A stretch of DNA of 64,000 bases, from positions 496,001-560,000 of the forward strand of contig CM065891.1 of NCBI GenBank assembly GCA_033439255.1. The letters run 5' to 3'. The DNA is from Hericium rajendrae. Taxonomy: Eukaryota > Basidiomycota > Agaricomycetes > Russulales > Hericiaceae. The notes beneath the pieces were generated by a model. The model ran no database searches. It saw nothing but the letters and a program-made list of their open reading frames with translations, and was not told the origin of the DNA. Shown piece by piece: positions 1 through 64,000 of this stretch (the stretch's first letter is position 1; every line of letters begins with the position of its first letter). Both the position numbers and the translations under genes were made by a program.

Positions 1-617
1 GCATCGCGGTCAAATCTGCCAAGTTCAATATGACCCAAACAATTTCAGCAAAATCATGGGAGCCGAAGTTCGCTTCATTGACTCTGAGTTTCGCGAGATT
101 GTGAACCTTGACAACATGAGGCCATTACCAACGCTGTTCCGACACCTACCTCAGCAAGCTCTGAGGGCGCGTCTTAGGTACGTCGTCGATAGGCGTTTCG
201 TCTGTTTGTTTGATTTTCTCACTATCAACGGGCAGCTTCGTGGAACTTATTGGGCCATCCAGCCAGCATCACATTGAAGCCCTCGAAGCCCTGCAGAAGG
301 CATGTGCAGGTCGGAAGTTCGTGGCGAAGCTCGATTCCTACGGTCCGTGGAGGGCAAAATTCGATGATCAGTGGAGGGAGCCACATCTGCGCTTGGTGAA
401 TCCTGGGGACAACCCCGAGAATCTTTCGGCATCTGTGAATGTTCAGCTATTGCGGGGTGGCCTTGCCTGCATTGACTCACAAGGAGATTGGTATTCCGAA
501 GCAGATTGGGCTACCAAGCACCTGCTGGCGATGGCTGATGTGAGTGCGAGGAACAAGGATGTTGGGATATATCGACGCGAGGAAGCCGCCCGTGAGCCAA
601 AAGAAGAGGTATCTTGA
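1..617 (+). CDS. Tudor/SNase-like protein, 3' end (array copy 1)
   Basis: The gene is open at the left window edge, so only its C-terminal part is visible. Exon 1 (frame 2, from base 2) encodes a Tudor-like barrel, from GQICQVQYD to ALRARL. An intron at 178-235 (GTACGT...GGGCAG) splits a Ser codon in phase 2. Exon 2 starts at 236 with FVELIG and runs to TGA at 615-617. Downstream copies at 3,763 and 6,063 have an intron at exactly this phase and position, followed by FVNSV and FIDLV, which supports the model. The second half has the extended-Tudor pattern (basic/aromatic core, then NVQLLRGGLA, like the iN..Lv..G.A motif). By family knowledge such domains bind methyl-arginine/lysine ligands, but I did not verify the aromatic cage. 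Function here is inferred only. Confidence 0.6.
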
Positions 618-940
618 GATCCTTATGCCATAGTACGTATGCATATTCTGTGACTACGCGTCGCTCCATGTCCGGTGAAGGATAATCAAAAGAATCATCA
701 CATTCGGAGCGCTGATGTTTCGTGGGACGCAACAGTGTAGACCTACGAAGCTGTTCCTTAGTTTGGGGTATTGTATCGACAGACTGTGCGCTATATAGCT
801 TGACCAAATGGAGCGAGGCTTTGGCGCTGCTTAGAGGAAACCACCATATTGAGCAAGTGTGCTATCGGCGCATATCATCCAGCGTATGTTCGATAGCCTG
901 ACCACAAACCTGGCAAAGCTGATTTCGTCCTCACAGATAC
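618..940. other. Intergenic, no gene recognised
   Basis: This is the spacer after the first Tudor gene. Short open frames on both strands lack codon structure, splice logic or homology to the neighbouring copies. I see nothing else in it. Confidence 0.5.
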
Positions 941-1133
941 GCATTAGTGGCCTCGCAAAGACTTAAAGACACTGATGGAGCAACTGAGGCAGACACAGAT
1001 AAACATAAATGACTTCTTTGCACGGCTCTCCGCTGAGAAAAGGGATCTGGATCACGCGAAACAACGCTGCGCAGAGCGGGACGTGCAGAATCGCGAACTG
1101 CTGAGCGCGGTGGGCAATTTTGCTGAGCTATGA
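941..1133 (+). pseudogene. Decayed coiled-coil N-terminus of a Tudor-array copy
   Basis: From about 941 to the TGA at 1,131-1,133 one frame reads as a heptad-like, Lys/Glu/Gln-rich segment (DLKTLMEQLRQTQ, then FFARLSAEKRDLDHAKQRCA). It resembles the N-terminal coiled coil of the copies at 3,763 and 6,063 (SAQIKQAQDTLDQLL). It has no start codon, is closed by an upstream stop, and is not followed by a Tudor part. I read it as a broken copy of the array gene. It could instead be an exon of an unrecognised gene. Confidence 0.35.
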
Positions 1134-1460
1134 GACAAGTACGACGCGTAGGAAGTAACCCTTGTACAACATTGCTTACTTGCGCGTGTATGTGCTGCTG
1201 TATTGATCCAAGTGACTCAGAATGAACGCATTGTATCAATTTGGTTATTTAAGTACCTACGTATGATGTGTCCAAGAAAGGCTACCAACGCGCTTCCATG
1301 CTTCTCCTGGGCGGCTCGAGCTGACAACAGCGCGTCAAGCATTTCTTCAATCTAGGACAAGTATTTGGAAGGCATCAGAATCTCATCATTTATATGCCAC
1401 GACTGCTCAGCGCGTCTCCTTGGTCCCTTTTGCCCCCGGTCTGCTTATACGGCATATACC
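1134..1460. other. Intergenic upstream of the Smr gene
   Basis: No gene is recognised. An in-frame ATG at 1,365 would add 32 residues to the next gene, but the ATG at 1,461 is preferred because it begins directly with a hydrophobic membrane-anchor-like stretch. Confidence 0.4.
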
Positions 1461-3000
1461 ATGCCCGGCCTCCTCACCACTGGGCTTGTCGTTGGCGTCG
1501 GTTACTTCTTGTACCGTCTCCTCAAGGGCGATGACGGGTCTGACCAAGGCCAAGGTGCCACTCCCACCTCTAGTGAGAGGCACGCACCGAGTCCCACTCA
1601 GGCTTCCCATCGGTATTATGCGGAACACGATTTCAGAGCTAACTCCCGGCCAAGTGTCAACAATAACATCGATCGGCAAACGCACCAGGTCCCCAAACCG
1701 CAAACTCAAGCTCTACAGACAAGCACGAACGACGAAAGGCTCTTCAATCAGTACAATCAACAACCGCTTCAATACGGTGCTACGGGATCATCGGCGAGTG
1801 TTCCCAGACCGTCCGTCAATGACGGAATATATGCGCCGGTAAGTCGAAGCAGAAGACTCTGACTCTTAGGAATACTCACTTACAGCCGTAGCAGGAACGT
1901 GTCTTGCCTTGTGGTTGTCACGACAGCATCCCTGCAACCGTGAGTATCACAAGGGATTTGAGTTTTGCGGATATTGATATAGAGCCATAAGTACTCCTTC
2001 CAGGATTACTCGCCGTATGATTACGAGGACAACATATCTGCGAATGTGAGTCACAGCCAAATTGAGAGGCTTCAATACTGACGATAGCCATAAGACATAC
2101 CCCACGGTCGTTTCGCCTGCTCTTCAGTCCAGAAAGCCTATCGCCTCAGTTGCGCGTCAGCAGAAGCCAAAGCCGAACGCCTATGCGAACTTGCAGGCTG
2201 TCGGTGTCAAGCAGAGATTATCCCACGTTGACATCAAGGCATCAGACATCGCAGCGGATGTTCATATCGAGGCATTGATTACTATTGAACTTGACCCAGA
2301 CGCCGAAGACAGTGACATCTTGGCCACCGCGAAGCAGCTTCGAAGAAATGCCCAGGCGGTGCAGAAAGAGCAGAAAGCATATGCCGAGGGAAGCAAGAAA
2401 GCAAACGAACGAGGCAGCAAATCAGTGGCCAAGAACCTAGCGGCAAGAAGCGCAGCACTCCAGACGCAAGCAGAAATTTTGAGCAGGAAAGCCGCAGATC
2501 TCTTTTTCCGAGGTTGGTTAGATTCTTTTAGTCGCTTTATGCCTTCACTGAACCGCCACGTCAAATAGTTCACAATAAGGTCTGTTTACAATGGGACGTG
2601 CCAGATCTCGACTGACTGGATCCCATGGAAAGAATCATAAATGGAACTGCGTCGATCTGCACAACCAAGGCGTCGAGGAAGCCAAACGCTTCGCTGCCTC
2701 CAGCATCCGCAAAGCCAGGAATGAAGGGTTTCGTTCAATGGTCTTCATTGTCGGTGAGTCGTATGATCTTGGAGACAGCCGATCGCGGCGCTGAAATCGT
2801 CGGTTGACCTCAGGTAAAGGTCTACACTCGAATCAGGGCGAAGCCAAAGTCAAGCCAGCTCTTCTAAAGTGGTTGAAGGAGTAAGTGACTCAAAGCCCGC
2901 CTAGCGGCATGATAGCGACTCACATGAGTCAAACAGGCAGAATCTTGAAGCAACTGTGAATGAGAGGAACGAGGGAAGACTGGTGGTAATATTGAATTGA
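1461..3000 (+). CDS. DUF1771-Smr domain protein with N-terminal hydrophobic segment
   Basis: Seven exons are inferred: 1461-1838, 1895-1939, 2004-2045, 2095-2512, about 2580-2753, 2814-2880 and 2937-3000 (TGA 2998-3000). The N-terminus (GLLTTGLVVGVGYFLYRLL) looks like a single membrane anchor and is followed by a low-complexity Gln/Ser/Pro region. Exon 4 ends in a DUF1771-type helix pair (QLRRNAQAVQKEQKAYAEGS...RKAADLFF). The last exons form an Smr domain: VDLHNQGVEEAKRF, the GKGLHS loop, and a C-terminus reading NEGRLVVILN, which fits the domain's final strand. Smr domains of this eukaryotic type act as nucleic-acid nicking or binding modules. The canonical DLHG is DLHN here. The intron at about 2,513-2,579 has a weak donor (GTTGGT). 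The other junctions are good and keep frame. Confidence 0.8.
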
Positions 3001-3454
3001 CACGAAAGGGAACAATCGGCTTTAGGCCACAAGTGATTTCGAACGCGTAAGCTCTGTCGAAAACATCACGGTCGGCTGGTATCCTTTGTATGATTGGTGT
3101 ATGAATATGGCAGCCTTTGTACGATTGGTGTACGATACGAGAAACATACATTGTTAGGAGACGAGCCGTATGACTTCGCCATGCAAACGCCAGTAGGAGC
3201 GGACATCAGCGGAGATTTGCATCGGAGTTTATTCACGCCATCAAGCTAGTAAGGCGCTCCAATATTCCTCCAGCGTTCACCACAAGTTCACCACAAACAA
3301 AATACTTACAGCTTCGACGTCGTTGCAGTCGACCCACGATTGATATTCGCTAAGCCTTCTGAAATCCTGGTTCTCTACAGAAACATATTAACATGGCGCA
3401 GTGGCAGGAGATCTGAAGCGTTGCTAACGGGCGATATACCACATGGTAGTGACA
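3001..3454. other. Intergenic, no gene recognised
   Basis: Short open frames occur on both strands, but none shows family similarity or splice structure. The stretch leads into the duplicated upstream block that begins at about 3,455. Confidence 0.4.
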
Positions 3455-3762
3455 GATCTGTCTTCTCGATTGAGTCCCTTTTATTGCGCCCTGTTGGCAT
3501 CCGATTTCCATCTTCAGCTGAAAGGTCAACGATCCATGTGGGTTCATGTGATCCCTGGGACTTTTGCAAGGCTTCGATTTCCTGGGACGAGTATGGCACA
3601 GGCACCCTCAGCATACATACATAAGTGAACTGAGCAACGGCGTCTTCTCCACCCTTGATTGATACCCGTTCTTATCGCGCGCAACCTGTGAGTGAGCGTG
3701 AACAATGGCGATGTAGAGCGATAGCAGACTCATCTTACGTTCCTAGGTATCTCATCGACCCG
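3455..3762 (+). repeat. Duplicated upstream region of Tudor copy 2, with 5'UTR intron
   Basis: This block is recognisably similar to 5,707-6,062, upstream of the next copy. Both contain TCTTCTCGATT, then TTTTA-TGCGCCCT, TTCCATCTTCAGC and CTTCGATTTCCT in the same order. Both end with a GTGAGTGAGCG donor (3,688 and 5,988) and an acceptor just before the start codon (3,746 and 6,045), so each gene has a 5'UTR intron. The tandem duplication therefore included promoter and leader. Confidence 0.6.
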
Positions 3763-5475
3763 ATGTCTAAATTCGTAGCGGACTTAGGCTCCGTCTCTGC
3801 TCAAATCAAACAGGCTCAGGACACCCTCGACCAGCTCCTTGCGAAGGCCACCAAGGAGAAGACCAAAGCAGAGCAAGCCGCGCGGGACAGTCGCGCTCAG
3901 CAGGCCCGACAGGCATTTGCGGCCGAAGCGCTCCTGGCTGCTGTCCGCGATCTGACCGATCGCCACAAGGAAACGCAGTCGACTGTAGCTCATCTTATGC
4001 TAGAGCGAGATGCCAGGGATGCAGACCTTAAGCAGCTGGTGTTGGCGTTGTTTGCGGAGAAGGAGATGAAGGACTGCGAGATGCGTGCGGAAGTGGAAGG
4101 CCTCTTAGCAGAGTCGAACCAGGCCCATCAACGGATGGAGGAGGCCGTAGGACGATTTTCGACAGCTAAGAACCCGGCCTTAGAAGTTATGGTGAGTGCT
4201 ATCTTTCGGATGTACGACGGCTTGCTTATGATCATTGCTGGCCTCTCTTGCCAGGCTAAGGAATCTTCGGACGCTCGACCATCCGAGTCGACCAGCTTGG
4301 TGACACCCGTCGTATTTCTGGACAGCCCTTGCCCAGTGAACCAAACTGATTGTCTTGCTCCTCAACCCGAGCAGCCCGTGGATGATTCATGGGTAGTATG
4401 TGAGGGCAGCCCTCCAGTCAAAGCAGAGTCACCTCCAGCTTCCTCATCCGGTGAACCGGCGGAGGGAGTTTCTATGCCGACAGAGAGTTCTAGCCGGCTG
4501 ATTGAAGAAACTGGTAGGCCGGCTGAGACGTCCGATATACCGATCTCCGAACCTGATGGACCAGCGGAAGAACTCCCCGTAGACGAGGCCATTCCGATTG
4601 AGCCGCTCGACTTGATCTGTGGTGCAAAAATCCCGAATAAAAAGAACCACTCTAATAAGAGCGGTTCTTTCCCATCCGTGATACTGGCCCATGTCCACGA
4701 TGAAACAAATTTCGGCATAAGTGTCAAGACGTCTCCGAACAGCGACGGTATGTTCTCTGTCCAGGTCTTGGCGCCGAATTTATTATGCTCATTTCATTCT
4801 TCCAGGCGATATTCGACTTCGGGAGCTTGAACGCGATATGGCTGAGTATTATTCCGCACACCCTAGGAAAGCAAGAGACTTTATTCCTGCAGTCGGCTGC
4901 TTCGTCTCGGTGCATTCTGGCGCCTCCTGGAAAAGAGCAGAGATCTCAGCTGTAGATGACTGCAGGCGGCATGCAAAAGTCCACCTGATCGACCATGGAC
5001 CCGACTGGCTGGTGACGTTCAGCCAATTGAGAAGTTTACCGACGAAATTTCGTACTCTTCAATGTCAGGCTCGATCCGTGAACTTGAGGTAAGACTATGT
5101 TGTCCCTTCGTCAACGTGTTGCTGTTAAGTATACTCACTGTTTCACGTGTCAGCTTTGTCAATTCGGTCAGTGAGGCTGACCCTCGTCGGCGTCAAGCTA
5201 TATCCCGTCTACGTGGACTTTGCGAGGGGCGACACCTCCGAGCCACAGTCGAATACAGCGAGCACTCAAATCTCCACGTCAGCTTGTCGGATCCGAAGAC
5301 GACAGACTTCTCCGCTGAGATCAACACACAACTGATACGGGAAGGCTTTGCATCCCTTATCCCCGGAAAGTTAAAGCCCGCGCACTCCAAGACAACAAGG
5401 ATGAACCTGAGAGCCACCGAGAATGCGTACCAACAGTCGATAAAAGCTCAAAATGCAGCATGGTGGTTTAGCTAG
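3763..5475 (+). CDS. Coiled-coil/Tudor protein (array copy 2)
   Basis: The start at ATG 3,763 follows the 5'UTR intron and matches the start of copy 3. Exons by paralog alignment are 3763-4191, 4255-4747, 4806-5088 and 5154-5475. Residues 1-143 are a coiled coil (SAQIKQAQDTLDQLL..., RMEEAVGRF). A Pro/Ser/Glu-rich acidic linker with repeated PAE/PTE units follows, then a short conserved block (FPSVILAHVHDE, FGISVKTSPNSD). An extended Tudor domain (VGCFVSVHSG...KVHLIDHG, LRSLPTKFRTL) and its SNase-like half (DFSAEINTQLIREGFASL) finish the protein. The Tudor part suggests binding of a methylated partner, with the coiled coil giving oligomerisation. This is inference. The intron 4,192-4,254 is a multiple of three and could be retained. 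Confidence 0.72.
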
Positions 5476-5706
5476 GCGATTTCTCGTTTATCTCGTTGCA
5501 CACCATGTGCCAATCCATATAATATGTTTGGATTCCTGATCTATCCAAATGTCCACTAGACGAGCCGGGGTTAATCCTGACTTTTGCCCTGCGGTGATCA
5601 TGGAAAACCAAGAAAATACTGATCCTTCCAAAAGCATAGGCGGGTCCAAACCGGGTGACGTTCTCGCATCTGCGCGGCCTCGTGTAAAATGCATGTACAG
5701 CGATGA

Positions 5707-6062
5707 ATCTTTCTTCTCGATTCGTCGCTTTTACTGCGCCCTATTTACATCTGACTTCCATCTTCAGCCGGATAGCGAAGAATCTGTTTGGATTCTTCTG
5801 CTTCTTCGATCCGTGAGTAGACTTCGATTTCCTAGGACGACTGCGGCGTAGGCACGTCAGCACCCATAAACCGAGCAATGGAGTCTAAAGAACTTTCGTC
5901 GACGCCCTCGCTGCACGCCAGTATTCCTTCACTCTCGATTAACAGCCTTCCTTATCGTTTAACAGCCTTCCTTGTCGTGCGTATTTTGTGAGTGAGCGCA
6001 AACGACATCGATGCAAAACGATGATAAATTCATCTGTATTTTCAGGGATCTCACTTGACTCC
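5707..6062 (+). repeat. Duplicated upstream region of Tudor copy 3, with 5'UTR intron
   Basis: This is the second copy of the upstream block described at 3,455-3,762. A local 20-bp duplication (AACAGCCTTCCTTRTCGT, twice around 5,941-5,978) lies just before the intron donor at 5,988. The leader intron ends at 6,045. Confidence 0.55.
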
Positions 6063-7730
6063 ATGTCGACATTCGTAGCGGGTCTGGACTCTATTTCTGC
6101 CCAATTCAAACAGGCCCAGGACATACTCGACCAACTTCTTACGACAACTATACATGAAAAGACCGAAGCGGAGCAAGTCGTCCAGAACAGCCGTGTTCAG
6201 CAGGCCCGACAGGCGTCTGAGGCGGAAGCGCTCCTGATCGCTGTACGCAATCTGACTGATCGCGACAAGGAAACACAGGCGAATGTAAAGCGCCTTGTTC
6301 TGGAGAGGGATGCCAGGGATGCAAACTTCAAGCAGGTGGTATTGGCGTTATTCGTGGAGAAGGAGATGAAGGACTTCGACATGCGGGCGGAGGTGGAAGG
6401 CCTCCTGGCTGAATCGAGTCAGGCTCATCGACGGATGGAAGAGGCTATAATACGATTTTCAGCCGCTACGGGCCCGGCCTCGCAGATTTCGGTAAGTGCT
6501 ATTTCGGAGGTAGTGACGTTCTACTCATCATTATTACCCGGCTCTCTTGCCAGGGACCTTTGGACGCTCTTCCATCAACGTCATCTATCCCGGGAAGTCC
6601 TGTTGTACCTCTGGACATCCCTTGCAGAGCGAACGAAGTTGATCATCTTGCTACTCCTCAAACCGAGCAGTCTACGGACGATTCATGGGTAGTATGCGAG
6701 GGAGGTCCTACAGTGGAAGTACCGTCTCAAGCCAACGGGCTAGCCGGGGAATCTCTCGAGGAGGCTGGTATGCCGACGGAGAAGGCTAGTATGCCGGCAG
6801 AGAAACTTAGCAGGCCAGCTGTGGGACCTGCTAGGCCAGGTGAAGGGTCTGCTACGTTGATCAACGAGTCTAGTGGACCTGCGCTTCCGGTGTACCCCCT
6901 CCGATGAAGCCGCTCGACTTGACTTGTCGTAAGAGTGGTTCCTTCCCATCCGTGATATTGGCCCACATCCACGATGAAGATGATTTTGGTATCAGCGTCA
7001 AAACATCTCCGAATAGTGACGGTATGTCCTTTTTTTGGCTCTCAACCTAGCCTATGGTTAAACTTGCTCATTTTATCTTCAAGGTGATGTCAGACTGCAA
7101 AAGCTTGAACGCGATATATCTAGGCATTTCGATGTGCACCCTGGCCAAGCAGACAACTTTGTGCCTGCAGATGGCCGCTTCGTCTCCGTGCATTACGATG
7201 GCTCCTGGCGCCGGGCAAAAGTCTCAGTTATAATAGAACAGACATGCCACGCCAAAGTTCAACTCATCGATTATGGACATGACGCGCTGGTGGCTTTCCA
7301 CCAAATGCAAAGCTTGCCGACGCAATTTCGCATGCTACCGATTCAATCTCGATTCGTGCGCCTGAGGTACGGTTGTACGATTTTTTCTTCAATAAATTAC
7401 TTCACACTTGTATATTCTAGTTTTATCGATCTGGTCGGTAAGACAGATACTCGTCGGCATCAAGCTATATCCCGTCTACGCGAACTTTGCGAGGGGCGAG
7501 AGCTCAGAGCCACTGTTGAAGATAAGAAATACTCAAATCTATATGTCAGTCTGTCAGACCCGAAGGCGACGGACTTCTCCGCCGATATCAACGCACACCT
7601 AGTCCGGGAAGGTTTTGCATCCCTGACGTTCCGTCTAAAGAAACGGACACGGTCGACAAAATTGAAGCAACTGGCAGCCGCCTTCGAAGAGTACCAACTC
7701 CAGCAGTCAATATCCATTGGAGAATCGTAG
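6063..7730 (+). CDS. Coiled-coil/Tudor protein (array copy 3), apparent frameshift
   Basis: Exon 1 (6063-6491) has exactly the length of exon 1 in copy 2 (429 nt) and the same coiled coil (SAQFKQAQDILDQLL; RMEEAIIRFS). Exon 2 starts at 6,554 (GPLDALPSTSS) and carries the same DDSWVVCEG motif and MPTE/MPAE repeats. It then meets a stop (VYPLR*, TGA at about 6,905), while the conserved block resumes one frame over (PLDLTCRKSGSFPSVILAH). No GT-AG intron that I tried restores phase, so I read a frameshift near 6,885-6,905. Downstream exons are to 7,021, 7,084-7,366 and 7,421-7,730. They encode an intact Tudor (GRFVSVHYDG, KVQLIDYGHD) and SNase-like half (DFSADINAHLVREGFASL). It is either a young pseudogene or a sequencing error. 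Confidence 0.6.
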
Positions 7731-7947
7731 TATAGGCGGAGTGATTTAGGATATTCCTTACGTCTTGTCGCATTCCTTGCACCCAGGCTTCAGTCTTACA
7801 CGAGACACGCCATCTAATTCTGGCGAGGAAGGACACATTCCAGTAGTCTAGCGAGTTGGCGTTGTGTATTACGTCTGGTCAAAATTATCAATGTATTGCA
7901 CTGTCCACCCCCTTCCGGACGGCAATACTATTCACCGTCTATACATG

Positions 7948-9682
7948 TCAAAGCTTCGTCGTGGAAGTCTGTGCCGACGACATCGCCGGATGCGAAGGCC
8001 CTGGATAGAAGTTCCTCAAAGACGGCCACACCCCGCCCTGGCCCGGCAACGCGCCCGGCGCAGAACCCACCCCGCGCCGCGCATCGCCCGCCTCGCCCGC
8101 GGGCGGCGAGCCCATCGGCCCCGCCACCAGCGCGTTGCGATCCATCATCATCGCGTGCACCTGCATGCGCAGGCCGTTTACGACCGCGCGCAACGCGGCG
8201 ACTTCTTCCTTCGTGCGTGCGGCCTCGTTGCCGAGCGCGAGCTCCGTGAGGCGCCACAGCGCGTCATGCGAGGCTGCGAGCGTGACGACGGACTCGCGGA
8301 CACCGGCCAATGCGCCGGGGAGGGTCGTGCTGAGGTTGAGGGGTGCGACAGGTGTCGTGTGTGCGGGGGCGGTGTTTTGTGGTGGGACTCGATCGGGGAG
8401 CGGAGATAGGGGCGGTGGACGCGTGAGCATGCTTGGGCCGGGGAGGGACGGTCTGGACGTGATGTCGTGCTCCGAGGGATACGGGTCATTAAGCGCTGGA
8501 GGGAAGTATGAAGCGATGTCGGGAAAGGTGGCAGGGGGCGGCGCAGTGTTTGTGTAACCCGGGTCTGTCGATGGGGCTTGTTCTGCAAGGAAGGGAGGCA
8601 TATCCTGCGCAGCATTGCGCGGAGGGGTAGGGCTGCTGATGTTAGAATGGGAGGGCCATGTCGGATATGGGTCCCCTGTTCTGTACCACGGTCCGAGCGC
8701 CGCTTTCACGACCTCCAGTTCTCGCCTCATGATTTCAACCATCCCTTCTGAAGCGTGCAGTCTCTGACGTAGCTGCGCATTGTCTTCGGCCAAAGAAGAG
8801 AGTTGGGTATCGGTTCTCTTGAGAAGGCCTTTGATCGCTTCATATGAGCAAATCGCGGTGTGTGATTCGGACAGCGCGCGACGTGTCCCAGTCCATTCGC
8901 AGCCATGGCTCGAGTGCGTGCATGGGACGATGAAGTCTAGACACGAGGCACTATGGGCAGATTGCTCGGAACGAGCCACGGCAGTGTCGCAGAATTCGCA
9001 TCTGCTCGCTCCTGATAAACACTTATTCGCATGAGACTAATGAAGAATGAGTTTGCTTCATGACGACCGATAAGGAATATTACTATTCACCTCTAATTCT
9101 ATAAGCTGCATTTCAGAGGCGCATTCCGGGCACCTGACGCATTGATGTACGCATTGCGAGCTATGGTTCTCTGCATCCTTTCGCAGGATCTTCTGATCAC
9201 AATCAGGATCAGGACATGGGATATTGATGAATTGACAGGTGTCTCGAAGGTGAGACGCGAGTAGATGTCTCTGACAAGTATATGGACAACCTGCGTCCCG
9301 CTGGGGACATTCCACAACGAGTTCGTCCACAAGCTGCAAAAGAAATGAGAAAAGAAGAAGTGTCAGATAAACAGTCGACTAACATGTCGAATAATCGGGT
9401 CAGCTAGAATGAGGCCCTCCGAGGTCAGAGAAGACCGGTCAATTGGACAATGCGGCGACGTTCGCATAGCATAGTCGATGCACTCAAGGCAGAACGTGTG
9501 CGAACATGTCCTAGTCGTCCTTGGCTCCACGTAGGGATTCCTACACACAATGCTCAGCGAAATCGGGTCAAATAACATGATATGATAACAACTCACCGGC
9601 ATATGCAACAAATGAGGTTCGAATTCGGAGTTTCGACATAGGTGTACGAGCTAGACGTCGCAAACCACGAATCCTGGTCCAT
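7948..9682 (-). CDS. RING / TRAF-type zinc-finger protein, probable E3 ubiquitin ligase
   Basis: Four exons on the minus strand: 9682-9597, 9540-9384, 9333-9091 and 9036-7948. All junctions are GT-AG and in frame, giving about 524 residues. Residues about 24-68 form a RING finger: ICCIC, then CSHTFCLEC, then CPID, so the last ligand position is Asp (C3HC3D). TRAF-type zinc fingers follow (VECPQRDAGCPYTCQRHLLASHL, CPDPDCDQK, HQCVRCPEC, SHANKC, CEFC, CTHSSHGCEWTG). Next come a coiled coil (LAEDNAQLRQRLHASEG), a Pro/Ser-rich linker and a second helical stretch. In known proteins this order recruits an E2 enzyme and mediates self-association. Substrate is unknown. It is divergent from the THI6 gene, sharing a roughly 300-bp upstream region. 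Confidence 0.8.
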
Positions 9683-9805
9683 CTTGATATGCTTCAGTGT
9701 GTTGTGTAGGCGTAGATGGTTGTCAGCACTGGTAGTGGTCTGAACGAGCATGCATGCCGCCGCTACGCTGGATAAGAACCGGCCCCGGGGGGTCCGCGGA
9801 GCTAT

Positions 9806-9828
9806 CGGATAAGATAAGATAAGATAAC
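9806..9828. promoter_or_regulatory. Cluster of GATA motifs in a bidirectional promoter region
   Basis: Four GATA boxes sit head to tail (GGATAA followed by three AGATAA) between the divergent RING gene (start 9,682) and THI6 (start 9,983). Fungal GATA factors bind HGATAR sites, and clustered sites are typical of targets. Which factor acts here is unknown. Confidence 0.45.
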
Positions 9829-9982
9829 TCGTTCCTCTTCAACGATCGACAAGCATCTTCAAGTTCCAACCTCTAGGGTCGTATTCTTGAGGTCGAGAAC
9901 ACGTTGACTTCATACTAGAAGTGGTACGTGCATTATACTTGTGCAGATCTCGTTATTGTCTAAGGATTCTGAAAAGTCTACC

Positions 9983-12115
9983 ATGGCCAACTTTCAAGCA
10001 GGGAAACCAACTATCGACTACTCTGTCTACCTCGTCACGGGCAGGAATTACCTGCCTCCAGGAAAGGTTTGGCATCTCTGTCCGGATGTGCATTGAGAGT
10101 GTTCTAATGATCTAATATTCAGACCTATCTTGAATCTCTAGAGGAGGTGAGCGCCCTCCACATACCATCTTCGACAAATGTCCAACACCAGCAGCCTTTA
10201 ACATAATCTACATCGGTCTACAGGCTATACAAGGAGGCGTCACCCTTGTCCAAGTACGCGAAAAGGATGCAGAGACTTCTGACGTATGTTATCCATATGT
10301 CTTCTCAAAAAATGTCGGAAGTCGTTGACATACGTCAGCTAGTTTCTCGAGATCGCTCTGCAGACCGTCGCACTATGCAGAAAGCACCAGGTCCCCGTCC
10401 TCATCAATGACCGAATCGACATCGCTCTCGCGTCAAATGCCGACGGTGTTCATCTAGGCCAGGAAGACATGCCAATCGCCGTTGCTCGCAAGCTTCTGCC
10501 TCCAAACGCCGTGATCGGCAAGTCATGCAAGAGCCTTGAGCATGTGCGTAAGGCCATCAAAGACAAGGTCGACTACGTTGGCCTTGGTGCGGTGTATACC
10601 ACAAGCACAAAAGATGTGTCTGCGCCAGGGAAGGTTATCGGGGTCAAAGGATTGAGACCTCTACTGGTCGAGCTGGAGGGTGCTGGCATGCCGGCTGTTG
10701 CAATCGGTAAGCTGTCCTCGAACTGGAACTGTCTATAGGCGAAAAAGTGACATTCAAACTACAGGCGGAATCAAGTCAAACAACTTACTCCGTGTTCTAC
10801 ACGGAGGCGTAGCGCCTTCAGGCCACGGCTTGCACGGTGTGGCTGTCGTGTCAGAAATCATGGCCTCAACGGAGCCGCGTGCCGCATCCGAGCGCCTTGC
10901 ACGTATCATACGGTCTTGGTCGGCTAGCCCACGCGTCCCGGCAAGCTTTTCGTCGTTCGAGGCTAGTATGTACACCGCGCAGATAGTCGTCGATGCAGCC
11001 GCCAAATTATTGGCGCAAGTCAGGGAACTGAAACCTCTTGTGCATCAAGTACGCCGCTCAGTCTGTTCTACCGAAAGTTCACGCGCTCAATCTCTGTCTA
11101 TTACTCTTGCCTGTATTTTCATATAGATTACGAACAACGTGGTGAAGGCGCAATCCGCGAACGCCACCATTGCGCTCGGAGGCTCGCCGATAATGGCCGC
11201 AGCGGCCGAAGAGCAGGCCGATCTCGCGCGGATCCCAGGCGGCTTGCTCATCAACTTCGGCACCGTCGAGGACATGGATGGCATGCTCGCCGCAGGGCTC
11301 AACGCGAATCTGAACCGGAAGCCCGTCGTTTTCGATCCTGTTGGCGTTGGCGCCACGACGTACCGACAGACGTGTGCAGCACGTATGTGCTTGGGTTGCT
11401 TGCTGATGGAGTGTGCGCTCATTTTGGTTATCTTCACGCAGAACTGCTGAACACCTGGCAGCCGGCGGTCATCAAGGGCAACGCCGCTGAGATCGGCGCG
11501 ATCGTCAACTCAGACGAGGTAAAATCGCAAGGTGTCGATAGCCTTGGCTCAGGCTTCAAGGACCCGGCAGCAGTCGTCCGTCTACTCTCAAAACAAGAAC
11601 GTAAGTCACACCTTTTCTCTGGGCCATATGCGACTTTCAATGTGCCTCGACTAAATATATCCCCTAAATCCATTCAGGCTGCATTTCTGTGTTGAGCGGG
11701 CCGACAGACTACGTCTCCGATGGCTTGACGGTCATCCGCCTCTCAAATGGCCACCCACTACTCGGCCAAATCACAGGCGCAGGGTGCATGCTCGGTACCA
11801 CCGTCGCCACGTTCTGCGGCGCCGCCAGCATCGCCGCCGAACGCGCCGCCCCAGGCGACGCATATGGGTCGCTGGTGCGCGGCGACATGCTCACGGCCGC
11901 TGCTGCAGGGTACGTATATAGATTGTGTATTTTTGCGTTGGCACTGATGCGTGTGCTGTAGGGTTCTCGCACTGACTGTTGCATCGGAGATCGCGGCGCA
12001 GCGTAGCGATGTGCGTGGGCCGGGCACGTTCTTGCCTGCGCTCATTGATGAGCTTGCGAATTTGACGCCTGAGGTGATACGACAAAGGGCAAAAGTTGAG
12101 GTTGATGATGAATGA
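9983..12115 (+). CDS. THI6: Bifunctional thiamine-phosphate synthase / hydroxyethylthiazole kinase
   Basis: Nine exons: 9983-10066, 10123-10146, 10224-10283, 10343-10706, 10765-11048, 11127-11382, 11442-11600, 11678-11909 and 11962-12115 (TGA 12113-12115). The N-terminal half is ThiE-like: VTLVQVREKD, PVLINDRIDIALA, ADGVHLGQEDMP, VIGKSCKSLEH. It couples the pyrimidine diphosphate to the thiazole phosphate. The C-terminal half is ThiM-like: ITNNVVKAQSAN, IALGGSPIMA, KPVVFDPVGVGAT, PAVIKGNAAEI and the anion-hole/catalytic loop QITGAGCMLGT. It phosphorylates hydroxyethylthiazole. The fusion order matches fungal Thi6 proteins, and both active-site regions look intact. Regulation by thiamine is known for such genes. 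No TPP riboswitch was recognised here. Confidence 0.92.
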
Positions 12116-12342
12116 AAGTAGCGGACGGTGGAAAGAAATCAAACACTTGTGTACAACTAAGTATCATTATACTTATTGCAATCGAAGTCGACGACCGTGT
12201 CATCACTGATATTCATATGATTTCCTCACATATACAACAGATAATTCTACAACACTGACACCACATAGTATAACATCTCCGAAAACATAGTTAGAATAGA
12301 AAGATCCTGGGTATGTCCACATAGGAAGCGACATTCACTGCA

Positions 12343-13781
12343 TCAAGCGCCCACCGACAACACATTCTCGATCGGCTTGTCCAGGATGCGGGAGAACGGC
12401 ATCGTCGGCGTGGGCTGCAGCCAGTTCTTCTCGTCGTAAACCGCGTACGGCGGCGACTCGATCATGTGAAACGTGTACGCGAAGCGAGTGTTCGGGCTCG
12501 TATTGCGCTCGGACTTGTGCAGCACGGACCCGTGGATGATAACAAGGTCGCCTGTGCTCCAAGTCAGATCCGCAGTCCAAGGACGCGGAAAAGTCGGACG
12601 CACCGGGCTCGCAGGTTTCTAGGACGTACTTGCCCTCGGGTGTCTTCGCGGCAGCTTCTTCAGGGGGAACGAGCTGCTCGAATCCGGTGCCGCCGCCTGG
12701 GAGCCGGACGAAGCGCTTGGAGATTGGGACGCTACGGTGGGAGCCGGCGAGGAAGGAGAGTGCGCCGTTCGAGGGCGTGCATTTCTCAAGGGCAAACCAG
12801 AAGCCGATGGCCGATGGAGGTGAGGTGTACTGTAGAACGTTTAGGAGGATATAGGACTGGTAAATCCACATAACTCACGAGGAAGGTGCTAGGAAACGGC
12901 GAATGACGCTGAGCTGCGATTCCTAGAAGGCTGATTCTGGGACTTACGAATCGTTGTGTTCAGGAACTAATGAAGAATGAAGGATGAATTTTGTAATGAA
13001 AGAGCATAGCTGCTGCTTGTGCTCACCTTCTCCGCCTATCTCAGGTTGCTTGAATATGACCATGGATTGCAAAGCTATTGTGAACTGCGATGAGATAACG
13101 GACGGCAGATGGTGTCACAACAAAGATCACGAACCTACGGGATCGTGGTGGAACCGAAGATCTCGAACAACGGACTTCAGCTTCTCCTCTTCTAACGTAA
13201 CCTTCCGAAAAACAGGGTCAAGCTCATGTAGGGCTTACAATGAGTATTATGGTGAGCTTGGTCGTGGGGAGACACATATCAGACCCCTACCATGTCCTAT
13301 CTTATTGACGGCCTTCTGTTTCTCTCTTGTTAACTTGCCGTCCTTATCAATGGCGTCAGGTTCGAGGAAATACCGAATCTTGTCGCCCGAAGTCAGGAAA
13401 TAATCATCCCCGATATGATCTTCGTCGTCAGTGGTGAACTTGGTCTGAAGAGCAGCGTTAAGACCACGTCTTTGATAATGTAATGGCATGACTGCCGGCA
13501 CGAACCAACGGGTGATCCTCTAAATTGAAGTTGTCGAGAAGCTGCTTCGATCGCGTGAGCAGTGCCTCGGTCTGGTTTCCAGTGAGAAACCCTGGAAGGC
13601 ACAGGTATCTGTCGCGGTATGTCTACAATCAGGATAATATATCCGTACTGGAACGCACCCGTCTTTGTAGAACTAGATAGGCCGTCACCATGTCATTCTT
13701 CGGATGGGTCGTTAAAGGTGCCCTCATGCGAACCTTATCGACCTGGTCCTGCGTCAGATACTCCAACGGAGGTGCAGTCAT
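12343..13781 (-). CDS. Phytanoyl-CoA dioxygenase (PhyH) family protein
   Basis: A multi-exon minus-strand gene. It starts at ATG 13,781 (MTAPPLEYLTQDQ, donor after 13,743), then short exons FYKDG, YLCLPGFLTGNQTEALL, TKFTTDDEDHIGDDYFLTSG, LHELDPVFRKVTLEEEKL, FTIALQSMVIFKQPEIGGE, VPEHNDS, TFL, YTSPPSAIGFWFALEKC, and a last exon from 12,551. The penultimate exon ends at 12,604, and its 52-nt intron joins CEPG to DLVIIHGSVLHKSE. Fe(II) ligands expected for the family are present: HND (H-x-D) and the His of SVLHKSE, with the 2-oxoglutarate-binding Arg in NTRFAYTFHMIE. The closest described type is the PHYHD1-like 2-oxoglutarate oxygenases. Its substrate cannot be told from sequence. Confidence 0.85.
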
Positions 13782-14266
13782 AGTGAATCGGAGTGCCAGA
13801 AGAGCGTTAAGTTTAGTATATATTCCTGGTCTCGTAGAGCCAGGTTTGTCTCGCCGCGAACCCGCCACGATTTGGCGCGAACCGTCGTCACAGTTTTTGT
13901 CACACGTCACTCATCACGGTCGCGTGCAGACTCTGTCCTGAATGCTCCTGTCTGTTACTTCTTACGCACGACTACATATTGCTTGATCTTTTCATATTTG
14001 TTATTATGCAGCATAGTCATGGTATCCGGCAACGCATAGAGGTTTAAACTCCGAAGCCGTCCACGCCACTTCACTTTTCGCGTTTGCGAGAAGTGGTAGG
14101 GAAATGCAGAGCATTCCACAATGCTTCAAATATTAGTGGACACTCATAGTAAATCTTGTAAAATCATCTTCTGGAGAAACATAGTTGAGAATTTAAAAAA
14201 GACTGCCTTGATGCTCTGGAAGTGCCCGATTTCGGCTCTCTTTGGTACTTTCCACCAACCGTAGAC
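13782..14266. other. Intergenic between PhyH and hAT copy A
   Basis: No gene is recognised. The stretch becomes AT-rich after 13,950 and ends at the hAT terminus. The 8 bp before the terminus are ccgtagac (14,259-14,266). Confidence 0.5.
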
Positions 14267-14505
14267 TAGGGAAAGACACGATTCCGAGTCACCTGCGAGT
14301 CAGCACGGGTATACCCGTGAAATTGACCCGTGAGTATCTGACTCACAGATCCGAGTCACTCGGTGGCTGAGACCTGCACAGATCCAGGTTGGAAGCTTTG
14401 TTCAGACGGGTTGACCTGCAGGTTACCTGCGCATGACCCGCAATTTAGAACCCAATTACTAAGCCATGAGTCAAAACTTTTATTCGCATTACTACTGCTG
14501 CTAAT

Positions 14506-17333
14506 CTATGCGTCATCATCGTCATCATTCTGCGTGAGGTCAATGCTGCCACTATCTCCTGCGACCCTTGGCCTACGGGATTTATCCTTAAAGATCTGGA
14601 CAATCTCCTTCTCTGGTAGTAACCCGTCAATCTTTGCCCATGAGTTAAGTACCGTTGATGCACGTGTTGACTCATCTGATAGATTATGGCGAAGCTTGGT
14701 GACCGTCAGGCCTCCGCGCGAGAATCCACGTTCAACATCAGTACCTGCCGCTATAGAATGTTTTAGCAAACTTAGATCCAGAAATCGCAGGCATGGTCTT
14801 ACTTACCCGGTGCAGACAAAAAGTCAATTGCCATTCTTGCTAATAGACTATTGCTGGCACGATCCCACCATGAGATAGGATCATTGACATTAGTAATGGG
14901 TGGTGAGTTAAGGTAATCCTCAAGTTCGTCACCCCCACTTGTGCCGAAATCGTCGATATCTGCAAAAATGTCCTTGCTATCATCCTATAATAAGTTAAGT
15001 CAGTTAATCATACAAAGACAATGAGTGAGAGATGACGAACTGAAACGGGTACCGCAACAGACTCCTCCAAAGGCTTGTAATGAGTAACCCACTGTTCCCG
15101 TACAATGTCCTTGGCCGTCTCAATCCAGGCGTCAGGCCACTTTTTCTTGATGAAATATGTGGTCTTGTAACGTGGATGGAGGACTAACATATATAATTAA
15201 GTGTTGGTTCAAAGTGAAATTATTAAGTACGTACCCATGGCACAACGGTACATGATCGAATCATCCGTTTTGCCGTAGTATTTGTTGAGGATACAAACAC
15301 CCTTGGTGGCGGCAGCACGAACAGCAGGAAACAAGGTGGAACTTTCAGAAGCGTCCTTGAGTGTCTCAGTGAGAAAATCGATGATCGGGATAACTTCATG
15401 AAGCAGCGGAACCTTGCTCCGTGACATACGCTCAGTCGCCAAAAGAAATTTCTAATTGATAAATAGTGAGTCTCCACAGACACGCAGTTGAGCACGAGTG
15501 CACTCACAGTCAAGATAGGCTCGAGCTGCATGAGCAAGTCCCATTCATCCCTAGAAAGCCTGTATTTCTTGATTCTTGTGCGCGCATCCTTATTATGATG
15601 GTCAATTAAAACCAGTTTGTCCAAGGCAGGTCGCAGGTACAGCGCGGATTTGATCATCTCAGCTACAGAGTTCCAGCGCGTCGCGACAGAACGTTTAATC
15701 TTCTTCCGCTCAATTTTTGCCTTGTCGCAGCATTCACCGAGATCATCGGTAAGCGAAGTCGAATGATGAATCCGAGACGCAAGTTTGGTGATCTACATAG
15801 ACATAATTAGCATGGTTAATAGCGAACGTGACTGGCCCATACCTTGGTCACCGCGCAACAGCCAAGATTAAAGTCACGTTGCGATAACCGTTGACTGGCC
15901 TCCACTTCCTCCGCAACGTCCTGGATCTCGGCTTCATCGTGGGCCAGCCTATCTTCATCCGCTTCCTCCAATGCCTCGTGATCCTCTTCATCAAGTTCTA
16001 TACCATCGTCGTCGTCATCACTCTCAGCCCCAAGTGACGCGGCAGCAGCCTCCTTTGACTTCGCAAACTGCGACAAGATTGCCTGTATTAAGTATGTCAG
16101 TGAAGTAACCGAGGATTAAACAATTGCACTTACTTTGACAGCCAAGTTCAGGATGTGGCATATGCAGCGAATCCGGGTATTCGTGCCACTCATACTGCCA
16201 TCCATGCGCAGCTCCAGCTCTGCGGTCGCGGTATCATTGTTTGAGGCGTTATCGTAAACCTGACCAAGCAACTGCAAAGAGTCATCAGTACCATTAAACT
16301 GATAGATCCGAATAGAGTATCACCTTGTGCACGACTCCGAAGCCTTCAAGGCATTTGAAGATCTGTTCAGCCAAATATTCACCGGTATGAGATTTCGTCA
16401 TTCTGTTCAAACCGTTAGTCAAATTCAGAGATGAGAAAAAGAACTAACCTGATAAAATCCAAGATAAGAGATCGCATCTGGCCGTTCTGAACCAGATACA
16501 CAATGATGCCTAAAAAGGAGAACAGGTTGGGCGATGACCACCCATCGACACCAATGTGCAATTTCCCTGCATATTGCTAAGATGCGTCAGCCACAGAAAA
16601 GTGATTTGTGATGTAACAACGCACCTGCAACATGCTCGCAACATTTTTCTTCGATAGAGCAAAAATCTCTTTGATATCCCTGGAGACCGTCTTGTCCGAC
16701 GGTATCTCAACCTTCGCATAAAGCATCCGAAACATGCGTTGCAGGATTGGGTCGTTGACGATATTGAACGGTCTGTGGCTGCTGGCGCACCATAAGCTGG
16801 TCAGCATGCGGAACTCTTCCTTCGAATACAACGTTCCGTGGGCAAACGTCGTTATCTGCTGTTGTTCTTCCGGTACCACTCCTTCGCAGCTCTTAGCGTG
16901 ACGTTGGAGATTGCTCGTACTATCGTCACTACGTTCACGCATGACATGTGTACTCGGACTCCTACACACCCGTCTTTAGATAAGACCGCAAAGATAAGAA
17001 CTGCCACATACTTTTTGCAAATGAACTTATACTTGATGACACCCTTCTCAACGACGATGAGTGGCGGCATCTTAAAATGCTGATACACGGCAGATTTCCA
17101 CCGCTTACGCTGCATTTCTATGAAGGCAAACCAATGAGATTAATCGATGAGCATAGTTTCCCTGACTCACCGAGTACTTCTTCATTGCTCCTCTCTGATG
17201 TCTGATACCGGGCATTGAAAGCCGTCTTTGCAGCCTTTGTCGCCGGCTCAGGGGTTGCTGACGTGGAGGGCGGACGACTCGATTCACGAGTGCTCGGGTC
17301 CGCAGATGGAGAGCGAGCACACTTGCGAGGCAT
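14506..17333 (-). CDS. hAT-family transposase (copy A)
   Basis: A spliced gene starting at ATG 17,333 (MPRKCARSPSADPS) and ending at 14,506 (TQNDDDDDA). In order it shows a Ser/Pro-rich N-terminus, a BED-type zinc finger (KFICKK...HVMRERSDDSTSNLQRHAKSC), and an RNase H-like core. The core has first Asp in LHIGVDGWSSPN, DNASNNDTATAE, CHILNLAVK, and VATRWNSVAEM. An acidic insert and the C-terminal hAT dimerisation region follow (SWWDRASNSLLARMAIDFLSAPG, DVERGFSRGGLTV, RHNLSDESTRAS). It joins DNA ends and would mobilise all three copies. Introns are short and conserved between copies. I see no stop that splicing does not remove, so it may be functional. Confidence 0.85.
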
Positions 17334-17639
17334 TAGAGGAGATAGACAACAGTGTAGTAGAGTTGGGGGCAGAGGGGATGCGAAATCTGAGGATGGGAGG
17401 CTTCAATTAGCATGATTTATAGGAATCGTTGCAGACAACGCACAGTCGTGACCAGTCGAAATGACATGGCATGGGCAGCTTGGCTTCAGGGCAATCGCAA
17501 TGCCACTGTGTCACTCGGCGAGAGATCGAGAATGTCCATCCCTTGTGAGTGGAGCTCGAATAGCTACCGAATGATATAGGAACGTATCTCGTGAACAAAT
17601 CCACAGCTGTAAATCAGAAAACTATTGAGTAAATGCAAG

Positions 17640-19250
17640 ATATATATGCGGCCAGCTTGAAGAAGATAACACAATGTTCAGACATGCTGGTCTGTTACCA
17701 TAACATAAGGGCCTGCAGAAAAGATGAGAGAGTGAAGAGAAAAGTGCGCTAGCAGCGATCTCACCGTCTGACACCAGGCATCGAAGCGGGGAATCGGTTA
17801 TATCATGCGACAGTACTAGTCACACACATTTGTCAGTAGTACCAAGTAGAAGAACTTATTGCACACCTGAATATGAGAGATAAGTTTAGGGCCAGATAAT
17901 GAGCTAGCAAAGCTCGACACGACGACATACTCATAGCGACTGGAGACAAAAGTTTGAACGAAGCTGAAACGACGCACGAGTCTGGCTGCCGCGACCCGGC
18001 CCGGGCGCTGCCGGGCATCGTGTCAGAGGCTAAACGCCAGATTTCACTAAGTTCAGCTAAGTTCCTGTCACTGCCCAGTAGTTTACAGTACATTGACTAG
18101 ATAGCTCTCTCATTCATTCAAATTAAATTTACGAACTTCAACTACTGTCTTTTTTCTAGAATTTATGCTATTTGATTTGATTTACTAAGTTGGAAGACAT
18201 TCGAACTCACCCGTGTTCGGCAGCTGAAGCACCGAAACGCATCGAAGTGCACCTCTAGATCTCTTCCTCAGCCATCGTCTCCGAGCTCCCTTGTCACTGT
18301 TCTCAGCTGTTCCCTCCGTCCCCTCTCTGAATCGTCAAGCTCAATGGACCTTGACCTTCATGGTTGAGTGCTCAAGTGCTCACGGGCAAGGACTGTCCTT
18401 ATCGCGGCCGACTCAACCTCCGTTTTGAATATGAAGAGCAACGAGAACGAAATCAGGATGCTCAGCCTGTCATGGCCTACTCCAGCCAGCCAGGTGTGTT
18501 TATTCCTGATCATTCCCTGCAGATCTAAATTATATCTTTACCTATCCAGCCGAAACCCACACCAGGCGACACGAAGCTCGCCGTACGTCGAGTGCAGCAT
18601 GCGCTTAGACCACGTCCACGATGTCTACGACGTCCACCCACTGCACGCGCACTTCACTGCATCCTCAAGTTCCTGCATGATCTTGCAGTGTCGCTGTGCT
18701 CGCATCACCCATACTTGGCTAATGTGGAGTCATCGGCAGCTACGACATCGACGAGAACAAGCTCTACCCACCCATTCGATGTCGACTTCTACTCTCCTTA
18801 CTGCGCCTCTACCGGCCGAAGGTAGCACCAGCACCAAATCCCTCCTTCTGCCTTCCACCTTCCGTGCGCTGGTAGTATCTTCGCGACCAGCGCAACCGAT
18901 CAGCATTTGGTGCTGTAGTTCTTCGGAGATTGGCTCAATAAGTACTTTTCTTCAGTTCTCCAAGTCCTCGAGGCGCAGTGACTTCTTTCTTCTCGTCGTG
19001 CCCACCAATCATTGCTGTTGTGTCCAGGCTCCATCACCTGATCCCCTGCCATATGTTCACACTCAAGCAATCTCACTCATTGCAAACCTCTTGCATGATA
19101 AATTTAAGCAAGAGGATAATCTATTTTGGCTCCTCGTCAACAAGCTCGTATGTTCTGGTCTTCCATTTATTGTTCAAGCATCTGAACGGAATTGTAGGGC
19201 GATATTGAAAAAAGTGATTTGCTCGCATGCCATCTTCTGCAACTCCCGCA
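17640..19250. other. Central region of hAT copy A, no confident gene
   Basis: This lies between the transposase start and the transporter fragment. An AT-rich block (about 18,110-18,190, with TTTGATTTGATTT) may be a promoter. A plus-strand open stretch at about 18,390-18,500 (FEYEEQRERNQDAQPVMAYSS) ends at a GTGTGT donor and could be a second captured exon. A long frame of 337 codons in another phase is judged spurious. Identity is unresolved. Confidence 0.3.
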
Positions 19251-19274
19251 GTCATCCACGTATGAAACAAATCA

Positions 19275-19838
19275 TCATTCGCGAAATGACCGTGCTTGTT
19301 CTTGTCCCACCGCCAGTGCTGGCAACCTCTCTACGCCATCTACCAGCTCGGGCGCCAAGCCCCAAATCCACTTCAGGTTGACGCGCCCGCCAAGTCTGCC
19401 CCGAAGGAGCAGCCGCGCGACCTCGCCCGTGACGACCCATGCGATGGGGCCCCAGCCGATGCAGTAGAACACGGCGTAGAGGTACACCGCGACGAGCAAG
19501 ACGTACGACGCAGGGACGATGTCCGGGCGCGGGTGCACGGTGCTGAACCTGCCGATCCAGAGCATCATGAGGCCCTGCCCGACGGAGCCGACGAGCAGGC
19601 ACTTCTTGCGCCCGAGGCGCTCGACGGCGAAGATGAGGATGGAGCCGACCGCGACGACCTTGATGACGCCGTAGATCCCCGTCGCGAAGAGGCCCGCGGA
19701 CGTCGAGCTGAGGCCGAGGCCGGCGAAGATCTCCGGACTGAAGTAGTTGATCGCATTCGTGCCAGTCCACTGCTGGAAGAACATCACGAGCGACGGGATG
19801 AAGCAGCGCAGGACCGTGATGCGGCTCTTGCCCATCAT
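19275..19838 (-). pseudogene. Captured MFS sugar-transporter fragment in hAT copy A
   Basis: About 140 residues are clearly from the middle of a fungal sugar porter: QQWTGTNAINYFSPEIFA, LFATGIYGVIKVVAV, the loop motif ERLGRKK, and the helix pair YVLLVAVYLYAVFYCIGWGP ending in VVTGEVAR. The transporter's N- and C-terminal helices are missing. It runs into unrelated sequence after VAR. It lies inside the TIRs of all three hAT copies (also 37,790-38,353 and 55,891-56,420), so it was captured before amplification. The frame is open in all copies, probably because they are young. Confidence 0.8.
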
Positions 19839-20409
19839 CCTGAATTGCTAGGACCACGCGGTGGCGCGCTTGCTGCTCGACTTGTACTTTGCTTTATTCC
19901 ACGAAGTCGTGGGTGAGTGCCCCGATCTCCATAGAAACACGGTCCCATTGGCAGCTCTCATCGTGTAGTCGCCCGGGGCGGTATGGTGATGTTTCTCCAG
20001 ATATCACAACCCAGACACAACCCTCGAAAATCGAGCGTCGTCTCCCTCGCAGAGCCTGCTTCGTCTTTGAGCTGTTCGCGGTCAACGTTTAACATGTTTG
20101 ATTGTGCGACACAGAGGTAACCATACTATGTAGCGACAATATACTGTAGTTCTCGTTTTAGGGTGTTTATTTATATATTCATATCTACAGTATAAGACAT
20201 TCAATAACATTCAATTGCATTGAATAATGGAGTGATACCATGACAGTAACTGACCCGCAGGTGACTCGGTGCTGCACGAGTACCCGTCCCACAAGTCCGG
20301 ATCACCTGGTGGCGCAAACTCGTGCGGATCCAGGTCTGCACTCTGGCGAGCTTGGATACCTGCGGGTTCGGATCCGGGTCATCCGCGGGTGCACTCGTGT
20401 CGAACCCTA

Positions 20410-20484
20410 ATGTTTGGCGATGGTGATTTTGTCGACGTTCTTGCCAACGTGGACATTGTCTACCTGAAGTATGTAGGACAGTGA
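20410..20484 (+). pseudogene. 3' end of a gene split by a hAT insertion (other half at 61,429-63,017)
   Basis: Just outside hAT A, the reading frame MFGDGDFVDVLANVD continues to a TGA at 20,482-20,484. The first 8 bp, atgtttgg, are the target duplication also found next to the transposase end of hAT C. Joining the two flanks at this duplication fuses VSVAEPTMFG with DGDFVDVLANVD in one frame. The product is not recognised. Confidence 0.6.
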
Positions 20485-21686
20485 TGTGTGGACCCTGGGA
20501 ATGGAGGCGGCAGCCAAAACCAAAACCAACAGAGTACCGGGGGTGCGAGGGGACCAAGTATCTCAAGTGTGGAGTGAGGTGAGGGCAGCTGAGGGTCACT
20601 GCAGCAGGAACGATGGGGTGACTGGTTCGCTATGGGCGAGACTGAGGCGATCTGGTGATAAGCAGCTGGGAAGGATGAGGAACGGCTGTAAAATGACAAG
20701 GAGAACGACGAGACACACGGGTCTCCAATACGATGAACTGATCCTAGAGAAAAGGACTGAAAAGCGGCTGATATGACTGAATCTGACGAACGACGCTGCA
20801 GGCGGACTGGCCTAAAGGAGGGCGGACTTGTCTAAAGTCCGGAGAACGATGAGAACAACAGTGAGAGAGACTTCTGAGGTCTGAGCTCTGAGGGGGAAAG
20901 GTGCACTGGGGGGTTCTGTTCGAAGCTGGGACTCTGTCTACCATACAAGTAAGAAACTCGCCCTTGGCGGTCTCGGGCGATCTCGGACTCGGCTGCTCTA
21001 TGGTACATCTATGGTCCGAAACCATCGAAAGGCGGCATCCAGGCATCCTGTACAACACAGACCTGGTACCATAATGCCAGCAACCTGATTGGCTCACCAA
21101 AACCGCTGAGGACGACCGGGAGCGAACTTGAGGAAACCTCGGTGAGGCCTGCAGTAGCTGACAACTCCTGAGATGAGGGACATCACCGCTCTGAGCGAGG
21201 TTGGTGGGTGAGGAGCTGGAAGCTGGATGGGAGTGAAGGGGAACTGCATGGGAGATGGTGGGATGAGATCTGACATTGCTGAACACAGCTTGAGGCGTAT
21301 CAATGGGTGCCTATGGTCAATGTCCACCTGTCTTTCGTCCATGTCATTCAGCTGTGCCCCGCAGCGAATGTGCCTATGGTGCGCCTGCTTTTTCCTTCTC
21401 TTGGATATATTGTCACACTATGCTAGTTGATGGCAACAATCCAGCCAAACGGTGCGTCACGATCCCTGCATATTGAACAGGTGCAGTCCAGCATCGTGTT
21501 TGAACAAGAGCCCACTGTGTTTGTGGAGGGTTCGTCTTCCCAACATGACAATGAGGAAGATGCCAGGATTGTACAGGCGAAGTGAGAGATGACACACAGT
21601 GAGGCGTAAAATGTATTCTAGGGCATTCGAAGCCAGTAATTGTGTGTAGTAACATGTTTTATAATAAATGCAGAGTCCTATGCTAT
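20485..21686. other. Intergenic, nothing recognised
   Basis: Open frames up to 180 codons exist on the minus strand, but their composition is Ser/Pro/Arg-rich without domain, splice or family signal. No repeats with recognisable ends were seen. Confidence 0.4.
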
Positions 21687-22670
21687 CTAAAATACTAAGA
21701 GACTGTCCATCGGGAAGTCCTCAGGTTCACACCTGTAAGGGCAAAAATCACCTCCAAAAGTCCAAGCTACATCTGCTGAGAAGGCTGAAATGGTTGCATC
21801 ACGTCGTAGAGAAAATGTCCAGCATCCTTTATCTCCAAACTGGCACCTGCAGAAGGGGCATTGCCAGTTGCAACTTGTGCCAACCACTGACGAAAACGTA
21901 GACGTCTGTGGCATCCGCGACGGGATCCGTGGGATGGGTAAAGTCGACAGGTCGAACGTGAAGGAAGCAAGGTGGTATCCACGGTGTAAATAAGGCAACC
22001 AGTGCCTATGAGCATTGGAGAGGGAATGCCGGACAGGTGTAATCGCCGCAATGGCATGCAAGGTAAATGACGGGTAGGCTGTGAGGATGGCGTCCGGAGA
22101 GATGAAGGTCATTTCTGTGACGGTGGGGCGAGAGAGTAGAGGAGGTAAGCAGGACGAAGTCGAGCTGGTGACGAATAGGATTATGTTGTCGTGATGCAGG
22201 TGAACAAGAGCCAGCCTGTTAGAGATAGTGCCCCGGCTGATCTCAGCGGACAGCGATGACCCATGCCGTTGACCAGCGATACACCCGTATCGTTCCGGAA
22301 CGAGGATTGGGATGTATCCGGCTGAATCGATGAAAAACTTCAGGAGTTGCTGTTGTTGGTCGTTGTCATTCCTGCAAAGAACCTCCAGAACAGACGGACT
22401 GAATGATATAGGAACTCTGCAAAGGAAGTCCGTCACGGCGGGCCCAGATAGAATGGACCTGGTGCGAGATAAGGTTGGGAAGAGCGACTCGACGTTCAGG
22501 TTGAATCGACCCAACTCCAGGCGAAGCAGTATGCTGACATAGTTTTGAATGCGAGAACGTAAGGTGGTGTCGGAAGGTGCAACCAGTTGCAGTTCTTGGA
22601 AGGTGGAATGATTGAACACGTTATCCCACACTTCGCTGGGTAGGTCAAAACGGTGTGTAGACACAGACAT
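21687..22670 (-). CDS. Hypothetical protein with F-box-like N-terminus
   Basis: An uninterrupted frame of 327 residues, starting at ATG 22,670. The N-terminus (FDLPSEVWDNVFNHSTFQEL) fits the LPxEVWxxIF start of fungal F-box proteins, but the rest of an F-box is weak. A C-terminal Cys cluster, CNWQCPFCRCQFGDKGC, could bind zinc. F-box proteins act as substrate adaptors in SCF ligases, which is only a possibility here. The gene is intronless, unlike most of its neighbours, and lies convergent to nothing intact. Confidence 0.5.
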   Translation of the reverse strand: MSVSTHRFDLPSEVWDNVFNHSTFQELQLVAPSDTTLRSRIQNYVSILLRLELGRFNLNVESLFPTLSRTRSILSGPAVTDFLCRVPISFSPSVLEVLCRNDNDQQQQLLKFFIDSAGYIPILVPERYGCIAGQRHGSSLSAEISRGTISNRLALVHLHHDNIILFVTSSTSSCLPPLLSRPTVTEMTFISPDAILTAYPSFTLHAIAAITPVRHSLSNAHRHWLPYLHRGYHLASFTFDLSTLPIPRIPSRMPQTSTFSSVVGTSCNWQCPFCRCQFGDKGCWTFSLRRDATISAFSADVAWTFGGDFCPYRCEPEDFPMDSLLVF

Positions 22671-22846
22671 AGTAAGTTTACGTCGGGTGTAGTAGACTGT
22701 GAGGGAATAAGCAAAATAAAGCCTGCACCGACAAGTTTGGCCATGAGGTTCGAGTCCAAACTGTTAGTTAAAACTGGGCAAAATGTCAGTCCTCCATTTA
22801 GCGAAAGACAAAACTAGATACGGACCACAGACGAGTCTGAACACGT

Positions 22847-25800
22847 TTAGAATGTCTGTACTACCTGCAATTTATCCTGGATAGACGGGCGAAGGTTGAA
22901 ATTAGTGTTGTGCAGGCCCAGCTTGAAGCCGCCGGCTGAGCCGAGCCAGGCCTCTTTGGGCCGGGCCGAGCCAGGCCAAAGCCGCTTCAGGCCTTGGAGG
23001 GACAGCCGGGCTCTGCTCTTTGCAAGCCCGAGCTGGGCCGGCAGGCCGGGGCTCACTAGATCTCAGATATGTGACTTTCGATCCCGCCCTATACACATTC
23101 TTGCTGTTTTCCGCCACACTCCCTTAAAGTACGCCATCCGGCCCATGCCTACATTCTCTGCGTCGGCTTGGCATATGACGTGTGATGTTGCGTGCTGGTT
23201 CCCAGCGCACCCACTGCGGCACGCTGATCTTGACGAGCACGCCCAGTAATTACAGACCTATAAACTACGGGAACTCGCACTCAGTCCCGCTCATGTCTCG
23301 CGTTCAGGCTACTGTCGCGAGAGGATGCGAGCAACTTCTGCTCTACAAGGAATTGCTTCATGTGCTCGAGCTGCGCGTCAAAGTGCGTGCCTGCGTGAGC
23401 ATCGGTGTCGGCAGCTCGCTCTTGCTGATCGCAAGGCAACTGCCACTGGACGACATGGACATGTGCCGCTGACCTATGAGCAAGCTCTACAGTGGCTCGC
23501 TAGACTTCCTCGGGGTCGCGAACGTCGCCTACGCAAGATGGTGAGCAAAACCTGCACTATGCGGTATTCACACTCTGATCACTGTGCAAAGTTCTAGGTC
23601 ACTAGAGATGTGCTCAGGTTGCAGTACAATATTGTATCATGCAGGTGGAGGGAGCACTGAGTGGCGCAGAAATTGGGATAAGTACCATCCGCTCCTCTGC
23701 TCGAAGTCAGTATTGACAATCGTCACACTGGTCAATATTTCAAGGCTAGCAGTTTTCAACTTCTCGAATGCGAGGAGCTTGATCAGTGATGCCTATAGTG
23801 ATGTCCTGAGTACTCCCGCTTGCAGTATCAGAGTATAATATCAGGAGATAGAATTGTTTATTGAATATTGAATATTGAGCACAGAAGCTGCAGCCTGGGC
23901 CGGGCCAAGCTGTGGCCGAGCCTGAGCCTGCACCTCCGGCTCGGTCTTGTCTTTCGACAAGCCTGAGCCCCCGCAGGCTGGGCCGAAGCCGGGGCTTTCA
24001 GGCCGAGCCGGGCCTGCACATCACTAGTTGAAATCGTGGATGGTTTGAACGTTTAATAGATCTAAATGCGCAAACTCGTCGCGAAATTCGTGAGACAAAG
24101 GTTTATCAATTTTAGACGGGGAGAACCAATGCAGAACTGCCAGTCCATCAAAAGTTTTCACGCGTGACAGCATGACATATGTTCCTTGCACCTGTTCGCC
24201 GACGCAACGTCTACAATGACGCGGTCCATCGACCGGCCTTGGCTTTTGTAGTCTGTATAAGCATAAGCAGGATGCAAAGGTAAATGGCACCTGTTTAGGG
24301 AGTATTGATGCTTTCCATGATTATATGTAAAGGACGTAGTCAGAGGGAATAATGGCACAATATCTGGTTGTAAGCCCTGGCAGCGAATACCACAAGCCTG
24401 GACGTGTACGTAAGTGCAAGTCGCAAATCGCAACCCGTCCTCATCCAACTCGAACTCCACATGCTGTAAAGCCCCTTCACGCCCATTGACAATGCCATGT
24501 GTCATGTCAGCGTTGTCTGTGATCATGACTTTCATGCCGGGAAATAAGGGTAACATTCCTAACGTGTCGTTGGTAGATGTAGAAGGAATTCGGCGTGCAT
24601 GATCAGCGGCTTGACCAGTGAGTACAACACCTTTCCTCCCTCGACTATCATGGCTAACGTAATGGTGTAGTTCTTGTCCTAGCTCACGCACCTTAGTACG
24701 GGCAGTGGTCTGGTTCACAAGATCACGATGAGCTTTGTCGCCCACTATGATGGGGCAGTCCCGGAAATTCGCTAAGTCTTGTGGATGCGTAGCGTTCAGG
24801 ACATGGAGAGACCTGCTAGTGAGTTTGTCATAATCTGACCGGTCCAGTCTCATTCCTCTGGTTGTAGCACAACCTTTTCGTATGCGGCCTATTAAATCTG
24901 CGTACATAGGATCGCGCTCATGTTGCCAATTTTTTTTTCAGGATAACTACCTTATTCACCTGGCACCATAAATGGGCACCATACAGATTGTCTTGACCCT
25001 GGCAAGTCTGTGCTTGATTAATATCAATGTTAGAAACCAACTGATGGGAAAATAAAGACAATTGACAGGGAGGTGGTAACTGGCCAAAATCTCCAGAAAA
25101 AATGATGTTCGTACCTCCGAACGGGATATCTGTTGTTGCAGGATCCCAGCCTTTCACGAGAGCTAAACGTCCAGATATTTCAGACATTAAACTGGCTGAG
25201 ATCATAGACACCTCATCTATAAACAAATATTTCATGCCTTTTCAGATATTGGTCAGTTCTTCCGTTCGAACTTTGCCTTTGCGTCGGTTAGGTAAGAAAG
25301 TTAAAGCATGTATAGTGTAACCATTTATTAAAATTGCAGCATTACCAGTCGGGGCACTCATCAAAAGGTCAGAGCTTAACCCACATCTTCGGAAATATTG
25401 TATAGCTGTGTTGATGACATGACTTTTCCCAGTATCACCGACACCCCCGATGTACATTAGCAGTTGCTTCGGGCTGCAATCAATGCTGTGTTCTGCAATC
25501 AAGTGAACTGCGCGGTCTTGTGCGGACCCGGAATCGATTTGTTGCTCGGTAAGGACGTCTTGCAATAGTTGCAACTTGTCCTCAATAGTCTGTGGAACTG
25601 ATTTGTTCTCAATATTTTTCGTGGTCTCCATCATTTCGGACAATTGTTCAATGGAGGTCTGAGGCTTCCGTACAAAATCTGCCATTGACGGATCATCTGG
25701 ATTATTCAAGTAATCACAGTGAGGCCGCTTCTGTTCTTTGAGGGCTGTCATTTGCTGACGATGGTTCATAATCATTTCGGCAGTCAGTTCATTACCTACA

Positions 25801-27223
25801 AAACACGGAAAGTTGACAGTGGCCGTGTTGTTCACGCCAGAGTCTGTTGCTAAGCCGACGGTACGCAAGGCCTTCACTGTCTCAAGAGAACTGAAATCGT
25901 CTGCAAAGGCTTCCAACAATCTGCCAGGCTCCATGTCAGTCTCTTCCTCAAAAGGAATGATCAGCAGCGGCGTGTGTTCTAACGCTTCGTCCCCTAACAA
26001 TGCTAACTCTACAGGTTCGCAATCCTCCTCGTCACGCATAGCTCCTTGATCTAACAAAGGGCCACATTCACCATGACGCTGCGCAGCGCTATACTCATCT
26101 CGTGTGTCTTGGCATTCATTTTTGATATGTATATTGTCAATAATACGCTGTAGACCTGCAGGAAAGGAGTGATTTTCAAATGACTGCATCCACGATTGAT
26201 CATCTGTCTTCAAATCACGTAACGAACGCCATGGCTTGAACAATATAAGTATGACACGGCAAAATGCGTCACAGCCTTCAACGGACTTGTCGCTTCTTGG
26301 AATTGCAGGTCCTAAAAGAACGGGTACCAATGGTTGCGTGCCCAGTCGACTGAAGTGAGTGTGAAACAACAGATGTCTATTGTCACTAAATGGTACTCTT
26401 TCAGCAGCGCTGCTCTTTCGTTTCCCTTTGGACCTTTTTAGACGCTTGGTTTCTTCTTTCATGCTAACGATATGCACATACATCAAGTGCTCCCAGACAG
26501 TCAATGATTCAAAATTTTCTGATTTAGACCGAAATCGATAATCCAGTAGAAATGATGATACCGTGACATCTTTTCCGGAAAAATTCAAGGTTACATCCTG
26601 TTCGTGGTCAGCTGTACATTCTGAGCTGTTGTTGACAGTGGGTTGTTCTTCCATAACGGTCATCCTCAACATTTCGTTGGCCGCTAAGGAGCTATCCATT
26701 TCCTGCACTTCAGGTGCACCGGCAGATGCGCAGGCTTCTACAGGTCCGTCAGTGTCGTCGTTGGGTGTAGCGTGCTCAATCGTTTGTTCTATAGTATCCA
26801 ACACGTCGTCGAAGATATCTAAACAGTCGGGCTCCTCGGCAGTATTACACTGTTCCTCATGAAGGAACCAGCGATTGATACTTCCCCAATCCACACAGCG
26901 AAAATGATCACTACTATAGCTATCACCTCCGCCTACCAAATAATTTAACACTTGCGGCTGCGAAAACTCGTGCCTGCCCATCATAGCATTAACAACTTTG
27001 GTGAGTAAGCTTCTGCAGACAGATACTTTATCAGCTGATTTGTCTGCAAATTTCAACACATTTGATTTAATTGCAGCGATAAGCGCTTGGAGACCAAGGT
27101 GAGTCGGTAGAGACAATTTCGTAATGTAATCTGTTATGTAGAACACTAACGCCTTTGCTGCTTGTCCAGATCCTATATATTTAATATCCGTGTTGCATCG
27201 AAATAAGAATATGACAACATCAT
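22847..27223 (-). pseudogene. Helitron helicase half (C-terminal part of broken Rep-helicase)
   Basis: Read on the minus strand, the frame resumes beside the 27,224 element with VVIFLFRCN, DIKYIGSGQAAKAL and the catalytic tyrosine motif YITDYITK. PIF1-type helicase motifs follow: Walker A GGVGDTGKS, Walker B FIDEVSM, GDFGQLPP, DYKSQGRS and YVMLSRVKT. Lesions: a TGA at 25,242-25,244 where a Trp codon is expected (LTNI*KGMKYLF), a frameshift at a T9 run (24,930-24,938), another near 24,190, and a 1.1-kb hAT insert at 22,903-24,026. Beyond that insert the end (FNLRPSIQDKLQ) resumes and stops at 22,847. It is not functional as read. Confidence 0.85.
22903..24026. mobile_element. Non-autonomous hAT-like element (1,124 bp), perfect 8-bp TSD
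   Basis: Ends read TAGTGTTGTGCAGGCCCAGC and, inverted, TAGTGATGTGCAGGCCCGGC. The flanking duplication gttgaaat is exact (22,895-22,902 and 24,027-24,034). Subterminal regions are full of GGCCGGGCC/GGCTCGG repeats. There is no transposase inside. It sits in the last exon of the Helitron helicase, where its first bases (TAG) create the present stop after TIHDFN. Confidence 0.92.
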
Positions 27224-29892
27224 CATCAGGGAAATGTAAAGATGCTACATAGCCCTATCAGAGTTATATAGAGTTCCTAGGGCCATAGCATTGCCCTTTA
27301 CTCCATAGCCTATATAGCCAAGGAGAGATGCTATATAGTGCTATAGAGCTCAAAGGGAATGCTATGAAGTGCTATCATAGCTATCATAGAACATGAAGCT
27401 ATGGAAGCTATACCATTAATATAAGCTATGTCCATAAGATAGACTTGACACATCTATAAAAGCAATGAAAGCTATTTATACTATCAAATCTACAATCAGA
27501 CTACAAACAAATTTTTACACAATTCTCAGATCAACAAAACATCGAAATTTTCAAAGACAGTATAATTCATTAGATATACTAATATACAAAAGAGTACTAC
27601 ATTATACTACAGAATTAACAAGCCTATACATATTTACAAGTATAAGTCAAGCTATATCAGACAAAAGACATAATATAATGAGACTTCCCTCAAAAGACAA
27701 TAAAAAGCGAAAATAAAACCTAAAGTCAACAACAACTTATTGTAAGTAAACAATAAAAAGAAAGAACATAATAGATAAGACTTACCAAAGAGAAGAAAAA
27801 GCGAAAATATTCAAAGTCTATGAAGATAATACATGAGCATAAGTATTAGTTAACAATATAACAACATAAGAACTGACCGAACAAAGAAAGTTGAAGAGAG
27901 GGAGAGAAGCGAATGACAGAAGACGGAAGATGGTAGTGGTAGGGAAGAGAGAGAGGACGCACGTCGTGCATGCCTTGTATACATGAGCGCGTCGGAGCCC
28001 GAATTATGGCTGGCCGACGGTTGCCGGATGCCGCGGCAGAGGCTACTGATTTAGATTTCAGTAAGTTAGGTTGGTTGCTGAAGGAGTTACCGTACAGTAG
28101 ATACCTACCTAGCTCATTCATCGTGTACAACTGACGAATTTATACGTGCTTCGTTTTTCTCGTATTTTAAAAAGTTTGATTTGATTTGTTAAACTCGAAA
28201 TTGCCAGCCGCGCGAGTCGAGTGCTGTGGCTGCACTCGACGCGCGACTTGTCTTCGTCCAGTACTCACTCCACTCAATCTCCACCTCTCCCTTCGTCTCC
28301 CTTTGTCCCTCTTCTCTCTCTCCACGTGCAAGATACGACGTCAGTTGACGGTCAGAAGGGCTCGCAGGAGTTGAGGGGATCTAGGTAAGTAAATATGTGT
28401 CTTTTTTTGTCTTTTTGTGCTAATCAAATGAGTATCGCTCGTTGGCAATGAGCGATACTCGTGTGTCGTCTCGCGGACCCCCGCTCGCCTTCGACAACCC
28501 TTGCCTACACCCATGAGCCCGCCTCATCCCACTCTCCTCGACAACGCCATCGTCGAGTCTCGTTGCCGTAGCAACGAGACTCGGCCAAACGTTGTACGAC
28601 CCCTTCTCGCCCTCCACCACACCACCATGCCCGTGCCCCACGCCGCTGCACGCCCATGCTACGCCTATGCCCATGCCCACGTCTCCGTGCGCAGTCCGAC
28701 GTGCGTCCCCGCCTACATGCGCCCGGTTGCATGCACACGGCCCTTGCACGAGCGGGGCCACGCACGCTGGCGACTGCATGTGCATGGCCGAGGACGACCA
28801 CGTCAGCGCACGCACGCACGCACGGCGTGGGCAGCCGTGCACGATCCTGCCAGTGTGCGGGCGGCCAACGCATGGCCTCTCCTGTGCATGCGGGGCCACG
28901 CCCGGTGGCGACTGCGTGGCCGCGGTCGCAGATGACCGCATGGCCGCGGTCGCAGATGACCGCATGGCGCATGATGCGGACGGTCACGCACGTCCCCGTC
29001 TGTGTGTGCGAGGCCACGCATACTGGTGACGGCGCGTGCATGGCCGCAGACGACTGCCAGCGCGTGCTGGTCTACGCACGCTGGTGACGGCGTCATACGG
29101 CCACGGACGACCACGAGGGCACGGACATGCTGCGCGGGCAGCTGCGGATGGCCCCGCCAGCCCGCGCATACGCATGCAGGCAGCCACAGACGGCCCCGCC
29201 TGCACGCGGGCAGCCATTCACAGTCACACACAGCAGCGACTGGGTGTGTACGGCCGTGCACAACCCCATCCGCGGGGCTTTGTTGCATCGCGCACGGCCT
29301 CCTTTTTCGCAGGTGATGCTGCCGTGTCACGCACGGCGTTCGTGCATGGCTCACGTGCCTTGCACGTACCCCCGCTGATCCGTGCGTGTACCCCCGCCGA
29401 TCTGCGCGTACCCCTGCCAACCCGCTGTGGCCCCGTCTTCTCGACATGGCCCTTGTGATGTGTGCGGGTGCACGGCCCTCGCATTTTGCGCATGTGTACA
29501 GCCGCCGCAGTCGTGCACCTCGTGCACATGTAGCATTTACTTGTGTGTTATAGCTACAATGTCCCTTAGTAGGAGTCATTGAATATATAATTTTTTTCAT
29601 GCTTTCAAATGTGCAATATGAGACTTTTGACTGGATGTTTATGAAGTCTAGCTCACTTAATGTAGGGGCCATAGGAGCCATAGGGACCATAGCAAGCCAG
29701 CAAGTTTATATAGCAATCATAGCTGCCCCTCAGGAGTATATAGCACTACATAGCACCTACCTACTGCTATGAAAGCTATGATAGACCTCATAGCCCTACA
29801 TAGTTGAGAAGGATAGTTACATAGACCTCATAGCACTCTGATAGGACACATAACTTAACACTGGGCTATGTAGAATTCCAATTTCCCTGATG
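27224..29892. mobile_element. 2.7-kb element with CATCAGGG ends inside the Helitron gene
   Basis: The ends are inverted: CATCAGGGAAAT...CTACATAGCCC on the left, and the same order read from the right. The only duplication compatible with the restored Helitron frame (INNFN to DVVIFLF) is 2 bp, AT. Both subterminal zones (27,240-27,430 and 29,660-29,880) are dense in CATAG/CTATG words, like transposase-binding arrays. The core has an AT-rich block (27,430-27,860), a promoter-like block near 28,150-28,190 and a GC-rich tract (28,450-29,530). No transposase was seen. A related copy starts at 63,057. Confidence 0.7.
28440..29535. repeat. GC-rich degenerate minisatellite-like tract
   Basis: The core of the 27,224-29,892 element. 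Words such as GGCCACGCACGCTGG, GGCGACTGC and CACGCATG recur at irregular spacing, and a 22-bp unit is repeated in tandem at about 28,918-28,962. Long open frames occur in all six phases because stops are rare in this composition. They are not credible genes. Confidence 0.5.
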
Positions 29893-32384
29893 ATTGAAAT
29901 TGTTGATCCAAGGATGAAGTCGCCTCAGCAGTATAGATTTCGTTTCGTCATCAAGTTCTGTGATGGACCTGGTATCTCCAGTCATTCTCATTCAGCAATG
30001 ATCATCATCCCTTGGCTGACCAGGTTTTAGGTGTTTAAAACAGGTATCTCGATGTTCATGCCAATTACAGCAAGCCGCCAAATCTTTCACGGTTTCTTGA
30101 AAGTTGGTTTCAAATAGGGCTCGATCATTAGCCAACATACTACTCGGATCAGGAAGTAAAGGTCCGTCTGTGGTTCGAGTATCACCATCGCTTGAAAACT
30201 TAGGACGTCGTACAGGTGACGACCGCGTATGCTCAAGGGCCGCCATCATACCAGGCAGTTTGCACTTTACAATGGATTCTATCCAATGAAACATATTATT
30301 TTTAAAGGTATTGTCGCTTTCCATCCTAGATCGCAACACTTTGAGATTAAGATTGCCTTTCAGCCATAGTAGCATATGACAATGTAAAGTCCATCGCCCT
30401 TGCATTTCTACAGTTCCATAATAACCATTACAAATGCCGAACAAGCCAGGCGAGTCATTTTCATACCGAACGATAATCCGTAAAAAGGCTCGGATCATAA
30501 GGTCAAAAAATTTTGCCGTGGCGGCAGGGTTTTCAGCAACTTGTCTGGCTCGTTGAAAGTAAGATAGCTGATCGAAATCGTCAGTGTTACCTCCTGCTAA
30601 CAGATGCAGGATTCGGCTATCAATATCCGATGGATTTAAAGTCACAAATAATGCTGGACAACCTTTTTGCTTCAGAAGGGCTCGAATCTCATTACGCATT
30701 TTCATCTTATGTCCATTCGAACCACGAATATCTTTGGCGAGTACTTTCAACCTATTCAATAATTTCAATGCCTTTTTCTCATGATTGTTCGATGCCGAAG
30801 CGTGTACATTTTTTGCCCATTTTTTGGACATCCTGTCCAACACAGGTGCGGACTCCATTATATCATTACATAAAGATTGATACTGCACCTCCTTCACATG
30901 GAAACGCACACTCTCTGTCACTTCCATTTTCTGTAAAATATTCCACCCAACGAAGGGAAAAATTGTATCACGATCAAAAGGACAGTTTTGTCGTTTCATC
31001 ATAAGTTTGAGCTGACGAGACATAGTCATCTTTCCCTCAGCGTCACGCAAAGGATTGTTGAAGCCGCCTATCCCGTAAGGGTCTAACCAACAAAACGCTA
31101 GACTCAACAAGCGCGGATCGCGATCCGGGAGTAAGCCTGAACCACCCTGTACTGCGAAAAAATTACCACCTTTCAAGCACCATGACAATGCACTCGCTTT
31201 CGCAGCGGAATGCTGTGCGGACGTCGAGTCCGAAGTCGGGAAACCAACAACTTCCATTAAAATGTCATCTTTCGATGTAAACTTATCCCTATCATCCACA
31301 GAGTATCCCGAGTTTGGTGCATTCGCTGCAGGTTGTTCGGAAGGTAAGTGAGCTATTTGGACGGCTTTAGTAATCCCGATGTCTCCATTAAAATCCTCGC
31401 CACAGCAAATCTCTTCCAAATTTGATGGGCTGAAGGCAATCCCTTCTTGACGGTAAAACGCATTGTGTTCCGTCAGAAATCGCAATAACCGTTCCACACG
31501 CGACTTCGAAACCAATACGGGTGCGAGTTCTTTCATATTTAGCTTGTTCACAGCTTTCTTACCACCAACAAACAAGACACAAATGGCAAATTCACTGTCT
31601 GTAGGGGAAGCCGGGAGCAGACGACATAATTGCCCAACATCTTGAGGGATAATTGCTGTATTTCCCCTGCTGTATCGTTGCGGAGCTCCCGGAATACCAC
31701 CTTGTGTGGCGGAATACACGTAAGAGATTCGGGAAACACGACAAGCTGAAATTAACTGCAATTCGTGTAGCGTTGCATCCTTAAAGTCTTTCGCGATGCC
31801 AGGAGGTAATTTATCGTAAGCATAATAGTTATAATTTGCGATAGCTTCAACTGGCTGAATACCTCTATCAAGAGAGCGAGCGCAACTACCACAGACATCA
31901 AGGTCGCCTATGTCCTGTGTATTTTGTAGAGCACTTGGATCAAGAAACGCATGGTCATATTTTTCAAAAGCATAGTCGGACGGACATAGATCTCCGTCAA
32001 TATCTTCATTTCGGAGTAAGTGCAGCTGCAAATCACTCCCATTAACACGCTGCAAATCTTCTGTCGTGTAACCAACTCCACATACTGCACACGCATGCTC
32101 TTCTCGATTCTCTCGGCGCATAAAGGTTTGAAATTCATGGATAATCTTTTCCCGTATTTCGTCTGAGCAAATTTCTGAGAATGCGTCATCTCCGTCTTCC
32201 ATATTTGACGCCGAAAATATACCATGACTGCCAGACGCCGCGTCCAATGACGGTTGGCTGATTAATGTGGCGCGTGGCACAGAGGTTTCTGTCTGTCGCT
32301 TCGGTGATACAAGACTTTTACCTCTCCTTTCATTCGCCAAAACTTGGAAAATATAACGTGTATGATGGCAGACAGCTGTGCAAA
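29893..32384 (-). pseudogene. Helitron replication-initiator (HUH) half
   Basis: One long frame from about 32,340 to a TGA at 29,992-29,994. It contains a Cys-rich N-terminal part (ACAVCGVGYT, CGSCARSL), the Helitron-like N domain (CPALFVTLNPSDIDSRIL; CNGYYGTVEMQGRWTLHCH), and the two-His motif TLHCHMLLW. The TGA falls in PRDDDHC*MRMTGDTRS, and the frame continues after it through LLRRLHPWINNFN to the insert at 29,892. An Arg codon turned to stop is likely. The tyrosine motif that must act with the His pair is now 2.7 kb away across the insert. In Helitrons this domain nicks DNA for rolling-circle transposition. Confidence 0.85.
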
Positions 32385-32401
32385 AATGCTCCTTCAGAGC
32401 G

Positions 32402-32782
32402 TCAATGATATTTTTTTTTAGTCATAGTTCGGGAGATTCCAACATGATGAGCACTAGCGACCACCATGAGCTGGACTCGGGTCCAATATTGAAATGCCGT
32501 AAGAAGCAAAGGCAACGAGGACCTGTCCAGGACAATATAAGGTTGACTATACCTGCTCATCTTCGTCCTGATATCGTCCGTAACACATAAGCACGACGAA
32601 AAGACAAACCACTGGTTGAGAGTATGCACTAATACCACCCGCCGTAAATCTTTTTCGTCAATAACAGCAGCAGACGACAACACATAATCATGCACAAAAT
32701 CGTCCACAGTATGACCAGAGAATGGCAACGACCATGTCTGCGAACCAGGACCGCCGAAGGAACCAGCACAAAGACCAAGACC
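32402..32782 (-). pseudogene. Exon region upstream of Helitron Rep, cut by hAT copy B
   Basis: The minus frame LCAGSFGGPGSQTW, FSGHTVDDFVHDYV is open up to the hAT B junction at 32,782. It continues in frame into 39,198-39,023 (plus strand) when the shared 8-bp duplication ggtcttgg is collapsed. The relationship to the Rep frame below is uncertain. It may be the Helitron protein's N-terminus or a separate gene. No domain is recognised. Confidence 0.5.
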
Positions 32783-33021
32783 TAGGGAAAGACACGATTC
32801 CGAGTCACCTGCGAGTCAGCACGGGTATACCCGTGAAATTGACCCGTGAGTATCTGACTCACAGATCCGAGTCACTCGGTGGCTGAGACCTGCACAGATC
32901 CAGGTTGGAAGCTTTGTTCAGACGGGTTAACCTGCAGGTTACCTGCGCATGACCCGCAATTTAGAACCCAATTACTAAGCCATGAGTCAAAACTTTTATT
33001 CGCATTACTACTGCTGCTAAT

Positions 33022-35848
33022 CTATGCGTCATCATCGTCATCATTCTGCATGAGGTCAATGCTGCCACTATCTCCTGCGACCCTTGGCCTACGGGATTTA
33101 TCCTTAAAGATCTGGACAATCTCCTTCTCTGGTAGTAACCCGTCAATCTTTGCCCATGAGTTAAGTACCGTTGATGCACGTGTTGACTCATCTGATAGAT
33201 TATGGCGAAGCTTGGTGACCGTCAGGCCTCCGCGCGAGAATCCACGTTCAACATCAGTACCTGCCGCTATAGAATGTTTTAGCAAACTTAGATCCAGAAA
33301 TCGCAGGCATGGTCTTACTTACCCGGTGCAGACAAAAAGTCAATTGCCATTCTTGCTAATAGACTATTGCTGGCACGATCCCACCATGAGATAGGATCAT
33401 TGACATTAGTAATGGGTGGTGAGTTAAGGTAATCCTCAAGTTCGTCACCCCCACTTGTGCCGAAATCGTCGATATCTGCAAAAATGTCCTTGCTATCATC
33501 CTATAATAAGTTAAGTCAGTTAATCATACAAAGACAATGAGTGAGAGATGACGAACTGAAACGGGTACCGCAACAGACTCCTCCAAAGGCTTGTAATGAG
33601 TAACCCACTGTTCCCGTACAATGTCCTTGGCCGTCTCAATCCAGGCGTCAGGCCACTTTTTCTTGATGAAATATGTGGTCTTGTAACGTGGATGGAGGAC
33701 TAACATATATAATTAAGTGTTGGTTCAAGTGAAATTATTAAGTACGTACCCATGGCACAACGGTACATGATCGAATCATCCGTTTTGCCGTAGTATTTGT
33801 TGAGGATACAAACACCCTTGGCGGCGGCGGCACGAACAGCAGGAAACAAGGTGGAACTTTCAGAAGCGTCCTTGAGTGTCTCAGTGAGAAAATCGATGAT
33901 CGGGATAACTTCATGAAGCAGCGGAACCTTGCTCCGTGACATACGCTCAGTCGCCAAAAGAAATTTCTAATTGATAAATAGTGAGTCTCCACAGACACGC
34001 AGTTGAGCACGAGTGCACTCACAGTCAAGATAGGCTCGAGCTGCATGAGCAAGTCCCATTCATCCCTAGAAAGCCTGTATTTCTTGATTCTTGTGCGCGC
34101 ATCCTTATTATGACGGTCAATTAAAACCAGTTTGTCCAAGGCAGGTCGCAGGTACAGCGCGGATTTGATCATCTCAGCTACAGAGTTCCAGCGCGTCGCG
34201 ACAGAACGTTTAATCTTCTTCCGCTCAATTTTTGCCTTGTCGCAGCATTCACCGAGATCATCGGTAAGCGAAGTCGAATGATGAATCCGAGACGCAAGTT
34301 TGGTGATCTACATAGACATAATTAGCATGGTTAATAGCGAACGTGACTGGCCCATACCTTGGTCACCGCGCAACAGCCAAGATTAAAGTCACGTTGCGAT
34401 AACCGTTGACTGGCCTCCACTTCCTCCGCAACGTCCTGGATCTCGGCTTCATCGTGGGCCAGCCTATCTTCATCCGCTTCCTCCAATGCCTCGTGATCCT
34501 CTTCATCAAGTTCTATACCATCGTCGTCGTCATCACTCTCAGCCCCAAGTGACGTGGCAGCAGCCTCCTTTGACTTCGCAAACTGCGACAAGATTGCCTG
34601 TATTAAGTATGTCAGTGAAGTAACCGAGGATTAAACAATTGCACTTACTTTGACAGCCAAGTTCAGGATGTGGCATATGCAGCGAATCCGGGTATTCGTG
34701 CCACTCATACTGCCATCCATGCGCAGCTCCAGCTCTGCGGTCGCGGTATCATTGTTTGAGGCGTTATCGTAAACCTGACCAAGCAACTGCAAAGAGTCAT
34801 CAGTACCATTAAACTGATAGATCCGAATAGAGTATCACCTTGTGCACGACTCCGAAGCCTTCAAGGCATTTGAAGATCTGTTCAGCCAAATATTCACCGG
34901 TATGAGATTTCGTCATTCTGTTCAAACCGTTAGTCAAATTCAGAGATGAGAAAAAGAACTAACCTGATAAAATCCAAGATAAGAGATCGCATCTGGCCGT
35001 TCTGAACCAGATACACAATGATGCCTAAAAAGGAGAACAGGTTGGGCGATGACCACCCATCGACACCAATGTGCAATTTCCCTGCATATTGCTAAGATGC
35101 GTCAGCCACAGAAAAGTGATTTGTGATGTAACAACGCACCTGCAACATGCTCGCAACATTTTTCTTCGATAGAGCAAAAATCTCTTTGATATCCCTGGAG
35201 ACCGTCTTGTCCGACGGTATCTCAACCTTCGCATAAAGCATCCGAAACATGCGTTGCAGGATTGGGTCGTTGACGATATTGAACGGTCTGTGGCTGCTGG
35301 CGCACCATAAGCTGGTCAGCATGCGGAACTCTTCCTTCGAATACAACGTTCCGTGGGCAAACGTCGTTATCTGCTGTTGTTCTTCCGGTACCACTCCTTT
35401 GCAGCTCTTAGCGTGACGTTGGAGATTGCTCGTACTATCGTCACTACGTTCACGCATGACATGTGTACTCGGACTCCTACACACCCGTCTTTAGATAAGA
35501 CCGCAAAGATAAGAACTGCCACATACTTTTTGCAAATGAACTTATACTTGATGACACCCTTCTCAACGACGATGAGTGGCGGCATCTTAAAATGCTGATA
35601 CACGGCAGATTTCCACCGCTTACGCTGCATTTCTATGAAGGCAAACCAATGAGATTAATCGATGAGCATAGTTTCCCTGACTCACCGAGTACTTCTTCAT
35701 TGCTCCTCTCTGATGTCTGATACCGGGCATTGAAAGCCGTCTTTGCAGCCTTTGTCGCCGGCTCAGGGGTTGCTGACGTGGAGGGCGGACGACTCGATTC
35801 ACGAGTGCTCGGGTCCGCAGATGGAGAGCGAGCACGCTTGCGAGGCAT
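33022..35848 (-). CDS. hAT-family transposase (copy B)
   Basis: Starts at ATG 35,848 (MPRKRARSPSADPS) and ends at 33,022. It has the same exon structure, BED finger, DNASNND motif and dimerisation region as the copy A gene. Coding differences are few, for example TQND to MQND near the C-terminus and ALAA to TSLGA-type changes in the acidic insert. No unspliced stop was seen, so it is potentially active. Confidence 0.83.
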
Positions 35849-37789
35849 TAGAGGAGATAGACAACAGTGTAGTAGAGTTGGGGGCAGAGGGGATGCGAAA
35901 TCTGAGGATGGGAGGCTTCAATTAGCATGATTTATAGGAATCGTTGCAGACAACGCACAGTCGTGACCAGTCGAAATGACATGGCATGGGCAGCTTGGCT
36001 TCAGGGCAATCGCAATGCCACTGTGTCACTCGGCAAGAGATCGAGAATGTCCATCCCTTGTGAGTGGAGCTCGAATAGCTACCGAATGATATAGGAACGT
36101 ATCTCGTGAACAAATCCACAGCTGTAAATCAGAAAACTATTGAGTAAATGCAAGATATATATGCGGCCAGCTTGAAGAAGATAACACAATGTTCAGACAT
36201 GCTGGTCTGTTACCATAACATAAGGGCCTGCAGAAAAGATGAGAGAGTGAAGAGAAAAGTGCGCTAGCAGCGATCTCACCGTCTGACACCAGGCATCGAA
36301 GCGGGGAATCGGTTATATCATGCGACAGTACTAGTCACACACATTTGTCAGTAGTACCAAGTAGAAGAACTTATTGCACACCTGAATATGAGAGATAAGT
36401 TTAGGGCCAGATAATGAGCTAGCAAAGCTCGACACGACGACATACTCATAGCGACTGGAGACAAAAGTTTGAACGAAGCTGAAACGACGCACGAGTCTGG
36501 CTGCCGCGACCCGGCCCGGGCGCTGCCGGGCATCGTGTCAGAGGCTAAACGCCAGATTTCACTAAGTTCAGCTAAGTTCCTGTCACTGCCCAGTAGTTTA
36601 CAGTACATTGACTAGATAGCTCTCTCATTCATTCAAATTAAATTTACGAACTTCAACTACTGTCTTTTTTCTAGAATTTATGCTATTTGATTTGATTTAC
36701 TAAGTTGGAAGACATTCGAACTCACCCGTGTTCGGCAGCTGAAGCACCGAAACGCATCGAAGTGCACCTCTAGATCTCTTCCTCAGCCATCGTCTCCGAG
36801 CTCCCTTGTCACTGTTCTCAGCTGTTCCCTCCGTCCCCTCTCTGAATCGTCAAGCTCAATGGACCTTGACCTTCATGGTTGAGTGCTCAAGTGCTCACGG
36901 GCAAGGACTGTCCTTATCGCGGCCGACTCAACCTCCGTTTTGAATATGAAGAGCAACGAGAACGAAATCAGGATGCTCAGCCTGTCATGGCCTACTCCAG
37001 CCAGCCAGGTGTGTTTATTCCTGATCATTCCCTGCAGATCTAAATTATATCTTTACCTATCCAGCCGAAACCCACACCAGGCGACACGAAGCTCGCCGTA
37101 CGTCGAGTGCAGCATGCGCTTAGACCACGTCCACGATGTCTACGACGTCCACCCACTGCACGCGCACTTCACTGCATCCTCAAGTTCCTGCATGATCTTG
37201 CAGTGTCGCTGTGCTCGCATCACCCATACTTGGCTAATGTGGAGTCATCGGCAGCTACGACATCGACGAGAACAAGCTCTACCCACCCATTCGATGTCGA
37301 CTTCTACTCTCCTTACTGCGCCTCTACCGGCCGAAGGTAGCACCAGCACCAAATCCCTCCTTCTGCCTTCCACCTTCCGTGCGCTGGTAGTATCTTCGCG
37401 ACCAGCACAACCGATCAGCATTTGGTGCTGTAGTTCTTCGGAGATTGGCTCAATAAGTACTTTTCTTCAGTTCTCCAAGTCCTCAAGGCGCAGTGACTTC
37501 TTTCTTCTTGTCGTGCCCACCAATCATTGCTGTTGTGTCCAGGCTCCATCACCTGATCCCCTGCCATATGTTCACACTCAAGCAATCTCACTCATTGCAA
37601 ACCTCTTGCATGATAAATTTAAGCAAGAGGATAATCTATTTTGGCTCCTCGTCAACAAGCTCGTATGTTCTGGTCTTCCATTTATTGTTCAAGCATCTGA
37701 ACGGAATTGTAGGGCGATATTGAAAAAAGTGATTTGCTCGCATGCCATCTTCTGCAACTCCCGCAGTCATCCACGTATGAAACAAATCA

Positions 37790-38353
37790 TCATTCGCGAA
37801 ATGACCGTGCTTGTTCTCGTCCCACCGCCAGTGCTGGCAACCTCTCTACGCCATCTACCAGCTCGGGCGCCAAGCCCCAAATCCACTTCAGGTTGACGCG
37901 CCCGCCAAGTCTGTCCCGAAGGAGCAGCCGCGCGACCTCGCCCGCGACGACCCATGCGATGGGGCCCCAGCCGATGCAGTAGAACACGGCGTAGAGGTAC
38001 ACCGCAACGAGCAAGACGTACGACACAGGGACGATGTCCGGGCGTGGGTGCACGGTGCTGAACCTGCCGATCCAGAGCATCATGAGGCCCTGCCCGACGG
38101 AGCCGACGAGCAGGCACTTCTTGCGCCCGAGGCGCTCGACGGCGAAGATGAGGATGGAGCCGACCGCGACGACCTTGATGACGCCATAGATCCCCGTCGC
38201 GAAGAGGCCCGCGGACGTCGAGCTGAGGCCGAGGCCGGCGAAGATCTCCGGACTGAAGTAGTTGATCGCGTTCGTGCCAGTCCACTGCTGGAAGAACATC
38301 ACGAGCGACGGGATGAAGCAGCGCAGGACCGTGATGCGGCTCTTGCCCATCAT
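37790..38353 (-). pseudogene. Captured sugar-transporter fragment in hAT copy B
   Basis: Same fragment as at 19,275-19,838, still open, with substitutions such as VPVSYV for VPASYV and VVAGEV for VVTGEV. Confidence 0.8.
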
Positions 38354-38924
38354 CCTGAATTGCTAGGACCGCGCGGTGGCGCGCTCGCTGCTCGACTTGT
38401 ACTTTGCTTTATTCCACGAAGTCGTGGGTGAGTGCCCTGATCTCCATAGAAACATGGTCCCATTGGCAGCTCTCATCGTGTAGTCGCCCGGGGCGGTATG
38501 GTGATGTTTCTCCAGATATCACAACCCAGACACAACCCTCGAAAATCGAGCGTCGTCTCCCTCGCAGAGCCTGCTTCGTCTTTGAGCTGTTCGCGGTCAA
38601 CGTTTAACATGTTTGATTGTGCAACACAGAGGTAACCATACTATGTAGCGACAATATACTGTAGTTCTCGTTTTAGGGTGTTTATTTATATATTCATATC
38701 TACAGTATAAGACATTCAATAACATTCAATTGCATTGAATAATGGAGTGATACCATGACAGTAACTGATCCGCAGGTGACTCGGTGCTGCACGAGTACCC
38801 GTCCCACAAGTCCGGATCACCTGGTGGCGCAAACTCGTGCGGATCCAGGTCTGCACTCTGGCGAGCTTGGATACCTGCGGGTTCGGATCTGGGTCATCCG
38901 CGGGTGCACTCGTGTCGCACCCTA

Positions 38925-39198
38925 TTGCTGACTTGTCGTTTAGGGTCTGATGCCATGCTCTCTTCCGATGGTAGAATTTTTGCTATTGTCAAGTGGCCGT
39001 CATTAACGCTGTTGTAGACAATATGTCTGCCGGTGGTTCATTGGCCGGCCCGTCAACTGGTTCCCAGGATGAGACGCGTAGCAGGCTGTCCCTGGCGCAA
39101 TCAGGTTTGCGTTCGATTTATGTGATTTAGTATCGTGTTGACTAATTGATAGATCATGAACATCCATCCTTTGCGGAGGTTGGAGGTCTTGGTCTTGG
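38925..39198. other. 274-bp spacer between inverted hAT copies B and C
   Basis: This unique sequence separates the transporter ends of B and C, which face each other as a large inverted repeat (arms of at least 600 bp before the KDZ insert). It holds the 5' exons of a split gene on the plus strand. Confidence 0.8.
39023..39198 (+). pseudogene. 5' exons of the gene whose rest lies at 32,782-32,402 (minus)
   Basis: ATG 39,023 begins MSAGGSLAGPSTGSQDETRS and reaches a donor near 39,106. An acceptor (TTGATAG) near 39,152 leads to DHEHPSFAEVGGLG at the hAT C junction. Collapsing the 8-bp duplication ggtcttgg joins this frame to LCAGSFGGPG on the minus strand below 32,782. This is the second of the two gene splits that reveal inversions. 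The protein is not recognised. Confidence 0.55.
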
Positions 39199-39829
39199 TA
39201 GGGTTCGACACGAGTGCACCCGCGGATGACCCGGATCCGAACCCGCAGGTATCCAAGCTCGCCAGAGTGCAGACCTGGATCCGCACGAGTTTGCACCACC
39301 AGGTGATCCGGACTTGTGGGACGGGTACTCGTGCAGCACCGAGTCACCTGCGGGTCAGTTACTGTCATGGTATCACTCCATTATTCAATGCAATTGAATG
39401 TTATTGAATGTCTTATACTGTAGATATGAATATATAAATAAACACCCTAAAACGAGAACTACAGTATATTGTCGCTACATAGTATGGTTACCTCTGTGTC
39501 GCACAATCAAACATGTTAAACGTTGACCGCGAACAGCTCAAAGACGAAGCAGGCTCTGCGAGGGAGACGACACTCGATTTTCGAGGGTTGTGTCTGGGTT
39601 GTGATATCTGGAGAAACATCACCATACCGCCCCGGGCGACTACACGATGAGAGCTGCCAATGGGACCGTGTTTCTATGGAGATCAGGGCACTCACCCACG
39701 ACTTCGTGGAATAAAGCAAAGTACAAGTCGAGCAGCGAGCGCGCCACCGCGCGGTCCTAGCAATTCAGGATGATGGGCGAGAGCCGCATCACGGTCCTGC
39801 GCTGCTTCATGAGCCGATGTAATAGAATT

Positions 39830-40450
39830 TGCTTAAGATCCTTGACTATGTAGTCACTGTTTAGCTTAAATATCTGCACGGCTGAATGTAGTCAACAATA
39901 TAGTCAATTTTTTAGTCACATAGATTAGTCGTACAATCTACTAGGATGTCTGGTATCATAGCAGTGTGATGGTATAGTAAACAGTCGGTGAAGCAGTCAG
40001 TCTGATAACAAGTCACCGAAATAGTCACTGTATATAGTCAAGAATATAGTGCTGTACAGTAGGTATGACTGCTTGCAAATAGTCAATCAACTAGTCACCA
40101 TCCGTAGTCACGGAACGAGTCGCCTACCTTGTGTAGCCGGTTCACTTAGTCGCAACGGGTGTGGACCTAAATGACCAGTGGCTTTCCAGCTATAGTCACT
40201 TTTAAGTAGTCGATAACAACAGTCAATACAGAAACAAAGTACTCTTACCAAAGACAGTCATACCGACCAGTCGCATATAGATAGTCATATCAACAAGTCG
40301 GTGTGAAGCAGTCATGCCAATTAGCTACAGCGAAGCAGTCATGTTTACAAGCCAAACTGAAATAGTCATTCCAACGAGTCAACACGGACTAGTCATGCCA
40401 ATTGCGAACTAGTCAAATCCAATGAAGCATTAACACGACTATGAGCATCA
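39830..40450. repeat. Left subterminal TAGTCA array of the KDZ element
   Basis: More than 25 copies of AGTCA/AGTCG words (TAGTCAC, TAGTCAT, AAGTCGG), mostly in one orientation and spaced 10-30 bp. Such arrays serve as transposase-binding sites in other DNA transposons. That role is inferred here. Confidence 0.75.
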
Positions 40451-40517
40451 GACCTACAGTTTATCTGGACCATCATCAGCAACATACGAAGTTCTGAAAA
40501 AGCTAAACTCACCTAGT

Positions 40518-41743
40518 CTAGTCAGAGTCCGACTCGATCTCAATCACGTCCGAAACCTGCTGGTAAGCTGGCTTGGATATGACCCGCCTTTTCCCTCTCG
40601 TACTCGAACACCCTTCTTCGAAGTCATCCTCACGAGTGCGCTTAAGGCGTTGTTGAGAACCGCTCGCAACTGGCTGTCGATCGAGTGCCTCTATGACCTT
40701 TGATCTTCTTTGACCTTCGTGAACCACAGCGGTCGAACGTTCTCGTCCAAGATCGTTCGATCCCAGGACATCACGAAGTCTGGCACGGAAGTCTTCAGCA
40801 TGCACATCTAGGTCTCGTCCCACAGAGACCTTGTGAAAGCGCCAGATAAACGGGACATCGGGAACGATGGGCTCCCATCGACAGTCTTTGACAACACAGG
40901 AATCCCATGAGCACTGAACAGGATCGAAGATGTCGATGATGTTGGTGGGCTTGATGTCGAACAACCTAGACAAGACAGGGATGTGATAGAGAATATTGAA
41001 TGTTTCAGCTTTCGGCCACGATAGTCGCTTCAAGATCGGAGAATGATCATCCTGCAGGACAAAGATCAATTTCGACCCTATGCCACCTTGAGAAAAGCAA
41101 CTCACCTGTGCGAAGAATACACTCAGGATACCTTCTTTCCCTTCATCACGTTTATCTTGCCCCTCGCGATCGCCAACGTACACCGTCGGTGACGATGGAA
41201 TCATCCACTGCGGGTCGAGTATATTGCGCAGAGGAGGCTCAGTTATTGCCCCGTGACGGGCCACCGAAATACCCTGTCGCTCTCCTGCGTGCCGTGGAGG
41301 CGAAGAATCCCAGCCATTTCTCACCTGTGGTAATGCTGGCCGTCCACCTCCCCCACGTCTTCCAGAACCACGGGGCTTCCCCAAATGCTCGCGCTTCGCA
41401 ATTGCTGCACCTTCCTTCGACAAACTAGCTTGCTCTGCTCGTGCACGGCGAAAACGCTCGATGAGTGCCAACTTTTCTGGAGAGAGATGGTCAGTTATCG
41501 CATTCCATCCTGTCGCACAGGTCTCCTGTTCACGGCACTTAAAGGCTGGTCAGCGGTATTGCGATCAAAGTATAGGTCGTGACGTACGATGTAGTACCAA
41601 CGCCCAACGTTGGCATTTTCAGTCTGGTACTGTAGTCCTGATGCTCGAAGTCCATGGTCACAGACAACATGAATAGGCTGGGGGCAAGGCCCTGCTAGCT
41701 TCTCCACAAATGCTTTGAGCTCAGGATCTGCTTTGGGCGACAT
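40518..41743 (-). CDS. KDZ cargo protein with GRF-like zinc finger
   Basis: Starts at ATG 41,743 (MSPKADPELKAFVEKLAG). Exon 1 ends at 41,588 and exon 2 starts at 41,525 (phase 0), giving NVGRWYYI joined to ETCATGWNAITDHLS. The segment VVCDHGLRAS...QTENANVGRWYYIETC has the spacing of a GRF-type zinc finger (Cys/His, T..N.GR.[FY]Y..C). A likely in-frame intron follows at about 41,105-41,052 (GTGAGT...CTGCAG). The C-terminus is basic, then acidic (VIEIESDSD). GRF fingers bind nucleic acid in other proteins. Its job in the transposon is unknown. Confidence 0.55.
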
Positions 41744-42105
41744 GGATGGCAGAGGGGTAGGAGGAGAATGGGAGCAAAAGGGTATCGACCGGAGGAAGAG
41801 ACATTGCTATATATTCACCAGACAATAAATGATCAAAGCATCATCAGCAAGGCCGCATACCTCGAACAATAGCTTGGGCCCATTCACTTTGCCCCGGAGC
41901 CACAATTGATCTCTCCACCACCCATTGCCACTCGGCCAAAGCGAGAACTACAGCCGCAATCGACTTCCCCACCACTGATAACCATCCGGTCAAAGCGAGA
42001 ACTATTGTTCATTGTGCAGCACGATAAGAAGTAACCCATTTCTACTATCTAATACAATTTATCCTGCGCAGAATATTACCATATCAATTTGTCTGATCCA
42101 GCGGA

Positions 42106-44200
42106 TTATCTCCGGGAACCCTTGGTCCGTGCTGCTTTCTTGCGTTTGGACTCCGGCTCATCCTTCTTTGCTGTCACCTTCGTGTTCGTTTTCTTCGTCG
42201 TGTTCGTTTTCTTCGTCGTGTTCGTTTTCTTCGTCGAGTTCACTTTCTTCGTTGTGATCGCTGTCTTCGCACGTTTGGACATCGGAGGTTGGTCCTCAGC
42301 ATCAGGTGCCTTCCGCTTCCTGAAGTTTAAGAAATAATAAGAACGTGCATCCAAGATAATGAAGGAAATGAACTAACCTGAGTCGTGAAGAAAGTGGAGC
42401 CTCTGTACTCGGTTCGGCAAGCGTAGAGTGAGCTTGGATACGTCCTGAGCGGCGCCGTTCACTGTCAACGCCAGCCGATTGGCGTTTAGAGCGGCGCGAG
42501 GCCGTCGCTACCTTATCAACGTCACCGGTCTGAGAAGAGCGTAGCTGCTTCTCGAGCTGCGGTGGGATATGGCCTTGGAAAGTATGGCCATCGTCAATAT
42601 GCACACTCGAGACCTCATCTTCGTCCTTCTCCCCATCATCACTCCCCTCGTCCTCATGGCTCTCCTTGTCGCTGTGCTCGGCCTCGACCTCCGCACCGTG
42701 GTTCTCACCATCCTCGATCTCAGAATTCTCCTCGTCCTCGTCCTCGGCCTCAGCATCCTGCTCACAGTCAACATGTCCTCGGTCACCAGCTTTCCCCTGG
42801 CTCTCGCCGTGTCCCGCGCCCTCGGTAATCAAGCCACTTGCTTGTCCAACAGGGTCGTCTTCATCATCCGAGACGTCCACAATGCGACGAGGCGTGCATC
42901 GAAGCCTGCGTGATGGGGAAGGCTGCACATCAGATTCATCATCGGAACCTTGGGACGCATCTGCAAGACGGCGGGGGAAAGGGAGGCGCAGACGGGTCAT
43001 CGTAGATGTTCGGGATTCTCGCAGGGCAGACTGAATAGCTTTCCCCTTCCCCTTGCTTCGCCTCGGAGTCATAAATTCCTGTGTTTGAGAACGAACAGGT
43101 GTACTGAGCGTGGGATGGGCGTCCAGGGTAACAGGAGCATCCTTGCTAGGCGAGAGAGTCTGTGAACGTGCCCTAGAGGCCGCGGGCGAAGGGAAAACGT
43201 CCTCCAGGTAGGTTTTGAATGTATCGGAGAGGAGGACATCGGGAGATTGAAGCGCGTCGATAAGGGGGACGAGAATCGACCCATCAGGTCCAAAGGCATC
43301 GCTATCAGAAGGACGTCAGCGCAAAGATAGGTGTGGCATATCAGAGTACCTACACAGTCATTTGCAATATTCCCTGGTCATTTCGATACCCTACAACAGA
43401 GCACATCACCACATTGCACTGCTCAGTCCAGGCTCGGCCGTGGTGTCGAATGGTGCTATTCAAATTTCGTAGTTGTCTACGGTTGAGCAAGAGATCAGTA
43501 AAGTCACAGTGGACACGGTATAGCAACCTACTCGATACGTTCGAGATCTGACTTGGAGATGCCTTCCCGCTCCGCTGCAAGAATTTGGGCTGCCTTCTTC
43601 TCCTTCTTCCTTTCGTGAAACTCCACCTTTGCAGTGGCGGCACGATCCTTCCATAGCTTTAGAGTGTCCGGGTCTTTGAGCATCTCAGTGAGCTCTTCGT
43701 TGATACGAGCTTGAGCGCTTTTCATCCTTAGGACCTTCTTGACGAATCGCCGCCAAACGTTCTTGAACCTGGGAGTCTTTCTGCATGAGGTCTCGCGCGC
43801 TGGGAGCGCGATTGTTGCCAAGATCCGCCGCCTTGAGGGCGAGAGGCTTTGGTTTGGAAGATCTGGCGGGACCATTGCTCTTGCCTTCCAATATACCCTT
43901 GACGTGGTTGGAGAGCCATTTCCGAATACGCTAGAGGAACGTGAGGATGAAATGCGAACACAAATAACCAGAACTTACGGGATCAAGTTCTCCCATGCGC
44001 TCCTGCACCTCTTCATCGGTTTCCAAAGTCCCGTCCTTCTTTCCTCGTGGGTTGGCAGGAAACTCAGAGCGGAAGTCTTTGATCAACTCCTTCTTCCACT
44101 TCGTAAGCTCGCCTTTCTGTTTGGCGGTTGCATGGCTTTCAACAACTCGTTCGCAGAGCCAAGTGTATTCCTCGGGCGTTGTCCACCGCTCGTTCGGCAT
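42106..44200 (-). CDS. KDZ cargo protein, charged nuclear-type
   Basis: A spliced minus-strand gene. Exon 1 starts at ATG 44,200 (MPNERWTTPEEYTWLCER) and ends with GELDP before a GTAAGT donor. Later exons encode a helical Lys-rich region (KVLRMKSAQARINEELTEML) and DAFGPDGSILVPLIDALQSP. A long acidic stretch (DAEAEDEDEENSEIEDGENH) follows, then a basic tail with TKKTNT repeated three to four times, ending at 42,106. I could not fix every junction. Near 43,740-43,800 the helical part is in a different frame from the exon before it. The N-terminal RWTTPEEYTWL segment recurs in unannotated Agaricomycete proteins as far as I recall. Function unknown. Confidence 0.5.
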
Positions 44201-44490
44201 CGCTTGAGAAGTAGTCCAAGAACAGAAATGCGTTAGACAGCAGAATGGGCGGAAAGAGCGCGGAAAGAGGATTAGACTCACTGCGACATGCCTAAGCTTT
44301 TATTTCAACAGATAATTCAAGTCTGGCAACTATGGTCAAGGCACCAGACAATAACGAGCAAAGCGTAGTCACATACCCGGAGGGATTGCCACCGGTCTAC
44401 ATCGGTCAAAGCTAAGGTCCACATAGGTCAAACCCAGGATTCATATCCTCGAAATGCAGGAGTGAGACAAACAATAGCACGCCACAGCGC

Positions 44491-44690
44491 TCTGACGATG
44501 CACCGCTTCGACGCACTAGGCGTGGAGTCGATTGGTGCAGCATCGCTGTGTAAAAAGTGGGTCGGATATACTGACGAGGTAGTGTGGTGGCGGAAGATGG
44601 ATGGGTATGGTATGGGTACGCCGATTTTGAGGCCCTGACAACGCACCGCCCGACGCACTACGCGTGGAGTCGATTGGTGCGACGCCGCGG
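44491..44690. repeat. Pair of ~50-bp direct repeats in KDZ cargo region
   Basis: Two copies (about 44,491-44,543 and 44,635-44,686) share CTGACRAYGCACCGC and CGTGGAGTCGATTGGTGC. A related word, CACGCGTAGTGCGCTCAG, appears twice again at about 45,850-45,980 near the opposite-strand gene start. Possibly a shared regulatory motif. Confidence 0.4.
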
Positions 44691-44859
44691 CCATGAGCAA
44701 TCCTAGAAAGAAAGAAAACCACTGGGCCAGCAGGGGTATAGACAGCAAAAGAAATTATACGAGGAGGGAGGGATGACACAAGGCATACTTCGGTCTACAC
44801 TATACTAACTGGAGCAAGCATCATATTGGATATTTTTTGATATGTAGTAAATGCGTACC

Positions 44860-45185
44860 TTTGAATGGAGTACGACTTGAAGGCCAACGCCGGTCCAGGG
44901 GTGGGACAGGTCATTATCCTGTTCTCGTATCAATAGCTTGTCAGCGCCCTCAAACTGCGCTTACCTGCTGTCCTTCCTAACCGTACATACTCCTCGTTGT
45001 CCACTGCAGGTGCTGTGAGGCTGGCGCTTGACTTTCCTTGCTTGCGAGAAATGGCCCGGCCGACCCGCATTTCTGGCGATTTGGGCTGGATGGGTGCCGT
45101 TGACTGGTAAACGGTTGCTACGTGTGGTCTAACTTGACAGATTGAGAAGGATTGAGAGAGCACTTACAATGCGTTGTCCAGCCAT
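44860..45185 (-). CDS. Small hypothetical KDZ cargo gene, uncertain model
   Basis: ATG 45,185 gives MAGQRI, then a GTAAGT donor. An acceptor before STAPIQPKSPEMRVG opens a basic exon ending EEYVRLGRTA. A further junction may lead to DNDLSHPWTGVGLQVVLHS and a GTACGC donor. One intron would be only about 41 nt. No domain is recognised and the 3' end was not found. Confidence 0.3.
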
Positions 45186-46119
45186 CCTAGATCACCGGGA
45201 CTGTTGATTTGGGCGCGGACTAGTGATAGTTTTTGAGGCTAGTAAAGGGTAATTGCAGAGATAAAGAGAAGGGTCATAGAATACCAGGAGAGAAGGGATT
45301 AGAAGGTGAATACTTGGTGTCCGAGTTTGAGTGCGTCGAACAAGCCGCGAATTCACGTAAGCGCTGAGCGCCAGCCAAGTTCCGCGTAAGTAAAGGGCGG
45401 TCGCAGTGCTGCAGGGAGCTCAAATCTATTCTAAATTACACCAAAGTTAGTAGATAGAGTCTTTAGATACTCCTGTACTCGATCATGGGCTCACATTTCC
45501 TTAGTCAATTCTCGCACTGCCATTATTTGAGGATTTCTGAACGGGCGCCAATACCCTCCGCGGCGCATTATGTCATCATCGAGCCGCTCAAGCAGTCGCC
45601 GCCGCCTCGTGTTCGTACTCGTACTCTCTCCTCGAATCTCCTCCACCTTCACCTCCTTCCCTGTTTTCCTCACCGTGCTATTGCCTCTAGCTCCGTTATA
45701 TTAGGCTCTATACCATTTCGCTCGACTATTTATATCAAATTCGTGAGTAATCCTGTATATCTTGGAGAACTACTGATTGTAGGCTTTAGGTCTTGCCGTT
45801 ATTCTGTACCCCCTCTCCATTCCACGTCGCCTTCTATCAGGTATCGTGTGCAGGGAACGAGCTTCACACGCTGTGCGCTCAGACCCTGCATACAACACCT
45901 TCAATTCCTCAGACTCCCTCTCGCCTTCTAGCAGGCTTAAAACATAAGGAACGAGCTTCACGCGTAGTGCGCTCAGACCTTATCTCCACGGACACTCGCC
46001 TCTCCGCACCTCTACTAAGTCTCTACTGTAGGGTACGACCCGGATACACAAGGTAAACATATATGCTTAGATATATGGTAATATCACTCATCAAGTTATT
46101 GACATGTCAGAATACCGTC

Positions 46120-48108
46120 ATGGCTGGTGCCCCACGCCCTTTCGATATGCCGTATGCGTGCTGGGCTCTTGGATGGGGGGAACAGGAGATGGTCGTAGCA
46201 GCACACACGACCTACATTCCTCAATTGCCAGATGACGAAAAGGCTCTGGTTCGCAGCGATGGCTTGTGGGGACCACACGACTGGGTCCGCTTCCCACAGC
46301 CCTTCGATTATCAGTATCCATACCTGGCTTGGATACGTTTACCTACTAGAGAGTACTCATCCTCCATCCTGTATCGTTTGCCTACACGGTCCGATGTGTC
46401 TCCGCATCCAGTTTATCCCCGCGCCTTGTGTTGTCCTCTGAGTGGATCGAAGATTTCCACAAAGAGCGGGACATCCTTCTAGGCGAGGCTCAACAGTGTC
46501 TTTCTCAGATCATCAACTTCCCTCCATTTCGACATGTTTGTTTCCCATCCACCGCACCTCGCCGTATTGCATCGGCCTTAATTCGACTCAAGGATACTCC
46601 GTGCTTCTGGCGAGACATCGTCGAGGGTGTTCGAGCAGTTCAGCGTCACCTGCTCGAACTTCAAGCGTTCTGCGACTGGTTTAGGTCCAGTGCTTTAGAA
46701 CAGCGTATAGTAACGCCCAGGCTTACTCGTGGCAGCATTACCACGGACCCTCGTGTGTACCAGATGCTCGAATCCAATCATATCACCGCATTCCTTCGCC
46801 TTCCTGTCTCCCACTACCACCCGCTCCGATCCGGCGATCAAAAGGGCCTCCTGTGCTTGGTAGACTGGTGCAACTTTGTCGGTGCCGACTTCAAGGAATG
46901 GCGGGATCAGGGAGTACTAGCGGGATCAGTCGAAGATCACACCAAAGACCTCTGGTATTATCCGCCCTCCCCAGCCAATGATCCCCTATTCGAGAGAGCG
47001 GCGCGAGGCTATGCCCGGCGTCGTGATAGTAAACATCTTACGCAGAGAGCTTTGGGAATGCAAATGCGCCGAGATCAAGATCGTAAGTAGTGCTCTACTT
47101 CATATACACATCTTTCTTACGAAGAGATACTAGTCGCCCATGAACGCAATGTTATCAATGCGTCACGGCCCAAACACACTCAAAATAGCCGACGTATCCA
47201 AAACTCAGTCGCTCCTCCGGATGTGGGTGCCGAACATCATTGAGACTTGGCATCAATGCGTTGCGAACACCGTCCCTATCTTCACGGACCAGAACCTGAC
47301 CCGCGGCTGGCCGTACCATCTACCGCCAATCCATCTATTTTGGGGTCCAGCAGAAGAGAAGGCACGCGAAACTTTCTTCTACCATTGGTTCTGTTTGGCA
47401 CGGGTGTGGGATTTTCGACATGTCATCTACCGCAATCTCGCCTTTTCGCCGTCCGAATGGCGATCGTTTTTAGGTGACGCTCACTGGAAGCGTCAATGGC
47501 CTAAAGACCGGCAATACCAGCCAGACAATTTCTGGGCCTATGGCTCCGACTCTTTCTTTGGCTCTCTGTCTTCGAACATCACAACTATGAATATCATTAA
47601 TCGTCGACTTTCTTGTGGCTGCAAAGCCAGTCCTAATGTATCTTACGACCCCGCCAACCGCACAATCATCCTCTACAAGCTCAACATGGCACATATCTTT
47701 TGGGAATTCGAACATCACGACGAGCTTCAAATCTCAGCGGAAGATTGGGACGAGGATCGGCGTAGCGGGCGGGCAGAGCAACGGAGAAAGGTTTGGCCAC
47801 ATGGTCCGAACTACGGCGACATTGAGATCGAATATGAGTATGGTTGTCAAAAACAGGACTGGCGCGATAGGATGCTCTGGTTTGAAGACCTTAGAAAGAT
47901 CATGTCGTCATGGAAAGGTTTTCCTGCCATTCTGAATTTCTCTCTTATCTGTTTGAACCGAGACGACTATATGGATCGTGAGTTGAAGTTGATTACGTTC
48001 TACCAGGACTCTTTCGTTTCTGTACATGGTCTTCTCCCCTCCCTTCCCATGCAGAGAGTGGTTGAACGTCCCCCGACATGTATGCATAATGTTCTGTATA
48101 CTTTTTAG
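46120..48108 (+). CDS. KDZ cargo protein of unknown family, two frame changes
   Basis: From ATG 46,120 (MAGAPRPFDMPYACWALGWG) the protein passes through WVRFPQPFDYQYPYLAWIRL. Near 46,420 it must change frame to reach LSSEWIEDFHKERDILLGEA. After HLTQRALGMQMRRDQD there is a GTAAGT intron (about 47,086-47,133) to LAHERNVINAS, and near 47,215 a second frame change leads to LRMWVPNIIETWHQCV and IHLFWGPAEEKARETFFYHW. The frame closes at 48,108. The layout and Trp-rich motifs resemble a large unannotated family common in Agaricomycetes, as far as I recall. The two frame breaks suggest decay or read errors. Function unknown. Confidence 0.5.
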
Positions 48109-48437
48109 ATCGGCTTGTTTGCATTGTTCTCTTTCTTTGCTCTTCGATTACTCAGAAACAAAGCGCGTTCATTGTTATTAATACCCGAGCGCACGTTTCT
48201 CTTTCTCTCGCATTGACAAAAACTCTACAGGTAATGGCAAAACACGTAACGAGGCCCGGCCACAATAGCAGGCTACTTGCCACTCGGCCCTGCCATTGGC
48301 AATCGCAGTGACGCAAATTGTTTTAGTTGGTTGACGTGTTCCCCACACTCTTTAGTCCGAGTTCTCCCTCCTGGCAGCTCGCTAACGCCTCCTTCGTGCT
48401 TTCTTTTACAGGTCGATTCGCGCATACCTGCTTCACC

Positions 48438-51400
48438 ATGGGCAAGAAGCGAAAAGCTGCAGAGCCACTGCCAACGCCTATTGCTCTGTCGACCGGAATC
48501 TTAGTAGGTGGAGTCGGTGCAAACGGGTCAGCCAGAAAGAGTCACTTTCACGAGGAACCGAGCCCCAGGAAGAAACGTGTTCTAGAAGTGCCACCATCCT
48601 TGGCTAATGAACGAGACCAAGACAGTTCGATGGGGATAGTGGAGGACGACTTTATTCCAACGCCGGGGGAGAAGTCTGCAAGTGGCACGGTGCGTATCTT
48701 GCTCTGTCTTTCTGACGACTCGCGCTAACCATTAAACAGAAATCTATGAGTGAGGCGACAGACGAATTCCTCAATAACTGGGCCCAAAAGTACCTCCAGA
48801 TTCTTCACAGTCGATATCACCATGCCGACGCCGGGAAGACATGTTCTCAATGCCTAGGCGAAGATGCGCTCTATCGATGCACGGAGTGTTTTCACGCACA
48901 TATGCTCTGCTCGAAATGCATTGTTGAAGCCCATCGCCAAGACCCTTTCCACGTTATCGAGCGTTGGTCGGGTTCGTACTTCGAGAAGGCTACCCTCAGT
49001 AGCCTCGACTTGGTGATCTACCTGGGTCACAATGGTCTTCGATGTAGCTCTTCTAGACGAGCTCTGGTGGAGATCATGTGTGTTCATACTACTGGCATCC
49101 AGAACTGCAAGTTCGAATTCTGTGGCTGCAACCATCTGGACACGTATGAGCCTCTTGAGCGGCCCTGTCAACTTCTACGGGTTGGCCTTTGGCCCGCTTC
49201 CTTCAAACATCCTCGCACTGTCTTCACGCTCCATCTCCTCCGTCATTTCCACCATCTCTCTGTACGGGCAAAAGTCACTGCGTACGATTTCTCTGCTGTT
49301 TTGCAGCGCCTGACGAATAATCCCTTCCAAGGGGATGTTCCGGTATGCTGCCTTGCCATTTACTGCGTGCATTACTAAGACTGTAACAGGACCGATATAG
49401 GCAACTTCTATGTGCCTCTCGGTATTTTGATTTCCTACAAACGTTGAAGTGGCATGGTCGCAACGCGACTGAGCCGCTTGAACCCGGCTGTCTAGTGCCG
49501 ATGTGTCCAAGTTGCCCATTAATAGGCATCAATATGGACCCCGATTGGGAGAAAGCTCCCGCAGACTCCATGTAAGCTCTCATCGTCTGTAGAGCAATCT
49601 CGATAACCCACAACACTTCCAGGTATTTGCATGCGCTTCGTTATGCAAAGGACGGCAACTTCTCAAGCAGCCTGCACAATAAGCCTATGGACCACAATGA
49701 CCGTCCTTTAACACATGGTGCCGCCTTTTTTGCCAATGAAACTGATTATCAAAATTGGCTCGAGCAGTGCCCCCAGAATGCGAAGGCTGAGGTATGTCAT
49801 GATGTCATCGATTCCGGGAATAGTCGTTAACCTGACGGGAGCCAGACGTCAACGTGTAGTTCCTTCAAAGCCTTGACCAATCAGTATTCGGGCAAGATCG
49901 TATCTGGAATTTTGGCGCTTGCGTGTGCACGATCCGGTATGATCATGGCAAGTGGTGTGGTTGATCTCCCGAAAGGCGAGCGGTGAGTGTCATTCTTGAT
50001 GCGTGAAAACACAGTAGCTTACTTTCTGGAACATAAGGTACTGCAGCGTAGACTTTGCAAAAGTCTCCGCAACGCGCCGATTTGTTTTACTCCTCCTTTG
50101 GTATGAATACTACGATATCGTATGTCAGTACATGATCAACTTCGACAAACGCATGATGGATTTCCCTGGTGCTCCAGTATTTCCGAAGACTCATCATCTG
50201 ATTGGTTCGTATCATCTGCCGGGTCACATTAAGCCCGAATGCAAGACAAAGCACAATGGTCACTTCGTCCCTGGGACGGGCCATACAGATGGCGAGGACC
50301 TGGAACGCCTTTGGTCGGTCCAGAATTCGATTGCGAGAAGCACGCGGGAGATGGGAGCTGGGCATCGACACGATTCGTTGAACGGGCATATGTCTGACTA
50401 TAATATGCAGAAAGTATTCAAAGAAGGCAAGTTCTGACGACACTTTCATTCCACGCAAGGCATTGCTAACTGCTGTTTTCCCCTTTCAGCATCCCTACTT
50501 ACAAGACGTTTCAAGCGAGTCCATGCAAGGCTTGATACAGACCAAGCGAGACTAGAGGACATGGAAACATCATTGACGGAACGTGAAGCCCCGTTGCAAG
50601 ACTGGCATGAGCAGGAGCAAGACTGGTTGCAAAAAGTCAACGATCCATATTGGAAGCGAGAAGATATCACGAACCCGTACGAGCCCGCGGAGGACAAAGG
50701 TACTGTCCGTACTGCTTAGCCATGAAGAAAGTACTCATATCTCCTAGCGCCAACACAAAAGCAAGCCTTGGCAGAGCTCAACAGGGAGAACGAGCGACAT
50801 CGCGCCGCGAATGGAATAACCGTTGAGCCCAGTCACCGTTTAGGGCAGATGGTGAAGTTTGCAATGGATATCGAACAGAAGCAGTGAGTGCGTGCTACAT
50901 TGTATATTGACACCTAAAAATAACTCCACTCAACAGACGAAGGATTCATATGCAACTTCAAGAGTACGAAACAAACAAATCAGACACGATCTATAACGAG
51001 CTCGAACTTCTACGCCAACGATTAGCTGAAGACATAGAAGAGTGGGAGGCTCTATATTCAGACTCTCTAGGTCTTATTGTCGAGGAGCTGGAAACACTTC
51101 GAAGTTTTGCTTCCACCGCGTGGCCTCCAATGCCATCGGTACAGCGCTGCAACCCTGAGGACGTCTCCCTACCAGTTCCCTCACAGCATCCCCCACTCAT
51201 TCGTCACTGTGCACAATTTGCTAAGGCGATAAGGACAGAACTTCTACTCCGTGAAGGTCATGCAAATGATCTTATTCGAGATATAAAGAAAAGTTCCGCT
51301 ATGCGCGGTTTTCTCTGGCGATCAACTAAAGATACTACAGGCCAAAACAGCAAGACTCGCAATGGTCAAATTCTATCTACTGCTTCATCCAGACTCGAAG

Positions 51401-52022
51401 CTCTTCGACAAGAATATGAACGCACTCGATCAATACTGATCGTCCTCGGCTCTGACAGTCACAACTATAAGCCACTTCGCCCAGAGGACTGCTACGCGCC
51501 GACCGTGTATCATGGCGCTCGTGCGAAGAGTAGGAAAAAGGGAAAGGACCAAGCGAGTGAAGGATCATGGATTTGGCAAATGGGCTCCTATCGTAGTTCC
51601 TCAACAGATGCAGCTGCTGACGAGTGGCTGATAGAATGTGAGTAGCAATTGGAAGTCGTGTTGAATTGATACTAACATAAGCTTTTGGAAGATGAAAGAG
51701 TCAATTGGTTCAGACAACGCGCTGCAGTCGCGCGGTCAAAAGAGCAGAAGAATCTGCTCGAAGTGGAGATGCGACGAACACAGCGGACGTTCCGTAGTTG
51801 GTACCGCCAGTGGAAAGCGAAAGCAGACGTTCTGCTTGCCAGTAGTGATCCGGTCGATAAGGGGCAAGGAAGTTATGCCGCAAAGTACGTCTGTCAATTG
51901 TAGCAATATCCTGATGCTTACAGAATTTTGGTAGGCAAGCGAACATGTGGAGAGGGCTATTCCATGAGGCGCGATTGCTCTTTCCAGAGGAGCAAAGGCG
52001 ATCGTTTGACGGTGACGATTAA
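48438..52022 (+). CDS. KDZ transposase with CxC2 cysteine cluster
   Basis: ATG 48,438 starts a basic leader (MGKKRKAAEPLP). The first intron is 48,690-48,739. The CxC2 cluster follows: TCSQCLGEDALYRCTEC, MLCSKCIVEAHRQDPFH, then HTTGIQNCKFEFCGCN. The KDZ core includes QLLRVGLWPASFKHP, AYDFSAVLQRLTNNP, CPSCPLIGINMDP, YLHALRYAKDGNF, TCSSFKAL, GERYCSVDFAK, YYDIVCQYM, SYHLPGHIKPEC and GTGHTDGEDLERLWS, in family order. A long coiled-coil C-terminus ends at TAA 52,020-52,022. About nine short introns fit the frames. KDZ enzymes mobilise DNA transposons with 8-bp-class duplications. The conserved Asp/Glu motifs are present, so it may be active. Confidence 0.88.
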
Positions 52023-52132
52023 CATCTTATGTAGTTGACTATGTAGCCCTGCAAAACGCGAGTTTTATAGGTTTCCAGCATATTTTTGACACACACAGAT
52101 GCTTTATCTGCTCTGAACATCTTACGTGCACT

Positions 52133-52302
52133 CCATTCTCGCGTCTGTTCATCACATTCTCGCGGCGGCTCATTGCATTCTCGCATCTGCTCATCACGTT
52201 CTCGCGTCTGCTCGTTGCATTCTCGCGTCTGCCCACCGCGTTCTCGCGTCTGCCCACCGCGTTCTTGCCTCTGCTCATCGCATCCTACACCTCTGCTCAT
52301 CA
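52133..52302 (+). repeat. 21-bp minisatellite, about eight copies
   Basis: The unit CATTCTCGCGTCTGCTCATCA recurs in tandem with substitutions, just after the KDZ transposase stop. The last copies degrade to CATCCTACACCTCTGCTC. The period is divisible by three, so a long frame exists, but this is probably not a gene. Confidence 0.85.
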
Positions 52303-52355
52303 CGTCCTACATCGCACTGGTATATCTTGCTATTGGAACCTCACTCTAGTACCTC

Positions 52356-52917
52356 ATGTCCGCTCTCAAACTCACTTTCAACGCGGTACTCGTGTCCTTA
52401 GCAGCCCTAGCCCGTAGTATGACACGATGCGGTGTCCACGATGAGGACGAGCTCATCCAGCAAGTCGTGCGGGAGGGGGAAGATGGGATTATCAGCATGA
52501 CAATCCCCCTGATAGTGTAAGTCAGATGATGCTCGTGTTCTTATGGTTTTGACTGAGACTACATTCAGGGTCACACCGCCAGATGCTGATCCCGCCTTGT
52601 GGATCGAGCGTGCGATCAAGCGAGCGAATGCCCCGGCCTCGCGCATCCCGATCCCGAAAGGTGGATTAACGTCGGCCAGAAGGGGGCGACAAATCTTAGA
52701 GCAGATGTCTGATGGTGTGGAGCGCGCTGTAGCTGAAGCAGCCATGCTTGCGCGGGAGGAGGCGAATGAGATCGTGGCTGAAGTATATGAGAGACTGGTA
52801 GCCAGGCGGGAGCAAGAAGCCATCCAGCGGGATATCATCTCAAATACCATGGCTATCATGACGGAGTCGATGCGTGACAGTCCGGAGGCTTCGGAGGGCG
52901 AGGAAGAGAGTGCGTAG
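52356..52917 (+). CDS. Small helical KDZ cargo protein
   Basis: Two exons. ATG 52,356 (MSALKLTFNAVLVSLAAL) runs to a GTAAGT donor after IPLIV. The second exon begins VTPPDADPALWIERAIKRAN and ends at TAG 52,915-52,917 after EASEGEEESA. The product is about 165 residues, with a hydrophobic N-terminus and a long charged helix (AVAEAAMLAREEANEIVAEV). It lies 330 bp after the transposase in the same direction. Not recognised. It could be an accessory protein of the transposon. Confidence 0.55.
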
Positions 52918-53293
52918 AGGTGAAGGGTACGATGGATCTTCTTGTTCTTCTTGTTTACTTGCTGTGATATCGTGTAACAATTATCCTCCGAAGTCGTATG
53001 ATCCAGTCACTATTACAGTTGTCGCTTGGTGATCTAGACATCCGATGAATCACTAAGGACGTTGTGCTGACTGCTCAGAAGGCGGGCGATGGCTCATGCT
53101 CTATATTCGCGAGGATACCTGGCAGGTACGGTAGTTATCCTTTCTCAGCGAGGGATAATTGTTGACTAGCTTTGCATAGAAAACCTGCCGGTCGCGGAGT
53201 TGCACGACAACATCATCGGGCCTGACATCAAATAGATCAAACTCGTCGACGAGTTCAAATAGGACTACAGCATGTAAGTGATTCTACTCGTAG
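52918..53293. other. KDZ element interior, no gene recognised
   Basis: Short spacer. Fragments such as GELHDN/IKFDELV-like words at 53,190-53,270 may belong to the decayed gene that follows, but no continuous frame exists. Confidence 0.35.
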
Positions 53294-53790
53294 ATGTGTT
53301 TTGTTCAGCGAGTGATCGAGGTATTCAATGCCCAGCGTCGACAACATAACGACGACTACGAAGCTGCTGTGGAAGATTTCAGCAACGCCATCGAGGAAGC
53401 CGACGCCGGATCCGCCAAACGTTCCATTAAGCTTTTGCTACACGAAGCGAACGACCTGTTGGATGCTCAGAAAAATGAAAAGAAAGATCATTACACGATT
53501 CTCGGTGGGAACTTCGGCCTTCGTTCTCTCACATTACATTCATAGCTTGAACAGGTCTTGCTCGCGCGGGCTCGCAGGCTGAAATCAAGATGGCATTCAG
53601 ATAACAGAGTATGAAGCATCATCCAGACAAGGTATGGTCTAATGCCAATGGCATGACTTGTTTCCGAGTGCTGATGACAAGCTGATGAATCTCGGAGCGG
53701 AAATGCATAAAAGTTCAAACTCTTGGCCGAGGCTTACAGCATCCTTTCGGACTTGGAGTAACGTAGGATATATGACATGAAGATGCCATC
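53294..53790 (+). pseudogene. Decayed DnaJ (TPR-J type) fragment carried in the KDZ element
   Basis: Reads FNAQRRQHNDDYEAAVEDFS, a TPR-like repeat, then LLLHEANDLLDAQKNEKKDH leading into the J domain start DHYTILG. An intron (about 53,508-53,552) joins it to GSQAEIKMAFR, an in-frame stop, QSMKHHPDK (the HPD motif), and later FKLLAEAYSILSDLE, a second stop, and RRIYDM. The order is that of a DNAJC7-like cochaperone C-terminus. Two stops make it non-functional. Confidence 0.7.
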
Positions 53791-54640
53791 GTACGAATAC
53801 GACAGTTATACTGGGCCGTCCTGCGTAGAAACGTTTGACGAGCGCTACACATACGACTCTGCTCATTTTGATTGGGCTTGGTTTTGGTTTTGGTTCTCTA
53901 AATTCTGTCCTCGCAGCTTTTAATGCCGCCCGATAAGCTTCGATACTCCTTACCTTGTATCAATATCCGTTCGATGCGTATCTGATTTCTTGTCTTACAG
54001 AATTGCGCCAGGCCGCGCACTAGAAAATGACTTCATGCTGAACTTGAACATCATCAGAATCCACATACAGTGCTTGTAAAAGATCGAAGCGTATCAGGAG
54101 GGACAGCTCGCAAGGAGGTTCTACAGAATACGGATGCCCAGAAGGGCGAATCTCTTTGCGATATTAAGACACTCAGGCTATCTTACATCTAGATTCCAGA
54201 ACGACCTTCCCGATGTCGGCTTCTCGACTCCCCCATGCTGCAAGACCTGCAGTCTTTTCTTTTCCGTGTATGTCGTGCGAGGTAAAGGTTCTTACTCGAT
54301 GCATAATCTTCGGGTACTGATTTCCATTCATGTTCATGACACTACTTAGGAGTAGAAGTTTCATACGTGACAGGTGTGTACGCGATACTCTAGTCCACGG
54401 TGATTACCATCTACGTCGTCTCTAGGCTCCCTCTTCACCCATCAAGCCAAAAGCCAAAGTATGTATTGCATTCAAGAATGTCCCACGGCTCTAACATTGC
54501 TTGTGTTTGAACAGTTTTGACAGCCGATACTGGTACTATAGCATATACGTCCACGTGGAGGGCCCATTCATAACACCATCTCCTCGAGTTCAGCTAACCT
54601 GATGGTCGGAGAAGGCACCGCAACTTTCGCGGAAGCAGTA
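53791..54640. other. KDZ element interior, decayed sequence
   Basis: No intact gene. The stretch probably contains further remnants of the DnaJ gene and of the following peptidase, but frames are too broken to name. Confidence 0.35.
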
Positions 54641-55230
54641 CGCATCGTCTTTGCTCATCTGTCTCTAAGCTTTACATCTTCACAAATGCTGACCTGCCGC
54701 ACACAAAGCTCATCACCGTCGACCCAAACGACTTCATCGAGAACGTGTCAATGTATTGTGCATTCAAATTCCGAGTCTTGACTCGCTCCTACAGGGTACC
54801 TTTGTAGTCGCCCAGAACCGCCTGATACTCAGTTACAAGTGAAACGTGCACGGCATCATTAATCCGTTTATCGGATTATACAGCCCACTCATGGTGCCGC
54901 GTAGGTCCAAGACGAGCTGTACGTGCATTCACTCGAGATTGTCATGCAGCTGAAGTGCCTCATCCCCGAGCCCGTTGGTGCAGTTTTATTTGGGCTGGTC
55001 TGACCAAAATTGTATCTTTGCGCAGGTCGAGACATTCGTGTCATCGGGCACTGTGCTGAAGTACGACTTCAACGAGGGCGCGGAGGGGACGAGGCCATGT
55101 GGCGCAACATGATCGTGCATGGCCTCATGGCGCAGGGCAGCTTCGTGACAGAGCAGGTGTGGTATGAGAGCATGGACGGTACAAAGATCCCGATTTTGTT
55201 GTGCAGCATGAGAGGAGGCCGTCACTAGAC
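54641..55230 (+). pseudogene. Decayed prolyl-oligopeptidase fragment carried in the KDZ element
   Basis: Pieces in collinear order match the propeller-to-hydrolase part of an S9 prolyl oligopeptidase: SKLYIFTNADLPHTKLITVD, then FVVAQNRLILSYK followed by a stop, then FAQVETFVSSGTVLKYDFN, then TEQVWYESMDGTKIPILL (family form: Q..Y.SKDGTKIPMF). Frames shift between pieces, and the catalytic domain is absent. It is inside the KDZ TIRs, so it was carried or captured by the element, or was trapped when the element's end was redefined. Confidence 0.65.
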
Positions 55231-55384
55231 GGGAGGATGCTTGCAATCCAAGTATGGTGCGTTAGTTGGTCTCGCTGGATGGCATGTAGTTTTGACAAGG
55301 CAGTGTAGGGTACAGCCGATACAAGATCTCGTTGGATCTGTTCGAACGCAGGTCTGTCACCTTACACTGCTGCTGATGCTTTGC

Positions 55385-55860
55385 TCATTTTGTCATTTGT
55401 ACAAGTCATCTAGTCATTGTTTAAGTCATAAAATGCAGTCGTTATCCTAGCTTGTTGTATATAGTGACTTATTCTTAAGAATGTGATGTAGTCATAGGGT
55501 CTAGTCACTAAATTGTCTAGTCACTATCTGTAGTGGTTCACTACTAGAGAATAGGCATTCGGTTCAAATAGTCATGGAAAATGTAGTCAGTGGAAGTAGT
55601 CATATTGTCATTCAACTTCGGTCAATTATCTAGTCTAATTGTCTAGTCACTATCCATAGTGGTTCAATACCAGGGAATAGACACTCGGTTCAAGTAGTCA
55701 CATAAAAGCTAGTCATTGGAAATAGTCATATTTTCATTCAATTTCTGTCACCGATCTAGTCTACATGAACAAAATAAACAATCATCTACTTTAGTCACAA
55801 GAAACTAGCCTACAAAGTTGCTTAAGGTTACTGTGATTAAAGGGTGACTAGCTAGTCACC
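55385..55860. repeat. Right subterminal TAGTCA array of the KDZ element
   Basis: More than 20 AGTCA words (TAGTCAC, TAGTCAT), including two copies of a longer unit (TCTAGTCACTATCYRTAGTGG, about 55,515 and 55,645). The array lies within 500 bp of the right TIR and mirrors the left array. Confidence 0.75.
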
Positions 55861-55890
55861 TTGCTTAAGCCAATTCTGTTGCTACCCCAC

Positions 55891-56420
55891 GCTTCATCCC
55901 GTCGCTCGTGATGTTCTTCCAGCAGTGGACTGGCACGAACGCGATCAACTACTTCAGTCCGGAGATCTTCGCCGGCCTCGGCCTCAGCTCGACGTCCACA
56001 GGCCTCTTCGCGACGGGGATCTACGGCGTCATCAAGGTCATCGCGGTCGGCTCCATCCTCATCTTCGCCGTCGAGCGCCTCGGGCGCAAGAAGTGCCTGC
56101 TCGTCGGCTCCGTCGGGCAGGGCCTCATGATGCTCTGGATCGGCAGGTTCAGCGCCGTGCACCCACGCCCGGACATCGTCCCTGCGTCGTACGTCTTGCT
56201 CGTCGCGGTGTACCTCTACGCCGTGTTCTACTGCATCAGCTGGGGCCCCATCGCATGGGTCGTCGCGGGCGAGGTCGCGCGGCTGCTCCTTCGGGACAGA
56301 CTTGGCGGGCGCGTCAACCTGAAGTGGATTTGGGGCTTGGCGCCCGAGCTGGTAGATGGCGTAGAGAGGTTGCCAGCACTGGCGGTGGGACGAGAACAAG
56401 CACGGTCATTTCGCGAATGA
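55891..56420 (+). pseudogene. Captured sugar-transporter fragment in hAT copy C, cut by KDZ
   Basis: The same fragment as in A and B. Its first residues (GKSRITVLRC) are on the other side of the KDZ element at about 39,765-39,810. After the insertion duplication it reads SLVMFF-type sequence through QQWTGTNAINYFSPEIFA to VVAGEVAR. Confidence 0.78.
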
Positions 56421-58361
56421 TGATTTGTTTCATACGTGGATGACTGCGGGAGTTGCAGAAGATGGCATGCGAGCAAATCACTTTTTTCAATATCGCCCTA
56501 CAATTCCGTTCAGATGCTTGAACAATAAATGGAAGACCAGAACATACGAGCTTGTTGACGAGGAGCCAAAATAGATTATCCTCTTGCTTAAATTTATCAC
56601 GCAAGAGGTTTGCAATGAGTGAGATTGCTTGAGTGTGAACATATGGCAGGGGATCAGGTGATGGAGCCTGGACACAACAGCAATGATTGGTGGGCACGAC
56701 GAGAAGAAAGAAGTCACTGCGCCTTGAGGACTTGGAGAACTGAAGAAAAGTACTTATTGAGCCAATCTCCGAAGAACTACAGCACCAAATGCTGATCGGT
56801 TGTGCTGGTCGCGAAGATACTACCAGCGCACGGAAGGTGGAAGGCAGAAGGAGGGATTTGGTGCTGGTGCTACCTTCGGCCGGTAGAGGCGCAGTAAGGA
56901 GAGTAGAAGTCGACATCGAATGGGTGGGTAGAGCTTGTTCTCGTCGGTGTCGTAGCTGCCGATGACTCCACATTAGCCAAGTATGGGTGATGCGAGCACA
57001 GCGACACTGCAAGATCATGCAGGAACTTGAGGATGCAGTGAAGTGCGCGTGCAGTGGGTGGACGTCGTAGACATCGTGGACGTGGTCTAAGCGCATGCTG
57101 CACTCGACGTACGGCGAGCTTCGTGTCGCCTGGTGTGGGTTTCGGCTGGATAGGTAAAGATATAATTTAGATCTGCAGGGAATGATCAGGAATAAACACA
57201 CCTGGCTGGCTGGAGTAGGCCATGACAGGCTGAGCATCCTGATTTCGTTCTCGTTGCTCTTCATATTCAAAACGGAGGTTGAGTCGGCCGCGATAAGGAC
57301 AGTCCTTGCCCGTGAGCACTTGAGCACTCAACCATGAAGGTCAAGGTCCATTGAGCTTGACGATTCAGAGAGGGGACGGAGGGAACAGCTGAGAACAGTG
57401 ACAAGGGAGCTCGGAGACGATGGCTGAGGAAGAGATCTAGAGGTGCACTTCGATGCGTTTCGGTGCTTCAGCTGCCGAACACGGGTGAGTTCGAATGTCT
57501 TCCAACTTAGTAAATCAAATCAAATAGCATAAATTCTAGAAAAAAGACAGTAGTTGAAGTTCGTAAATTTAATTTGAATGAATGAGAGAGCTATCTAGTC
57601 AATGTACTGTAAACTACTGGGCAGTGACAGGAACTTAGCTGAACTTAGTGAAATCTGGCGTTTAGCCTCTGACACGATGCCCGGCAGCGCCCGGGCCGGG
57701 TCGCGGCAGCCAGACTCGTGCGTCGTTTCAGCTTCGTTCAAACTTTTGTCTCCAGTCGCTATGAGTATGTCGTCGTGTCGAGCTTTGCTAGCTCATTATC
57801 TGGCCCTAAACTTATCTCTCATATTCAGGTGTGCAATAAGTTCTTCTACTTGGTACTACTGACAAATGTGTGTGACTAGTACTGTCGCATGATATAACCG
57901 ATTCCCCGCTTCGATGCCTGGTGTCAGACGGTGAGATCGCTGCTAGCGCACTTTTCTCTTCACTCTCTCATCTTTTCTGCAGGCCCTTATGTTATGGTAA
58001 CAGACCAGCATGTCTGAACATTGTGTTATCTTCTTCAAGCTGGCCGCATATATATCTTGCATTTACTCAATAGTTTTCTGATTTACAGCTGTGGATTTGT
58101 TCACGAGATACGTTCCTATATCATTCGGTAGCTATTCGAGCTCCACTCACAAGGGATGGACATTCTCGATCTCTTGCCGAGTGACACAGTGGCATTGCGA
58201 TTGCCCTGAAGCCAAGCTGCCCATGCCATGTCATTTCGACTGGTCACGACTGTGCGTTGTCTGCAACGATTCCTATAAATCATGCTAATTGAAGCCTCCC
58301 ATCCTCAGATTTCGCATCCCCTCTGCCCCCAACTCTACTACACTGTTGTCTATCTCCTCTA

Positions 58362-61189
58362 ATGCCTCGCAAGCATGCTCGCTCTCCATCTGCGGACCCG
58401 AGCACTCGTGAATCGAGTCGTCCGCCCTCCACGTCAGCAACCCCTGAGCCGGCGACAAAGGCTGCAAAGACGGCTTTCAATGCCCGGTATCAGACATCAG
58501 AGAGGAGCAATGAAGAAGTACTCGGTGAGTCAGGGAAACTATGCTCATCGATTAATCTCATTGGTTTGCCTTCATAGAAATGCAGCGTAAGCGGTGGAAA
58601 TCTGCCGTGTATCAGCATTTTAAGATGCCGCCACTCATCGTCGTTGAGAAGGGTGTCATCAAGTATAAGTTCATTTGCAAAAAGTATGTGGCAGTTCTTA
58701 TCTTTGCGGTCTTATCTAAAGACGGGTGTGTAGGAGTCCGAGTACACATGTCATGCGTGAACGTAGTGACGATAGTACGAGCAATCTCCAACGTCACGCT
58801 AAGAGCTGCAAAGGAGTGGTACCGGAAGAACAACAGCAGATAACGACGTTTGCCCACGGAACGTTGTATTCGAAGGAAGAGTTCCGCATGCTGACCAGCT
58901 TATGGTGCGCCAGCAGCCACAGACCGTTCAATATCGTCAACGACCCAATCCTGCAACGCATGTTTCGGATGCTTTATGCGAAGGTTGAGATACCGTCGGA
59001 CAAGACGGTCTCCAGGGATATCAAAGAGATTTTTGCTCTATCGAAGAAAAATGTTGCGAGCATGTTGCAGGTGCGTTGTTACATCACAAATCACTTTTCT
59101 GTGGCTGACGCATCTTAGCAATATGCAGGGAAATTGCACATTGGTGTCGATGGGTGGTCATCGCCCAACCTGTTCTCCTTTTTAGGCATCATTGTGTATC
59201 TGGTTCAGAACAGCCAGATGCGATCTCTTATCTTGGATTTTATCAGGTTAGTTCTTTTTCTCATCTCTGAATTTGACTAACGGTTTGAACAGAATGACGA
59301 AATCTCATACCGGTGAATATTTGGCTGAACAGATCTTCAAATGCCTTGAAGGCTTCGGAGTCGTGCACAAGGTGATACTCTATTCGGATCTATCAGTTTA
59401 ATGGTACTGATGACTCTTTGCAGTTGCTTGGTCAGGTTTACGATAACGCCTCAAACAATGATACCGCGACCGCAGAGCTGGAGCTGCGCATGGATGGCAG
59501 TATGAGTGGCACGAATACCCGGATTCGCTGCATATGCCACATCCTGAACTTGGCTGTCAAAGTAAGTGCAATTGTTTAATCCTCGGTTACTTCACTGACA
59601 TACTTAATACAGGCAATCTTGTCGCAGTTTGCGAAGTCAAAGGAGGCTGCTGCCACGTCACTTGGGGCTGAGAGTGATGACGACGACGATGGTATAGAAC
59701 TTGATGAAGAGGATCACGAGGCATTGGAGGAAGCGGATGAAGATAGGCTGGCCCACGATGAAGCCGAGATCCAGGACGTTGCGGAGGAAGTGGAGGCCAG
59801 TCAACGGTTATCGCAACGTGACTTTAATCTTGGCTGTTGCGCGGTGACCAAGGTATGGGCCAGTCACGTTCGCTATTAACCATGCTAATTATGTCTATGT
59901 AGATCACCAAACTTGCGTCTCGGATTCATCATTCGACTTCGCTTACCGATGATCTCGGTGAATGCTGCGACAAGGCAAAAATTGAGCGGAAGAAGATTAA
60001 ACGTTCTGTCGCGACGCGCTGGAACTCTGTAGCTGAGATGATCAAATCCGCGCTGTACCTGCGACCTGCCTTGGACAAACTGGTTTTAATTGACCGTCAT
60101 AATAAGGATGCGCGCACAAGAATCAAGAAATACAGGCTTTCTAGGGATGAATGGGACTTGCTCATGCAGCTCGAGCCTATCTTGACTGTGAGTGCACTCG
60201 TGCTCAACTGCGTGTCTGTGGAGACTCACTATTTATCAATTAGAAATTTCTTTTGGCGACTGAGCGTATGTCACGGAGCAAGGTTCCGCTGCTTCATGAA
60301 GTTATCCCGATCATCGATTTTCTCACTGAGACACTCAAGGACGCTTCTGAAAGTTCCACCTTGTTTCCTGCTGTTCGTGCCGCCGCCGCCAAGGGTGTTT
60401 GTATCCTCAACAAATACTACGGCAAAACGGATGATTCGATCATGTACCGTTGTGCCATGGGTACGTACTTAATAATTTCACTTTGAACCAACACTTAATT
60501 ATATATGTTAGTCCTCCATCCACGTTACAAGACCACATATTTCATCAAGAAAAAGTGGCCTGACGCCTGGATTGAGACGGCCAAGGACATTGTACGGGAA
60601 CAGTGGGTTACTCATTACAAGCCTTTGGAGGAGTCTGTTGCGGTACCCGTTTCAGTTCGTCATCTCTCACTCATTGTCTTTGTATGATTAACTGACTTAA
60701 CTTATTATAGGATGATAGCAAGGACATTTTTGCAGATATCGACGATTTCGGCACAAGTGGGGGTGACGAACTTGAGGATTACCTTAACTCACCACCCATT
60801 ACTAATGTCAATGATCCTATCTCATGGTGGGATCGTGCCAGCAATAGTCTATTAGCAAGAATGGCAATTGACTTTTTGTCTGCACCGGGTAAGTAAGACC
60901 ATGCCTGCGATTTCTGGATCTAAGTTTGCTAAAACATTCTATAGCGGCAGGTACTGATGTTGAACGTGGATTCTTGCGCGGAGGCCTGACGGTCACCAAG
61001 CTTCGCCATAATCTATCAGATGAGTCAACACGTGCATCAACGGTACTTAACTCATGGGCAAAGATTGACGGGTTACTACCAGAGAAGGAGATTGTCCAGA
61101 TCTTTAAGGATAAATCCCGTAGGCCAAGGGTCGCAGGAGATAGTGGCAGCATTGACCTCACGCAGAATGATGACGATGATGACGCATAG
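58362..61189 (+). CDS. hAT-family transposase (copy C)
   Basis: Starts at ATG 58,362 (MPRKHARSPSADPS) and ends at 61,189. It has the same exon structure and motifs as copy A (BED finger, LHIGVDGWSSPN, DNASNND, DVERGFLRGGLTV). One notable change is GFSRGG to GFLRGG in the dimerisation region. No unspliced stop was seen. Unlike the element's other half, the transposase gene is untouched by the KDZ insertion. Confidence 0.83.
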
Positions 61190-61428
61190 ATTAGCAGCAG
61201 TAGTAATGCGAATAAAAGTTTTGACTCATGGCTTAGTAATTGGGTTCTAAATTGCGGGTCATGCGCAGGTAACCTGCAGGTCAACCCGTCTGAACAAAGC
61301 TTCCAACCTGGATCTGTGCAGGTCTCAGCCACCGAGTGACTCGGATCTGTGAGTCAGATACTCACGGGTCAATTTCACGGGTATACCCGTGCTGACTCGC
61401 AGGTGACTCGGAATCGTGTCTTTCCCTA

Positions 61429-63017
61429 CCAAACATAGTGGGCTCAGCAACCGATACATGACCAGCCGCATTGCGCTGCCCGAAATGCACCTTTTCAGTA
61501 ACACACCAGTCTTGACTGACAGCCAGGCCTTGCTGCAGAGGATCGTCTTGCGGTGTCAAAAGAGATGCTGGCATGGCGTTCCTATCGCAAACCTGTAGAT
61601 TGCTCACTAAGCCTGCAGACCGGTCGGGACTAACACTCCTACCTTCTCAAAAACACGACGATTAAGAGAAATCCGACCATTGTAGTTGTCCATGGTTGTC
61701 AGACTCATGTGCATCTGCCTGTTGATTAACAAATTGATATTGCACAGCGCTTCTTCTTGAGGACGAAATGCTGCCTCAAAGCTGTGACCGTCAAGGGTCA
61801 TGAACTGAGTAGCTCTCATGGCATTGGGTTCCATCCTACGAATGAAAATTAGCACGAAGGTAGTGTAAAGGACATGACCAAATGTGACTGACCCGTCCCA
61901 GTTACCCATGGTCGCAAAATTGAAGTTTCGCAAGAAACCCTGAAGCCTTATGCTAACACAAGCCGGCTTCACCTCTGGCACCGGATCCCATACTGCAATT
62001 TGCCGATAGATCAGTATGTTTTGACGAGAGAGGTCAGGGTTACTGAGTTCAGTGACCACCTGCGCCCACGCGCAAATGCCCGTATAGGTGTAGGGGACAA
62101 GCAGTTTCGGGTGGTCTGTTTACTTGTGAAGTGTTGAGTGGCATCGTAAGTAGATTCGAAAGGTTTGACCTGTGTACAGGTTGTAAATTGGTAATGAAAG
62201 TGGTCAAACCGACTCACAATGTTCCAAGGCGTGCCTCGCTCTGTAGTGGTTTGCCAGCGCGAAGCACGAATCCCGTCTCCAGCTGTAAGAGTGGGCGACG
62301 ACACTGTCACGACCGCAATTAGTATTGATTAGTTATATAATGAAGCAAGCTTACTGGATTGACCAGAGAATCGAGCTAAAATCTCTTTGGCTGCCGCGAA
62401 AGCAGCTGCAGTAGCAGGAACAACCGTGACAGACACACGTTCAAGCGGGTTCCCACCGGGTGAGTAGAAAAAGCGAGTCTTGACTGTCCCAGGGAGCCAG
62501 AACACGACGGGCTTTGTGTTTTTCTGGCGGGATAGGTTCTTGATTTTGGAACCGATGCTGGAAGCCCAGTCAATATCCACCGGCAAGTGCAAGATTGAGA
62601 ACGTATTCTTTTCTGGTAAGGACCAGTTTAAGAAGGTGACGAGGCGTCTAATAGCATAAATTAGCCAGGCCTTGCAAACCGACCGTGGTATATACTCATG
62701 AGTTTGGGTATCTTGATACCCGAGAATGTGAAGCTCATGCCCATTAATGGTACGAGTCTCAATAGCTGACTCGAATGGCTTGTTATCTGTATCCGATGCC
62801 GTGTTAGAAGACCTGTAAATTGATTAATACTGGCAGCGAGTGAAAAAAGATGCAACACATACCCAGAGCCTTTGTCTTTGACAATATCTTGATGCTCGTC
62901 CATCGTGGTAGTATCTCCAGTCTTCTTTACGATGGTCTTGTCCGGAATGTTAGAAGGGGTATGTCCAGATGGGGGAATTGGCGAAGTCGGCTGTCTGGTT
63001 ACCAATAAGAGAATCAT
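61429..63017 (-). pseudogene. Hypothetical gene, 5' part, cut by hAT (3' end at 20,410-20,484)
   Basis: Read on the minus strand from ATG about 63,017: PTSPIPPSGHTPSNIPDKT, KGSG, SSNTASDTDNKPFESAIE, INGHELHILGYQDTQTHEY, LVTFLNWSLPEKNTFSILHL, VVFWLPGTVKTRFFYSPGG, MSSPTLTAGDGIRASRW, LLVPYTYTGICAWAQVVTEL, LQGFLRNFNFATMGNWDG, and finally VTEKVHFGQRNAAGH up to the hAT junction at 61,429. Several GT-AG introns of 50-60 nt fit. One junction near 61,600 is unresolved. No known domain. The gene is non-functional now because its last exon lies 41 kb away. Confidence 0.5.
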
Positions 63018-63056
63018 CTAGCATATAAGAAGTCGTACGTACTTCTACTTGCCTTT

Positions 63057-64000
63057 CATCAGAAAAATATGCAGGTCCTACATAGTTCTACATATCTTAT
63101 ATAGAAGTCATAGGCCCATAGCACCTCCCTTTACTACATAGCTCTTATAGCTCAAGGGGAGAGCTATGGAGTACTATGAGGTGCTATAGAGCTGAAGGGA
63201 GTGCTATGAACTACTATCATAGCTATCATAGCTAACTATGAAGCTATTATAGAATGCCTAGCTACAACAATTATCAGAGCTATTATATCTATATGTACTA
63301 TATTGGATAGGTAGACTTCACACATCTATCCAAGCAATGAAGCCTATCAAAGCTATTCAGATTGTAGTTTGACTGAATAATATATTTAGATATACTTTAA
63401 ATAAAAGGAATAATCACACATAGAACAATATCAAGAGGACTGAGCAAATTAAATTATATTTATCATTCCAATCTATTATGAAATCTTATAACTAACTACA
63501 AATGTATATATATATTTATATTACTAACACTAAAAAAATAACAAGTCAATACACAAAGACTACAAAAAGCGAAAATAAAACCTAAAAGTCTAAGTAACAG
63601 TCAGCAAAAGAGTAAGACTCACCAAGACCATATAACAAAAGTATAGTATAATCTATAACAGAACAAAGACATAAGATAAGCATGAGTTAGCAAATATAAA
63701 GAACAAAGACTTACCAAACATTGAGAAAAGAAGTACAAGTTGAGAGCAAGCCCGAAACGAAGGGAGAAGGTAGTGGTTGAAGAGAGAAAGACGACGCGCG
63801 TTGCGCGAGGTTTATATAGCTGAGCGCGGACGTGCCCGGTCGGAGCCACAAATATGGCTGCCGCGCGCGGCCGTGTGTCGCGAGAAAGGCTACGAATCTA
63901 GACTTTACTAACTTACTTTGCCTATCCATAGATGCACTGTACAGTAGATAATTATGTAGCTCATTGATTGTTATTTTAGAAACTATCTATGCTTGCTGTC
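63057..64000. mobile_element. Second copy of the CATCAG-ended element, runs off the window
   Basis: Begins CATCAGAAAAATATGCAGG then TCCTACATAG. It is followed by the same order of blocks as the 27,224 element: subterminal CATAG/CTATG words (63,075-63,250), an AT-rich block with GCGAAAATAAAACCTAAA, and TAAGACTTACCAAA-type segments. A GC-rich promoter-like stretch (63,790-63,890) closes the visible part. Its far end is outside the window. It lies upstream of the split gene at 61,429-63,017. Confidence 0.65.

Follow-up and report, generated by a model that had tools for sequence, protein, structure and literature searches.

A 16-kb KDZ transposon family of Hericium rajendrae with four conserved accessory genes and host-gene fragments in its right arm

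Introduction

Among cut-and-paste transposons, gene capture is documented best in plants, mostly for non-autonomous elements, and KDZ elements form a little-studied superfamily. The Kyakuja families of Laccaria bicolor have, according to the part of the report consulted, CA..TG termini and a TET/JBP gene, and lack inverted repeats (Kojima 2025, PMC12730594). As described in the corresponding parts of two other papers, KDZ1-KDZ3 of Cryptococcus neoformans are whole elements, about 9-11 kb long, that have been shown to move (PMC12810828), and plant Pack-TYPE transposons are non-autonomous elements that move host coding DNA between their ends (PMC8903248). Our study concerns a window of 64,000 nucleotides from Hericium rajendrae (assembly GCA_033439255.1, contig CM065891.1), for which an earlier note had proposed a complete KDZ transposon carrying cargo genes. 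Judging from the sequence, this locus is very probably a complete DNA transposon of the KDZ group, moving as a single unit, with accessory genes, capture of host DNA and recombination between copies; the comparisons of copies were confined to one genome.

Limits of the element and its family in the genome

The complete KDZ transposon measures 16,080 bp and is inserted in a hAT copy (C); its features are listed in Table 1. The limits and the gcttcat duplication proposed earlier are exact, since two other hAT copies, A (14,267-20,409) and B (32,783-38,924), continue uninterrupted across the site, where each has gcttcat only once, and are indeed the two empty-site copies that had been claimed. 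In a 6,143-bp comparison with copy C, its flanks joined, copy A shows 30 mismatches and no gaps, and copy B 24 mismatches and one gap. The terminal inverted repeats with a AGAATTNGCTTAAG core described before were recovered in part: the core is present in inverted orientation at the two ends, but this 14-bp sequence sits 13 bp inside each of them, and the outermost bases are only partly alike. The copies read have GAG..CAC termini, with one end of C7 differing by one base.

Table 1. Coordinates of the features identified in and around the window element.
Feature	Position	Strand	Basis or remark
Left 7-bp target duplication gcttcat	39804..39810	.	repeat directly flanking element
Complete KDZ transposon	39811..55890	+	duplication, two empty-site copies, 15 two-ended copies
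Left TAGTC array	39811..40530	+	19 forward, 3 reverse
Left inverted core AGAATTTGCTTAAG	39824..39837	+	genome-wide core pairing
Gene 1, GRF-like zinc-finger protein (weak match)	40518..41743	-	15/15 copies; dN/dS 0.13-0.18 vs C6/C5
Gene 2, acidic C-terminal part	42302..44200; putative last exon towards 42,106	-	15/15 copies, none elsewhere in genome; dN/dS 0.30-0.64 vs C6/C5
Gene 3	46120..48108	+	15/15 copies; dN/dS 0.10-0.19 vs C1/C7 types
Gene 4, CxC2-KDZ transposase exons	48438..51645	+	profile matches, dN/dS, gene models
Gene 5, main exon	52516..52917; putative start 52,356	+	15/15 copies; dN/dS 0.27-0.31
Captured prolyl oligopeptidase fragment, first piece	53027..53365	+	donor C6:1.884 Mb, 77% identity; domain in donor
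Nested captured DNA related to C2:3.93 Mb	53366..54660	+	matched 53,545-53,633, 53,755-54,255, 54,332-54,660; 73-74% identity
Captured prolyl oligopeptidase fragment, second piece	54667..55262	+	73% identity; AAGCT overlap with first piece
Right TAGTC array	55361..55890	+	15 forward, 1 reverse; same direction as left array
Right inverted core AGAATTGGCTTAAG	55864..55877	-	genome-wide core pairing
Right 7-bp target duplication gcttcat	55891..55897	.	repeat directly flanking element

By pairing cores across the 46.8-Mb genome of the same assembly, we identified 15 elements with both ends, spanning 13.6-19.5 kb, as well as two exact left cores without a partner. The core is exact at both ends in 13 of the 15, and the two C10 copies have a single mismatch in the right-hand core. 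Two copies also contain additional, unrelated insertions, of 3.5 and 1.66 kb. The full-length copies with the same genes at other sites that the earlier note had asked for do exist: the KDZ exon and genes 1, 2, 3 and 5 are present in all 15, in agreement with its claim that at least four unrecognised genes travel with the element, and none of the nine other copies read end to end stops inside the limits of the window element.

The window exons of gene 4 match CxC2 (PF18803, E=1.8e-28) and KDZ (PF18758, E=2.6e-27; 137.5 bits in the spliced C6 model), that is, the transposase domain and the associated CxC cysteine cluster of KDZ DNA transposons. The full transposase previously assigned to the window is supported as regards these exons, but its mechanical gene model stops at 346 aa, the KDZ exon itself being open. 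The C6 copy, which has no host insert, is the only one in which a complete frame was modelled (945 aa), and the insert-carrying copies hold KDZ and CxC2 exons. A search of a phage collection with the transposase returned no matches.

Flanking duplications and recombination between copies

Matching 7-bp duplications, within the 7-8 bp range of KDZ DNA transposons, flank nine of the 15 copies and comprise eight different sequences; the KDZ transposase probably cuts the ends with a 7-bp stagger. The six other copies have mismatched flanks, and four of these can be traced to sister copies, a pattern suggesting that copies have recombined with one another, with a 65-kb inversion as one outcome. Another possible explanation for such flanks, and for chimeric copies, is assembly errors between near-identical copies, given that identity reaches 99.6% and that assigning the stretches of the C17 chimera to parents gives a noisy result (in its first 11 kb the informative sites, 106 in all, support the C1/C18 type by 43:23, and beyond that the C17 type by 30:10). 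However, C7 shows a reciprocal flank swap that is exact on both sides, and we consider such errors somewhat unlikely as the cause. Under recombination between copies, the swapped target duplications would be direct marks of transposon-driven rearrangement, and exchange between such long copies would produce both module swaps and chromosome rearrangement.

Host-gene fragments in the right arm

Roughly 2.2 kb of the window element's right arm (53,027-55,262) consists of degraded host DNA, in which prolyl oligopeptidase pieces enclose DNA related to a second locus. These host-gene fragments at 53.0-55.3 kb, overlooked in the earlier note, are the variable cargo of the element. Because identity to the donors is only 73-77% and the order of the C2-related pieces differs from that of the present-day C2 locus, the true donor may be a paralogue. 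Other subfamilies carry different host-gene pieces at the right-arm position, coming from two donors or one, and one subfamily carries none; one C6 copy is without an insert and one C10 copy has a single donor. Right-arm DNA matches six unlinked host loci, which implies at least six captures; the matching DNA includes flanking parts of genes or what looks like an intron, and its junctions are sharp. Much of the captured DNA has decayed. The dN/dS of the fragments against their donors is mixed (0.26-0.39 in seven comparisons, 0.67-0.84 in three), and the low values, which may reflect selection on the donors, are by themselves no sign of decay. Host-gene pieces lie as genomic DNA between the element ends, in the manner of Pack-TYPE capture, and we found no report of host-gene capture by KDZ elements in the literature searched.

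The inserts abut the right-hand TAGTC array at its inner edge. In both arrays TAGTC occurs mainly in one and the same direction, compared with mononucleotide-shuffle means of 0.70 (left) and 0.56 (right), which rules out the opposed orientation that had been described for them. A second donor is nested in the first in three subfamilies, and in the four types whose junctions were inspected different fragments adjoin this same edge. Our tentative reading, which we hold to be possible rather than probable, is that the right arm, rich in TAGTC, is a capture site of the family and would serially gain host fragments, the later nested in the earlier in three subfamilies, while a selected gene set is kept, including one GRF-like zinc-finger protein and a protein family that other KDZ elements share. 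As the mechanism within our main reading, breaks in this repeat-rich arm, or gaps left there by transposition, would be repaired from ectopic templates, and the host filler would stay wherever no element gene is harmed; the junction overlaps of 0-6 bp are the one observation that may point to template switching during this repair. Alternatively, the host fragments could have been brought into the right arm by transposons of another kind, such as Helitrons, that carried host genes and can no longer be recognised, in which case the KDZ element captures nothing. Helitrons of mushrooms are known to capture genes (PMC4289320, in the part consulted), and the unrelated inserts in two copies mentioned above also speak for this origin; however, in the four types inspected the fragments adjoin the same array edge, bordered immediately on either side by element or donor sequence, and we regard this origin as unlikely.

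If the capture-site reading is true, such elements would be exon shufflers, and recombination between 16-kb copies would drive chromosome rearrangement. Among transposase-bearing elements, copies without a donor, with a single one and with two nested ones coexist in one genome; therefore, the order of captures can be read and tested.

Accessory genes

Purifying selection keeps the four accessory genes: dN/dS between well-diverged versions is 0.10-0.42, with one gene 2 exon reaching 0.64. Since all 15 copies carry them under this selection, genes 1, 2, 3 and 5 look like core accessory genes of the element rather than the loose cargo proposed before. Pfam searches recognised no transposition domain in any of the four. 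The spliced C6 model of gene 1 matches the Pfam GRF family below the cut-off (E=0.027), the unspliced gene has no Pfam match, and a PDB sequence search with gene 1 gave none either. Genes 2, 3 and 5 have only sub-threshold Pfam matches, such as DUF6397 for gene 5 (E=0.00058, below its cut-off); the second exon of gene 3 had a single match in a PDB sequence search (E=0.39), and structure prediction with AlphaFold for two exons of gene 3 gave no usable model (mean pLDDT 31.8 and 33.8).

Distant relatives of gene 3 occur near other KDZ genes. Ten of 14 lie within 10 kb of one of 80 KDZ rows, a set that omits most rows of the own family and many near-identical ones, and nine of them count, the tenth pair involving a KDZ gene of the own family outside that element; random placement in 2000 rounds, with a guessed value for the length of C9, yielded 0.96 on average and never more than 4. 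A role for the element fits this proximity, the presence of the genes in 15 of 15 copies and the near restriction of genes 1 and 2 to the family, all of which speak against the quite improbable idea that the four genes are cargo serving the fungus with the element as their vehicle, as in cargo-carrying giant transposons, even though they are under purifying selection and lack a known transposition domain.

None of the 46 Tet_JBP matches in the genome (38 over the cut-off) falls inside the 15 element intervals; a TET/JBP gene in the family is thus rejected, and the absence noted earlier for the element holds for the whole 15-copy family. Because four selected genes stand in its place, our results suggest more than one route by which KDZ elements can succeed in their hosts.

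Comparison with described systems

In the parts of the cited papers on which we rely, the family resembles each of the described systems in some respects. With the Kyakuja families of Laccaria bicolor it shares a KDZ-group transposase, 7-bp target duplications and Agaricomycete hosts; unlike them, it has GAG..CAC rather than CA..TG ends in the copies read, an inverted core 13 bp inside, and four other genes with no TET/JBP gene inside the element (PMC12730594). KDZ1-KDZ3 of Cryptococcus neoformans are likewise whole KDZ elements, and they differ in their CxC1 domain, TIRs of 139-241 bp and duplications of 4-8 bp, with no mention of host DNA captured by them in those parts (PMC12810828). The KDZ-type transposons of Pleurotus ostreatus also have intact transposases with a CxC2 cluster ahead; the parts relied on give no description of their ends, accessory genes or captures (PMC7641404). 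The gene-capturing Helitrons of Pleurotus are, like this element, mushroom transposons with host gene fragments, but they are rolling-circle elements, in contrast to a KDZ element with 7-bp duplications (PMC4289320). As in Pack-TYPE transposons, host coding DNA lies between transposon ends and moves with them, except that the carriers identified here also hold transposase exons, belong to another superfamily and are fungal (PMC8903248).

Delimitation of the element and its copies

We consider it very likely that the KDZ transposon interrupting hAT copy C of the window moves as a unit, carries selected genes, has captured host DNA in its right arm and has recombined between copies. The element is directly flanked on either side by gcttcat. 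When the flanks of hAT C are rejoined minus one gcttcat, the resulting 6,143 bp align continuously across the junction to the two uninterrupted hAT copies, with 30 mismatches and no gap against hAT A and 24 mismatches and one gap against hAT B, which upholds the exact delimitation and duplication proposed in an earlier note. The terminal inverted repeats that it described were confirmed in part: the core, AGAATTNGCTTAAG, is their best portion and is inverted at both ends, but it lies 13 bp inward of each, and the repeats are imperfect. The TAGTC arrays, taken there to be opposed, both run in the plus direction, at left and right.

The search covered the 46.77-Mb genome in 19 contigs (C1 and so on), whose KDZ, CxC2, TET/JBP and intron content suggests an Agaricomycete-like fungus. 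Allowing at most one mismatch, the core gave 78 matches, 30 of them exact, versus 28 for the reversed control. These matches pair into 15 elements, 13 of which are exact at both ends, while two on C10 have one mismatch in the right-end core; two exact left cores lack a partner. With the left 690 bp as query, seven other copies were recovered at 93-94%, plus seven more diverged ones. Nine of the 14 other copies were read end to end (two each on C1, C17 and C7, and one each on C18, C6 and C5), with lengths of 13,569-19,526 bp; one C10 copy was read in its right part and the remaining ones at their ends only. The sequence ACAATTGGCTTAAG, a single base off the core, occurs 16 times in the genome, where it probably represents a sister family's end. 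An additional 3.5-kb insert, internally repetitive and bordered on either side by CATAGCTGG, is present in the C7 minus copy. The whole genome has 172 matches to KDZ and 38 to Tet_JBP above the cut-off; a number of TET genes are situated some 2-3 kb away from KDZ genes that belong to other families.

Positions of the features (window positions unless a contig is named)
Feature	Position	Details
KDZ element	39,811-55,890	
hAT A	14,267-20,409	
hAT B	32,783-38,924	
hAT C	39,199-39,810 with 55,891-61,428	
Captured DNA, window copy	53,027-55,262	
Oligopeptidase donor	C6:1.884 Mb	prolyl oligopeptidase domain
Second window donor	C2:3.93 Mb	TPR and zinc-knuckle domains
GMC oxidoreductase donor	C1:4.91 Mb	
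C5-locus donor	C5:2.02 Mb	no Pfam match
PLP-enzyme donor	C10:0.572 Mb	
C7-locus donor	C7:2.01 Mb	no Pfam match
Unpartnered left cores	C5:2,881,233; C6:3,234,046	
Paired gene 3/gene 5 relatives	C3:1,669,051-1,670,942; C7:432,357-434,253	
Insert, C7 minus copy	4,574-8,107	element positions
TET near KDZ (example)	C8:1,206,107; C8:1,208,561	

Genes of the element

The accessory genes 1, 2, 3 and 5 and the KDZ exon are each present in all 15 copies, and thus at other sites too, which bears out the claim that four unrecognised genes travel with the element. Because of this presence, and of dN/dS values of 0.13-0.18 (gene 1), 0.10-0.19 (gene 3), 0.27-0.31 (gene 5) and 0.30-0.64 (gene 2) in comparisons of versions whose dS is about 0.6-1.2, we interpret them as mostly selected parts of the element. 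The transposase exons (gene 4) have dN/dS of 0.02-0.27, at lower dS; at very low dS, values of up to 0.62 have little meaning. Some copies have in-frame stops; C7 gene 1, for example, has one and C5 gene 3 has two.

The gene searches scored the best candidates only, and an absence is not proof: among these candidates, all 15 matches to the first exon of gene 2 lie in family copies, gene 1 has one decayed place outside the family, gene 5 has four further relatives, and gene 3 has further relatives at 65-73% and at 26-32%. In a comparison with 80 selected KDZ matches, the distant relatives of gene 3 were near other KDZ genes more often than under random placement. On C3 and C7, relatives of genes 3 and 5 stand at most about 1 kb apart, too close to accommodate a transposase between them; these pairs are possible non-autonomous derivatives.

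Gene 1 of the C6 and C5 copies has a 51-bp intron; once spliced, its pattern resembles GRF, with a Pfam match that falls below the threshold (E=0.027). A 945-aa CxC2-KDZ transposase model was obtained from the C6 copy. The models stop at 346 aa in the window and C5 copies and at 190 aa in the C1 copy, and so do not confirm the full transposase claimed for the window.

Host DNA in the right arm

Junctions were displayed for four types of the element (window, C1, C7 and C10); in each, the host DNA sits in the stretch from gene 5 to the right end and starts on the inner border of the right TAGTC array or slightly inward of it. The C6 copy that was read passes from gene 5 directly to the right array, with no insert. 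In the window, two pieces of the oligopeptidase locus (73-77% identity), which overlap by AAGCT, enclose pieces related at 73-74% to the C2 locus, which we read as DnaJ; by eye, the oligopeptidase alignment continues across an apparent donor intron. In the C1 type, whose captured region is present in five copies, the GMC locus (83-90% in the main pieces) surrounds a fragment (94 and 85%) of a presumably MUB1-like C5 locus, and the pieces abut at single bases. In the C7 type, the PLP-enzyme locus (78-82%) is interrupted at one base by 1.5 kb (83%) from a C7 locus that we take to be carrier-like. Of the PLP locus, the C5 copy that was read contains the left piece, together with C7-locus pieces; GMC is the only donor in the C10 copy that was read. 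A further 1.66-kb insert lies inside the C7-locus fragment of the C5 copy.

Six donor loci require no fewer than six captures, provided that the shared pieces are inherited. The inclusion of 3' flanking sequence of GMC, together with that of the apparent intron, indicates that DNA, not mRNA, was captured. The captured DNA of the window, C10 and C7 types contains stops or breaks in the frame. A fusion frame of the GMC start and the C5-locus fragment is open for 433-445 aa in four of the five C1-type right arms and stops at 222 aa in the fifth. The simplest reading is that breaks or gaps in the repeat-rich right stretch may have been repaired by copying ectopic sites, this stretch being presumably the sole place where an insert would spare the element's genes.

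Recombination between copies

Judged by dS, the subfamilies have evidently exchanged modules. Genes 1 and 2 of the window are near the C1 and C7 types (0.03-0.19, with one exon at 0.41), whereas gene 3 is near C5/C6 (0.02-0.14; its dS to C1/C7 is 0.81-0.97). For the transposase exons, C5 and C1 are similarly near (0.08-0.13), and gene 5 is distant from all other versions (0.9-1.2).

The 7-bp duplications match in nine of the 15 copies, with eight distinct sequences among them; the C1:13.8k and C18 copies have duplication and flanks in common, implying a segmental duplication. In the other six copies the duplications are mismatched, for which assembly error seems to us a rather unlikely source. 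The two inverted C7 copies each have half of the other's duplication (ggcgcat, gccggtc), as expected if the intervening 65 kb had been inverted by recombination within the elements. The C17:29.9k copy shares its left flank with the C1/C18 copies but its right one with the other C17 copy, and the left duplication of C5:1,546k is the right flank of C5:1,018k; among the copies, no partner flank was found for the right side of C5:1,546k or for C10:1,994k. The 8-bp flanks of the hAT copies are shuffled too: by eye, the right flank of hAT A (atgtttgg) and the left flank of hAT B (ccaagacc) are the two flanks of hAT C, which suggests inversions between hAT copies as well.

Comparison with known elements

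In the titles, abstract openings and passages of the open-access literature, we found no report of host gene-fragment capture by KDZ elements. TET+ Kyakuja elements have 7-bp duplications and CA..TG ends, without TIRs (Kojima 2025, PMC12730594), KDZ1-3 of Cryptococcus neoformans have TIRs of 139-241 bp (PMC12810828), and intact KDZ genes of Pleurotus ostreatus are preceded by CxC2 (PMC7641404). Fish Zisupton elements are noted to have F-box domains, for which transposon capture is one possible origin (PMC12062965), a precedent for KDZ-type elements associating with host domains.
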